From Halichondria panicea (Eukaryota > Porifera > Demospongiae > Suberitida > Halichondriidae): a DNA stretch of 64,000 nucleotides. The notes beneath the pieces were generated by a model. It worked only from the letters and a program-made list of their open reading frames with translations, did no database searches and was not told the DNA's origin. Position 1 is the stretch's first letter, and every line of letters starts with the position of its first letter. Where the stretch lies: positions 5,573,182 through 5,637,181 of the forward strand of contig NC_087384.1 of the NCBI RefSeq assembly GCF_963675165.1, in the 5' to 3' direction. The position numbers were made by a program, and so were the translations under genes. Below are positions 1-64,000 of this stretch, piece after piece.

Positions 1-301
1 TTGTTGTGTTGGCCTCGATTAAACCGCAGCGTAGCGCGGATGTTACTCGAGATACCAACCGTTTCCTATGAGTCCCTCTAACTCTTCAATCTGGTAGCAT
101 CAAATGAAGTATGATGATGTCTGCAGCATGCATTACAATGCCATTATTTTATGAGAAATCAATTCTGCTATACACTAGTAACAGTTTATAGTAGACACAG
201 ATCATGATGATGTCATGCATCACTATACAATGAGAATCCCACATGAAGCAGGATGTGATTCTATACTAGTGGCTCTGTGTGATTCTATATAGATCTAGCG
301 C

Positions 302-359
302 TAGCCTCGATTCAAGGCCGATTAAAATACGTATTTTAATCGGCCTTGAATCGAGGCTA
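302..359. repeat. Perfect 58-bp palindrome (MITE terminus back to back)
   Basis: Two 29-base arms meet at position 330/331 with no loop. The outer edge reads TAGCCTCGATTCAAGGCCGA. The same AGCCTCG...GGCC terminal motif occurs at 5224-5303, 18842-18941, 31775-31855, 41364-41463, 46523-46550 and 61825-61855. This is therefore a solo or end-to-end copy of a local inverted-repeat element family. No coding content. Confidence 0.85.
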
Positions 360-389
360 ATCTAGCACTATATACTCTGTGTAAACTGG

Positions 390-1725
390 GTTCACTTAAT
401 TGCGTTTACAGCATGGATAGCCTTCACACAACAATATCTTGGTTTAAATTAGTCTCATGGATCAGCCCCCTCCTGAGAAGGGGATCTGAGCACTCTTGAT
501 GTAGTTTTGTTGCACACGCTGGAATTCCAACGGCTCAATCAGATTGACTTATTCTAGTCAGGTGATATTATAGGAGGCAATAAAGAACTGCACGTTGCTC
601 AACGCATTTGGATAATCATTAACGCATGCATTACGCATGGTAAACGCTTCATACATAGACGCTGCTACGAAGCATAAGCAAGCCAAGCAGGGATCCTTGG
701 GCACAGAGAGTTAGCACCACAGGCAAAAGACATACATGTAATAGATTGAAGCACCTTTTTCAGAGATAGAGAGATGCCTGCGCTTGACGCTTTGTACAAT
801 AACAAATACGCGGGGGCGTAAGGTCAGGAATTGATTACATTCCATTGGTCTGGCACATTCCACTGTGAAATGACCTCAAGACAAGAGTGCTCAGACCACT
901 TCTCAGGAGGGGGCTGATCCATGAGACTAGGTTTAAATAGTGGCAGATTTTTATGTTAAAGCTTCTTTGTCGAGCAAAAGCTAACAAGCTTGTGACTGCA
1001 TGGGTCTGCTTACCTGGATGTTCTAGCACTGCGTTTACAGCATGGGTAACCTCCACACAACAAGTTAGTACTTTTTTGATAGTGGCAGCTTTCGGTGTTA
1101 AGGCCATGCAAAGTCAATTTGTAGTTTCTCAGGCTATTATTCCTAAATAGCAAGCGGATTGAGGCATTTGAATGATAATGATATTCATAGAATTTAACTT
1201 TTTTGTAAAGCTGCCAATTTCCAAGCGCAAGGGCCTGAGAAACTACAAATTGACTTTGCATGGCCTAAAGCTTTGTTGTCTAATAAAAGCGAGCAAAATG
1301 TAGCTTGAACAGACTTGGCACATGCGTTATTTATAACTGAAAGTGATCCTGTACCAGGAACAATGGAAAGCTAGTAGATCTAGCGCCTTGCTGACTACGT
1401 TCGCAGCTGAAGTGATCCCGTACCAGGAACAATAGAATAGCTAAAATTGTGACTGGTTGTTGGCTGACTCTGGATCCTATAGATCTACTCCAGCCTGGCA
1501 GGAGCCATACCTCTCTAAGTCTAAGACTCCAGGCTTCTTTGCTGTGATCCCAGTCCACATTGCATGTACCACTCAATGTTTCAGCATGCCTCCAGTCTGG
1601 TTTAGTTTTATTGCTCTTGAGTTGCTGTGCTAGTCATACATGCTACATGCACTGCATTATCACACTTCTGGTTTCTTTATTATCATGTCACCAGCCGAGG
1701 GTTTGCACTTTAGTGCTCTAGTTAT
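390..1725. repeat. Mosaic of old repeats; related copy at about 20.4-21.1 kb
   Basis: No gene is seen. A 34-base segment at 1101-1134 recurs inverted at 1233-1266. The block at about 465-505 (GATCAGCCCCCTCCTGAG) recurs inverted at about 880-925. Text from about 990-1725, including the GCCGAGGGTTTGCACTTTAG stretch near 1692, reappears diverged at about 20570-21117. Short ORFs here differ between the two copies and look like chance ORFs in repeat DNA. Confidence 0.6.
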
Positions 1726-1920
1726 AGATAATTTCCTGGCTTGTGATAGGTAGATGTACTGAGACCTAGCTCTCGGATAAATAGACTGGTCTGGTACAAG
1801 AGGTGCAGAAGTATAGATCTATACAGACCTACTAGACTGGAAGTTCTCAATTTTTTCTTTAAATCAGTCTGTGATTGTTAATAATCGAATTTGCATTAGA
1901 TCTATACCTGAATAGAGAAT

Positions 1921-3155
1921 GCCATCAGGAGGAGGCAGTGCAGGAGGAGGTTGTGGTGGAGGAGGAGGAGGGGGATTCAGCAGTGACACTCACAGTTTAA
2001 GCCATCACGCACATTAGTAGTGACAGTGACGACGACAGTGGTGCAGTGGGCTTTGGAATTTTTATCGGGGTCATATCTACATTAGGCGTTTTGCTCATTT
2101 GTGGCATAATAATTGGTGTTGCGATAGGACTAAATAAGGCAGGCGAGTCCATGGACAATTCAGATGACGATTTAGATTCTACTGTTACTATTTCCACTGA
2201 CTTCTACTCACCAGGGGATAGTCGACTGCTGTCTCTATCCTCGTTCTTTTGCGATGGTGGTTCTCTTGAGCTCTCGTCCAATTCAGTTGATGCTGAACTG
2301 TTTCTTATCGACGACACGAGTATACCGGCCCTGAATGACACTAATCAATTTACTGTTTCTATCGAGTCGACAATTGATTCAACGGAGTTTCGATTCTGGC
2401 AGTATCATCTTCATCCCAACTCTAACATATCAGTCTCTGTATATATGTACCGATCTGTTGGTTGATCTCTACATTGTGAAAGGCAATAATAATGCAAACA
2501 GTTGGGCTAGTAACCCTAGCCAAGATTTGGCTGAGATGTTCCAATATGCACCTGCCTGTTGTAATGATTTACAGAATACATCGACCATTTCATATCGAGT
2601 CGAGCAAGAAGATGAGTACTATGTAATTTTACACAATTCACTCTCAATGGAGATTATTTTGAGCGCTTCTTTATACTTTGAGAGAACAGAATACAGTGTC
2701 CCTGACCTAAGCTCTAAGGAATCGTGTTTTGTCAGTGAACAAGGAAATTGCCTAGTAGGCATTGACTATAGCACTGGGTCTCAACAATTCTTGGTGATCA
2801 CATCCATTCCCGAGCGTGTGGACTGGGGTGAGAACGTCGGAGTTTCACTAATTTGTGACCAGAGAGGATGGGCCTATGCAGTTGTTATCTTGGTGACCAT
2901 TTCTGTAATAATCATCCTTGTTGTAGCTGCCGTGGTGTTGGGGATTGTCTGTTATTATAAGTGCTGTATACTACCTCCAAATCAGCAAACATCGAATTGC
3001 CTTGGAGTGACTTCAACCCTGACCCTCCTCCAAATAACTCTGGAAATGTGCACACGATTGCGAGTGATTTCGACCCTGACCCTCCGACCAACAATTCAAG
3101 AAGTGTTGACAAGATTGACCCAGACTTCAACCCGGATTATCTTCCTGAGAACTAA
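1921..3155 (+). pseudogene. Broken copy of the Gly-rich two-TM membrane protein gene (family copy 1)
   Basis: Same family as the genes at 6793, 14749 and 36582. It begins with the shared MPSGGGSAGGG start and then meets a TAG stop after about 31 codons. It reopens at about 2046 with the first membrane segment and the ectodomain. An insertion near 2441 (extra bases in the SVCTDLLV region) shifts the frame. The ectodomain and second membrane segment continue to about 2960, where a further one-base shift moves the DPDPPPNN tail into a third frame, ending PDYLPEN-stop at 3155. One nonsense plus two frameshifts make this a pseudogene. It still matches the intact copies closely, so the inactivation looks recent or the sequence has been homogenised by gene conversion. 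Confidence 0.85.
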
Positions 3156-4040
3156 TCTAGTTTGTGTGATGTACATGTGCATGTATATATATATATAGCT
3201 TCACAACCTGGTTAAATGCAGATTCAGTCAGTTTTGTCTCACTTTGCTTTTATTTTTAACAAATTAACACTTTTTTTAATATGCATGGGGTGTTTGAGAG
3301 TACAAGCTTGAGTTAATTCCGTGACTCAGTCTGCAAGTTGCCAAATACTATTATCAAGTGCAAAGACAATAATTATGTATTATAGTGACAGAGCCATTAT
3401 ATTTAGCAGGTATATATATCGATGCGTGCATGGGTAGAAGAATATCAGACACGCATGCACCCCACCCTATAGACTATGGCTTGCATGTATGCATATATAC
3501 TCCTTTTCACTTCACATACATGTATATACATGCGCACCAGAATAGTTATACTGCTCAGAGGGCAAAATATAGCCCATCTATATAATAGCCATGCAATTAC
3601 GCTGGCCCTGTTGATGGACATAATTATGTTTCTAATCTACATGGTGTATACGTAGTCAATGCTTACTCCAAGTGGCTGGATCTCCAAATCGCTACTATAA
3701 CCAAGCAAACTCTGATCCAGAACCACAATTTCTATCCTCCAATCGATATTTTTCACCGGGCTCACGGCATAAAGGTTAAAAAAAGTTTTATTTTACAAGA
3801 GTCTCGCCTGTCTCCTTGCATCCAAGAGAGATGATCCCCCTATACAACTCCACTATTGTATGTCCTGGCTGAGATGTCGCCTCACCTTAACTGTCTCCCT
3901 GTTGAGCAATTTGCTGCATCAGGGGAGCATGCTCGCACCCGGGATGTTTCATTAAACCTCCGGTAGACCTCGTGAGTTCTGAATGTGGCCTCATTGTGTG
4001 ACCCTCACAATGATTAGTGTGATTTTTGATCACATAATTA
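3156..4040. other. Intergenic; possible retroelement debris
   Basis: No intact gene. A short stretch at about 3640-3685 reads VYVVNAYSKWLDL in one frame, reminiscent of the VDAYSKW segment of Gypsy-type integrases. It is too short to call. The rest is AT-rich with TATATA runs. Confidence 0.35.
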
Positions 4041-4817
4041 TTTCGTCATGGCAATGTGGAAGAATACCTCCAAACTGCATGTAATGAACACATCACTGCA
4101 TTGAGGAATACCTATATGACTGCCCTGAGATATGGATGGTGTCCGCCAAACACTGCTACAAACTGTGTCTGTGGTGCAAACTTCACAATCGAACATGCTC
4201 TCTCCTGCCCACGAGGTGGATTCCCGTCGATACGCCATAACGAGATCAGAGATCTAACTGCCACCCTAATGACGGAAGTCTGCAATGATGTGTGTGTGGA
4301 ACCGGATCTTCAACCACTCTCCTCGGAGACCATGGCAAGACGTACCGCCATTACCACTGATATAACACCCGACTAGACATCGCGGCAAACGGCTTCTGGG
4401 GAGGAAGACTGGAGAGAACCTTCGTAGATGTCAGGGTGTTTAACCCCCACGCACCATTGAACAGGAACACGAGCCTGGAGCAGTGCTTCAGAAAACACAA
4501 AGTAGAGAAAAAAGAGCCTATGAGCAAAGAGTCAGGGAGGTGGAACATGCGTCCTTCACCCCCTTAGTGCTCTCCGCAAGTGGGGGACTAGGAAAAGAAG
4601 CAACAGTGTTCTATAAGATTGGCTTCCCTCCTAGCTGAGAAATGGGACCAACCATACCACCAGGTCATAAACTGGCTAAGATGCTCCTTATCATAATATA
4701 ATCTGCTCAGATCTGCAATACAATGTGTGCGAGGCTCCCGGTCCTCCCGTGGTCGCGCCATCAAGACCATCCCACCAATGGATTTGGTGTCGGCCGAGGC
4801 ACACTTATGCCAAATGG
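4041..4817 (+). pseudogene. Decayed C-terminal part of a reverse-transcriptase retroelement protein
   Basis: Three overlapping frames together read as one protein end. Frame one holds CVCGANFTIEHALSCPRGGF and HNEIRDLTATLM (about 4150-4275). The next holds ANGFWGGRLERTFVDVRVFN (about 4380-4445). Then come KEATVFYK, AEKWDQPY and LLRSAIQCVRGSRSS (about 4590-4760). I recall this order (Cys-His knuckle-like CPRGG, RLDIAxNGFWGG, KWDxPYxxxINWLRCxLS, RSxIQxxRGxRS) from the C-terminal ends of reverse-transcriptase ORFs in cnidarian and sponge genomes. At least two frameshifts and an internal stop make it dead. A second fragment of the same end is at 31864-32097. Exact element class not determined. Confidence 0.6.
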
Positions 4818-5223
4818 ACTAACAAGTATATTTTCCTTTTTCCTTTTTGTACTATTTTATTATTTATTTTGCCTAGATCAGTACTACATGTGTAACTTCA
4901 TTTGTTTAACAAAAAATATGACTGCAATGAGCACATAATTATCATTACATTAAGGAATACCTCTAGGAGACTGCAATGAACATGCACATCACTGCATTGA
5001 GGCTAGGGTTGCAAGCCCCCCACTTGGCTGGGGAAAGTACATTAATAATTTAAACAATGGGGGCGGGGAGATTGCAGGTTGTAAATTTTCTTGTTTTAAT
5101 TGTGAGTTTATATCTCATAAATTGAATAGTGTGACAGTGATGACGCACTTTAAGGAAAATGCGGTTCCACGTTTACACAGCAGTTCAACACTCTGGAGTA
5201 CATTAGGAGGAGTATCCAACTGT
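4818..5223. other. Intergenic, no gene seen
   Basis: AT-rich spacer with low-complexity T and A tracts. No reading frame with family-like sequence on either strand. Confidence 0.5.
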
Positions 5224-5303
5224 AGCCTCCTTCACCGGCCTTCATAGAAAAGAAGAGTGAAGTTCCCTGAGTAAAGTGCGGCCTGGGATCGAGGCTAATC
5301 TAT
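5224..5303. mobile_element. Short MITE, AGCCTC...GAGGCT termini
   Basis: Ends read AGCCTCCTTCACCGGCCTTC and GGCCTGGGATCGAGGCTA. The same two ends bracket the roughly 610-bp element at 41522-42135, so this is an internally deleted relative of that element. Confidence 0.6.
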
Positions 5304-5795
5304 AGCTAACTGTAGCTTTAAGTGTAAACCGCGTTAATTTTTACAGTATACAGGTATGTCATATCACGTCACTCTCAGACCGTTAAGGTACGTAAAGTGG
5401 TTAATTAATGATATTGGCAACCAAATGGAATAATCCCTACAAAGATGCCGACTATCGTTCTCTCTCCTCCAATCATCAATCTTATCATGTCCATTATAGA
5501 GGAGCAAGGTCCTCATGTGGGCTAACCCCTATAAAGCTGTGGACAACCTGGTAAACTCTGAATCTAACATTACAACATGAACTATTTTCACTTACTTTCT
5601 ACCATTGCATTATTATGTTCATCATAAAAATTATGATATCAGCACACACACGTGTGGTTTGTACCTTCAGCCCACATTTAATTTTATTCATGGCTGTTTA
5701 CACAATTACTACAACCAGGAGTGCATGAATTCGCACTCCTGCTACAACATGTATAGTATTAGTGACGTACATGTATTCAGTCCAGAGGAGGTCCG

Positions 5796-5928
5796 ACAGG
5801 CGCAGTGCAGCTCAAGTAATTAGCCTTTGATTACTCTCAGCAAAAATGTACGACGTGGGGAGGACGTGGGCGAACAATTATTGCTCAATTAAAGGCTAAT
5901 TGCTTGAGCTGCACCGCGTCTGCCAGAC
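5796..5928. mobile_element. MITE hairpin with about 33-bp arms (AATTAGCCTTTGATT family)
   Basis: Left arm runs from GCAGCTCAAGTAATTAGCC and right arm to GGCTAATTGCTTGAGCTGC, an inverted repeat flanking an approximately 65-bp centre. A second copy with one arm shortened is at 49466-49567. No coding capacity. Confidence 0.75.
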
Positions 5929-6792
5929 CTCTGTAACAGTCTAGATGTAGAATTGCATGTGCGTGGGAGTTGCTAATTTATTTATCTACTCTAAATATTA
6001 ATCTATATTCCTTAATGCAGTGATGTGTTCTACTCTTGATTATGAATAACCACAGGGGAAAGGTCACACATAGGCAATACAATCATGTATTGTTTACAAA
6101 GGTGCTCCCCACATATGATTATACTTGTCAGTTCTGGCTGCTAGAATTTACTAGATCTACAATGATAATTGTTGATGCTGCATGGAATAGCAGCCTTTTT
6201 ACAGTACATATATGCATTATAAATTTGTGAGTATATAAAATTAATGTTCGCAGTACATGCTTAATCAGTAAAAACCGCAAAATCACTAGTCCGGCTATAT
6301 CATGCATGCCAGAGGAGGTCACCGTCCGACATGTGCACGAAGTTGCATGTCATTGGCCTGGACGTTATCACATGACCGCAATGACATCAATGCACTGAAC
6401 TTGTAGTGATTCGTGCACACAAAAACTCTGTAGATCTATATAGTTATGCCATGTATGACATCAACATCAGATGATGATGTCATGCACCACTATACAATGC
6501 CATCATGACGTCAATAACACCGCCAACACTGAACTTTAAAGTTTATAGTTCACTGAGATCATATGATTTCCTGCGTGGCTTGTCACTGCATGTCAGTGAC
6601 AGCAGTCTTTTTATAAAAATCTGAATGTGAGACCTCCCTGATAAATCATACTTGTGCTTAAAGTATAGATCTACAGACTACTATAGCTGTGAGTCCTCCA
6701 ATTTTTGCTGGAATTTGATGTGAGTGTTTTATTTATATCTACAAAAATTAGTCAGTGATGTTCATTTTTTAATAGACCTACCTAAATAAAGA
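5929..6792. other. Upstream region of TM gene copy 2
   Basis: No gene. The last 250 bases resemble those before copies 1, 3 and 4 (AAAGTATAGATCTAC..., then TTTGCTGGAATTTG about 80-100 bases before the ATG). This conserved block likely carries the promoter or 5' leader shared by the family. I could not identify a TATA box with confidence. Confidence 0.4.
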
Positions 6793-7980
6793 ATGCCGTC
6801 AGGAGGAGGCAGTGCAGGAGGAGGTGGTGGTGGAGGAGGAGGAGGCTTTGGTGGAGAAGGGGAGGGATTCAGCAGTGACACTCCCAGTTCAAGCCGTTAC
6901 TCGAGTAGTACCTACACAACATCCCGGAGTAGTGACAAGGATTCTAGCTGTGGGATGTGCATTGGAGTTGTTGTCGGGGTCGTAGTTACATTATTTGTTT
7001 TATTTGTTTTGGGCATGATTATTGGGCTTAGTGTTGCAGCAAATTCGACAGGCGAGTCCAATGATGATGATTCTACTGTTACTATTTCCACTGACTTCTA
7101 CTCACCAGGGGATAGTCGACTTCTGTCTCTATCCTCGTTCTTTTGCGATGGTGGTTCTCTTGAGCTCTCATCCAATTCAGTTGATGCTGAACTGTTTCTT
7201 ATCGATGACACGAGTATACCGGCCCTGAATGACACTAATCAATTTACTGTTTCTATCGAGTCGACAATTGATTCAACGGAGTTTCGATTCTGGCAGTATC
7301 ATCTTTATCCGAACTCCAACATATCAGTCTCTGTATGCACAGATCTGTTGGTTGATGTATACATTGTGAAAGGCAATGATAATGCAAACAGTTGGGCTAA
7401 TAACCCTAGCCAAGATTTGGCTGAGATGTTCCAATATGCACCTGCCTGTTGTAATGATTTGCCGAATACATCTACCATTTCATATCGAGTCGAGCAAGAA
7501 GATGAGTACTATGTCATTTTACACAATTCACTCTCAATGGAGATCTCTGTGAACGCTTCTTTATATTTTGAGAGAACAGAATACAGTGCCCCTGACTTAA
7601 ACTCCAAGGATTCGTGTAATGTCAGTGAACAAGGAAATTGCCTAGTAGGCATTGACTATAGCACTGGGTCTCAACAATTCTTGGTTATCACCTCCATCCC
7701 CGAGCGTGTGGACTGGGGTGAGAACGTCAGAGTTTCGCTAATTTGTGACCAGAGAGGATGGGCCTATGCAGTTGTTATCTTGGTGCCCATTTCTGTAATA
7801 TTCGCCCTTATTGTAGCAGTGGCGTTGGGAATTGTCTGTTGTTGCAAATGCAGTACTACTACCGAATCAGCAAACATCGAAATGCCTCGAAGTGATTTCC
7901 CTCCGACCAACAATTCAGGAAGTGCTGACAAGATTGACCCGGACTTCAACCCGGATTATCTACCGGAGAACAAATTTTAA
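6793..7980 (+). CDS. Gly-rich two-TM membrane protein (family copy 2, intact, 395 aa)
   Basis: Single-exon gene; I do not recognise the family. Residues 4-24 are almost pure Gly and 26-50 are Ser/Thr-rich. A hydrophobic segment follows at about 56-82. Then comes an ectodomain of about 240 residues with paired Cys (SFFCDGG at 116-121, CC at 219-220, SCN and GNC near 274-283) and many N-x-S/T sites (NDT, NIS, NTS, NAS, NVS). A second hydrophobic segment lies at 324-351 and ends in CCCKC. The short tail repeats the DPDFNPDYLPEN type motif. The likely topology is N and C termini in the cytosol with an exposed glycosylated loop, by inference only. Homologues sit at 1921 (broken), 14749 and 36582. 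The ectodomains are far more alike than the Ser/Thr linker and tails. The ATG is chosen because all four copies share MPSGGGSAGG there. Confidence 0.85.
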   Translation: MPSGGGSAGGGGGGGGGGFGGEGEGFSSDTPSSSRYSSSTYTTSRSSDKDSSCGMCIGVVVGVVVTLFVLFVLGMIIGLSVAANSTGESNDDDSTVTISTDFYSPGDSRLLSLSSFFCDGGSLELSSNSVDAELFLIDDTSIPALNDTNQFTVSIESTIDSTEFRFWQYHLYPNSNISVSVCTDLLVDVYIVKGNDNANSWANNPSQDLAEMFQYAPACCNDLPNTSTISYRVEQEDEYYVILHNSLSMEISVNASLYFERTEYSAPDLNSKDSCNVSEQGNCLVGIDYSTGSQQFLVITSIPERVDWGENVRVSLICDQRGWAYAVVILVPISVIFALIVAVALGIVCCCKCSTTTESANIEMPRSDFPPTNNSGSADKIDPDFNPDYLPENKF

Positions 7981-8247
7981 TATTATTTTATTGTAGATCT
8001 AAATTTTAATATTATTATTTTATTGTAGATCTAGCTAGGCGTCTATGTGTGTGATTTGTATGCTAGCTACGTACGGCCCGGTAAAACAGGTGTACAATTT
8101 CAATTTTCAAACCTCAGTTTGCCATCAAACTATTGACAGTATAAGATTGTGTGGTAATGGTAGTTTTACTGATTTTACAATTAGATCTACTTGTAAGCCA
8201 CCTAGTCTGTGGGGGACCCCTACCCAGTATTTATTAGACAGGACAGC

Positions 8248-11200
8248 ATGCAGCCAAAGGTGCTCCTAAACGCACTAAAAACAAGCTCATTTGTCCGTTT
8301 GGTGGTTGCTACACGTCTAAAGCACTCCTCTACGGACCCTCTGGAAGATGTGCTGCCTCAGAAGTGGACAGAGTTAGGAGAGCGCATACAGAAACAGGTG
8401 ATAGCCACGGGGTATGAGCATCTCCTGGCCAGACGGGCATGTGTGAAGGAGAGCCTGGCCAAGAGAGGCATGGAGACCGATATTGTGGACCAACTGGTGA
8501 GGGAGACGTGCTGTGTGTGTAGACTCACAAACTGATAAAGATAAAAATTGTTCAGCAATTGTAGTTATCATAGATTTATTAGTGGTGGGGAGACCACTTG
8601 GAGACCATGAATATCATTAGGGACCTGGGGGGTACAGGGAGGAGCTAGAGTGGGGGATAGGGGGAAAGAGTTGAGTAAAAAGGAAAATAGAAAAATAGAG
8701 TCGGGGATAGTGGTTAACAGTGGAACCTACGTATTAATAATTTTTATAACGAACACAATTAAGTTTTGGCTGTTACAGAGAGGTGTCCATAGTTAATTGA
8801 GAGGTTTGATTATCCTCCACATGATATAGATTGTGCCCAAAAATGCATATTCAGTAATAATTTTCATTGGCTAAAAGCTGTTCAGGGAGCAGAATGCTGG
8901 TCGTTTTACGGAAAGCGAGGTTGCCGTTCTTCAGGGGTCGTCTATACAGTAAATACATGTGGCTGCAATCCAGACCTTATTTTTCGGACCTGATAGTTGC
9001 TATTCACGGGTGGTCGTCAAGCGGAGTTCCACTGTACATGTATATCAATTTGACTCGAATCTATTATCGTATATCAGGTTAGAATACGAGGTTCTTTCGA
9101 TTGCAAATTTTCGATAGCAATCAGGCTTGTACAGTGCCATTCGCATCGATTAACCTCTCATTCGAAACCCTGGTACTTCTTGCGAAGAAAACAACAGTTT
9201 ATTTCATTCGCAATTGTTCTTCCATAGTTAAAGACGCTAGAGAGGCACAACCTCATTGTTGAGCGTGTGAAATCCCTGGACAAAGAGAGAAAGAATAACC
9301 ATGAGACATTCAATGCAGCCCAGGTGAAGTTGCCTTAATTGTACAGTACGTGTTACTGGTCAGCGAAACTTGCCACTGAAACCATTAGCATCTGCAATAA
9401 TGCTACCTTTTGAAACAACCCAACAATTACCCAGCCCAGTACTGTCCACGCAATACTCAGATCTCTCAATTGAGGCCACAAAGAATGTTTACACTCTATA
9501 TTATGCACTTGATACTACACATTTTAGACACCTGTTGTTGGTCACTGTGTACAGCTTTCGCTATGATTAACTATCCACAGAGTGAAGAAGAAAAGTCACT
9601 GGCTAAGGACAGAGGTGTTCAACTCAAACGAGACATTGCAAAATTTGAGGTAAACATAATAGTGCCAAGTGCTTGGTGTATGCAATCCCATTGGCATGGT
9701 ACCATCTACATTTGTCACTATGGCGTAACTTGCGGTAACATTATGACAGCTTCTTAATGCAGTGAATCCTTGGGTAGACCAACGGTGATTCAAATATAGG
9801 GCCGTTGGTGGCCTGCAAGCGTAAGTCAAAACACATGCTCCAGCATGGAGACTTTGGGGCCCATTAACCAGGCTGTATTATAGAGGCTGGGTGACATGCT
9901 TAATAGGGTGACAAGGTTTCACTGTATAGGTGTATAAAAAATCTGCTTCACTTTAAAGGTTACTCTATTTTTTTCTCTCCAGGAAGAAAGACGAGAGTTG
10001 AAAGACAAGATGATGCCAGTCCTCACTCAGCTCCCGAACGAAGTACATCCGCACACAGTATGGACTGTATTTTTTGAAGTGTGTCTATCATTATAAAGAT
10101 TCCTCTTTTTGCAGCCAGTGGGAGGCTATAAAGATTCGAGAGTGGTAGAGGAGCATGGACAAAAGAGAAGTGAGTTGCATTGCACGTAGAATTGCATGCT
10201 GTTATGTAAAATAACTAATTGTCATCCCATAATTGCAGAGTTCAGTTTTCCTGTAAAGAGTCATATTGAGATAGGGAATCAGCTGGATTTGTATGATTAC
10301 AGGTACTGTAACCTTTTGTATCTTACTTTCAGCTTCACTATAATGACTTATAACATACTTCAATTGTTTGTACTGTAGAGGTTCTTCTAGTGCCTCTGTG
10401 AATGGGTTCTGTAACCTTTTGTATCTTACTTTCAGCTTCACTATAATGACTTATAACATACTTCAATTGTTTGTACTGTAGAGGTTCTTCTAGTGCCTCT
10501 GTGAATGGGTTCTGTAACCTTTTGTATCTTACTTTCAGCTTCACTATAATGACTTATAACATACTTCAATTGTTTGTACTGTAGAGGTTCTTCTAGTGCC
10601 TCTGTGAATGGGTTGTGTAACCTTTTGTATCTTACTTTCAGCTTCACTATAATGACTTATAACATACTTCAATTGTTTGTACTGTAGAGGTTCTTCTAGT
10701 GCCTCTGTGAATGGGTTCTGTAACCTTTTGTATCTTACTTTCAGCTTCACTATAATGACTTATAACATACTTCAATTGTTTGTACTGTAGAGGTTCTTCT
10801 AGTGCCTCTGTGAATGGGTTCTGTAACCTTTTGTATCTTACTTTCAGCTTTACTATAATGACTTATAACATACTTCAATTGTTTGTACTGTAGAGGTTCT
10901 TCTAGTGCCTCTGTGAATGGGTTCTGCTATCTTAAGGGTGCAGCTGCAATGCTGGAGATGGCTCTGGTACAGTTTGCTTTACAAACTGCCGTATCCAAGG
11001 TAGCCTACATACTTTAATTAAGTGGTGTTGTCTAAAAAATTTCTGAAAGCCTTCATCACATGCACTGAGAAGTACGTATACTGAGGCCATATTGACTATG
11101 CTGCTCTATATTGCTAACTATAATTATTAGTTTAGTTTAGTTTGGGCTGTCCAAACCTTTTACCAGCAATCACTTCGTAATCTTCACTAACATTGCGTAC

Positions 11201-13850
11201 TTGTCATTGAGCAAATAATTATTATTGCTGTACAATTTCATTTTGCTCTCACATTTCAGGGATACACGCCAGTAATTCCCCCCGACATCATACGAACAGA
11301 GATGGTGGTAAGCCTGTCTAAATCAATCCACACACTCAATGCATCCTGTGTGAGCGCTTGTAGGAGGGGTGTGGTTTCCAGCCGAGGGGGCCATCCAGTC
11401 AGGTGTTTCATGTGACCTCGAACCATCACCGTGGGACCAATCTCTGTCTAGCTGGGACAGCTGAACTGCCTCTAGCTGGTAAGTTGCATGTGTGATCAGT
11501 GATTCCCTCCAGGCTTTATTTTCTGCATGGAGCAAAATTGACAATTAACCATTGTCCACATTTACATCTGTACACATAATTATATTTTATGGTAGGTTGT
11601 TAGGGATTTCTGAATTCTTGGAAAATGTTACTGTCAAATGATTTCATGTATAGTAACTCCCGTATTCCACTTCTGCAGGCATGTTTGTTGGCAAGAATGT
11701 TCCGTTTAAACAGCTGCCCATCAGGTATGTGTATATAGTACTTAGTGTACATGTACGTATGCATGTGTGTGTATGTGTATCGCAGACAGTATTTGTGAGA
11801 GCCATGATTACAGTCCATTGTTTTAGGCTTGTTGCGTTTGGGAGGTGCTACAGAGCCGAAGCAGGCAAGTGCCAGTACTTGTGAGCTACTCAGTATTAGG
11901 CCTTGCCCAATTATGCTAGCATAATTTTGAGACTAATAGGTGTGGTGGAACATTGAGCATTATGCCAGCTTAATAGGCAAAAAATATTAGCTTATTAGGC
12001 AATTTTACCAAATGTTGGTAGAAAGTATGATTTTATAGCCGCACTATAGCCTCGATTAGTCTCGCAAGTCCAGCCCCTTTACTCAATCAGGTGAGGTAAG
12101 TGAGTGAAGGGGCAGGGCTTGCGAGACTAAGGACTAAGCCTCAATGGCATGAGTAATGCTAATACTGAGTATATACGTATAGAAGGTGTCATAGTAGATT
12201 TTCTAACTCTTTTCTAAGATTTCTTTCACCAATATAGTTCCTTAGAAGATTATGTAGAAGGTCTGTTGCAGTATAATTCTCGTTGATGATTTCTAATGGG
12301 TAATAATTAAAGTCTAATTGGTAAGAATTAAGGTACAATGCATGAGACTTGGAGACGCAACATTTTGAGCATAATTGGGCAAGGCCTACTCAGTATCTGT
12401 TGTATGAGGTTTTGAAATGTTATGTATTTTCAGTGTACGTGGTTTAGAAACACTACAAGCATGATGTTTACGCCTCAGGGTAGCTGCATGTATACTGTGT
12501 GTTTATTACATGTACCTCCTATACCCACCCACACACATACACACACACACAGGAGGATCCACACTGTTAGCTAAGGGCCTGTACCGACTGCACCAGTTCA
12601 GCAAGGTGGAGTTATTCGGTGTGACGAGCCAGGAGACGGGGAGAGAGAGTGTGGAGTCCTTAGAGGATATGCTGAGTGTGCAGAAAGAGATACTCTCAAG
12701 TCTGGGACTCCATTACAGGTATGTGTATATGCATTGTACAAGAACTGTGTTACTAGTAACCCATGCAATGTATTGCTGTGCTAGCCACTAGATTGACACA
12801 TTACTCCATTCATTCGAATTCAGAGGTCAAAGTTTGAATAAACGAAGCAAAAACTTGTTCGTACCCATCTCCTGGGAGACATAGGCCACCCTAAGGGTTA
12901 CACCCATTTAAAATCTTGAAAGCTAGCCCCCCTCTGTTTTATTCATGGATCCACCCCTGCATGTGCCTCCCTGTAGAGTGCTTGAGATGGCCACTGCTGA
13001 GTTGGGTGCGCCAGCCTATCGCAAGTACGATGTTGAGGTCTGGATGCCAGGACGTGGGGAATATGGAGAGGTAACCAGTGCCTCAAACTGTACCGACTAT
13101 CAGAGCAGACGACTGTCCATCACTTACCCCAACCAAGATGGCCGTCGTGATAAGAGAGGAGTACTAGAGACCAAGTATGCCCACACTGTGAGTCCCAACC
13201 CCCAACCCAGAGTGTACTTAGTCTCTTGAGTGGCCACATGCACTTCAGATATTGCAGGGTTGTCACTGTTGACGTGATCGACACTACAGTGATTGAATGT
13301 TGCTACTCTGCACACAAATACCAGTAACACTAGTACTAATACCCAACATTTAATATCTATACTCTTATATCCGTATATACATACATTAGTACGCTATTAC
13401 CGTGCCTGAGCAGGCAAGAGAACTACAATCTACCTGTATCAAATTTTCATTTTATTCACTAATACCAACATTGATCGATGTAACACACATCTATATAACT
13501 ATTATTATATACATGCACAGGTGAATGCAACTGGTTGTGCTGTGCCGAGGGTAATCATCTCTCTGTTGGAGAACTACCAGCAAGAGGTGAGTCTAACCTC
13601 ACATGCAGTTTGTATAGTGTCATACTGTGTACAATCATATAATCAGTAATAGTAGAAGGAAGACTTTGACAATAAGTGAAATAAAGTATAGACTGTGTAT
13701 GATTACGATGTGTGCAATGTCTGACTATAGCTTGAAATTGGGTTGTATAGTGTCGTTACCATCATTATGCCCCCTCTGTAGGACGGCAGCGTCCTTCTCC
13801 CGCACGCCTTGAGGCCTTTCCTACCAGAACAGTACTGGACTATCAGATAG
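8248..13850 (+). CDS. SARS2: Mitochondrial seryl-tRNA synthetase, 15 exons, 490 aa
   Basis: Charges mitochondrial tRNA-Ser with serine. Exons by reading: 8248-8496, 9228-9323, 9581-9649, 9983-10057, 10115-10169, 10239-10302, 10894-10999, 11260-11307, 11364-11478, 11679-11724, 11827-11864, 12553-12718, 12977-13187, 13521-13586, 13782-13850. Phases join to exactly 491 codons including TAG. The N-terminus is basic and Ser/Thr-rich ([20 protein letters not shown]), fitting a mitochondrial presequence. Exons 2-4 give the coiled-coil tRNA-binding arm. Class II motif 2 is visible as [14 protein letters not shown] and motif 3 region as [40 protein letters not shown] is the strongly conserved serine-binding stretch. 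Length is close to the roughly 518 aa of vertebrate SARS2. Oddities: a tandem repeat over the exon 7 acceptor and a GC donor after exon 11. Exon 12 has two stray copies at 16562 and 39059. Confidence 0.95.
8581..9227 (+). other. SARS2 intron 1 (most of it)
   Basis: Intron between donor CTG|GTGAGG at 8497 and acceptor CCATAG at 9227. It holds a purine-rich stretch (8580-8700) but no repeat family or second gene that I can identify. Confidence 0.7.
10306..10923 (+). repeat. Six tandem 103-bp units across the SARS2 intron 6 / exon 7 boundary
   Basis: Units start at 10306, 10409, 10512, 10615, 10718 and 10821 and are nearly identical (differences include a C-to-G near 10614 and a C-to-T near 10850). 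Each carries the end of intron 6 with its TTTGTACTGTAG acceptor plus the first 30 coding bases of exon 7. There are thus six identical candidate acceptors, at exon starts 10379, 10482, 10585, 10688, 10791 and 10894. Only the last runs on into the rest of exon 7. The mini-exon copies end at TTCT|GTAACC, a weak donor, and are 32 nt long, so including one would shift the frame. Confidence 0.95.
11865..12552 (+). other. GC-AG intron of SARS2 (intron 11)
   Basis: Exon 11 must end ...GCC GAA GCA G to join GA GGA TCC of exon 12 and give [11 protein letters not shown]. The intron then begins GCAAGT, a perfect match to the GC-donor consensus AG|GCAAGT, and ends in a CA-repeat followed by AG. No GT nearby keeps the frame. 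Confidence 0.8.
12046..12143. repeat. Inverted repeat inside SARS2 intron 11
   Basis: Arms of about 24 bases (AGTCTCGCAAGTCCAGCCCC and its complement) flank a 22-base centre. The outer edges carry TAGCCTCGATTAGTC and GACTAAGCCTCA. This is a MITE of the AGCCTC family, transcribed but spliced out. Confidence 0.7.
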
Positions 13851-14748
13851 CTATATTATAGTGAACTATTTATGTTAATTATAAATATCATGCTACTAGA
13901 CACATGTAATTGTCAAATCCATTGAAGGCACATACCTAAAGAAAACTCTCCTCCCGATACGTACAACTAACATGGGGTTTTTATTGTACTCGAGGCACAA
14001 TGGAAAGGGGTCACTAATGTACTAGAAACTTGATCATAATATTTATACCTGAGGCATACATGCATGCAGTCACACGAGGAATACAGAGGCCAATTGTCTA
14101 AGAGGAGTGCAACACGTATCTCTACAGGCAAGTTAAATTAAAATACTGATTAGTAAAAATTGGTGTTAGGCCGTTGCACAGGTTGTCCGACCTCCTCTGA
14201 TATTGATCTACATATAATTATGCATATATATATTGTAGGTAATGCATGAGATGATGTCATATACCACTATACAATGCTATTGTTTTATGGGGAATCAATT
14301 CTGCTGCACCTTACCCTGATCTACATTGTTATCATGATGACGTCATGCACCAGCACTATTATATATAACAAAAGTACAGGAAGCACATGATTCAACTTGA
14401 AAGTTTATAGTCTAGATCTAGATCTAGTTCATGATTTCCTGGCTGGTCACTGCACTGTGCACATGTGACCTAGTACCTAGACTAGACGTACGTGTATAGA
14501 TGTGTATAGAGTCTACATTAAATGTTAGACCTCTCTAGCTTTGTACTGTGATGCATGTGCATATTTAAAGTATAGAGATCTACTGACTAGACCAGTATAC
14601 TGTGAGTCCTTAATCTTTGCTGGAATTTGGAGTAAGTGTTTTAAGGTGTATATCAGATTAACCAGGCCATAGCCACACAAATAATTTATACTGAAAAATC
14701 AGTAATGTTAATTTGTATAATTATTATAATTATAGACTTAAATAAAGA
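13851..14748. other. Intergenic; start of duplication unit A
   Basis: No gene. From about 14268 (ACCACTATACAATGC) the sequence matches 36198 onward. This marks the left limit of the homology shared by units A and B. The last 250 bases are the conserved TM-gene upstream block. Confidence 0.6.
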
Positions 14749-16038
14749 ATGCCGTCAGGAGGAGGCAGTGCAGGAGGAGGTGGTGGAGGTGGAGGAGGTG
14801 GAGGAGGAGGAGGAGGAAGTTGGGGTGACGAGAGATTCAGCAGTCACAGCTCTAGCCGTTACTCGAATCGTACCTATCCAGCATATGGTGATGAACAGGG
14901 ATGTGACAACGATTGTTGCTGTTGTAGCTTTGTGTGCGCTAAAGTTATTGCCGGGGTCTTAGCAACATTATTGATTTTACTCGTTAGTGGCATAATAATT
15001 GGTGTTGTAGTAGGAATAAATATGTTTGGCGTGTCCAATAATGATTCAGATGATTCTAATTCAGTCACTATTCGTCCTACTGACATTTCCACTGACTTCT
15101 ACTCACCAGGAGATAGTCGACTGATATCTCTATCTTCGTTCTTTTGCGATGGTGGTTATCTTGAGCTCTCGTCCAATTCAGTTGATGCTGAACTGTTTCT
15201 TATCGACGACACGAGTATACTGGCCCTGAATGACACTAATCAATTTACTGTTTCTATCGAGTCGACAATTGATTCAACGGAGTTTCGATTCTGGCAGTAT
15301 CATCTTCATCCCAACTCCAACATATCAGTCTCTGTATGCACAGATCTGTTGGTTGATGTCTACATTGTGAAAGGCAATCAAAATGCAAACGATTGGGTTG
15401 ATAGCCCTAGCCAAAATGTAGCTGAGATGTTCCAATATGCACCTGCCTGTTGTAAGAATACACGTACATCTACCATTTCATATCGAGTCGAGCGAGAAGA
15501 TGAGTACTACGTAATTTTACACAATTCACTATCAACGGAAATTTTTGTAAATGGTTCTTTAAACTTTGAGAGAACGGAATACAGTGCCCCTGACTTAAAC
15601 TCCAAGGAGTCGTGTAATGTCAGTGAACAAGGAAATTGCCTAGTAGGCATTGACTATGGTACTGGGTCTCAACAATTCTTGGTGATCACATCAATCCCCG
15701 AGCGTGTGGACTGGGGTGAGAATGTCGAAGTTTCGCTAATTTGTGACCAGAGAGGATGGGCCTATGCAGTTGTTATCTTGGTGCCCATTTCTGTAATAAT
15801 CGGTATCACTGTAGCTCTGGTGTTGGGGATTTTCTGTTGTTGTGATTGCAGTACTACCACCAAATCAGCAAACATCAAAATGCTTCGAAATGACTTCAAC
15901 CCTGACCCTCCTCCTAATAACTCTGGAAATGTGGACACGATCGCGAGTGATTTCGACCCTGACCCTTCGACCAACAATTCAGGAAGTGTTGACAAGATTG
16001 ATCCGGACTTCAACCCAGATTATCTTTCTGAGAACTAA
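14749..16038 (+). CDS. Gly-rich two-TM membrane protein (family copy 3, intact, 429 aa)
   Basis: Same architecture as the gene at 6793: a Gly tract, a Ser/Arg/Tyr linker, a first membrane segment around residues 64-92, an N-glycosylation-rich ectodomain, a second membrane segment, and an acidic Pro/Asn tail. Three features set it apart from copy 2. The first membrane segment is preceded by a CDNDCCCCSFVCAK cluster of five Cys, which could be palmitoylated. There is an extra TVTIRPTD stretch after it. The tail is longer, with two DFxPDPxxNNSG repeats before PDYLSEN. It is nearly identical to copy 4 at 36582 because both lie in the same segmental duplication. Function unknown. Confidence 0.85.
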   Translation: MPSGGGSAGGGGGGGGGGGGGGGSWGDERFSSHSSSRYSNRTYPAYGDEQGCDNDCCCCSFVCAKVIAGVLATLLILLVSGIIIGVVVGINMFGVSNNDSDDSNSVTIRPTDISTDFYSPGDSRLISLSSFFCDGGYLELSSNSVDAELFLIDDTSILALNDTNQFTVSIESTIDSTEFRFWQYHLHPNSNISVSVCTDLLVDVYIVKGNQNANDWVDSPSQNVAEMFQYAPACCKNTRTSTISYRVEREDEYYVILHNSLSTEIFVNGSLNFERTEYSAPDLNSKESCNVSEQGNCLVGIDYGTGSQQFLVITSIPERVDWGENVEVSLICDQRGWAYAVVILVPISVIIGITVALVLGIFCCCDCSTTTKSANIKMLRNDFNPDPPPNNSGNVDTIASDFDPDPSTNNSGSVDKIDPDFNPDYLSEN

Positions 16039-16561
16039 AAATTAGTTATTGTAGATCTTAATATAATTATGTGATTGTGTATAGTTACTAGGGATCAATC
16101 AACTGCTATTTTGTGTGATGTGTATGCTACGTATATTGTATGTAGGGCCTGGAAACGGGTGTACACACAGATATATAATTATACAATTGATATAAATTTT
16201 AATATTATTGCATCACTTTAATTTGCTTCTCTATAATACTGGTAAGTAATTATTAAGCAATTAGATGAGCATTCATTTTTATCATTCTCATGATTATTGC
16301 CAATAACAAAGTTAAGACGTATTATAATATTATTAAAACACACTGATCAAGACATCATGATTCAAAATTAAGAGAAGGGCGGCTGATTCATGAGACAAAA
16401 ATGATCTTTACCAAAAATGGTCATTTGATGCCTTATAGACTTTTAATTAAGACACAGTCACACTAAAATTATTCCGAGCATAATTTATCAGGGCCTAGGG
16501 GTAGCTGTATGTGTACTGCATGAGTGTTTAACATGTATCTCCCACTCACACACATGCACAG
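16039..16561. other. Intergenic between TM copy 3 and the SARS2 exon copy
   Basis: AT-rich, matching 37845-39058 of unit B. Unit B holds an extra repeat element (about 38385-38975) that is absent here. Confidence 0.6.
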
Positions 16562-16729
16562 GAGGATCCACACTGTCGGCTAAGGGCCTGTACCGACTGC
16601 ATCAGTTCAGCAAGGTGGAGTTATTCGGTGTGACAAGCCAAGAGTCGGGGAGAGAGAGAGTATGGAGTCCTTGGAGGATATGCTGAGTGTGCAGAAAGAG
16701 ATACTCTCAAGTCTGGGACTCCATTACAG
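16562..16729 (+). pseudogene. Orphan copy of SARS2 exon 12 (unit A)
   Basis: Matches 12553-12718 across the whole exon ([16 protein letters not shown] through the LGLHYR end), with intronic flanks on both sides including the CA-rich acceptor and GTACGTG donor. It has two extra bases in a GAGAGA run near 16655, so it would not read through. No other SARS2 exon lies nearby. This is duplicated genomic DNA, not a retrocopy, because intron sequence came with it. Confidence 0.9.
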
Positions 16730-17306
16730 GTACGTGTATATGCATTGTACAAGAATGTGTTGCTATAGCAATTAATTACTGGCACCCAGGGCCATTGTAT
16801 TATTGTATTGTTGATATATATATATTGGACCTTGGGAGGAAATGAAAAGGCTCTGCACATGCACCTGGACTCGTGATCTGTGTACTGCTTCTATCAGATA
16901 TCACATCACATGCACTCCTGAAAGCATTTCTCGATCATCAGAAACAACCAAAGGTGATGTCATGCTTGTGGTGATCATTACACACTTTACCTATATATAG
17001 GCTGCTGCAGTATTGAAACTTCCCTATACAAGTAAAATTATAGTATATTGACTGGTGAACATTAATCTTGTTTTACATGCATGTTTGATTTACAACTATA
17101 ATTTTGTCATGGCAATTCATTAATTATTATGAATCCTATAATTATACAAAATTGCAAGACTACTGCATGATACATCTCCTATGGCACATCTGCACACTGA
17201 GCGCACAATGTTCTCTATAGTTATAATTTATGGCTATATAATAATGGCAGCAAACATACTAATTTTATCCACATCCATGAGATGCGCAGCAAACATACAA
17301 AATCAC
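16730..17306. other. Intergenic downstream of the ILEI gene
   Basis: No gene seen. Closely matches 39237-39828 in unit B, which differs mainly in a longer TA run. Confidence 0.6.
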
Positions 17307-18776
17307 TCACTCCCTGCCAGCGCGACAGGAAAGAGGGTAGATGGAATTATCACAACCTTGGATGGTAGGAAGATCAGGCACTGAAACAGGCACACTAGCA
17401 CTGATAGCAGCTGTGTATTGGCTATTGAAAACCTCTGGAACAGAACCAGGTGCAGCTCCCTTCCTTCCAATGATAGCCCAGGCATGATATGTACCAACAT
17501 TCCAAATGTGTGCACTGCCAATGTTTTCGAGAGCTTGTTTTCCACTACTATCGAAATAGCGGATACCATCATAAGACATAGCAGCGACTATAATACGGCC
17601 ATTTGGGATGCTTGCAATAAAAGAATTTAGTCGGCTATCTTCAGTTGTACTACCATATGTGTTGTAGTATATAGTCTGATCAAACTCACAGCTGTTCTCG
17701 TCAACCAACCCAACAATTAGCCCGTATGATGGACAAAGGTTACTAGGAAACGTTCGATGATTTATAGAGATGTGTGTGCCTATGTAACCTGCAGCAGTAC
17801 ATCCAGTCCATTGGGTACTCGAAGCTGCTGAAATTCTACAAAATGAAGAATTCTTTGATGTACCAATTGGTATGTAAGAAGTAGCAAAAGCACGTGCATT
17901 GCTTTTCACAGATTCGGCTACTTCTCCTGGCAAAGCACCCTTTCGCCCAATAATAGCCCAAGACCTATCTATCTGGGCATATCGAATGAGCTTGCTGCCA
18001 ATTTTTTTACAAGCATCCTTGGCCTCCTCTGTAAGGTGAGTGATTGCATCTCCTTTGATAGCGATAGCTACAACTCTGCCGGGAGGTAGTGCGTCGATAT
18101 ACTCAACAAATGCATCGGAAGGTGTATGATCAGAAACAGCTTCAGCATGTGTGTTGAATACTGTAGTGTCCAAAACATATCCTGTGTTTTCATCAAAAAC
18201 AGCAACATTTAGTCCCAGGTTGTTACTATCTTCACTACTAATTTCAACATTCTTTCCATCGATGGTGATAGTCGCCACATTAGCTCCACTTGTTTTCCCA
18301 CCTGAAACCACTGTTACACGGAGTCCATACATCTTAGTTGACTGTAGTTTGACTTGGGTGGAAACATTAACAGCAAAGCTTTGGCTGTGGCTCTCAATAG
18401 CTTTATTTTGCGCCAATCCTTTCACACCAACCATCGACCATGACGAAGCACTATTCATATTGTATGAGTATGCAGACCCTAGCGTGCGAATAGCTCGTTT
18501 TGCTCTGGTGTCGAAATATTTCACTGGATTCCCACTTGAACTCATTACAACCAACGCACCTGGATGCAAGTTCTCAATTTTTGATGCCAACAGTAATGAA
18601 GGAGTATTAGTTGGATATGTGTCATAGTTCATTGTTTCCCTCACTTCACCTGAGACTTCATCGATAATGGCAATGTTTATTCCACGCCTTCTGCCTCCAA
18701 ATATTTGTTGCCAATCCTTGTGCATTGAAAATCGATTACCAACACTTGTCCCTTGACTTATTACATCTATCTGCAT
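17307..18776 (-). CDS. Triple ILEI/FAM3-type domain protein (unit A, 489 aa)
   Basis: Three copies of the interleukin-like EMT inducer fold are visible at about residues 25-135, 145-300 and 310-455. Each has the hallmark GxNIAIIDExxGxV strand, a central LPPGRVVxxAxKG strand and a SWAIIGRKGAxPGxxxE end. The fold is known from FAM3 cytokine-like proteins, the POMGNT1 stem (where it binds sugar) and CEMIP/TMEM2. In this protein it may bind glycans outside the cell, by inference. The open frame starts at M of MQIDVISQG. The sequence just upstream also holds a CTGGTACAG acceptor that would add CSQLNTTEA in frame, so an unseen upstream exon with a signal peptide is likely. The second copy is at 39829-41298 with about a dozen substitutions. 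A deleted third is at 34190-34690. Confidence 0.85.
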   Translation of the reverse strand: MQIDVISQGTSVGNRFSMHKDWQQIFGGRRRGINIAIIDEVSGEVRETMNYDTYPTNTPSLLLASKIENLHPGALVVMSSSGNPVKYFDTRAKRAIRTLGSAYSYNMNSASSWSMVGVKGLAQNKAIESHSQSFAVNVSTQVKLQSTKMYGLRVTVVSGGKTSGANVATITIDGKNVEISSEDSNNLGLNVAVFDENTGYVLDTTVFNTHAEAVSDHTPSDAFVEYIDALPPGRVVAIAIKGDAITHLTEEAKDACKKIGSKLIRYAQIDRSWAIIGRKGALPGEVAESVKSNARAFATSYIPIGTSKNSSFCRISAASSTQWTGCTAAGYIGTHISINHRTFPSNLCPSYGLIVGLVDENSCEFDQTIYYNTYGSTTEDSRLNSFIASIPNGRIIVAAMSYDGIRYFDSSGKQALENIGSAHIWNVGTYHAWAIIGRKGAAPGSVPEVFNSQYTAAISASVPVSVPDLPTIQGCDNSIYPLSCRAGRE

Positions 18777-18841
18777 GGCTTCAGTTGTATTTAGCTGGCT
18801 GCATCCTGTACCAGGCCCAAATATAAGGTGTGTTAGTGTAA

Positions 18842-18941
18842 TGCTAGCCTCGTCCCCAGGCTAAGTTGTCTCTACCCTATATATAGGCCACAACGTATAT
18901 TTTCACTATCTGGAAAAATTGGCCTGGGGACGAGGCTAGTG
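18842..18941. mobile_element. MITE with 15-bp GCCTCGTCCCCAGGC ends (unit A)
   Basis: Left end GCTAGCCTCGTCCCCAGGCT, right end GCCTGGGGACGAGGCTAGTG. The identical element sits at 41364-41463 in unit B, so it was inserted before the duplication. Confidence 0.8.
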
Positions 18942-19462
18942 CAATACGTATAGAGAAAATAATGTGAGGATCAGGCTACTCTAAAAATCACTGTATATAT
19001 ATACATGCATCAATAATTATGTTTACTTAGTCTATATATACATGTAGTGAACTTCTTCAAACAGCATGCACTACAATTATATATGTGCATGCATGCGTGC
19101 TATACACATTCTGTACAACCATATATACACAATCTTATATATGCATGCGAGAATCTCCTAGCCTCATTTATGCACAAGCCGGTTTGGTTTCTCAATGGGA
19201 TTGAAGAAAGATAGGCTATATTTGTGCCTCGAAGCGTAGCTGCACCGGTAAAGCAGATAAGGTAGAAGAGGGTATTGTGAGACGGAACCAATTATGAGAC
19301 AGCTGAAACATGAAGTCTATAAAAACAATTATTTCTGTTTTAACAGTGAATCAGTATTCATAAGCAGCGCTTTCTTTCTCTACTATTTTGACGACTAAAA
19401 TCGGCACACGATCTTTGTGGGTCTCTTTTTCTCATTATTCAAACGCTGCATTGTGACCTTAA
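18942..19462. other. Intergenic between ILEI gene and the unit-A-specific insert
   Basis: Matches 42140-43680 of unit B with interruptions. It holds a GTGCCTCGAAGCGTAGCTGC motif (about 19220) related to the TATGCCTCG repeat family. No gene supported. Confidence 0.5.
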
Positions 19463-22178
19463 CCCTTTCCTTGCCATTTGTGAAATCTGGAACAGGAGCG
19501 TCTTTAGGTCGATCAATTAGTGTGGATCCGGCCTCACCACGCCTCCATGTCATTCTATTAGTCTAGATCCGGCTAGCAATTCTAGCTGGGACTCCCAGTT
19601 CTAGCTCCTTTTGTTTAGCGTGTCAGAGACTGGGAGAAGATGATTGGCACTCCCTGGCTCCTTTGGATGTACAGCTGTCCAGATCCCTAGAACATACCCT
19701 CCATTCTGACGAGTTATCAGTGCATAGGGTGCTTACTAGATTCTTGCCAGCCAGTACAGTTCAAGCTACACACAGCACCGCTCAACTATTCTCTACCCCA
19801 TTATCTAGCTAAATCTGGTCCAACTAGACAGCAGACACAGCTAGTTAAATACAGGAATACTCCAAAGTACTTTGACCTCTAGAATAAGCATGTGTGTGCA
19901 TACAATTTAAAACTGTGTACACGTGGCTGGCTCTGTCTTATAGCAGCTTTCATACTCGAACTCCTCCTCCTCCTCCTTCTATATATAGCAGAGTCTTACA
20001 AGTTAACAGTGGCTGGTATGAAGAATAGTGGCCGGCTAGAGTCTACAAGTGCTGGTGGAATGAAGAATGGAATGGTGGCTACAAGTTCTGGTGTGAATTA
20101 GAATGATGGCTGATTGATTTTGAAATGGATGTTCATTAATTGAGTGTCATGACGAACTTTAGTATCTATACAATAGAGCTAGTGCTCATGATCCTTGCCA
20201 GTACATGTATATGAACTTTTTAGCATCAGTTCCTTTGGTTTGCCCATAGGCTCCTGAGTTTTGCTCTGTTTACCACTCTAATCACTCTATATCAGCTGCT
20301 CCAATATTGGAGTAAGTCTGTCAGCTATTTACTTATTACCCGAGGCGCGCGTGGGCGGCCACGGGTATAGTAGTCTGTTGGTTTGTTTGTTTGTTTGTTT
20401 GTTTGTCTGTTTGTCACTAGTATATCTACTCACCTGGATGCCATAGCGCTGCGTTTGCAGCATAGGTAGCCTTCACATAACAATATCTTGGTTTAAATAG
20501 TGGCAGATTTTGATGTTAAAGCTTCTTTGTCGAGCAAAAGCTAAGAAGCTTGAGTAAGCTTGTGACTAGGTCTGCTTACCTGGATGTTCTAGCACTGCGT
20601 TTACAGCATGAGTAGCCTCCACACAACAAGTTAGTACTTTTGATAGTGGCAGCTTTCGGTGTTAAAGCTTCTTTGTCTAATAAAAGCGAGCAAAATGTAG
20701 CTTGAACAGAACTTGCACATGCGTTACTTATAACTGAAGTGATCCTGTACCAAGAACGATGGAACAGGGTCACTACAGTAGAAAGCTGTATATACCAGGA
20801 ACAATGGAACAGGGTCACTAAGTAGAAGCTTGAATATAGCTCCTGCTGCTGACTGGGATCCTACTCCATGCAGAACCTGGAGCCATACTTCTCTGAGACT
20901 CCAGGCTTCTTTACTGTGATCCTAATCCACAGTGCATATATCTATAGTACCACTACCTGTTCTCAAATGTTTCAGCATGCCTCCAGTCTGGTTTAGTTTT
21001 ATTGCTCCTGAGTTGCTGTGCAAGTCGTACATGATAACAACATCACTATATGCTATATTTCTGGTTTCTTTTTAATCATGTCACCAGCCGAGGGTTTGCA
21101 CTTTAGTGCTCTAGTTCACTCAATTTTTAAAGCCTATTCAATTTCTTTTGTGCAAAGCTGTTTCACATGAAATAATAAGATCATTATAGCCATGCATGCA
21201 GTGCCACCAGTTTATATGAACATGATTCAAATGACACATTAATAAGTGCATGCAGCATCAGCAATTGCGATAGCACACAAATAGTTTATATACTGACACG
21301 TCTAGGTACGTGTAGTCACAACTGCAAACCAATTAATGATCATTGCATCCCTCTGGATTGGATTCGGAGTTTACACACAGATATGATACTAGTGCTGCTG
21401 CCGCCTAATGAGGAACACAGTCAATCTGAACCTACTCACTCACTCACCAGTACAGTCAAGTCAGTAGGGTCTGAACCGAATCATTCCCATTTCAACGGCG
21501 GCCTAAAAACGAGGCTATTACTCCAAAGGTCAAAGTACTTTGGAGTATTCCTGTGTTTAGCCTCACTCATCTCTTTGGACACACCCTTTAATTATTCCTG
21601 TGGATGTAATGCGCATGCGCGCTCATTCCCCACGTGTGATATCCAAGATCCAGATCCAGATCCTCCTGGCAGAATCATATTTTTCTTGAGGGCCTGGTAA
21701 GCCACAAAACACTACTGTATAACAATATAGATAACAATATGCATGTACACAAGTCTTTTCTTCTTAAATATTATAATTATACACTGAACTACAGATCCTG
21801 GAAGAATCAATTTTCTTCTTTCTTGAGGTCCTGGTATTAAAGCCACATAATACAACAATAGATGCATGTAATAAGTCTTTTCTTCTCAGTGACTTTATAT
21901 AGATAAGCTAACTTTATTAGTAAAATTATGCACTTCCGCTTATAATTAATTGAAAACAAAATCTTCTTCTTTGTTGCTTCCTAGATCCTTGAGGTCCTGG
22001 TATAAGCAGCCACAAAACACAACAATGATACCATAAATTATACAATTGAATAGATGCAAGTCAGTTTTAGACAGATTATTTTATACACTTTTCCTCTTCT
22101 ATACTTCCTCTTCTATACTTTTGAGCGAAAGCAAATCATGGCGAGAGGCATTAGCACAGCGCCAGCTTGAACACTAGT
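19463..22178. mobile_element. 2.7-kb insertion present in unit A, absent from unit B
   Basis: Unit B joins the sequence matching 19462 directly to that matching 22179, through a short CCTAACCCTAACCCTAA tract at 43685-43706. Inside the insert, a roughly 30-base arm at 19848-19878 (ACAGGAATACTCCAAAGTAC) recurs inverted at 21523-21554. This outlines a 1.7-kb element with terminal inverted repeats. It also holds a GTTT run (20381-20410), the diverged 0.4-1.7 kb repeat (20420-21117), and at 21567-22175 a block duplicated at 27040-27589. No intact gene. Confidence 0.7.
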
Positions 22179-22458
22179 TCTTATACTATAACTCTTTATA
22201 ACTCGAGAACGGAGCATTGTTTTGCAAATTCACAAATTGCAATCTTGGACTAAGAAAATGTGTAGAAACTCTTACTTGCATGCATTTCTTAAGCAGCTTG
22301 AGCAGTCCACACATGCACCGTCTTTTAATTGGACAATTATAGTGCCGTATTGGTATATTAATTTCTCACATCATTATTTTGTCTGGTTTTATATTCGTGC
22401 ACTCCTGACAGCACATAATTATATTGACTAGGGCTGGCAACATGCATATAATATATAC

Positions 22459-22638
22459 CTGGGGTAGACGACTGTGACTTGAGTATATTGGCCTTAGCTC
22501 GAAAGCCAGAAGAAGTAGTCGTCTCATCACTGGTGAATTCAAGAGTGAGAACATTGCCAGAAGAACTGTAACCACAATTAACCTCAGCGAAATCTCCTAA
22601 ATAATTATTACGAAATTTATCACCAAGTGTATAATAAG

Positions 22639-22675
<37 letters not shown>

Positions 22676-24314
22676 TGAATCTAGCACCTACCAGTTAGTT
22701 TTGCCAGCTGAGTATCTGTTGAACATACTCCGTCACACACTTTCACCCAATCATAGTTCTGCTCTGCCTTTATGAAGTCAAATTGCAGACTGATGTACCA
22801 TCCTTCCGGAGCATACACTGTCCATGTGCATTTCAAGCTATTGTTGTAATGCCTCGGAAAATTTGGTGATTGAATTTTAATGTCTGTGTTTATCACAAAT
22901 GCACCGCCACAATCTATTGGGGAAAATATTATATGTAAAACGTAATTAAAGTGAGTTTTTTGTCAGCTTACCAAAATTTGCTATTCTGTTAGGGGTCAAA
23001 CTTGGCATTGACTTTAAAACATCCTTAGAAGACACATCAATTATAGTCTGCTTGAGACGGGCAGGTTTCATTAATGGGGCGCGAGAAAGATGAACGGCTG
23101 CTATACCACACACAAGAGCAGAAGCCAAACTAGTGCCATTTCTATTTTCAGTTGTACATGTCAAGCAAGAGCTATTAGCTCCTCCGATTTTTTCCCCAGG
23201 AGCGAAAACATCAACACAGGGACCATAGTTGGATTCTTCGAAGATACTGTCATTCACTTTGGTGGCCCCAACCCTCAAAACAAGTTTATTACTTGCTGGA
23301 GAAGAGTAACAAGAATTGCTGTGAGTGTTTCCAGCTGAGCCTACAATTAGTACATTTCTGTCATTGTGCAGAGTTGCAATTGCTGAATTCAGGGACAAAT
23401 GCACACTACCGCTAAGAGTCATACTCACAATAGCAGGCCGTTTTCGCTCGGCAACTTCAGTAGCAATAAAGTTGAGACCATCAAGAATAACGCTCCAAGG
23501 AGCAGCTCTCTCACATCCAAGCACTCGAACACTTATAAGATTCACTTTCTTTGCTGTTCCGTACGTTTTTCCTCCGATCAAGCTAGCAACCAAAGTTCCA
23601 TGCCCATTGCAATCTCTTCCATTCTGTGGCTTGTAATCACGTGTGTTCAATGTAGTGAAATGGTACTCATCAACGGGATCATACCCAGCGTATTTTGCCC
23701 GATTTTCAAATTCAGAATGCTCAAATTCGATTCCTGTATCCAGAACGTACACATCGACTGTTTCTTCTTCCTGGATATTGAAGCTGTTTGTATAGGTGTC
23801 ATCAAGTGGGAGATTTGGCTGATTAAGCCTGTCCAGAAACCACAGTTGTTTGTCTTTTATCTCACAAGTAATGTTATCGCCAATTTTTACTTTCGTGCAC
23901 TCAGTACCAAACGCAATGTCTTCCTCCTCGATATGATTCACTTCATCCAAGTAGCGTATCTGCAATGTAATGTGCGCGTAATATCCAACTCACTATAGGC
24001 ATAATTTATCTGACCTTGTCCAGGACATGCTTTGGTGCATCCACAGTGAGTGTCTTCCCCACATGCTCAGTGTAGCGATGCACAGTGACATCATCCGACA
24101 TCCTCTTCACCTTCTCCACTACTTTTTGCAGGTCACTCTTGGATGAGTCTTGTTTGAGTACCACAATGTGGTGACCAGTAATAGTGGCTCCTGTTGGGGC
24201 TTTCACCAATGGCTTAGCAATACCCTCTGGTGTCAGATAGCCATAGACGATGAATGGTAGCAATACCGCTGCTGCAAAAATGATGTGGTAGAACCTCTTC
24301 ATGTTTGACTGCAT
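22459..24314 (-). CDS. Subtilisin-like serine protease with CUB domain (unit A, 4 exons)
   Basis: Exons: 24314-24015, 23959-22972, 22913-22692, 22595-22459, giving about 549 aa. Exon 1 encodes a signal peptide (RFYHIIFAAAVLLPFIVYG) and an I9-type propeptide (HHIVVLKQDSSKSDLQKVVE). Exon 2 is the S8 protease domain. The triad is Asp174 (VYVLDTGIEF), His220 (CNGHGTLVAS) and Ser377 (RNGTSLASAL), with Asn311 (VGSAGN) for the oxyanion hole, the proteinase-K branch of S8A. Exons 3-4 hold a CUB domain (CGGAFVINTDIKIQSPNFP ... LEFTSDE), as in secreted or matrix proteases. A secreted, self-activating protease is expected. After exon 4 the frame can read through a GTATAT donor for some 30 codons, but that stretch is not conserved in unit B, so it is probably intron and later exons may be missing or unseen. 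Copy B is at 43996-45837. Confidence 0.9.
22643..22675. repeat. TA microsatellite in the CUB intron
   Basis: An uninterrupted run of TA units just inside the intron between exons 3 and 4 of the subtilase gene. The unit B copy at 44180-44201 is shorter, so the repeat is length-variable. Confidence 0.9.
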
Positions 24315-25726
24315 GACTTAGTAAACATGTACTGATGTAGCACATGTAGAATCTTCTTATTTATAGGTGAAACCCACGCATACACCTCATGATCAGCACA
24401 ATGCAGTCGAATGGAGCAAGATTATTGTCTCTAGAGTGCTATATGTTTCTACCATTAAAGAGTGGGCATGTGTTATTCTACGAACTTAGATACAGAGATA
24501 CTGAAAGTAGACAAACCAATGCATAGTGCACATATAGTTCTATAGGTTATACGTATACCATATCATTGGCATATAGCTATTAGTAGTGATGTAGACACCC
24601 CAAATCTTAATGGATCTATACATCTCGGCCTCCGCATACACTCATCGACAGGATATACATGATTGTACGTGTACCAGGCTCGCATTTTAAGTACAGGCAT
24701 GCATGCATCTCACTCAGTATACAATGTAGAATTTAACCCAGTGACTATACAGATCGAGATCTAATAATTATTACAAGCATGATTACATTAGTATATGTGT
24801 AGGTCTATACAAGACATACCAGTTTAGCCAATGATCTTTAACTATATACATTTTGTACCATGCATGTATATGGTTGTTCTCCAAACACTTTTTATGATGT
24901 AATGCGATAACGTTGATGCAATCGCTCTCCAGAGCCTTTTTTTTTTTTTACCAGCCTGTTCTCATTGTAGCGTGGGAGGGAGAGCTAGATTATAGGTCTT
25001 TTACGAGCAAAAGTTAGAACGTGTAAACATGTTACTCTAAGAAAAAATTATAGTTCAGAGTATAGTTCAGTTACAGTTTTGTTTTTTCAAGAGATCTGAA
25101 TGTGTATACACACAAGTAAAACAAAATGATATAAATAAACAATAAGTGATAAGTTTATTAAGGACAAGCATTAATTTATTAAGGACGAGCTTCTTGAATG
25201 ACCATGTCCACCGCTACCGAGTTGTTAACTAGGTACCCACATGATGATTAGGCCCCTCTGATGGCTTGTATTATAGCTATTGATGAGCGTAATAGTGAGA
25301 ATGCTAATTTGCATTGTACCCAGCGTAGTGTATTATTGTAGGCGGGCCTGGTCCCATTTGGAGGAAAGCATGGAGGCTATAGTCTCTTATAGAAAGTAGT
25401 GGCCTCCCTAGCTAACCTTCAGTGTCAGAGAGAGGTCGAACTAGGAGGGAAAAGTAGCATGTTTAATTTCGTTCGTAAGCTCTGTTCGTGCTTTCGATAG
25501 ATAGTTTGAGATCTGTGTGTCTGTTAGATGGAGCATGGGGGTTAAATATCCTAACATCAAAGTATGTATGCTCAAAAGCTCACCAAATACCGTTAGCAGC
25601 AATGTCCAGATGTGCTCCTGCCTGTGCGTAGATAATTACATGGGCGTGGATTAAGCACATGCGCACTATCACACATGCAATAGATACCATGCATTTTAAT
25701 CGGCCTGGAACCGAGGCTACTATGAA
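24315..25726. other. Intergenic upstream of subtilase gene (unit A)
   Basis: Matches 45838-47700 in unit B. No gene supported. A poly-T run is at 24942-24952. Confidence 0.6.
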
Positions 25727-25953
25727 TACCGTATATATAGCGGGTAATTTTCGTGGAATAAAATATTTGTTATTTTTGTGGCAAGCTGGCCTACACAAAA
25801 TTTCCCCCATGAAAATGTAGGTGTGGCTTACCATAACGCATGCAGTGCAGTGCAGTGCAAACAATGAATTTATACTCATGAAAATCATCGTTTTCCAGTG
25901 AACAAATTTTTTACCCCACCCACAAAAATGACCCGCTATACGGTACATAATTA
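25727..25953. mobile_element. MITE, TACCGTATAGCGGGTAA family (unit A)
   Basis: Ends read ACCGTATATATAGCGGGTAA and GACCCGCTATACGGTAC. Copies are at 32168-32354 and 47705-47917, with a one-ended remnant at 48715-48825. Interior strands rich in TTTTCGTGG and its complement can fold back on one another. Confidence 0.8.
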
Positions 25954-26668
25954 TCACAACATTACATCTCACAACTGTAGGCTGAGATAATCATGGCATG
26001 GCAATGCATGCAGTGCATGAACCATTTACCTACTGTAGATAATTCGATTCTGCATGACTACATGTATACTAGACTAGGCCAGTTTTTCAGGAAAGTTTGT
26101 CATACACACCACTAGCTCATGCACATGCACAAAACATGAACCATGCAGGTGGTTGAAATGGTCATTGTTTAGCAGCAACCATAATTATTGTGGTGATGAT
26201 TGCTTGGACAAGTAACAATGATTGGTTTATAGATACAGGTGTGGGGATTCCACCAGAAATACACCAATACAAAAGCAGAGGGATAGATCTGTAGATGATT
26301 ATCAGTGGCGTAGCCAGGATTTTGGGAAGGGCAGGGCTCAAATCCGTTGAGCAGGGCCAGAGCAGGCGCTGAATAGCTTGGAATTTTACCTAAAAAAAAG
26401 GTCATCACTTTTCATCAGCAGTAAGCATGCGCAGTAGATGGCCCTGCCCACATTTCCATTGAATGACATCATTCTAGTAACTACGCATGCAGTACAGAGT
26501 GCAGAATAGATTGACAGATCAAGGTTGATGAAGCACAAAAGGGGGGGGGCTCTAGCCCGGTCAGCCCCCCTCTGCCTACGCCACTGATTATAAAGTAGAT
26601 AGTATCATGTGCTCCAAGTTAAACATGAAGCAACCGTTTCTTTATTTTGTCTTGATCTTTACAGTTGT

Positions 26669-27589
26669 TATGCCTCGAGGCGTAGCCGCACGAGGGATAC
26701 GGTAAAGCTGACTGTGTGTGTCTGTGTGTCTGTTCCAGCTGTAACTGCTCAACGGTTGCAATGCGACGAAAACTAACAGCTCTATAGGCTTCTAGCCACG
26801 TTCTCTTGGATTTTGATTTGTGGATTAGCAAACTAAAGCTTCTTTCTCGAGTTATGGCTAGTTTGACTCACATTGAAGGCTGTTGCAGTCTCTTCAGAAT
26901 CTTTCATAGCATCATCTGTCCGCACAAACTTTCTATTCAACATATGAGTTAGCCTTGCACTAAAGCGCTAGCTTTTTGTTAGCTACAAGACTCAGAAAAT
27001 ACCTGTTAAAACAGCTAGCTAGCAGTAGCCATTTGTGAAATTGATCTCTTTGGACACACCCTTTAATTATTCCTATGGATGTAATGCGCATGCGCGCTCA
27101 TTCCCCAGATCCAGATCCTCCTGGCAGAATCATATTTTTCTTGAGGGCCTGGTAAGCCACAAAACACTACTATAGATAACAATATGCATGTACACAAGTC
27201 TTTTCTTCTTAAATATACACTGCATGAACTACAGATCCAATTTTCTTCTTTCTTGAGGTCCTGGTATTAAAGCCACATAATACAACAATAGATGCATGTA
27301 ATAAGTCTTTTCTTCTCAGTGACTTTATATAGATAAGCTAACTTTATGAAATAATTATGCACTTTCGCTTATAATTAATTGAAAACAAAATCTTCTTCTT
27401 TGTTGCTTCCTAGATCCTTGAGGTCCTGGTATAAGCAGCCACAAAACACAACAATGATACCATAATTATACAATTGCAAGTCAGATTATTTTATACACTT
27501 TTTCCTCTTCTATACTTTCTCTTCTATACTTTTGAGCGAAAGCAAATCATGGCGAGAGGCATTAGCACAGCGCCAGCTTGAACACTAGT
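26669..27589. mobile_element. About 920-bp TATGCCTCG repeat inserted in the Cys-rich gene
   Basis: Begins TATGCCTCGAGGCGTAGCCG immediately after the signal-peptide codons and ends at the junction with TTTTGTCCAGTTGC. Its second half (27040-27589) repeats 21567-22175. Related starts occur at 38390 and, degraded, at 19220. It contains three degenerate copies of a unit around GAGGTCCTGGTATAA...CCACAAAACACAACAA. Confidence 0.65.
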
Positions 27590-27844
27590 TTTGTCCAGTT
27601 GCTACTTTGGACATTGACACTATTTGTGGTGAGGGTTGTACAGCGGCTGATAATGCAAGTGCATCGCATGTTGTAGACGATTTCATTTGTTCTTTAATAC
27701 TTTACAACAGAATTTACAACAGAGTGGGTTAGGGCCTCTCATATACAACTGAATTCTTTATCACAATTTTATTAATCATACAATGAAACAAGGCCAATTT
27801 AGACCAGGAGAGTACCATCTAAGAAAAATCAGTCACACAGCACA

Positions 27845-30480
27845 TTAGCTAGCACATGTGTGTCCGATAACGGAGTGTCCTTTGCATATTCTTATGAGAC
27901 AGTGGGGACATGCCATTGCAGTGTGTTGCTGCTCTCTGCTAGGGATCTTCTCCCGAACACACACTTGACAGCGCCCACGAGACACTCCGACACTATTTGC
28001 ACTCACACGTGCGCCCTGTGATGGGGGAAAACGATATTTAGACTGGCCAGACCTGAGGCACTGCTACGAGTACGTGGCACACCCAATAGACTATGAATTA
28101 GTTCCAATCGAAACCCTTTCAAAGGCATGGCCTTTGAACCCACCCTGACACAGTTGTGCCTGTATAGAATGTATGCATTATTCACACTAACGTCAAGGAA
28201 TTGAAAGAAAATCCTGAACCAATACCGCCGACACTTTCTATCGTACCCATAGGTTTTCCTCATACGCCCTGTATTGTCAACTCCTCCCATGTACATGTTA
28301 TATGCAGGGAGACAGGGGGGGGGACACTCTGAGAGTGTAGGGTACCGTCTTTGTGCATTCGCATTACAGTGTAGGGCATACGGTCAGGGAACACATTTGT
28401 TGCAAAGGACACAACTCTACGGTCGTTAAACATAGAGTAAGAAATATCACCAACAGTCATGGACGTATAGTCACCTTTGTCGAGTACCACATCCTTAAGA
28501 CTTGCTGGGAAACCAGCAGCATTCTTCAAAATTGTGCCGACAGTAAACACATTTTGCTTAGCCAACTCTTCTATCAATGGACCGGACGTGTAAAAGTTAT
28601 CCATGTACACAACATGCTGATGACCATAAAAAGGAGTGAGTAAACGATGGACTACATTTTTCACAAGCCCTTTCACAGCTATCTTTTTCCCAGAGGAATC
28701 GGTGAGCTTACCACTGTATACATCAAACACACAGAGATACCCACAGCATGAAAATGAGCAGCACCATACCTTGAACCCCAGTTTAACAGGCTTCTTGGGC
28801 ATATGAATTTTCCCGCTTTTACGACCCTTGTACTTTATCATCATCTCATCAACGGAAAGCTCCTGACTGGGATTATACCTCATGAAGTAGTTGGCTTTAA
28901 GAGTCTCTAAAACAGTTTTTAGCTTGCTAGTTACCCTACGTGCATCAGTGATGGACGTATTGTCCTCACAGTGCAGATACCGCCATAAACTTTGGAACCT
29001 TTTGAGAGACATTACATTGCTCACAGATTGTACACCTAAAAGGGAATCCTTGGACCAGTAGTCCGTAATTTCAGGGAGCCTATGAATGCCCATCTCTAGT
29101 ACAATCCCCAAAAACACCCACAATTCGGCACTGTTTGTAGCTGACCAACCCTTAGCACCACACTGCCTAGCGTACAGGTTGGTCTGTTCGGCTATGTACT
29201 CACACAAACTATCGGGCCAAAGTAACTTAACAAAATCTAGGCATGGAGTTACAGACGGATCAAGTTGATCGACAGGACCGACCACACCGCCAAAGACGGG
29301 GTATCTTCCTGTGGATTTAGCTTTTTGGAGTCCATTGTCCCTCGCCAGCTTCCTCCGTTTGGGAGTCGGAGCCATGCCATCGACCATTTCGTCATCATCC
29401 TCCACTGCAGCATCTGCACGGAAACAAAAGTATGAATATCATTAGAGTACCACAAGAGTGCTCGCCAGTGCAGGTGGGGGACAGGCTATGAATGTCATTA
29501 CGTGGGCGTACCGCACGCGTGTTGTGCTATGAATATCATTAACTACTGGGGGGGTTAGGGCACATAGGTACAGTACAGCAGAGGAAAAGGCTCGTCCACA
29601 TCAAAGGCTTGTGGGAGGAGCCCAACAAACCACAACAACCATGAATGTCATTACGTGGGCGTACCTCACACGCGTGTGGTGCTATAAATATCATTAACTA
29701 CTGGGGGGGTTAGGGCACATAGGTACCATACGGCAGAGGAAAAGGCTCGTCCACATCAAAGGCTCGTGGGAGGAGCCCAACAAACCACAACAACCGTGAA
29801 TGTCATTACGTGGGCGTACCTCACACGCGTGTGGTGCTATGAATATCATTAACTACTGGGGGGGTTAGGGCACATAGGTACAGTACAGCAGAGGAAAAGG
29901 CTCGTCCACATCAAAGGATCGTGGGAGGAGCCCAACAAACCACAACAACCATAAATGTCATTACGTGGGCGTACCGCACGCGTGTGGTGCTATGAATATC
30001 ATTAACTACTGGGGGGGTTAGGGCACATAGGTACAGTACGGCAGAGGAAAAGGCTCGTCCACATCAAAGGCTCGTAGGAGGAGCCCAACAAACCACAACA
30101 ACCATGAATATCAATATGTGGGCGTAACGCACGCGTGTGGTGCTATGAATATCATTAACAACTGGGGGTTAGGGTACAGTACAGTACTGCAGTCAAGGCG
30201 ACGCCAAAAAGAGGCTCACACAATGTGGGAGGAGCCACAAAAGGCATGCACACGACGCCTCCGCCAAAAAGAGGCCACATATCGTTAGGGCATCACAATG
30301 CTGCCTCCCCAACCACTATTTAATGGTGCAATGACACAAACCTGAATCACTCTCCAGATCTGTCTCAAAATCGTCATCATTGGGCTCGTCATGGTCATAA
30401 CAGACTCCCTGGTCGTCCTCAAGCTCTCTGACAGTGTGCTCAAGCTCGCTGACAGTGTCAAGGAGTCCAATCAGCTCCAT
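27845..30480 (-). pseudogene. piggyBac transposase, 2 exons, two frameshifts
   Basis: Exon 1 is 30480-30342 (MELIGLLDTVSELEH, acidic). Its donor GATTCAG|GTTTGT joins exon 2 at 29413 to give ESDSDAAVEDDDEMVDG. Exon 2 runs on as the DDE_Tnp_1_7 core: first catalytic Asp in LSVDEMMIKYKGR, second in VVYMDNFYTSG, third in YMGGVDNTGRMR. The frame breaks between the second and third Asp at a C/G homopolymer (28313-28321). It breaks again at TTTTCCCCC near 28025. Beyond that the C-terminal Cys-rich domain is readable (RCQVCVREK ... CPHCLIRICKGH), with stop at 27845. Both breaks lie in homopolymers, so sequencing error is possible. If they are errors, this is a full-length transposase of roughly 590 aa. 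Confidence 0.9.
29455..30260. repeat. 154-bp tandem array in the piggyBac intron
   Basis: The mark GCTATGAATATCATTAAC recurs at 29526, 29681, 29836, 29989 and 30142, spacing 155, 155, 153 and 153. Each unit holds a poly-G tract, GGTTAGGGCACATAGG, AGAGGAAAAGGCTCGTCC and an inverted GTGGGCGTAC...ACGCGTGTGG segment. The array fills almost all of the roughly 930-bp intron of the transposase gene. Confidence 0.92.
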
Positions 30481-31252
30481 TTGGATTCACAAGTTTTGAA
30501 AAATAAAGCTACCAGCAAAATATCATCTTCGTTGAGCAATGTGGATACGATTATTATGAAAACACAGTGTTTAATAATTCTTATAGGTTTTCTATTGTTC
30601 CCAGACTGAATCAGGCAAATTTTGCGATATCGATAGTCATCTGAGCATAGACATCCCACCTGCCTGTGAAGATCGCTCAACTTGTACTACAGAATGTCAG
30701 TCGTTTCTAACAGAACTGGGAGATAGTGGATGCTGTACCGATCTATATTTGACGACATTTGGATATACTAGGGGTTTCCCAACAACAGAAAGTCGAACAT
30801 CTTGCCCAATCGCTGAGAAATGTAAATTAACCGTAGATGAAATTCCACGCAGCACAGGATCTATGCAGTGCAATAGAGAGTATTTTGTAGATTATGAAAA
30901 GTTGTGCACTATACGAACTGATCTGGCACAGAAAAGAGTTAACAAATTGTACGCAAGCAGTTGTTTAAGAGGTTCGGCTTTTGAATTTTATGCTTACTGT
31001 GATCAATATCCAAATGGAACGTATTGTTCATTCACACCTGGTAAGACGAGTAATGTACGCAGGCATTGCAGCTTGATGACCAATTGCACATCCAACTGTC
31101 GTGATGCACTGATATCAGCCAAAGAAACACACGGTTGCTGTGCAAACTCGTTCATATATTCTGACTATAAAATTTTACCATACATCTGTGAGACTAGGAT
31201 GGACCTATGGAGCCACTGTGGGATTGAGTCTCCTGGGTTCTGCAATAATTAA

Positions 31253-31863
31253 CTAGTGTTTGGTGGTGGCAGTACTAGCTTGAGCTGTGTGATGGAATTG
31301 CTAGTTGTTTTACTACTGATTGCTACTGTCATGATTTGATAATGTAGCATCAGTATACTGAACATTGTGTAGTGTATGAATAACTATAATCGGTATAGAT
31401 TATTGATTTTGTATTACAATAATTCTGTGTATGTCTTAATGTAAATAGTCTCGTGGACCAGCCAATATCCTTATTCAGGGTCTGGGTCCGCGAGACCATA
31501 ATGTAAAGTAGTCTCGTGGACCAACCGATATATTATCGTCTGGCAAATTACACATTAGCTACTTGTGCAGCGGTCTAAGTGGCTGTTTGCATTGATAAGT
31601 GGTTAGTGGTTGGAGGACGGATGTATGAAACCACATAATTAGATTTGTGTAATCTATTTTAGCTAGCAGTGCAGCTGTGCGGTTTCACAACTTACTACAA
31701 ACACTTATCAGCCACTTAGAGCGCCACGATATTTGTGGCGCGCGGTCAACACAACTCTGTAGGCAAGCTACAGCGGTCCCAGGCCGATTTTTTTTTAATA
31801 GAACGAAGGCGACCTAGCGTTCAATTGGAGACGGATCGGCCTGGGGTCAAGGCTATAGGCAAG
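31253..31863. repeat. Intergenic with inverted repeats
   Basis: Contains a doubled TAGTCTCGTGGACCA motif (31447 and 31508) and its complement at about 31484. An inverted pair about 130 bases apart begins GTCTAAGTGGCTGT... and ends CAGCCACTTAGAG (31571-31717). An AGCCTC-family remnant lies at 31775-31855. No gene. Confidence 0.55.
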
Positions 31864-32097
31864 CAAGAAGCCAAGCAAGAAGCCAGTCACAATTCTACCC
31901 TTCTGGCCGCAAAATGGGACCAACCCTATACCTCCACAATGAATTGGCTGAGATGCCGCCTCTCGTTCTCGCTCTCGCTCCTAAGATCTTCAATCCAAGC
32001 CATCAGAGGAGCTCGTTCAACTGCAGGCAAGGCCTCAAAAGCAACTTCCCTCCCAATCGATTTAGTGATCAGTGAGTCACTGATAACAGACCACTGA
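31864..32097 (+). pseudogene. Retroelement C-terminal fragment
   Basis: Reads LLAAKWDQPYTSTMNWLRCR followed by FSLSLLRSSIQAIRGARST to a TGA, matching the end of the decayed retroelement protein at 4041-4817 but better preserved. Nothing upstream continues it, so it is a short orphan end. Confidence 0.6.
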
Positions 32098-32167
32098 TCC
32101 TTGAACATTGAACTAACTAGCATAATTATTGCACTGTACATTGAACTAACCTGTGAGTGTGTGTATT

Positions 32168-32354
32168 ACCGTATAGCTGGTAATTTTTGTGGGGCAAAAT
32201 ATTTGTGGTTTTCGTGGTTGGAGGTCTGACCACGAATATTTTACCCACGAATGAAGCGACCTTGCCTACCTTTACCTACAATCCAAGCTCCAACCACGAA
32301 AATATTATCCACGAAATGTCTCAATATTGCTGAAATTACCCGCTATACGGTATA
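32168..32354. mobile_element. MITE, TACCGTATAGCGGGTAA family
   Basis: Ends ACCGTATAGCTGGTAATTTT and AATTACCCGCTATACGGTAT. The interior folds as GTGGTTGGAGGTCTGACCACG and CCACGAAAATATTATCCACG. A one-ended relative lies at 48715-48825. Confidence 0.8.
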
Positions 32355-34019
32355 ATGTAGAACCCAAAAAAAGCTTTCTATTGTAGTGACCCTTTTCCAT
32401 TGTATTGTTCCTGGTACGGGATCACTTCAGCTGTAAATACTTATAGTGCCTCGAACAAAGGCCGCGTGTAGTTAGCCATAAGGGTGGGTCAGCTCTAGCA
32501 TCGTTCTGCTGTTCCCGTACTAACTATGAATATATTTAATATTAGCCGCGCCTCTAACCACAGCTTCTCAGCTTGCTGCAGAGAAGGGGAGGAGCTGGGA
32601 AGCCAAGGAATGCAAAAACAGTGCTTTTTATGACTTTTGGGGCGATTTGGCTACGTAGTAAGCTCAATTGCCACGCCCCTGTGACACAGAATGACCAACA
32701 CCAACTGTGTATTTGCAGGTAGACATCACATGACCTTTGGATGTAGCAAATAACAACAAGATGATTTGTGATGTCACAAATCAATGAATATCATTGCATA
32801 CGTCAGCAAAAGTAGCAAAACGGAGCAAAATCACCATTTTTGACAAGAAGGGCCGCTCTAGCAAAGAAGAGACTTGTTTAGCTCCTGTAAGTTAGTGCAA
32901 ATGAATTTTACACTATTGTAGTACATCCTTCTCAAAAATCAGACCTTAACTAGCATAAAATCGAAAGTTGTATTCCTAACATATTTGCCACCAAAAAACA
33001 ACAAAATGCAGTATTTCTCAGAACTTACTAGTAGCCCAGACTTCTGTTGAAGCTCAAAGGATGAGCAATATACTCAGGTACATACACAACAAATTTCAGA
33101 TCTTAACTCAAACAAATAAGCTACTTCTATTCCTAACATATTTTCAGAGGTACACATCTTCAGACAGCCATTTTATAGTGATGATGTCATATGATGTAAC
33201 AGGTGGTGGTCCAATGGAAGCGCCAATAGTTGAACTTTCATTACCTGCACTCAAATAGATCATATCACTTTTACTTCAGAAGATACGCCACAAAATGTGA
33301 AAAAAACTGATATAAAAAAAATCTACTCTCTTTGGTTGTTGCACTGTAGCAGTTTTGTTCCACTGCAAGAAATTTGCAGCCCAATCAGATTGCTGCGTTC
33401 AAGTGGAAACCTTACAGCTCAATTTTAGCTGACAAGGCAAGCTGGGACACTGGAGAATGCAGAAACAGCTCCTGCTGGATATCTAGGCTACTAGAAAAGA
33501 AGCATAGTCTATCTTAGCATCTATGAATGAAGCTTGAACAGTAGTATCTTTGTATTAATTAGGACTTGTCTTTGTTTTAAGTTTTGTTGTGCTACCAATA
33601 AGATTAGATCATTAGTTTGGACAAAACCTGTGTTATGTATGCCTTCTTTGGTCTTCGAAAAACTTCTCCAGAAGCCTTGGGGTAGTCTTATAGCTGGCTG
33701 TACCTCTCCTTGTGCTAGATGTCTAACTATATTATAAACAAGTTTATTTCTGCCTGTACTAAATCTTGTATTACAGGCTACAGTATTCTTCTACTTTCTC
33801 TAAGAGTCTGAGGTCTTTCTTGACTTCCAAAACAACTATAGCTAGATCCAGTCAGCTAGAATAGCCATCCAAATATTTCTTTATATCCCACCCCTGAGCC
33901 ATGCGGTTGTCAGCCACTTAAGATTAAACAATATTCATACTCTGTCTCAAGTACCAGTGGAACAAAACTGTTACATGTACTGATACCCAACCCAGAGCCG
34001 AGCTTTGGTTGGACTCCGC
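32355..34019. other. Intergenic, no gene seen
   Basis: AT-rich. Carries a short copy of TTGTTCCTGGTACGGGATCACTTCAG (32401-32430), also found near 1400 and 20740. No family-like reading frame on either strand. Confidence 0.5.
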
Positions 34020-34690
34020 CCAACTAGTGCACTGCATGAGTGTTTATTACATGTATACCTCCCACCCACACAAGACTCCATTACATGCCAGGTACGTGTA
34101 TATGCATTGTACAAGAACGTGTTGCTATAGCAATTAATTACTGGCACCCAGGGCCATTGTATTATTGTATTGTTGATATATATATAACCAATGTCAACCA
34201 ACCCAACAATTAGCCCGTATGATGGACAAAGGTTACTAGGAAACGTTTGATGATTTATAGAGATAATTATGTATGCCTATATAACCTGCAGCATTACATC
34301 CAGTCCAATAGATACTCGAAGCTGCTGAAATTCTACAAAATGAAGAATTCTTTGATATACCAATTGGTATGTAAGAAGTAGCAAAAGCACACGCATGGTT
34401 TTTACAGATTCAGCTACTTCTCCTGGCAAAGTACCCTTTCGCCCAATAATAGCCTAAGACCTGTCTATCTGGGCATAATTGTATCGAATGAGCTTGCTGC
34501 CAATTTTCTCACAAGCATCCTTGGCCTCCTCCGTAAGGTGAGTGATTGCATCTCCTTTGATAGCAATAGCTACAACTCTGCCGGGAGGTAGTGCATCGAT
34601 ATACTTAACAAATGCATCGGAAGGTGTATGATCAGAAACAGCTTCAGCATGTGTGTTGAATACTTTAGTATCCAAACAATAACACATGCC
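34020..34690 (-). pseudogene. Collapsed unit C: SARS2-exon flank plus ILEI fragment
   Basis: 34024-34190 matches the flanks of the stray SARS2 exon, but the exon itself is deleted down to ACTCCATTACATGCCAG. It joins at about 34195 to the ILEI gene (minus), covering the second and part of the third ILEI domain (LVGLVDE, RISAASS, SYIPIGTSKNSSF, PPGRVVAIAIKGD). That ends at about 34690 in TKVFNTHAEAV. The next bases match sequence upstream of the subtilase gene, so the rest of ILEI and all of the subtilase are missing. Internal shifts near 34400 and 34470 also break the frame. Confidence 0.8.
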
Positions 34691-35239
34691 CACTCATTAA
34701 TTAGCATTCATTTTAAATACAGGCATGCATGCATCTCACTCAGTATTCAGTATACAATGTACAATTTAACCCAGTGACTACATATCGAGATCTAATATTA
34801 CAAGCATGATTACATATAATATATAATTATGTAGGTCTATACAAGACATCTCAGTTTAGCCAGTGTATAGTTATGATCTTTAACTATACATTTTGCACCA
34901 TGCATGTATGGTTGTTCTCCAAACACTTTTATGACGTATTATAATTCATTACTACCCGCAAGCAAATTGGACCCCGCTATTGTATGCCCAATGCCACACC
35001 CATTATAATGAACTTCATTTCTGGTATTTCTCTTTTTAAATTAGTTTTTTCTCTTTTAGTGGCCTAACATGCGCATGCATAAAGCATAAACTATTTCATT
35101 TGCAGGTGGTTGAAACCATATAATTGTTTATTTAGCAGCTATCATAATTTATTGTGGTGATGATTGCTTGGATACAATCAGTAACAATATAGGTATAGGT
35201 GTGGGGATTCCACCAGAAATACACCAATATGAAAACTAC

Positions 35240-35388
35240 GGTGGCCCTGAGAGCTACTTGCAGTTGACGTTCGAAGTAGGTAGTTGGCTTACCTACTTAG
35301 CTTTCGAAGTAGGTAGTTGGCTTAATAGCTAAGCTAACTACCTACTTCGAATGTCAACTACTATAGTAGCTCTCAGGGCCACCGTAGA
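35240..35388. mobile_element. Hairpin MITE, about 149 bp
   Basis: Ends CTACGGTGGCCCTGAGAGCT and AGCTCTCAGGGCCACCGTAG are exact complements. Inside, AAGTAGGTAGTTGGCTTA occurs twice directly and once inverted. It interrupts sequence that is continuous at about 26275 in unit A (CACCAATACAAAAGCAGAGG), so it inserted after the copies diverged. Confidence 0.85.
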
Positions 35389-35450
35389 AAACAGAGGGAT
35401 ATATAGATGATTACAAAGCAGTAGATAACATCATGTGCTGCAAGTTAAAC

Positions 35451-36260
35451 ATGAAGCAACTGTTTCTCTATTTTGTCCTGATCTTTACTGCTCTCCAGTT
35501 GTTTTGTCCAGTTGCTACTTTGGACATTGACACTATTTGTGGTGCACGTGGCGGTTGTACAGCGGCTGATAATGCAAGTGTATCTCATGATATAGGCGAG
35601 TTCTTTTGTTCTTTAAACTATCATCAAAATATCCTCTACGTTGAGCGATGTGGATACGATTATTATGAAGACACAGTGTTTAATAATTCGTATAGGTTCT
35701 ATTGTTCCCAGACTGAATCAGGAAAATTTTGCAATAGTGATCTGAGCATAGACATTCCACCTGCCTGTGAAGATCGCACAACTTGTACTACAGAATGTCA
35801 GTCGTTTCTAACAGAACTGGGAGATAGTGGATGCTGTACCGATCTATATTTTACGACATTTGGATATAGGATTTCCCCAACAACAAGTCGAAGTCGAACA
35901 TCTTGCCCAATTGCTGAAAAATGTCATTTGACCGTAGATGAAATTCCACGCAGCACAGGATCTATGCAGTGCAATGATGGAGAGATTTTTATAGGTCTTG
36001 AAACCTATTGTACAATACGAATTGATTTGAAACAGAAAACAGTTAACAAATTGTATGCAAACAGTTGTTTAAGAGATTCGGCTTTTGCATCTTATGCTCA
36101 CTGTGATCAATATCCAAATGGAACGTATTGTTCGTTCAGCTTTGGTAAAGGTAATAAAATAAGCAGGCATTGTAGCTTGATGACCAATTGCACGTCTATA
36201 CCACTATACAATGCCATTGTTTTATGGGGAATCAATTCTGCTGCACCTTTTAAACCCTGA
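35451..36260 (+). CDS. Cys-rich secreted protein with chimeric C-terminus (unit C/B junction)
   Basis: The signal peptide is clear (MKQLFLYFVLIFTALQLFCP); I start at the second Met of the open frame because it is shared with the copies at 26625 and 48199. Two Cys modules follow, each of about 110 residues and each closing with a TNCT/TECxSF...GCC pattern, plus N-x-S/T sites. After SRHCSLMTNCTS the sequence switches at about 36196 to the upstream region of the TM gene (matching 14268). The protein therefore ends in a foreign PLYNAIVLWGINSAAPFKP tail and lacks the last 50 or so residues seen at 31099-31252. The junction is a duplication breakpoint. It may be expressed as a truncated protein or be dead. 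No family recognised. Confidence 0.75.
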   Translation: MKQLFLYFVLIFTALQLFCPVATLDIDTICGARGGCTAADNASVSHDIGEFFCSLNYHQNILYVERCGYDYYEDTVFNNSYRFYCSQTESGKFCNSDLSIDIPPACEDRTTCTTECQSFLTELGDSGCCTDLYFTTFGYRISPTTSRSRTSCPIAEKCHLTVDEIPRSTGSMQCNDGEIFIGLETYCTIRIDLKQKTVNKLYANSCLRDSAFASYAHCDQYPNGTYCSFSFGKGNKISRHCSLMTNCTSIPLYNAIVLWGINSAAPFKP

Positions 36261-36581
36261 CTATACTTATTGTTATCATGATGACGTCTGCACCAGCACT
36301 AACAAAAGTACAGGAAGCATATGATTCAGTTTATAGTCTAGATCTAGATCGAGTTCATGATTTCCTGGCTGGTCACTGTGCATATGACCTAGATCTAGTA
36401 CCTAGACCTGTATACATTGAATGTTTAAAGACCTCTCTAGCTCTGTACTGTGATACATGTGCATATGACTACCAGTATACTGTGAGTCCTTAATCTTTGC
36501 TGGAATTTGGAGTAAGTGTTTTAATTAAAATAAAAAATCAGTGATGTTAATTTGTATAATCATTATAATTATAGATAAAGA

Positions 36582-37844
36582 ATGCCGTCAGGAGGAGGCA
36601 GTGCAGGGGGTGGTGGTGGAGGAGGAGGAGGAGGTGGAGGAGGTTGGGGTGACGAGAGATTCAGCAGTCACAGCTCTAGCCGTTACTCGAATCGTACCTA
36701 TCCAGCATATGGTGATGAACAGGGATGTGACAACGATTGTTGCTGTTGTAGCTTTGTGTGCGCTAAAGTTATTGCCGGGGTCTTAGCAACATTATTGATT
36801 TTACTCGTTAGTGGCATAATAATTGGTGTTGTAGTAGGAATAAATATGTTTGGCGTGTCCAATAATAATTCAGATGATTCTACTTCAGTCACTATTCGTC
36901 CTACTGACATTTCCACTGACTTCTATTCACCAGGAGATAGTCGACTGATATCTCTATCTTCGTTCTTTTGCGATGGTGGTTCTCTTGAGCTCTCGTCCAA
37001 TTCAGTTGATGCTGAACTGTTTCTTATCGACGACACGAGTATACCACCTCTGAATGACATTAATCAATTTACTGTTTCTATCGAGTCGACAATTGATTCG
37101 ACGGAGTTTCGATTCTGGCAGTATCATCTTCATCCCAACTCCATCATATCAGTCTCTGTATGTACAGATCTGTTGGTTGATGTCTACATTGTGAAAGGCA
37201 ATCAAAATGCAAACGATTGGGTTGATAGCCCTAGCCAAAATGTAGCTGAGATGTTCCAATATGCACCTGCCTGTTGTAAGAATACACGTACATCTACCAT
37301 TTCATATCGAGTCGAGCGAGAAGATGAGTACTACGTAATTTTACACAATTCACTATCAACGGAAATCTTTGTAAATGGTTCCTTAAACTTTGAGAGAACA
37401 GAATACAGTGCCCCTGACTTAAACTCCAAGGATTCGTGTAATGTCAGTGAACAAGGAAATTGCCTAGTAGGCATTGACTATAGTACTGGGTCTCAACAAT
37501 TCTTGGTGATCACATCAATCCCCGAGCGTGTGGACTGGGGTGAGAGTGTCGAAGTTTCGCTAATTTGTGACCAGAGAGGATGGGCCTATGCAGTTGTTAT
37601 CTTGGTGCCCATTTCTGTAATAATTGTTGTTATTGTAGCTCTGATGTTGGGGATTTTCTCTTGTTGTGATTGCAGTACTACCACCAAATCCGCTAACATC
37701 GAAATGCCTGACCCTCCTCCTAATAACTCTGGAAATGTGGACACGATCGCGAGTGATTTCAATCCTGACCCTTCGACCAACAATTCAGGAAGTGTTGACA
37801 AGATTGATCCGGACTTCAACCCAGATTATCTTTCTGAGAACTAA
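36582..37844 (+). CDS. Gly-rich two-TM membrane protein (family copy 4, intact, 420 aa)
   Basis: Unit B counterpart of the gene at 14749. It shares the five-Cys CDNDCCCCSFVC cluster before the first membrane segment and the TIRPTD insert. The Gly tract is a few codons shorter. In the tail one block (the LRNDFN segment of copy 3) is deleted, so NIEMP runs straight into DPPPNNSG. Elsewhere the two differ by only scattered substitutions. Single exon. Function unknown; the exposed loop with many N-glycosylation sites suggests a surface role, by inference. Confidence 0.85.
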   Translation: MPSGGGSAGGGGGGGGGGGGGWGDERFSSHSSSRYSNRTYPAYGDEQGCDNDCCCCSFVCAKVIAGVLATLLILLVSGIIIGVVVGINMFGVSNNNSDDSTSVTIRPTDISTDFYSPGDSRLISLSSFFCDGGSLELSSNSVDAELFLIDDTSIPPLNDINQFTVSIESTIDSTEFRFWQYHLHPNSIISVSVCTDLLVDVYIVKGNQNANDWVDSPSQNVAEMFQYAPACCKNTRTSTISYRVEREDEYYVILHNSLSTEIFVNGSLNFERTEYSAPDLNSKDSCNVSEQGNCLVGIDYSTGSQQFLVITSIPERVDWGESVEVSLICDQRGWAYAVVILVPISVIIVVIVALMLGIFSCCDCSTTTKSANIEMPDPPPNNSGNVDTIASDFNPDPSTNNSGSVDKIDPDFNPDYLSEN

Positions 37845-38384
37845 AATTAGTTATTGTAGATCTTAATATAATTATGTGATTGTGTATAGTTACTAGGGAT
37901 CAATAAACTGCTATTTTGTGTGATGTGTATGCTACGTATATTAATTTTTTGTATGTAGGGCCCGGAAACGGGTGTACACACAGATATGTAATCATACATA
38001 AATTTTACATTCATCTACTATATCTATGCTTTAATTTGCTTCTCTATAATACTAGTACTGGTTCCGCCCTGTGCATGATTTTATGCCTTGGGGGGGTAGC
38101 TAGGCCCTGATAAATTATGCTTTTTTTCTCCCATTATTAATTCTTGAAAAATGTGCCTCATAAAAAAATCCTATTTATATTCTCTGATTATTCTCATGAT
38201 TAATACCAATAACAAAGTTAAGACGTATATATAAACACAACACACTGTCACATGCAACTAATCAAGATATCTTGACATCAACATGTAAAAGAAGGGCGGC
38301 TGATTCATGAGACACCTTTATGCAAAACTTAATGTAATGATCTTTACCAAAATGGTCATCCTAAAATTATTCCAAGCATAATTA
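37845..38384. other. Intergenic downstream of TM copy 4
   Basis: Matches 16039-16490 of unit A, with a few indels. No gene. Confidence 0.6.
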
Positions 38385-38975
38385 TGCCTCGGTGTGCGAG
38401 GTATATGGTAGTGCGTTTGTGTGTCTGTGTGTGTGTCTGTGTGTGTGTCTAGACTGTTTCAGCTGCTCAAGGATCAATGAAGTGCAAGTAAGAGTTTCTA
38501 TAGGCTTCTAGTCATGTTTTCTTGGCTTGGTATTTGTGGATTTGCAAAATAAAGCTTCGTTCTCGAGTTATGCCTAGTTTTGCTTATTTGGAATGCCATT
38601 GCAGCCTTTTCAGAAGAGTCCGTAGCAAAACTTGTTCACCGAGTGTTGCTACTCTACTTAGTAGTTAGCTCTGCACTAGAACGCTAGCTATTGGTAGCTT
38701 CAAGAGTGAGAAGAGAGCTGCAAGGCTCTGCTGACTTGCAGCATTAATTTTAGACTTGAACTTTTGGCATCGATCGTTATTAACAACAATCATCGTCGAT
38801 CATTACCCACTCTTTGAGTTTCCTTGTGATTCTGGATTCTGCATGCAGCAAAATTAAAAATGTTCATCATGATAATTATAATCAATGTGTGTATAAAAGC
38901 TAGCTATTAGTAGCTTTATGTTATGTAGCTTTGGCACCTCCACCGAGGCATCAGCACCCGCGGTGCTTTCATTTA
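38385..38975. mobile_element. TATGCCTCG-type repeat element, absent from unit A
   Basis: Starts AATTATGCCTCGGTGTGCGA and ends in CACCGAGGCATCAGCACC...GGTGCTTTCAT, so the two ends are partly complementary. Unit A lacks it at the equivalent place (about 16480). The last 170 bases recur inverted at 61362-61535. It includes a TGTG run at 38408-38450. Confidence 0.7.
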
Positions 38976-39058
38976 TCAGGGTGGCCTAGGGGTAGCTGCA
39001 TGTGCACTGCATGTGTGTTTATTACATGTACCTCCCATCCACACACACACACACACAG

Positions 39059-39236
39059 GAGGATCCACACTGTCGGCTAAGGGCCTGTACCGACTGCACC
39101 AGTTCAGCAAGGTGGAGTTATTCGGTGTGACGAGCCAGGAGTCGGCGGGAAGAGAGAGTGTGGAGTCCTTGGAGGATATGCTGAGTGTGCAGAAAGAGAT
39201 ACTCTTAAGTCTGCATGGGACTCCATTACATGCCAG
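39059..39236 (+). pseudogene. Orphan copy of SARS2 exon 12 (unit B)
   Basis: Matches 12553-12718 with intron flanks (CACACAG acceptor; GTACATG donor). It has insertions near 39143 (SQESAGRESVES) and 39215 (CATGGG...CATGCCAG), so the exon is 178 instead of 166 bases. It is the partner of 16562-16729. Confidence 0.9.
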
Positions 39237-39828
39237 GTACATGTATATGCATTGTACAAGAACGTGTTGCTATAGCAATTAATTACTGGCACCCAGGGCC
39301 TTTGTATTATTGTATTGTTGATATATATATATATATATATATATAGGACCTTGGGAGGAAATGAAAAAGGCTCTGCACACCTGGACTTGTGATCTGTGTA
39401 CTGCTTCTATTGGATATCACATCACGTGCACTCCAAAGCATTTCTCATCAGAAACAACCAAAGGTGATGTCATGCTTGTGGTGATCATTACACACTTTAC
39501 CTATATATAGGCTGCTGCAGTATTGAAACTTCCCCATACAAGTAAAATTATACTATATTGACTATAATATTATTGACTGGTGAACATTAATCTTGTTTTA
39601 CATGCATGTTTGATTTACAACTATAATTTGTCATGGCAATTCATTAATTATTATGAATCCTATAATTATACAAAATTGCAAGACTACTGCATGATACATC
39701 TCCTATGGCACATCTGCACACTGAGCGCACAATGTTCTCTATAGTTATAATTTATGGCTATATAATAATGGCAGCAAACACATCAATTTTGTCCACATCC
39801 ATGATGCGCAGCAAGCATACAAAATCAC
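39237..39828. other. Intergenic downstream of the unit B ILEI gene
   Basis: Matches 16730-17306. Holds a TA run at 39320-39345. No gene. Confidence 0.6.
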
Positions 39829-41298
39829 TCACTCCCTCCCAGCGCGACAGGAAAGAGGGTAGATGGAATTATCACAACCTTGGATGGTAGGAAGCTCAGG
39901 CACTGAAACAGGCACACTAGCACTGATAGCAGCTGTGTATTGGCTATTGAAAACCTCTGGAACAGAACCAGGTGCAGCTCCCTTCCTTCCAATGATAGCC
40001 CAGGCTCGGTATGTACCGACATTCCAAATGTGTGCACTGCCAATGTTTTCGAGAGCTTGTTTTCCACCATTATCGAAATTGCTGATACCATCGTAAGACA
40101 TAGCTGCGACTATAATACGGCCATTTGGAATGTTTGCAATAAAAGAATTTAGTCGGCTATCTTCAGTTGAACTACCATGTGTGTTGTAGTATATAGTTTG
40201 ATCAAACTCACAGCTGTTCTCGTCAACCAACCCAACAATTAGCCCGTACAATGGACAAAGGTTACTAGGAAACGTTTGATGATTTATAGAGATATATGTT
40301 CCTATGTAACCTGTAGCACTACATCCACCCCAATGGGTACTCGAAGCTGCTGAAATTCTACAAAATGAAGAATTCTTTGATGTACCAATTGGTATGTAAG
40401 AAGTAGCAAAAGCAGGTGCATAGTATTTCACAGATTCGGCTACTTCTCCTGGCAAAGCACCCTTTCGCCCAATAATAGCCCAAGACCTATCTATCTGGGC
40501 GTATCGAATGAGCTTGCTGCCAATTTTTTCGCAAGCATCCTTGGCCTCCTCTGTAAGGTGAGTGATTGCATCTCCTTTGATAGCAATAGCTACAACTCTA
40601 CCGGGAGGTAGTGCATCGATATATTCAACAAATGCAGTGGAAGGTGTATGATCAGAAACAGCTTCAGCATGTGTGTTGAATACTTTAGTATCCAAAACAT
40701 ATCCTGTGTTTTCATCAAAAACAGCAACATTCAGTCCCAGGTTGTTACTATCTTCACTAGTAATTTCAACATTCTTTCCATCGATGGTGATAGTCGCCAC
40801 ATTACCTCCACTTGTTTTCCCACCTGAAACCACTGTTACACGGAGTCCATACATCTTAGTTGACTGTAGTTTGACTTGGGTGGAAACATTAACAGCAAAG
40901 CTTTGGCTGTGGCTCTCAATAGCTTTATTTTGCGCCAATCCTTTCACACCAACCATCGACCATGACGAAGCACTATTCATATTGTATGAGTATGCAGACC
41001 CTAGCGTGCGAATAGCTCGTTTTGCTCTTGTGTCGAAATAGTTTACTGGATTCCCACTTGAACTCATTACAACCAACGCACCTGGATGCAAGTTCTCAAT
41101 TTTTGATGCCAATAGCAATGAAGGATTATTATTTGGATATGTGTCATAGTTCATTGTTTCCCTCACTTCACCTGAGACTTCATCGATAATGGCAATGTTT
41201 ATTCCACGCCTTCTGCCTCCAAATATTTGTTGCCAATCCTTGTGCATTGAAAATCGATTACCAACACTTGTCCCTTGACTTATTACATCTATCTGCAT
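39829..41298 (-). CDS. Triple ILEI/FAM3-type domain protein (unit B, 489 aa)
   Basis: Same length and domain layout as 17307-18776. Differences are scattered, for example ANIPNG for ASIPNG, GGKQAL for SGKQAL, and ATGYIGTYISINHQ for AAGYIGTHISINHR. All three GRKGA/GVKGL ends and GxNIAxxDE strands are kept and no stop is introduced. Both paralogues therefore look functional. The same upstream CTGGTACAG acceptor is present, again pointing to an unseen first exon. Confidence 0.85.
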   Translation of the reverse strand: MQIDVISQGTSVGNRFSMHKDWQQIFGGRRRGINIAIIDEVSGEVRETMNYDTYPNNNPSLLLASKIENLHPGALVVMSSSGNPVNYFDTRAKRAIRTLGSAYSYNMNSASSWSMVGVKGLAQNKAIESHSQSFAVNVSTQVKLQSTKMYGLRVTVVSGGKTSGGNVATITIDGKNVEITSEDSNNLGLNVAVFDENTGYVLDTKVFNTHAEAVSDHTPSTAFVEYIDALPPGRVVAIAIKGDAITHLTEEAKDACEKIGSKLIRYAQIDRSWAIIGRKGALPGEVAESVKYYAPAFATSYIPIGTSKNSSFCRISAASSTHWGGCSATGYIGTYISINHQTFPSNLCPLYGLIVGLVDENSCEFDQTIYYNTHGSSTEDSRLNSFIANIPNGRIIVAAMSYDGISNFDNGGKQALENIGSAHIWNVGTYRAWAIIGRKGAAPGSVPEVFNSQYTAAISASVPVSVPELPTIQGCDNSIYPLSCRAGRE

Positions 41299-41363
41299 GG
41301 CTTCAGTTGTATTTAGCTGGCTGCATCCTGTACCAGGCCCAAATATAAGGTGTGTTAGTGCAA

Positions 41364-41463
41364 TGCTAGCCTCGTCCCCAGGCTAAGTTGTCTCTACCCT
41401 ATATATAGGCCACAACGTATATTTTCACTATCTGGAAAAATTGGCCTGGGGACGAGGCTAGTG
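41364..41463. mobile_element. MITE with GCCTCGTCCCCAGGC ends (unit B)
   Basis: Identical counterpart of 18842-18941, at the same position relative to the ILEI gene. Confidence 0.8.
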
Positions 41464-41521
41464 CAATACGTATAGAGAAAATAATGTGAGGATCAGGCTA
41501 GTCTAAAAATCACTGTATATA

Positions 41522-42135
41522 TTAGCCTCGATCCCAGGCCGCACTTCCCGCTAGGGAAGTGGGCCTGGTATTGACTGCTTGCGCATGCGCTAATATCCCC
41601 CCGGTATCTGGGGGCTTTGGATAACCGATGCTCAGTAAAACTATGACATCACAACGAAAGGAAGTGGATTGAAGGAAAGTTCGATTGAAGGTTTCTAGCC
41701 CATCGGATAGCATTCTCTGATAGCTACCCTTAGCCTGCTATGTTAACAAAGACTCACAGCCTGCAACAGTGTGGATGACGATCATCTGAAAGGAGTGACG
41801 GCTGATAAGAGCCTATATGGACAGGCCACGCCCATTTAACACTAACTTTGGTGAAAGTCTACTATACTACTGCTACTGATTCTATCAGAAGAAAATAGCA
41901 GTACAACAAACCTACACAGCTCTGTTTCTAGCTAGCTAGCTATATAGCTCTGTGTATGACTTTTAGGATATTTTCTCTGATGTACCAGTATTATAGGAAT
42001 ATTTAATTTACGGGTAAAAAATCCAATATTATAGTATTATAGAAATATTTACGGGGAAAAAATCCAATAATTTGGCGCATGCGCAAGCAGTCGATAGCAG
42101 GCCTTCTTTCAAAGGCCGGTGAAGGAGGCTATGTA
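41522..42135. mobile_element. About 610-bp inverted-repeat element, unit B only
   Basis: Left end TAGCCTCGATCCCAGGCCGC, right end AAAGGCCGGTGAAGGAGGCT. Nested within are complementary GACTGCTTGCGCATGCGC (41573) and GCGCATGCGCAAGCAGTC (42076) blocks, which contain NRF1-like GCGCATGCGC cores. Unit A is continuous at the matching place (ACTGTATATATATACATGC, about 18990), so this is a post-duplication insertion. The shorter relative is at 5224-5303. No gene inside. Confidence 0.75.
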
Positions 42136-43684
42136 TATATATATATACATGCATCAATAATTATGTTTACTTAGTCTATATATACATGTAGTGAACTTCT
42201 TCAAACAGCATGCACTACTATGATATTATCCTATGGATACTGAAGATTATCACGAGTCTGTGCCAGTAACTGCACGAGTGCCTGCAAGGCACGAGTGACA
42301 GTTACTAGGCACGGACGAGTGATAATCATCAGTATCCATGGGATAATGCATTTATTGCTTGGCAACCAAAATGCAGGTTGAATCTGCGCATGCGCAACAT
42401 GCGGTTGCTTTTATCAACCAGAAGAATGCGTAGCAACAAAATTGAGTTCTCCCAGTTGAAGACGAGTTTAAGAGAAAGAAAACAGCTAGAAAGACAAAGA
42501 AATAAGACTCTAGAACACCAAGAGAGCTTGCAGAAGGCTACTTAAAGATTTTGTAGAGAACAGACAAGAAAAAAAGACAGAAAAACGTTGACAACCAGCA
42601 ACCCGTTTTGAAAATGGATAGTTCTGAAGGATAAACAGCATGTGCTTGCTTTCTATCATGCTCCAGTGGCTCCAGTGTATCAGAAGAGGAAACATGCACC
42701 GCTATAACTGAAGAAAAGTGTGACAACCGTTTTTGAAGCCAAAACGACTTTATACAAGCCTGAACAGGCTTATATGGTGGTGCAGTACACTTCTACATGT
42801 GCAATACTCCGCTCAAAGTACCCACTCCCAACACTGATGCCTGTTTGATGCATTAAATATGAATACTGACAACCTCCTGACCCTCAGCTTCACTGCAAAA
42901 AGAGCACAGAAGTGATACAGAGCATCAGAAAACAAGAAAAGAGACTGATAAACATTGCAATGCATGATTATAAGTGTGTAAACTATGTTTTTCTTGTTCT
43001 CTCACTGCTGAAAACGTTTTATTCCAAATAATAATCACTTCCTAGTGTGCAATAACAAGTGTGCAATAATACTTCCGGGTGTGCAATATGGAAAAATATC
43101 TGCACAGTCGGTGATGAGTCGCTTCCTGTGCAATTTGAATGTAAAACGCTGATGTCAGCACTTATTAAAAAGCAATAAAATTATATATGTGAGTGCATGC
43201 GTGCTATACACATTCTGTACAACCATATAATTATACACAATCTTATATATGCATGCGAGAATCTCCTAGCCTCATTTATGCACAAGCCGGTTTGGTTTCT
43301 CAATGGGATTGAAGAAAGATAGGCTATATTTGTGCCTCGAAGCGTAGCTGCACCGGTAAAGTAGAGTAAGGTAGAAGAGGGTATTGTGAGACGGAACCAA
43401 TTATGAGACAGCTGAAACATGAAGTCTATAAAAACAATTATTCCTGTTTTAACAGTGAATCAGTATTCATAAGCAGCGCTTTCTTTCTCTACTATTTTGA
43501 CGACTAAAATCGGCACACGATCTTTGCGGTAAAGTTTTGTCATCTATTTTATATAGCATAATTATAATGATAGCTATAGTGCAAGCTCTGCTTTTGAGCA
43601 ACAGTATGTACATATAGACACATAAAACAATAGAAACAATGTCTCTTTTTCTCATTATTCATGAGCAAACGCTGCATCGTAACC
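42136..43684. other. Intergenic, unit B; includes about 950 bp absent from unit A
   Basis: 42136-42215 and 43185-43684 match unit A (about 18990-19460). The stretch 42216-43184 does not. Near 42230-42345 it has an inverted pair (TATCCTATGGATACTGA / TCAGTATCCATGGGATA) around CACGAGTGCCTGCAAGGCAC, suggesting another inserted element. No gene supported. Confidence 0.5.
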
Positions 43685-43706
43685 TTAACTAACCCTAACC
43701 CTAATT
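43685..43706. repeat. Short CCCTAA tract at a copy-specific junction
   Basis: Reads AACTAACCCTAACCCTAATT, about two and a half units of the animal telomere repeat. It sits exactly where unit A carries its 2.7-kb insert (19463-22178). It could be templated repair filler at a deletion or chance. Confidence 0.5.
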
Positions 43707-43995
43707 CTTATACTATAACTCTTTATAACTCGAGAACGAAGCATTGTTTTGCAAATTCACAAATTGCAATCTTGGACCATGAAAATGTGTAGAAACTCTT
43801 ACTTGCATGCATTTCTTGAGCAGCTTGAGCAGTCCACACATGCACTACCGTCTTTTAATTAGACAATTATAGTGCCGTATATTGGTATATTAATTTCTCA
43901 CATCATTATTTTGTCTGGTTTTATATTCGTGCACTCCTGACAGCACATAATTATATTGACTAGGGCTGGCAACATGCATAATTTATAATATATAC

Positions 43996-45837
43996 CTGGG
44001 CTAGACGACTGTGATTTGAGTATATTGGCCTTAGCTCGAAAGCCAGAAGAAGTAGTCGTCTCATCACTGGTGAATTCAAGAGTGAGAACATTGCCAGAAG
44101 AACTGTAACCACAATTAACCTCAGCGAAATCTCCTAAATAATTATTACGAAATTTATCACCAAGTTTATAATAAGATATAATATATATATATATAATTAT
44201 ACTGAATCTAGCACCTACCAGTTAGTTTTGCCAGCTGAGTATCTGTTGAACATACTCCGTCACACACTTTCACCCAATCATAGTTCTGCTCTGCCTTTAT
44301 GAAGTCAAATTGCAGACTGATGTACCATCCTTCCGGAGCATACACTGTCCATGTGCACTTCAAGCTATTGTTGTAATGCCTCGGAAAATTTGGTGATTGA
44401 ATTTTAATGTCTGTGTTTATCACAAATGCACCGCCACAATCTGTTGGGGAAAATATTATATGTAAAACGTAATTAAAATGAGTTTTTTGTCAGCTTACCA
44501 AAATTTGCTATTCTGTTAGGGGTCAAACTTGGCATTGACTTTAAAACATCCTTAGAAGACACATCAATTATAGCCTGCTTGAGATGGGCAGCTTTCATAA
44601 ATGGGGTGCGAGAAAGATGAACGGCTGCTATACCACACACAAGAGCAGAAGCCAAACTAGTGCCATTTCTATTTTCAGTTGTACATGTCAAGCAAGAGAT
44701 ATTAGCTCCTCCGATTTTTTCCCCAGGAGCGAAAACATCCACACAGGTGCCATAGTTGGATTCTTCGAAGATACTGTCATTCACTTTGGTAGCCCCAACC
44801 CTCAAAACAAGTTTATTGCTTGCTGGCGAAGAGTCACAAGAATCGCTGTGAGTGTTTCCAGCCGAGCCTACAATTAGTACATTTCTGTCATTGTGCAGAG
44901 TTGCAATTGCTGAATTCAGGGACAAATGCACACTACCGCTAAGAGTCATACTCACAATAGCAGGCCGTTTTCGCTCGGCAACTTCAGTAGCAATAAAGTT
45001 GAGACCATCAAGAATAACGCTCCAAGGAGCAGCTCTCTCACATCCAAGCACTCGAACACTTATAAGATTCACTTTCTTTGCTGTTCCGTACGTTTTTCCT
45101 CCGATCAAGCTAGCAACCAGAGTTCCATGCCCATTGCAATCTCTTCCATTCTGTGGCTTGTAATCACGTGTGTTCAATGTGGTGAAATGGTACTCATCAA
45201 CAGGATCATAACCAGCGTATTTTGCCCGATTTTCAAATTCAGAATGCTCAAATTCGATTCCTGTGTCAAGAACGTACACATCAACTGTTTCTTCTTCCTG
45301 GATGTTGAAACTGTTTGTATAGATGCCATCAAGTGGGAGATTCGGCTGATTAAGCCTGTCCAGAAACCACAGTTGTTTGTCGTTTGTCTCACAAGTAATG
45401 TTATCGCCAATTTTTACTTTCGTGCACTCGGTACCAAACGCAATGTCTTCCTCCTCGATATGATTCACTTCATCCAAGTAGAGTATCTGCAATGTAATGC
45501 GTAATATCCAACTCACTATAGGCATAACTTATCTGACCTTGTCCAGGACATGCTTTGGTGCATCCACAGTGAGTGTCTTCCCCACATGCTCAGTGTAGCG
45601 ATGCACAGTGACATCATCCGACATCCTCTTCACCTTCTCCACCACTTTTTGCAGGTCACTCTTCGAGGAGTCTTGTTTGAGCACCACAATATGATGGCCA
45701 GTAGTAGTGGCTCCTGTTGGGGCTTTCACCAATGGCTTGGCAATACCCTCTGGTGTCAGATAGCCATACACGATGAATGGTAGCAATACCGCTGCTGCGA
45801 AAATAATGTGGTAGAACCTCTTCATATTTGACTGCAT
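43996..45837 (-). CDS. Subtilisin-like serine protease with CUB domain (unit B, 4 exons)
   Basis: Exons: 45837-45538, 45486-44499, 44440-44219, 44133-43996, with the same boundaries as the unit A gene. The signal peptide, I9-like propeptide, S8 domain and CUB domain are all kept. The triad motifs VLDTGIEF, NGHGT and NGTSLAS and the SAGN oxyanion motif are intact. Substitutions include SNSCYSS to SDSCDSS, SNYGPC to SNYGTC, and RAPLMKPARLKQT to RTPFMKAAHLKQA. Two intact, diverged paralogues suggest both are in use. Downstream of exon 4 the read-through frame differs from unit A, supporting a real donor (CCCAG|GTATAT) there and further unseen exons. Confidence 0.9.
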
Positions 45838-47112
45838 GACTCAGTAAACATGTACTGATGTAGCACATGCACAATCTTCTTATTTATAGGTGAAACCCAC
45901 GTACACCTCATGATCAGCATACAATGCAGTCCAATGGAGCAAGATTATTGTCTCTAGAGTGCTATATGTTTCTACCATTAAAGAGTGGGCATGTGTTATT
46001 CTACGAACTTAGATACAGAGATACTGAAAGTAGACAAACCAATGCATAGTGCACATATAGTTCTAGGTTATACCATATCATTATAGCTATTAGTAGTGAT
46101 GTAGACACCCCAAATCTTAATGGATCTATACATCTCGGCCTCCGCATACACTCATCGACAGGATATACATGATTGTACGTGTACCAGGCCCGCATTTTAA
46201 GTACGTGGGAGGGAGAGCTAGATTATAGGTCTTTTACGAGCAAAAGTTAGAACGTGTAAACGTGTTACTCTCAGCAAAAATTATAGTTCAGAGTATAAAT
46301 TATATAGTTCAGAGTTGTGATATAATAATAATTATGAGCAGGTTCGATTCTTGGGCTACTTAATGAGGTGGCCTTAAGACGATCTTGTTCATGCACATAA
46401 TTGAGGAACGTATAGTATAGAGAGAAAGAGGGCCTGCATTGAGCCAACTCATAGTTGTGATGTAGTATTGGTCGTGTTTTGCCGAGAGTAGTGATGCCAG
46501 TCTTTTGTACACCTCTATATATAGCCTCGAATTCAGGCCGATTAAAATACGATCTATAGTTTTACCGTAAACTTATGTTTTTCAAGAGATCTGAATGTGT
46601 ACACACAAAATGAACAATGAGTGATCAGTTTATTATAAGGACGAGCATTTATTAAGGTTGAGCTTTGGATGACCACGTCCACCGCTACTGAGTTGTTAAC
46701 TATATAGGTACCCACGTGATGATTAGATCCCTTGCATAGCTTGTATTGATGAGCGTAATAGTGCATGAGAATGCTATAATTTGCATTGTAGCTAGCGTAG
46801 TGTATTATTGTAGGTCTGACCCCAACTGGAGGAAAGCATGGAGGCTAGTCTCTTATAGAAAGTATACAGTGGCCTCCCTAGCTAACCTTCAGTGGCGGAG
46901 AGAGAACTAGGAGGGAAAAGTAGCATGTTCAATTTCATTATTCTTTGTTCGTAAGCTCTGTTCATGCTTTCGATAGGTAGTTTGAGATCTGCATGTGTGT
47001 CTGTTAGATGGAGCAGGGGGTTTAAATCCTAACGCCAAAGTATGTATATATATGCTCGAAGGTACCTCCCCAAACACCGTTAGCAGCAATGTCCAGATGT
47101 GCTCCCGCCTGT
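45838..47112. other. Intergenic upstream of subtilase gene (unit B)
   Basis: Matches 24315-25620. Lacks some segments of unit A (for example about 24700-24960). An AGCCTCGAATTCAGGCCG half-element is at 46523-46550. No gene supported. Confidence 0.5.
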
Positions 47113-47590
47113 GCGTAGATAGTACAGTGGAGTAGGAACAGGGGGGGCCAGGGGGCCAGTGGCCCCCCCAACATTGAATGGGCCCACCCTTCCTGAGTTG
47201 GGTAGGTGTTCTAATTAACCAATTGAAAGCATGCAGAATGAAAGAAGGATTGCTTTTTTTGGACATTTCCGGAATGATAATACTCATATTTATTTTGAAC
47301 GCAATTCTGCAGTATACGGTATTATTATATTACAACTTGAATGTATACTCAGTGTGTGTGTCACTGTGTGTGTGGATTTTGAGAGTTATTATATATAGAC
47401 TTTAGTTCTTGTTCAGAGCTAATAAGCTTGTAGCTAGGCCGCATCTAATTATGATGTCATATAATGAGGAGATGTGGCTTCCTGTCTCAAATTTTCCGGC
47501 GCTCTGTGCCAGGGGCAGTCCCATTTAGGTGGTACTTTGCACCACCCAAGTGGCCCCCCTAACCTTTTAACTGTTCCTACTCCACAGTAG
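47113..47590. mobile_element. About 470-bp TIR insertion, unit B only
   Basis: Left end GTGGAGTAGGAACAGGGGGG, right end CTGTTCCTACTCCAC, a 15-bp inverted repeat. Unit A reads straight through (GTAGATAATTACATGGGCG). Here the flanks are ATAGTAC on the left and GTAGTAC on the right, a probable 6- to 8-bp target duplication of the hAT sort. Poly-G/poly-C blocks lie just inside both ends. No transposase. Confidence 0.85.
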
Positions 47591-47704
47591 TACATGGGCG
47601 TGGATTAAGCACATGCGCACTATCACACATGCATGCAATAGATACCATGTATATAGGCTGTATTTTAATCGGCCTGGAACCGAGGCTACTATATACCCGG
47701 TATG

Positions 47705-47917
47705 TAAATACCGTATAGCGGGTAATTTTTGTGGATAAAATATTCGTTATTTTCGTGGCAAGCTGACCTACACAACATTTTGTAGGCATGGCTTATACCG
47801 TAACGCATGCATTGCAGTGCAAGCAATGAAGTTAAACAGAATTTAAACTCATGAAAATCACCGTTTTCCAGTGAACGAATTTTTACCCCACGAAAATGAC
47901 CCGCTATACGGTACATA
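47705..47917. mobile_element. MITE, TACCGTATAGCGGGTAA family (unit B)
   Basis: Counterpart of 25727-25953. The outer ends are ACCGTATAGCGGGTAATTTT and AAAATGACCCGCTATACGGT, better preserved than in unit A. Confidence 0.8.
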
Positions 47918-48189
47918 ATTATCCCAACATTACATCTCACAACTGTAGGCTGTAACTGCATGACTACATGTACTAGACTAGGCCAGTTTTTTAGGAAAAA
48001 TTGTCATGCACACCACTATAGCTAGCTAGCTCATGCGCATGCACCCTAGATTCAATCTATGCATGCACAAAGCTTGAACTATATTTCATTTGCAGGTGGT
48101 TGAAACCATCATTGTTTATTTAGCTGCCAGAAATACACCAATATGAAAACAGAGGGATAGATCTATAGATGATTAGATAACATCATGTG

Positions 48190-48521
48190 CTGCAAGTTAA
48201 CATGAAGCAACCGTTTCTCTATTTTGCTTTACTGCTCTCCAGATCCGGGCCTGCCTCTGGTGTCAGATAGCCATACACGACAAATGGTAGCAATACCGCT
48301 GCTGCGAAAATTATGTGGTAGAACCTCTTCATATTTAACTGCATGACTCAGTAAACATGTATTACATCACTGGGGAGTCTGTTGACCAAGTGTCTCACTC
48401 TGCCTTTGTGGAGCGCGTCCGCAAGAGTGGCTTCGAGGTCATCTACATGGTGGAGCCCATCGACGAGTACTGTGTGCAGCAGCTGAAAGAGTACGAAGGA
48501 AAGACCCTAATACTGTTGTAG
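48190..48521. pseudogene. Patchwork of Cys-rich gene start, subtilase gene start and HSP90 piece
   Basis: 48190-48247 is the start of the Cys-rich gene (MKQPFLYF, then a deletion). At about 48255 it joins a piece of subtilase exon 1 on the minus strand (VYGYLTPE region back through MKRF and the upstream CAGTAAACATGT). At 48360 that upstream region is interrupted by HSP90 coding DNA. From about 48515 it resumes (GTAGCATACAATCTTC), matching 45860. Three gene fragments are thus stacked within 330 bases at the edge of unit B. Confidence 0.85.
48360..48512 (+). pseudogene. HSP90 coding fragment (about 51 codons)
   Basis: One open frame reads [42 protein letters not shown]. This is the highly conserved middle-to-C-terminal junction of cytosolic HSP90. 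It is followed at once by non-HSP90 codons and a TAG at 48519. The unit B subtilase upstream region shows the empty site: AAACATGTACTGATGTAGCA there versus AAACATGTA[insert]TTGTAGCA here. Only about 150 bases were inserted, bounded by GTA/TGT microhomology, with no poly-A and no target duplication. This looks like repair filler copied from an HSP90 gene or transcript. Confidence 0.92.
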
Positions 48522-48825
48522 CATACAATCTTCTTATTTATATAGGCAAAGCCCATGCACACGTACCTCATGCAGGATGCAATAATGCAGTCACAATGGA
48601 GCAAGATTATCGTCTCTAGTGTTATTATGTTTCTACCATTAAAGAGTGGGCATATGTGATTCGATACAGAGATATACTGAAAGTAGACAAACCAATGCAT
48701 AGTGCTAAGAATGAAGTGACCTTGCACCTGCATGCAAGCAACCACGAAAATATTATCCACAAGTGACTTTAATATTGCTCAACCACAAATGTTTTGCCCC
48801 CCCGAAAATTACCCGCTATACCATG

Positions 48826-50397
48826 CATAATAATGAAACTTCAAGCATCTCTTGGATACTTATATAGAAGCTATAATTATAGTCATAATAATTATACAAC
48901 AGTTACTGTTCTGACAAACTTGTCCAGGTATAGCTACCTGCAGTGAAGAAATAAAGGAAGGGCATCATAGCAATTATAAATACACCATAAAGTTTAAGCA
49001 AAAACAAAACTTGGTATAATTATATAGTTTCATGAATCAGCCGCACCTCTTAGAGAGGAGGAACGTCTGAGCACCCTCTACGTGAAAACATGGCACAATG
49101 GAATGTATTACAATTAATGTACACTGCATGTACACGCTGGTGAACCATAAAAATGTGTATAACCGTGCCAAAACATGCATGTGCTCACTGCTCAACCGCA
49201 CGTATACAGTTTGCTGCCTTCTATTCAAGTCAAATGATACTTGTGAGCAATCTCATTGGTTACGTTGGAAATCCACCATGGCCCATAAGTTCACGTAACT
49301 GTTCTAACTGCATATTCTGAGGCGCTATAGGCACAAGTGACTGTGAGAGCAATTTTGACTGTCTCCATTGATGTTCAAATGACTATTTTACTGATTTTGC
49401 AGTAAATAAATCAGTTGTTGACTGGGTTGCCTAGTAATTATGGTTTATAACTAACCTTAATCTAAATTAGCCTTTGATTGAACAATAATTATCCGCGCAT
49501 ACCCTGCCCACGTCGTATGTTTTTGCTGAGAGTAATCAAAGGCTAATTACTTGAGCTGCACCGCGCCTGCATGTCGGACATCCTCTGGGATTGTACCATT
49601 CAGACTCTGTTGAAAACATTGGTGCACGTGATGCGTTTCCAATCCCTGTCCTTTACAATGTACTATCTATGGTTTAACAATATGATTGCTATACCTGCTA
49701 CATCAAGACAGGAGTTAAAAAACGAAGGCAAGTGCAGCAACAACTCGATGTTTGTGACTAATCTAAGTTTCTGGCTCATTGCTTCTTATGTTAGAGTAAA
49801 ATATATCAATTATCAGACAGAACGTATAATCAGACAGCTGCCGGAAGAGAACGAATGGGCGAAACAAAGCTGATTTTTCACCCGGCAATATAGGTCTACC
49901 TATTAACAACATAACCTCCAAAAATGATAGCCCAATTCTAAAATATGCATGAAATAATTATACACCAAAATGTTGTGGTGTCTGATATATTGAAAATTAA
50001 ACATAATATCAGACATGCACAGGAACCTACGAATCACTGAAGAGGCAGAGCCACAAGATTAAAGGTGCTTTTGATAGCTAAAAGACTCCTCTTCCACATA
50101 TCACAAAACAAAAAAGCATCCTACGCATGACAACAGCAGTTACAAAACCACTAACAGCACTACACAAATATCAGACAGTGCATGGGTATATAGACGACAT
50201 AGGTCATGCTCATATACACACTCACAAGACCTTTTATCATATGATATGCAAGAATGTTTGTGTGTGAATGGTAGATTCTATTATAATTAATGGTTTAGGG
50301 TCATGAATGGTGTACCAGAGTCTCTCAGCATCCATAACACTCCTGGAGATTAACTTGCTGATTCTGCACAAAAGTATCAGTCAGAGGAATTGACAAT
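48826..50397. other. Intergenic left of the large transposon; one MITE
   Basis: No gene with recognisable features. The MITE of the AATTAGCCTTTGATT family lies at 49466-49567. A 100-codon frame at 49571-49873 begins right at the MITE edge and has no family-like features, so I do not call it. Confidence 0.5.
49466..49567. mobile_element. MITE hairpin (AATTAGCCTTTGATT family)
   Basis: Second copy of the 5796-5928 element. Arms AATTAGCCTTTGATT and AATCAAAGGCTAATT flank a 60-base centre, and GAGCTGCACCGCG follows on the right. Confidence 0.7.
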
Positions 50398-50430
50398 CAC
50401 ATTCACTGTTAAAAGTTCCCTTTCTCTTTT
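50398..50430 (+). repeat. Left terminal inverted repeat
   Basis: Begins CACATTCACTGTTAAAAGTT and ends TTTCTCTTTT. It differs from the complement of the right TIR at one base (position 50420, C versus T). Confidence 0.9.
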
Positions 50431-50648
50431 GCAGGATCAGAATAGAATTCACTGTTTTATTAGTTAAGTGAAACAAAAATTGTTTGATTTTTTGTCTATT
50501 TGTAAATCTTATCTGCATTGTTATGTTATTGTTGTATTCCATGGTTGTGTTAACTTGTTTTTATTGACTCTGTTTAGCATACTAGATTTGGAGAAGCTAA
50601 CAGAGATATATTTTGTATCACGATAAACAGAATGAAATATACACAACA

Positions 50649-53600
50649 TTAGGTGTTACTTTGCTTTAGCTCTTGGTATACACTCTTTAAATGTTCTATT
50701 GTCTTTTTACGTAGATGACCGGTGGACGTCAACTGGAAATCGTACAAGAGTATTGAGGATTTCGTGACTGAATCTTCCCACTCAATTCGCTTCCTCTTGT
50801 TTTCTGGATCCTGTCTTCTTGCCACTTTCCATTTGCTGTTGTACTTCCCTTCCATCCAGACAACTCCTACCTCTGAATCTGAGATTGATCGAAGTTGAGC
50901 AATCCATGGCTCGATGTTACTGCTTGGACAGCTTCTGACTGCCAGCAACTGATCAATCTTGAGACCTGCTAAATCCTGCACCTCCCTAACGTCTGTCCGT
51001 GATTGCTTTCGGTAGGCCCCAGTGTACACCTGTATGACATTGAATTTGAAGGTAGATACCATGTGAACAAAGCAACCTAAATTTAGGAAGCCTACTCAGT
51101 GACCTAAATTTAGGGATGGTATAATTTGTGTGTGTGCATGCACACATTGACCTAAATTTAGGGAATTGTGTGTATATACTTATGCATTACGTATATACCT
51201 AAGTTGAAGAATTATGCAAAGTGACCTAAATTTAGGTTATTATAAATTTAGGGAAAGTGCAATAGGTGTGCTGAACTGTCGTATAATTATTGCTTACATT
51301 GCACTCTTCATTCTCTGCAGCAAATAGAGCTTGAAGCTGGGTATTCTGAGGCGCATCACAGCTCATATCTGCTGATCCTGAGGCTGGGAGTTGGGCCAGT
51401 TGACGAACTGTGTAATAATTATTAGAATATAAGTGATATACGTAATGTAAAGTATTATTATGGTGTTACGTATATAATTCTGATTGAAATGAGAGTTTGC
51501 TCACCTTCTTGGAGATGTAGCAAGGGCCAGGGGGTAATTCCAAATTCATCATCAGAGTAGACAGCGTCCATATCAAATTGCTCCCACCAAATACGAGCAT
51601 CATCAGAGATCCAAGAATAAAACTTTGGAATATCTATGTGTAGACGTGGCAGGTCTATCTTGTTGTCAGACAGGTGAACTCTATTTGGAATGCCACATGG
51701 AATCTCCTGCACAGTACATTTTGCATGTAAAGTTAAAAGCGTGTAATTTGATCTATACGAATGCATGAGCTTAATTTATAGCCATAAGAGGTGTAGGTCG
51801 ATAAATACATTGTCCATTTTTGTTACAGTAAAATGCACGAATCAGTAAAAATTTAACCCTCAAAAATGTTACGCTATATAGTGCAAAATCCAAATTTTTA
51901 TGAACATAATAGGCACATTAATTTTTTAAAGAATTCAAGAATCGAATGGGTGTATTATCAGGGCCTAGAGAGCTGTAGAATATACTTATGGTTCGAACTT
52001 CAGCGTCTGTAAAAAACTGCTATTAATTATTATAACAACTGCATATACCCTAACACAAAGTGTGTTGCCATACATAATGTAGTATGCATGTGCTTGTACG
52101 GTATTTATTATGATCACTGACAAAAAAAACGTTATTACATGCGGACTTGCCAGAAGTAGTTTCACTGCTACATCAGCATTGCACCAAGCATCACTGCTCC
52201 AATGCCGAAAATACATCACAGCTTTCCCATCTTCTAAAAAGAATTTGAAGCAATGTGGAAGAGAGTGACCATTTAGTCCGTCAATACAAGGTTCCAGCCA
52301 CGACCTCACATCAGAAACAGTATTGAGTACCTCAACCGTTGGGGTAGGTGTGCTTGACTGTGTAATCTGCTTTTGGAGATCTGTACAATTATACATGCAA
52401 CAATAATTATGTAATGTCACAATCAATTCAAAACCAACCTTAATAAATTTATAGGAAGTATAATTATAGCTATAATTATAATTGACCACCATGCATAATA
52501 CCTACATACTACATGTATAATTATGAATGCATAATTATTACCTGGTAAAGATTCAGCTCCTTTTAGAGTGAGCTGCTTAGATATCCTTGAGAAAAGCTGG
52601 TCAATGTCCTCATGAGTATGACCAACAGGTAGGAAGTTTACCCGCACCTATTATAGCACAATGTATACAGTGTCATATGCATGCATGGGCAACCATGCAT
52701 TGACAATGTGTGCATGAATGATTATAATTATAGTCATTAGGGCAGGGCAGTGCATGCAGTTGCTATGTAATAATTACTATAATGATACCTTAGTGAATAT
52801 CTTCCGTTCTACCAACAATGCACAAAACCCCAGGAAGAACTTGTTTTTGTTTTCTTTTGCTGTATTGTCCAGTTGGATGTTGAGAACTGGTGGGAGATGA
52901 TCTAGAGCAATCAAGGATTTGAGCAGCACATGAATCGTAACATTGCAGTCATGAGGGAATTGCAGCATGTCAATGTAGACGTGAGCTAACTTTCCATGAG
53001 GTGCCCGGGTGTGTACTAGCACTCCAGTGACGTGTGTTCTGAGAGGAAGCAATCCCTGCACAGACTTTGGGATCTTTGCGAGGCGAGGAAGATTGGTCTT
53101 GTGCTGATCCATGCCATCAATGATGATGGTAACACTGTGTTGTGGATTTGTTCTAGATTTTTCCCGATGACCATAATACTTCCGCCTTTCTTGCCTGTCA
53201 CCATAATAATAATAGCAAGATGGAATAAAATTCGTATGCATATAATTGTGAGTCCCATGCACCCATGCATAATTACGTTTTGGACGTATAATTATGCACA
53301 TGGGACGAGTAATTTAGGTACATTTTATTGCTGTCTGACTAAAGGCAAAGAATTAATTGCGTGGAAATGTAATGTGTACTCGAATACAAGGTAAAGGCTT
53401 GCAGAGTCACTTACTGAACAATCTGTAGATGTTGATCATACTCCTCCTTAAATCTACACCTCCATCCACTCTTCATTCTTTCCTGGTCAAACTTAGTGCA
53501 AATATCACACTTGCTGAAAGCGCTTTGCTGTAAATTGGATAATTATATGGTTATGGTTATATAATAATAGTATAATAGAATTAATACTTACACTGGGAAT

Positions 53601-54812
53601 GAGCACCTTCGAAAAATCTTCTTTCCAAAAGCGGTAAAAGGTAGAAACTTTCACAACAGCATCTTCTGGGATTCCTCCAGCCATGAGCTCCCTCTTCATC
53701 CTGACGTACACATCGTACTTAGTGAGGAAATGAGGAAGGTGTACACGATCGATGTTAGGCATCTGATCTCCAATGAGATTAAAGTATTGCCTCATCCAAG
53801 TCTTGGCTTCAGACATTTTTGAGGCCTCGGCTCTCACGTGGGGTTTTCTAGTGGCTTTGTGAATGCCATTTGAGAATTGTTCGGTTACTGTTTTGAATCT
53901 CTTGTTTGAAATTCCAAGAATATTCAAGAAGGCGTTCTTGCATACATGCTTTCCTTCGAGCATCATCGTAAGCTTGCTTGAGCTCGATGATTGTCTGCTT
54001 GACGAGGGAATAAATATCAATGAGGTATCAAACAGAAACTGTTTCTGGTCAGCTCTTCTCTTTTTGTTAAAGATACCTCTAACTTTCTGTACTTCCTGCT
54101 GAGTAAATGCAGCAATACACACCCTTCCACAACATTGAAACCGATGAGAGCTTACAGGAGATTCACTCTCATATTCCAAAGGATCTTCTGTCCTTCGCTT
54201 CTTGACAGGTGTTGAATTCAAAGGAGCTTCAAATTGGGGATCAAAATCCATGAGTTCGAGTAGTTCGGAGTCAGCATCACAGTTAGTGAAGCTGGAGGAC
54301 ACAAACAACTCTTGGCTGCTGTCTACAACAGGAGATAAGAGCAGAGAGTTTTGCGTGTTGGTAGTCATGCTTGTCTCTGGAGACACAATAAGAAGGGAGT
54401 CTTGCGCTATGCTTGTTTCGAGTTCTGGTGACACAAAGAGGAGGGAGTCTTGCGCTATGCTTGTTTCGAGTTCTGGAGACACAATGAGGAGAGAGTCTTG
54501 CGCTATGCTTGTTTCGAGTTCTGGAGACACAATAAGGAGAGAGTCCTGCGCTATGCTTGTTTCGAGTTCTAGTTCTGGAGACACAATGAGGAGAGAGTCT
54601 TGCACTATGCTTGTTTCGAGTTCTGGAGACACAATGAGGAGAGAGTCTTGCTTGTTGTTAGCTATGCTAGCAGGAGTGCATGCACCCCTGATGCTAGTTT
54701 GTGAGTCTTGCTTACTGCTTGTCCCTGGTGACACAATAAGGAGAGAGTCTTGGCTATAACTGCCATCATAGAGAGGACATGAATCATTCATCATTGCATG
54801 CATGCAAGCCAC
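50649..54812 (-). CDS. Putative RNase H-fold transposase, 8 exons, 926 aa
   Basis: Exons: 54812-53592, 53527-53415, 53194-52789, 52647-52542, 52380-52139, 51706-51505, 51407-51298, 51029-50649. Phases join to 927 codons including TAA. The N-terminal 160 residues contain a 16-residue tandem repeat (QDSLLIVSPELETSIA). Next come a Cys pair region (FQCCGRVCIAAF) and a HVCKNAFLNILGIS helix resembling the DNA-binding part of this family. The core has three acidic motifs spaced like an RNase H fold: IIIDGMDQHK (Asp471/474), IQLDNTAKEN (Asp554) and VGHTHEDIDQLFS (Glu593/Asp594). I recall GHTHEDID and the WxxxYxxxW C-terminal tail from uncharacterised animal and plant proteins labelled DUF7869, but cannot check. 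It lies head to head with the ParB/methyltransferase-like gene. The exon 5 donor (CAT|GTAATA) is the least certain boundary. Confidence 0.75.
51076..51253. promoter_or_regulatory. Left cluster of CCTAAATTTAGG palindromes
   Basis: Perfect 12-bp palindromes at 51076-51087, 51103-51114, 51151-51162 and 51225-51236, and a half-degraded one at 51244. The fuller consensus is TGACCTAAATTTAGGG. They lie in the last intron of the transposase-like gene, about 0.7-0.85 kb from the left TIR. Candidate binding sites for an element-encoded protein. Confidence 0.75.
54395..54770 (-). repeat. 48-bp tandem repeat coding 16-residue units
   Basis: About seven units in the first exon of the transposase-like gene, each encoding QDSLLIVSPELETSIA with small changes (one has a 6-base ELEL extension). 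Units are nearly identical at DNA level (CTTGTTTCGAGTTCTGG recurs), so the array is young. Acidic, Ser-rich, probably unstructured. Confidence 0.9.
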
Positions 54813-54984
54813 AAATCATGCGCACTGAACTATCACACCTGCGGGTTCACGCATGGCTACTTTATTGCGCATGCGCCGATGGACTAGCACTATTCAGCTG
54901 CATTTAAAACTGCACTGCACTGCGCTGCACTTAGTAGTACGTGCTTAGCTACTGTAGCTCCCTAGTTTACAGCATAGGTGAAGA
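54813..54984. promoter_or_regulatory. 172-bp bidirectional promoter with NRF1-like site
   Basis: Separates the divergent ATGs at 54812 (-) and 54985 (+). It contains TGCGCATGCGCC at 54866-54877, matching the palindromic NRF1/alpha-Pal consensus common at animal bidirectional promoters, then TTTAAAA-like sequence and a GCACTGCACTGC run. Shared control would give co-expression of the two element genes. Confidence 0.7.
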
Positions 54985-57900
54985 ATGCCTGCAACCAAGA
55001 GGTGGCACTTTGAGTTTCTCGTGGGTGGAGTCAGTGGTATCACTGTGTACAAGAATGGTGCAAGGATTAAGAGCTACAAACTCCCAAATCGCCCAGTCTT
55101 GGAAAGTGTATATTCAATAGGTACTCCTTCTACTAGAAAGACTTGTGATAAGGTTAAAGAATACCTAGATCAAGCCATTGAGGTAAGCTATAATGTATAA
55201 CAATGTTGTAATTTTAGTAATAAGCACCACAGATATAATCCTGGTTTTTATTGGTCATACAGGTCACATTTAAATGCAAGACTACTGTGCTCCTGAACCG
55301 GAAGGAGTTTGAATGGAATAAATCAGCATTTTGTCGACTGTTGAGGCTGTCTCCTGGGGCGAGAGGAGCAGTCGACTTCATTCAAGTCTTCAACCAACTG
55401 ACAAAGGTATCATAATAATGTGTCTTGCCCATTTCTGCGTGATTGCTAAGGTGTACAACAGTTGATACAGTCCCTGTTTTTACATAGGAATAATGGGGGG
55501 GGGGTCATATAGATCCTTGTGATAGGGAAAATGTAATAATTGATGTACAATGCGTTTTCATGTACATCACTTGTTTACATACATTGTACATAAAATTAAC
55601 ATAATAATAACTCTATATAATTATAAAGTTTACTTAATAATTATAGTATAGAGTTCATGTATGATCGCTAACCCACCAATATAATTATAACCGTTCAAAT
55701 TGCTGTCTGCATGCATGCTTATAATATTATATACCCATGCATGCATCATGCGTGGGAAAACAGTTGAACATACAATCAGTGCATGGCAATCAATGTTTGT
55801 ACGTGTGAATTCTATATCTTGACATCATGCACTGTATACAAACCTCGTGTTTATAATCTACACTAGCTAACCTGATAAGGTGTTAAAATTGTTACAGCAG
55901 CTATATGTATGTACATATTCTTACTTTATCTACAGTTCAATTCTGACCGAGGCTTCTTAGTTCCTGTAAGCCCCCTGCCAACCAGTTCGGAGTTGCTAAC
56001 TGAGGAGGCGTTGTCTGATGGTGGTGACTCTGAGGATGACCACCCGCTGTCTTCATTGACAAGTACCCAAAGCATAGACGGCAGCCACCAACTTGGAGAA
56101 AAGAGAAGTCAGCAGGAGGAGGAAGTATCGAGAAAGAGGATGAAGCACAAAGATACTATGGACGATGCGATCTTCACCAAGAAGATTGGTAAGCTGCATG
56201 TGTGCCAACTGTATCACACATGCAATTTCAACCTTGCTTGCGCATGCGCACCAAGGCACAATTGAACTTCTCTCACTTGATATTGTATATGCATGCATGC
56301 AGGAACTATTGATCTCCAGCTGAGAAACCTCTCAGAACCCAAAACACAACGCTGTTTAAGAACGGTTGACACTGTATTTGTGGAGGAACTAGTGAAGAAG
56401 TTCACTAAGGATCCCTCTGCTCCAGGTGTACCTCCGATTGCTGTTCTGTGCATTTCTGTTGAGAGCATAGATGTGTTTGACACCAACAGAGTGGACGCCT
56501 ATAAGTACGAGCTGCTTGGAGGCCAGCATACAGCCTTGGCAAGAAGGATAGTAGCAGCCAAGTCTCCAGACAATACGTTGCTACAGACTGTCCTTGCTGA
56601 GGTGTATGTTGGTCTGACAGACGATGAAGCACTTAGGCTCGCCTCTCGCCACAACACAAATAGTCATTTTATCCACAAGATGACACATCGGGACTATGTA
56701 AGTTAAAGAATTCAAAATTCCTCTAAGAAATAAGCTGTGTTCATTCATTTTGCTATGATTATAGCTTGAGGCCTGCCGATCGAAACTGTTTTCAATGTGC
56801 GGTAAGGCTCCTGAGGAGGAAACCCCAAAAGACTCGGTGGAATGGAAGGATGTGTGCAAGCGATGCATTTTACCTCAGGTATTATACTATTTCGTCTGTT
56901 AATATACATTGTACTTTACAGAACTGATCCATGCATGCTCATAATATTTGTCCAAATCTTAGGATATGGGCCGCTGCACAATGGAGAATATCTTTAAGCA
57001 GGCAAGCTTTACTAAGGAAGTCTGGGCATTGGCCGTATCGGTCATGAACTTGTACGAGGAGGGGGAGCTGAAAGACCAGACCCTCTCAACAAAATCTCTG
57101 ACTACAAAGCCCGAGTTTAAGCAGCAAAATTTTAGCCCAATCCAGTGCCTTCCTGATGAGTTCAAGCTGGAAATGTTATCAAAGGTATACAAGCGCTTGA
57201 GAAGATTTTCTATAGACAAAATAATATTGTTACGTGTAAAAAAGCACATGCAGAGGTATAATATAGGAGCCTGACAGCGTAATCTATTTATATCTGCATT
57301 GAAGTTGTTATGAATTAATAGTAATAGTTTTTTAGATCATGTTTGCCTGCAATCTGATAGGCTATAGAGGAAGTGTTCTATCCAACTTAGTATACTTACC
57401 GTATAGCGCGAATTTTCGAGGCACTTATATTTCGTGGATTGGCCTCTAAAAACCATTTCGTTGCACAATGTTCGCGGAATGACTGCTTACGGGAAGCCAC
57501 GCCTTTAAATATTTGCACGATAGCAGGTAATTCTAATTAAAGAACAATTTTCGTGGACTTAATTTTCGTATAGAATTCTAACCCACGAAATCCGCGAAAA
57601 TTAAGCCCCTCGAACATTTCGCGCTATACGGTATTTACTTCACTTATGTAGCAAAGATTAGATAAGAATAGTGCATGATTGACTAAATTGAGAATCATGG
57701 TTGCTATATTATGCATGATCTATAATCAGGGCTAGTAGAACCCTCTCTACACGTTCGGGATACTACAACCATGCAGCTCTAAATATTAATTATTAATTTT
57801 CCAGGTTTCAAGCAGTGAGCTAAGCCTTGCCGAATTAAAGGAAGAAGCTACCAGCTACAGATCAAGAAAGTCTCTGCAAAGGGCTTTCTGCAAGTAAATT

Positions 57901-59951
57901 AACAATCACATGCATGCATTTGTATAGACACTGTTTAGGAAGTTTCTAGAAGCCCAATTAAAGGGCTGGTAATTGTAGTATCCCGAGGGTTCTACTAGCC
58001 CTGACTCGTGAGGACTTCTAAATCATGTGGAAACTTCCTTTTTTTGATCTAAAGTGTATTATTTCTATAATCACATTTTTTAAGTCAAGTATAATTCCAT
58101 CCCAGGATAACTACTTCCAGTACGTGGTGCGAGGCAAAACGTAGATTTCCTGCCTTCACTACCCCAGAGCGTCTGAGGACATTCCACCAGATATGTTTAA
58201 CCAAAACAATACCGGCGTCTTTTCGTTCATATTGTGAGGCAGCTCTAAAAGCAGAAAAATCAGGCAGCACAGACAACACTGTTGTCCCCTCGGCTGATAT
58301 ATATAAGTTCAGGCACTGCAAGGCTTATGTGGTCGAAGGGGATGCAGCAAACATGTGCTGCCAAGATGTTAGGGATGTCTACCCTACATTCATGGGCTCA
58401 AATCTCTTCCTGGCTGACATACCCGTGGTATAATTATGTGCATGCATGCACGTACAGCTATAACACATGTATATGTTATAGCTACGTATATAAACACTCC
58501 TGATATTATACTTACATGTTGTTCAACTTCGTGCAGGCGTGGACAACAGAACAAATTCAAAGCCTTGTGTACACCACAAAACAGCTGAATACAATACCCG
58601 AGAAAACTGTGAGCACATTTAATGTTGCATTGATTAGCACCAGTCTCTCAAAAATTGAAGAACTGAAGAATTGTTTGTTGAAGTGCTACGAACACGTCAG
58701 TGTGTGCTACTGGCAGACAGGGTGCACAGGTAAACTATGTTCAATAATAATTCATCGACATTGTACATTTAACAACTTGTGTCACACGGTGTGTGCAAAT
58801 CCATCGGTTTTTCGCCTCCGCTATAATTATACACTCAAAATAACAACGCTATAAATATTTCGCATGACTGTATATAATATTTATCGTGTAACAACTGTAT
58901 AATAGCGTGAACTTTTTCGAGGTGCTTAATTTTTCCTGATTTCGTGGGTTAGCAATCCTACTAATTATCTGCTGTAACTCGCAAAGATTTAAGGTGTGGC
59001 TTCTGGTAAGCACGAACATTGTGCAACGAATTGCTTTTAGAGGCCTTTACAAAATATATAAGCACCTCGAACATTTCGCACTATTATGTACACATGCAGC
59101 CTATTATATCGTACATAACTATAAGCATAATAATTATTATACAGCCCATAACATTATTGTTATAGGTGGCTTAGATTCCACTCATCCACTGGGATTTATC
59201 CCATCAATTGGATGTGTGGTAGTGGGACACTACTCACTCAGTGGAAAGCTGGAGGAGGACCACTTTAACTTCGTTGAGGAAGGGCGGTCCAATTTCTTCC
59301 CCTGTATTGATCAATCCACTGCTAAGATTCCGATTTGTGTGCTGACAGGCATTATAAAGAAGCTGTCTTTTGAAGGGAGCACTGTTATTGATGCCACAAG
59401 TGAATCTGGTAATTATTATAGGATGACAGTGCATGCATGCATGATTACTATTTTATGTTTTAGATACCCAGCATGATTGTGATGTACAAACAACTATGGA
59501 CCACCTGCCATGATAGTCAGATAGTTTCGGCCTTGTTGGGCCTCGTCAGCATAGCGTAGTTGTATATATGTAATGAGTACATGTAATAAGATTACATGCA
59601 TAATAATTATTATATACATGCACATACATGTAATTATCATGTGTATAATAGTGCATGGGAATGTATCCATGCATGCACATGTACACAAGTAGAGTTCATG
59701 TATGCATGCAGTTTACCTAAATTTAGGTATTATTATAATGCAACTGTCTCTAAATTTAGGTACAACGTACAAAGTTAATGGTACATGTATACCTAAATTT
59801 AGGTAGAATTGCATAACACATCGTTTCATGCATGCATGCAGGTAACTGTGCAATTGCCTCACTACAAGCAGGAAGAGATGTGGTGGTACTCAAGGCATTG
59901 GCCCAAGCAGCACTTGCAAGAAGCCAGCTTGCAGAACTGTCAACAACATAG
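54985..59951 (+). CDS. ParB-like plus degenerate DNA amino-methyltransferase-like protein, 11 exons, 760 aa
   Basis: Exons: 54985-55182, 55263-55406, 55936-56188, 56303-56697, 56765-56878, 56963-57184, 57805-57893, 58106-58427, 58537-58729, 59166-59408, 59842-59951. Phases join exactly to 761 codons. Residues 1-114 are an unrecognised domain. Residues 130-190 are acidic and charged, with a KRSQQEEEVSRKRMKHK basic stretch, a possible nuclear signal. Residues 245-330 resemble the ParB/sulfiredoxin fold: a VLCISVESI strand, ELLGGQHTALARRIV in place of the usual DGHHR motif, then EVYVGLTDDEALRLASRHN. Residues 560-760 follow the beta-class N4/N6 methyltransferase order: VVEGDA, then motif IV position LFLADIPV (579), a mid-region, then motif I position STVIDATSESGN (715-726) and LQAGRDVVVL. 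DPPY is replaced by DIPV and FxGxG by TSESG, so catalysis is doubtful. ParB-methyltransferase pairings are known in phages and bacteria. The eukaryotic form here is intron-rich and TIR-bounded. Confidence 0.72.
57396..57635. mobile_element. MITE, TACCGTATAGCGCGAA family, in intron 6
   Basis: Ends TACCGTATAGCGCGAATTTT and AACATTTCGCGCTATACGGT. Inserted in the ParB/methyltransferase-like gene intron. Closely matches 62010-62247 in inverted orientation. Confidence 0.85.
58900..59095. mobile_element. Decayed MITE of the same family, in intron 9
   Basis: Ends TATAATAGCGTGAACTTTTT and AACATTTCGCACTATTATG. The interior (AGATTTAAGGTGTGGCTTC, AACATTGTGCAACGAATTG) aligns with 62120-62190. Older than the copy at 57396. 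Confidence 0.75.
59716..59803. promoter_or_regulatory. Right cluster of CCTAAATTTAGG palindromes
   Basis: Sites at 59716-59727 and 59792-59803 are perfect; 59750-59760 (CTAAATTTAGG) lacks the first C. They lie in the last intron of the ParB/methyltransferase-like gene, about 0.4-0.5 kb from the right TIR, mirroring the left cluster. I noticed no perfect copy elsewhere in the window. Confidence 0.75.
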
Positions 59952-60182
59952 CTAGCTATGGACTAGACTATACTATACTGTTTCAAGCGTTCCGTTAACT
60001 TCTATGTTACTTTGTATATGCGGAGTATACGACTCGATCTTCATCTTATTGAATGTTCATCTGGTTAAGCAAGTCAATGGGTATCAATAGAAAATAATTG
60101 GTGTTCTCTAATCTTTGAGAAATTAACAGGGATATTAAACTAAAAAAAATGATTATGAACAAAAAACATAGCATATTAAAAT

Positions 60183-60215
60183 AAAAGAGAAAAGGAACTT
60201 TTAACAGTGAATGTG
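60183..60215 (-). repeat. Right terminal inverted repeat
   Basis: Reads AAAAGAGAAAAGGAACTTTT...GAATGTG, complement of 50398-50430 with one mismatch. A shorter TTTTAACAGTGAAT string also occurs at about 19340 and 43447, possibly unrelated. Confidence 0.9.
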
Positions 60216-61361
60216 TTCGACAGCATTTCTAGCTAGGATCACAGATAACTAACATACTTCCATATAGAGATGTGCTCTCACATTATAACTATCATAATCA
60301 TACAAACAGCATCTCACTTCACTGCCACATGTTTTATTTGAAACTCAAGAACCAGCTTGAGCTAGCTGAAGCAACAACTTGATCTAGATATAGTATCTAT
60401 ATATATACCAGTTCTCCAAGGTCTTGTAGTCAAAGAGAGATCAATCCAGTACCCAAGGACGAGGACACAAGTGTATCAAAGCAAGACAGCTATACATCAT
60501 TTATATAGCCAGGAGTATATACTCCTGATATAGTACCCACATGCAAGTCATTTGTTATACACTATTATTATAGTATAGCTTAATAAAGGTTATCTTCATC
60601 TTTTTACACAGGGAGCTCGTCTACATGTCTATGCCAGTGGATGACAATTCTTGATGTGATACACGTACTGAATAATTCTTTGTCGAATTATTACTATAAT
60701 AGCTATGAATGTATTCATCCAGGCTGATGAGAATGTGGATACAAACATGAAGATCCCATGACAAGCCCCATGAAGTCAGCAGATGCATGGTATCCGTCAG
60801 ACTGCTTCAGCAAATTACGAGTGACTTTGAAATAGATTTACAGCTTAGATGCATTCTATATGTACGTTATATTGTTTTTTTCTTGTGACATACGTGTACT
60901 CTATACTGTTTCATCACTGCTAATATCTTTATTGATCAGATGATTGTGTAATTGTTAAATGCATGGCATGCATATAGGCATGCTTTGGCATGTAAGGCTA
61001 GCACACTAAGGGTATTACTTTACATTCATTATGTGCAGTAGAGTGCACCACAGCAGTGTCCCTGAACACCCTTAAAATGGGTTAGATAACACATCATCAT
61101 AGGTATGTTTTTTACCACACTTTGTGTGTGTAAAACTTAAACAGTCATACCAACACATGAAAAATGTGTAAAGTAGCACGTCATTTTTAACAGTGTATAC
61201 TTGTGGCGCCTAAGAAGACATAGTCATAGATTGACAGCCATATACATTTCCAGCACACACTCCCAATTATAGAAAACTATATTATGGGCCATATTAAGTC
61301 GGTTGCACTGGTATAGAGCCATAATTATAAACTGTGTATGACAACACTGGAACCTATATCT
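60216..61361. other. Intergenic right of the transposon, no gene seen
   Basis: AT-rich. At 61055-61200 short related segments (CTGAACACCCTTAAAATGGG and ACGTCATTTTTAACAGTG) suggest an old repeat. No supported coding region. Confidence 0.5.
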
Positions 61362-61535
61362 AATGAAAGCACCGCGGGTACTGATGCCTCGGTGGAGGTT
61401 CCAAAGCTACTTAACATAAAACTACATAGCTAGCTTTCATACACACATTTATCATGATGAACAGTTTTAATTTTGCTGCATGCAATCACAGGGAAACTCA
61501 AATAGTGGGTAATGATCTGCTTGCCATTGTTTCGG
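61362..61535. repeat. Inverted copy of the 3' end of the TATGCCTCG element
   Basis: Starts GAAAGCACCGCGGGTACTGA and matches the complement of 38805-38975. A solo terminal fragment. Confidence 0.75.
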
Positions 61536-62009
61536 CTTATATAATTGAGAGTGACAAAGATTAATGTGGTATTGTTTTAATGGATTATGAAGCACATGTA
61601 CAGCAAGCAGTAAAAGTCAACATCATGTACACAATATTTAATGTTCATCTTTGTGAGACTCGGTATATAGTCTAAGTAGTCTAGCGAGTGCATGTGGAAG
61701 GTATACTGGTCGCCATGGCAAATCTTATTAGTTATGTTCCGCCATGCAATCTCTTGGATAGTACAGTGACTCAGAGAACTGACTTATTAAGATCGTACCA
61801 AACACGCGTGGAATGAGGTCGAAGTTCAATTAAATTCGGCCTGGTCTCGAGGCTAAGTGTAAACATTTGGCTTTAGACGTCCGTGCGCATGCGCAGCAGG
61901 TTAAAAGGTGAGACAACACAATGTACTTCTCCTTCCTACAAAACATATATAATACACGAGTTCAGTCAATACACTATAGACACAAAATAATAAAGCGTAA
62001 GTACTATCT
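61536..62009. other. Intergenic, no gene seen
   Basis: Contains an AGCCTCG-family end (GGCCTGGTCTCGAGGCTAAG at 61836-61855) and a GTGCGCATGCGCAGC NRF1-like site at 61881-61895. Confidence 0.5.
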
Positions 62010-62247
62010 ACCGTATAGCGCGAAATTTTCGAGGGGCTTAATTTTCGCGGATTTCGTGGGTTAGAATTCTACACGAAAATTAAGTCCACAAAAAGTGTTC
62101 TTTAATTAGAATTACCTGCTATCATGCAAAGATTTAAAGGCGTGGCTTCCGGTAAGCAGCCATTCCGCGAACATTGTGCAACGAAATGGTTTTTAGAGGC
62201 CAATCCACGAAATATAAGTGCCTCGAAAATTTCGCGCTATACGGTAT
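62010..62247. mobile_element. MITE, TACCGTATAGCGCGAA family
   Basis: Ends TACCGTATAGCGCGAAATTT and AATTTCGCGCTATACGGTAT. Best preserved copy, lying just downstream of the minus-strand gene that ends at 62303. Confidence 0.88.
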
Positions 62248-62302
62248 ATAGAAGTATATCTGCATTGGTACATATACTTATATACTGCTACACTATATAT
62301 AG

Positions 62303-63008
62303 TCAGGAAGTCCAAACATCAATTAGGTCCGCTTCGGCATAGCTAGTCTCCTGATTGGGAATATACTTATAGACTGCAAACTCAAATACACAGGAAATGT
62401 TGTTGATCATCACTGTGCGTATACGTTGCTCTTTTCCAAATTTATCTGTCAACTGTGACAAGGCGACTGATTTAAACTGCCTGCATGCAAACAACAGTGC
62501 ATTCCAAATGTCAAAATTGATTGTGATTGGCTACTAACGTACTGTTTAGGGGGCTCATAGAGGCGAAACTGATTGGTGAGCTTCTTTGAGCCAACCTTCA
62601 CTGGACGAATAATGAGCAGACATGTGTTCCTACGCTCGTACATGTAGTTATCAGGGAATAAATGACTCAGGAGCAGTTTCACTGCATGTGCGTAAAATTA
62701 TACGTATACAATTAAAGTGTGTGATGTTATTAATTTACCTATCACCTTCCTTGGTGATGCCTTTATTAGTGGCCCAACAACAACCAAGTCAATGTGTGTA
62801 CTGTCAATCGCTCCGTCTATTTTCTTTTTTACCTTAATTTATCAGAAAATAATAATTATAGCTAGTTACGTATGTCTATATTTATACTTACCAATTCAAT
62901 TTTGTCTGTGTTTTTGGCGAAACAGTTATCAGGGAGCCTCAACGCTTTGTAAAAGTGATCAATTTCAGTTGTTTCCTCAACATCACTACTAAAATCCAAA
63001 GAGACGAC
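62303..63008 (-). CDS. Unrecognised multi-exon gene, C-terminal part (4 exons read)
   Basis: Exons 63008-62892, 62832-62739, 62681-62543 and 62480-62303 splice in frame to about 175 residues ending ...EADLIDVWTS-stop. All have AG acceptors; three donors are good (GTAAGT, GTAAAT, GTACGT). The peptide includes DHFYKALRLPDNCFAKN, KIDGAIDSTHIDLVVVGPLI, LLLSHLFPDNYMYERRNT and KKLTNQFRLYEPPKQQ. I do not recognise a family. The 5' part lies upstream: a candidate exon with HEDEIMQFLKSG sits at 63825-63790, uncertain. The gene may run off the right edge or start in the window. Confidence 0.6.
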
Positions 63009-63870
63009 CTAAAGAAGGAATCAAAAAATAATTGGCTTGGTTGTGTATAATTATTTTTGTACATGTACTTGATAGGCAACAAATAATATACCAGGAGCAC
63101 ATGAGAAGATTATACTACGCGGATTCTGTATCCTCCTGCCATATATACAAACCGCAAACCATGGGTCTACCTACCACTATAAGTCTTGCTATATTCATGC
63201 AGAGGTGCAGCTGTTATCGCATTGCTGCAAACATTATTCACTGCACTTAATGATATTCACTATTATAATTATTATATCAAATGGCGTTAATAAGCCTCAC
63301 ACAGAGCACTTGGCACATTATAAACAAGGAAATGTGGTTAATTAATGGACGATATTGAGTCCGCAATACTATATGCATATATAGTAGTATAAGATGTGCT
63401 CCTGATATAGTTAGACACTGGGGATTTATAGATTCCCAAAGGTACTGGTTTAGTATCCCGAGCATATAGCGAGTGTACTACAAGTGGCTGAGGGCTTCTA
63501 AATCACATGGACACCGATAAAACAGACTATAGTGTCTAACTCAGTGCGCATGCATGCGCAAACCTTGCCCTCGAGGCTTGACTATACAATACAATGTTGA
63601 TTGACAACGGATATATATATTAATTAATATGTAAGTTGCAGGTATAAGTCCTGTAGAGTGCATAAGCCCTGTAGAGTGCATGTATACCTCATCTGAGGCA
63701 CTTTTCTCATGCATGCATGCTATATACTTCCCATGCATGCTATACTTCCCATGCATGTATATCTATAATTATATGCCAATTATAAAAACCGCTTTTCAGA
63801 AACTGCATGATTTCATCCTCATGCACTGCACGTAATGAAAAGAGGGTAAAAGAATTCGTAAGAGTTCTGC
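63009..63870. other. Mostly intron or intergenic
   Basis: No exon called with confidence. Direct repeats of CCTGTAGAGTGCAT (63650-63680) and TTCCCATGCATG (63726-63755) are present. Confidence 0.4.
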
Positions 63871-64000
63871 ATGGAAGCCGTACAATCAGCCAGCACAAGT
63901 ATAGCTGAGGCAGAGGCAATGATGACGGGAAAACCCTTGCAAGGCAAATGCAGCTGGGCACACAAGGTTTCAATATATGTGGTGCAGAAGCCCACTAGTT
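63871..64000 (+). CDS. Possible gene start running off the right edge
   Basis: ATG at 63871 opens a frame MEAVQSASTSIAEAEAMMTG... that stays open to the window end, with an in-frame TAA just upstream. The opposite strand is also open through the same stretch, so the call rests on composition only and is weak. Confidence 0.3.
   Translation, partial: MEAVQSASTSIAEAEAMMTGKPLQGKCSWAHKVSIYVVQKPTS

Follow-up and report, generated by a model that had tools for sequence, protein, structure and literature searches.

A recently active DNA transposon of the sponge Halichondria panicea carrying a DUF7869 gene, a head-to-head gene for a predicted ParB-like protein, and family-specific motif arrays

ParB, Noc, and KorB bind CTP through a shared module, the ParB N-domain. 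After this core, ParB carries a DNA-reading helix-turn-helix, and both ParB and KorB read palindromic sites. Among eukaryotic transposons, the two-protein CACTA/EnSpm elements encode the transposase TnpD and a second protein, TnpA, which binds subterminal repeats. VANC, encoded by the Mutator-like element VANDAL21 of Arabidopsis, is an anti-silencing accessory protein with family-specific motif arrays.

Proteins that join ParB to a methyltransferase have been described in both bacteria and algae. A fusion of ParB and an adenine methylase exists in Bacillus cereus and is reported to nick DNA (PMC5512222). In a recent study, the Sola1-1_Ec32 element of the brown alga Ectocarpus carries a ParB-methyltransferase gene on the strand opposite its Sola1 transposase, similar proteins are cited for transposons of green and red algae, and the authors suggest that the protein binds and methylates its own element (PMC12477816, Genome Biol 2025). 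Sola elements encode a transposase with a DDD triad, duplicate 4 bp of target sequence (AT-rich in amoebozoan Sola2), and are mostly 2 to 9 kb long (PMC10741241, PMC3627910).

The element reported here lies in a 64,000-nucleotide stretch of the Halichondria panicea genome, hereafter the window. Its borders and genes are as follows.

50392..50395, no strand: left copy of the 4-bp target duplication GACA, read by eye
50396-60217: DNA transposon of family F1 (window copy), with 35-bp terminal inverted repeats (TIRs) and two head-to-head spliced genes (predicted exons)
50396..50430, plus strand: left TIR, 35 bp, starting AACACATTCACTG in the other full copies and ATCACATTC in the window copy
50649..54803, minus strand: gene A, DUF7869 transposase, 923 aa, 8 predicted exons (54803-53592, 53527-53415, 53194-52789, 52647-52542, 52380-52139, 51706-51505, 51407-51298, 51029-50649)
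52139..53194, minus strand: gene A exons with the RNase H-like core, placed by the fold of a homologue; DGMDQ (D468), LDNT (D551), GHTHEDID (D593)
54804..54984, no strand: 181-bp interval between both start codons, a presumed divergent promoter
54985..59951, plus strand: gene B, 760 aa, 11 predicted exons
56303..56697, plus strand: gene B exon 4, with the greater part of the ParB N-domain-like core (residues 195-321 as modelled)
58106..59951, plus strand: gene B exons 8-11, beta-class methyltransferase-like half; LADIPV stands where DPPY would be expected, and motif I reads DATSESGN (by eye)
60183..60217, minus strand: right TIR, 35 bp
60219..60222, no strand: right copy of GACA, read by eye and separated from the terminus by one extra base, 60218

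A preliminary description of the window had placed a 33-bp inverted repeat with one mismatch at 50398-50430 and 60183-60215, and it is present there; comparison of copies moved each terminus 2 bp further out, giving the 35-bp TIRs and ends of the form AACAC..GTGTT, with AT at the left end of the window copy. The two head-to-head genes seen between the repeats splice GT-AG throughout and contain no stop in the predicted exons. The stop-to-TIR distances given in that description, 219 and 231 bases, follow from the predicted gene coordinates and agree with them. Within the 131-Mb genome (39 contigs), a 22-bp TIR core gave 14 exact and 10 near matches, and the reversed control gave none. Eight of the 14 exact matches form four correctly oriented pairs spaced 8.5 to 11.2 kb apart. 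All eight two-ended F1 and F2 copies examined have a 4-bp target duplication (read by eye in F1). The duplications of four other two-ended F1 copies are AAGA, ATAG, ATAT, and AAAG (by eye); the last belongs to the 2.9-kb derivative at C1:17483k, in which a few bases are inserted at the right terminus. The TIRs thus recur at unrelated sites with target duplications, which the preliminary description had named as its test, and the contrary cases that it named are absent: the TIRs are not unique, and the gene pair repeats head-to-head in other families. Positions 50396-60217 are a recently active DNA transposon of Halichondria panicea, and the core proposal of an animal transposon combining an RNase H-fold transposase with a clamp- and methyltransferase-derived partner is supported.

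The three acidic motifs attributed to gene A were found at residues 468 (DGMDQ), 550 (LDNT), and 586 (GHTHEDID). In a Pfam scan of gene A with E values up to 5, DUF7869 was the sole match, and kinship with KDZ or DIRS elements found no support. A homologue, P0004, was modelled, and VIA-align showed it to have the RNase H fold of integrases and transposases, including a DDD triad; across 89 sequences, D345 was invariant and D429 and D471 were conserved in at least 90%. This result rests on VIA-align because Foldseek with the whole model of A returned nothing at E ≤0.001 (best E 0.013, unrelated). Prediction on the homologue thereby shows a DDE/DDD integrase-transposase core in gene A, of predicted activity. 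Gene A may also end in a BAH-like domain, as is suggested by weak Foldseek rows alone (probability 0.96-0.98, E 0.045-0.14). The N-terminal part of the gene holds a 48-bp tandem repeat, QDSLLIVSPELETSIA, of about 16 residues (window 54328-54752).

For gene B, the ParB-like domain of the preliminary description was borne out by the predicted fold. The best Foldseek match of the modelled core was CTP-bound ParB (E 1.2e-4), and the fold prediction shows that gene B contains a ParB N-domain. The relationship surfaced through the fold search alone; a PDB sequence search with the ParB alignment of B gave no match, Pfam gave no family at E values up to 5, and a weak DUF6551 match appeared in 5 of 14 rows. 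The ParB core is strongly conserved. The residues that follow it (317-429) were modelled with a confidence mostly under 50. Apart from one missing residue, the Halichondria panicea protein LOC135344519 corresponds to the beginning of B. The amino-methyltransferase-like domain proposed for the rest of B held only in part: profiles matched one motif weakly, but the canonical DPPY is missing. The matches at motif I were to RsrI (E 0.69), a PHROG methyltransferase (E 0.001), and PRK13699 (E 0.017). The LADIPV of the window copy is replaced by other residues in F2, F3, and further relatives, and motif I is without the usual FxGxG in three families (both by eye). As judged from sequence, the methyltransferase half of B is degenerate, with its canonical catalytic motif missing. 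Searches with two peptide patterns gave matches in viral contigs and in one genome per bacterial or archaeal species, and tblastn confirmed zero of them in either set, so no donor lineage was identified for B.

These genes place the element beside the algal systems. As in Sola1-1_Ec32, a gene joining ParB-like and DNA methyltransferase regions stands on the strand opposite the transposase; unlike the sponge element, the algal one is 21.5 kb long, and its 1104-aa protein is a predicted N4C or N6A enzyme. The claim that no described superfamily has such a pair must be narrowed. The partner type is not new, because algal transposons have been reported to carry ParB-methyltransferase accessory proteins, but no animal case of a ParB-transposon or of ParB methylation was among the matches listed from the open-access literature, outside which most subscription papers lie. 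DUF7869 is named in no paper of the open-access literature searched. Membership in Sola fits, by description alone, through the predicted DDD triad and the 4-bp duplication (8 of 8 F1 and F2 copies); in contrast, a DUF7869 family without gene B (F4, below) has duplications that read 2 bp, which calls for caution. The bacterial proteins resemble B in the ParB N-domain fold predicted for it and, for the Bacillus cereus fusion as partly described, in the joining of ParB to a methylase. They differ from B, which is eukaryotic, intron-bearing, transposon-encoded, and degenerate in its methyltransferase.

The element was aligned to 20 stretches of the 131-Mb genome in a survey of F1 copies, which comprised the following besides the window copy.

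C8:3308879: second full copy, C8b, 98.9% identical over 9843 aligned columns
C11 and C12: copies with a common internal deletion of element positions 5177-6674, B exons 3-6 being gone
C1:7053k: copy broken at element position 5591
C1:9676k: copy running into an assembly gap
C1:17483k: 2.9-kb derivative with most of both genes missing
C3, about 1891.8-1901.7 kb: full-length, circularly permuted copy
C5 (two) and C6 (one): diverged relatives

The window copy differs from C8b, C12, and the C3 copy by about 0.3 to 0.6%, coding and non-coding sequence equally; gene A of C8b as read contains one stop. C11 and C12 are 99.98 to 100% identical outside a 2.6-kb insert. High substitution figures for C11, in B and in non-coding parts, were alignment artefacts of this insert and were set aside. 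These small differences, together with the loss of B exons 3-6 from C11 and C12, indicate that F1 moved very recently and that a copy without B's ParB exons was among those that moved. B is accordingly either supplied in trans or dispensable.

Several TIR-like sites and rearranged copies were also recorded. Unrelated sequence (near C1:7048 kb) interrupts one F1 copy at element position 5591. Seven sites on C13 (5504-5982 kb) hold a repeated unit with a TIR-like sequence 1 to 2 bases off the 22-bp core; the six examined have unrelated neighbouring sequence, share about 20 bp with the element and nothing of its body, and were rejected as copies. A TIR-like site on C9, which also has no element body, was likewise rejected. 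The two relatives on C5 (5158 kb and 5548 kb) are diverged (92%), lie in opposite orientation about 389 kb apart, and have identical outer flanks, suggesting an inverted segmental duplication. DUF7869 is present in this pair, and B was not among the matches listed.

In the permuted C3 copy, host sequence is followed by element positions 7810-9818, a single base, element positions 1-7823, and host sequence again, so that the two termini abut as GTGTT-G-AACAC. Two separate insertions are unlikely, because the termini lie closer than 4-bp duplications should allow. The 14 bases at both outer ends of the copy are element sequence. At four of the six listed paralogous empty sites, compared on the right flank, the 14-mer is absent and a few host bases are replaced; on the left, contiguity with the paralogues extends about 17 bp. 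The absence of the 14-mer from the four paralogous sites led us to reject both a Campbell-type origin and a host duplication as the source of the 14-bp repeat. We infer that an excised circle, or a longer head-to-tail molecule, may have been joined into a break at this site, a single case that could be an assembly error.

The pairing of A and B was counted throughout the genome. Matches to DUF7869 exons clustered into at least 32 loci and matches to B exons into at least 21 (34 of 69 B rows were used; the omitted rows fall in the same loci). B lay no more than 11 kb from 12 of the 32 A loci and was head-to-head every time, the chance expectation being roughly 0.005 per A locus. A 13th pairing, at 14.4 kb, is dubious, its B being shared with another A. 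The 12 pairs comprise seven of F1 (three with truncated B), two copies of F2, and one each at C14 (the F3 region), C1:8426k, and C1:8311k. The proteins of F2 and F3 are 36 to 44% identical to those of the window over the aligned parts, and the F3 genes contain frameshifts or stops. The A-B pair is thus present in at least three diverged families, as judged by sequence. The pair claimed in the preliminary description therefore recurs, but gene A often stands without B (19 of 32 A loci); conversely, 9 of 21 B loci have no A within 15 kb. Two further families were delimited as follows.

C1:8261165-8269411: F2, with its own TIR, likewise starting AACAC
C2:4682859-4686153: F4, an A-only DUF7869 family with 33-bp perfect TIRs and a 683-residue open frame with a CCHC-like motif at its end

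Three exact pairs of the F2 TIR occur: two enclose A and B, the third bounds a 1715-bp derivative, and all three have exact 4-bp duplications (TTAA, TACA, TAAC). No TIR of F3 was found in the 9.9 kb examined. F4 has derivatives of about 420 bp, and its target duplications read 2 bp at six of six sites (by eye).

In addition to the genes, short motifs were repeated near both ends of the window element.

51076..51236, no strand: left array, palindrome CCTAAATTTAGG, four exact copies, within the last intron of A
59716..59803, no strand: right array, CCTAAATTTAGG, two exact copies and one with one mismatch, within the last intron of B

In 200 dinucleotide shuffles, no 12-bp palindrome exceeded two copies; these shuffles understate natural repetition, as a different 12-bp palindrome is present in four copies at other places in the window. 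The word TGCATGCATGCA is scattered five times inside the window element. The genome distribution of GACCTAAATTTAGG is a stronger control than the shuffles: 26 of 26 matches lie in or beside element copies (C5 and C6 relatives counted), and the reversed word gave 2. F2 has a different motif, only a near-palindrome, of the GACCCACGTG type with 15 sites; of the 40 genome matches to a word of this motif, 35 fall within or close to F2 copies or TIR-like sites of F2 (control, 8). In the C14 region, the F3 motif TGTACAAATTTGTACA gave 13 matches; of the 23 genome matches to its word (control, 0), the C14 element contains 10, 2 more adjoin a different A-B pair, and 11 lie away from every pair observed. 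Each of the three motifs was absent from elements of the other two families and from the remainder of the window. A motif-blind detector found arrays at both ends in all three A+B families, with zero copies mid-element, and found no both-end array in F4 or its short derivative, the single A-only family. The F1 and F2 derivatives have lost most of both genes and kept TIRs and arrays, and the C6 relative, about 65% alike over its aligned part, retains two perfect motif copies. This distribution argues that movement probably requires the arrays and that they are linked to B.

The arrays set the sponge families apart from Sola1-1_Ec32, for which the part of its description drawn on mentions no subterminal motif arrays (PMC12477816).

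CACTA/EnSpm elements are like the sponge element in their two proteins, short motifs repeated near both ends, and short target duplications. They are unlike it in that A matches only DUF7869 in Pfam, the partner is a ParB-methyltransferase-like protein, and the sponge terminus reads AACAC with the target duplication outside AA, whereas an EnSpm terminus starts with CAC. VANDAL21 shares an accessory protein and family-specific arrays with the sponge element, but VANC is unrelated to B and the element is Mutator-like.

A ParB-fold protein is a natural reader of such sites, and we infer that B partners transposase A by binding the element ends sequence-specifically, although A could equally be the reader of the arrays. 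A would cut and join the element ends. B would bind its own family's motif array in the way that ParB binds parS, possibly spreading from it as a clamp with the use of CTP, and would thereby label both ends as those of its family and help A to assemble or choose ends. Its methyltransferase half would serve in DNA or protein contact rather than methylation, and B would act in trans, such that copies without its ParB exons still move. As a whole explanation, this account is somewhat better than evenly probable. A more specific form of it, offered tentatively, is a plasmid-partition module turned to end recognition: a ParB-type clamp at parS-like arrays would give each family a private address, with DUF7869 excision through a circle, and the arrays would diversify together with the clamp protein.

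B might instead be an anti-silencing or expression factor that acts on the arrays of its own family as VANC does, with no direct role in cutting and joining. Short motif arrays that differ among families match what is known of VANC, and those of F1 are located in introns. However, the arrays lie near both ends and were not found mid-element, where the start codons are, and a role in movement fits the derivatives that keep arrays without most of both genes better than a role in expression; we regard this alternative as unlikely. Rather more doubtful still is that A reads the arrays and B has some other accessory function, for example nicking DNA as a ParB-type nuclease, acting as a nucleotidase, or helping with post-excision repair. 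Binding to subterminal repeats is common among transposases, and A too differs between families. The B-less F4 has no comparable array, a comparison with one family, which speaks against this alternative; for a nicking role, there is the nicking reported for the Bacillus ParB-adenine methylase fusion (PMC5512222). That B is an active DNA methyltransferase marking element DNA, the role suggested for the algal proteins, would agree with the weak motif I matches and with the N4C or N6A enzyme predicted in Ectocarpus (PMC12477816), but the altered DPPY position and the motif I without FxGxG make it very improbable. Least credible of all is that B is a chance passenger without function for the element, since its head-to-head retention beside A in families only 36 to 44% alike and its strongly conserved ParB core outweigh the movement of the C11/C12 derivative without ParB exons and the families with A alone.

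The working guess is that DUF7869 is a transposase family of animals and probably of other eukaryotes. The finding extends ParB-methyltransferase accessory proteins, so far those of algal transposons, to animals, and the arrays are candidate binding sites that would make the role of the accessory protein testable. In the sponge transposon, a eukaryotic element would have put a DNA-clamp module of bacterial type to its own use, and sites that differ by family along with the partner gene would offer a clean natural system in which to study how cross-mobilisation is avoided among related transposons.
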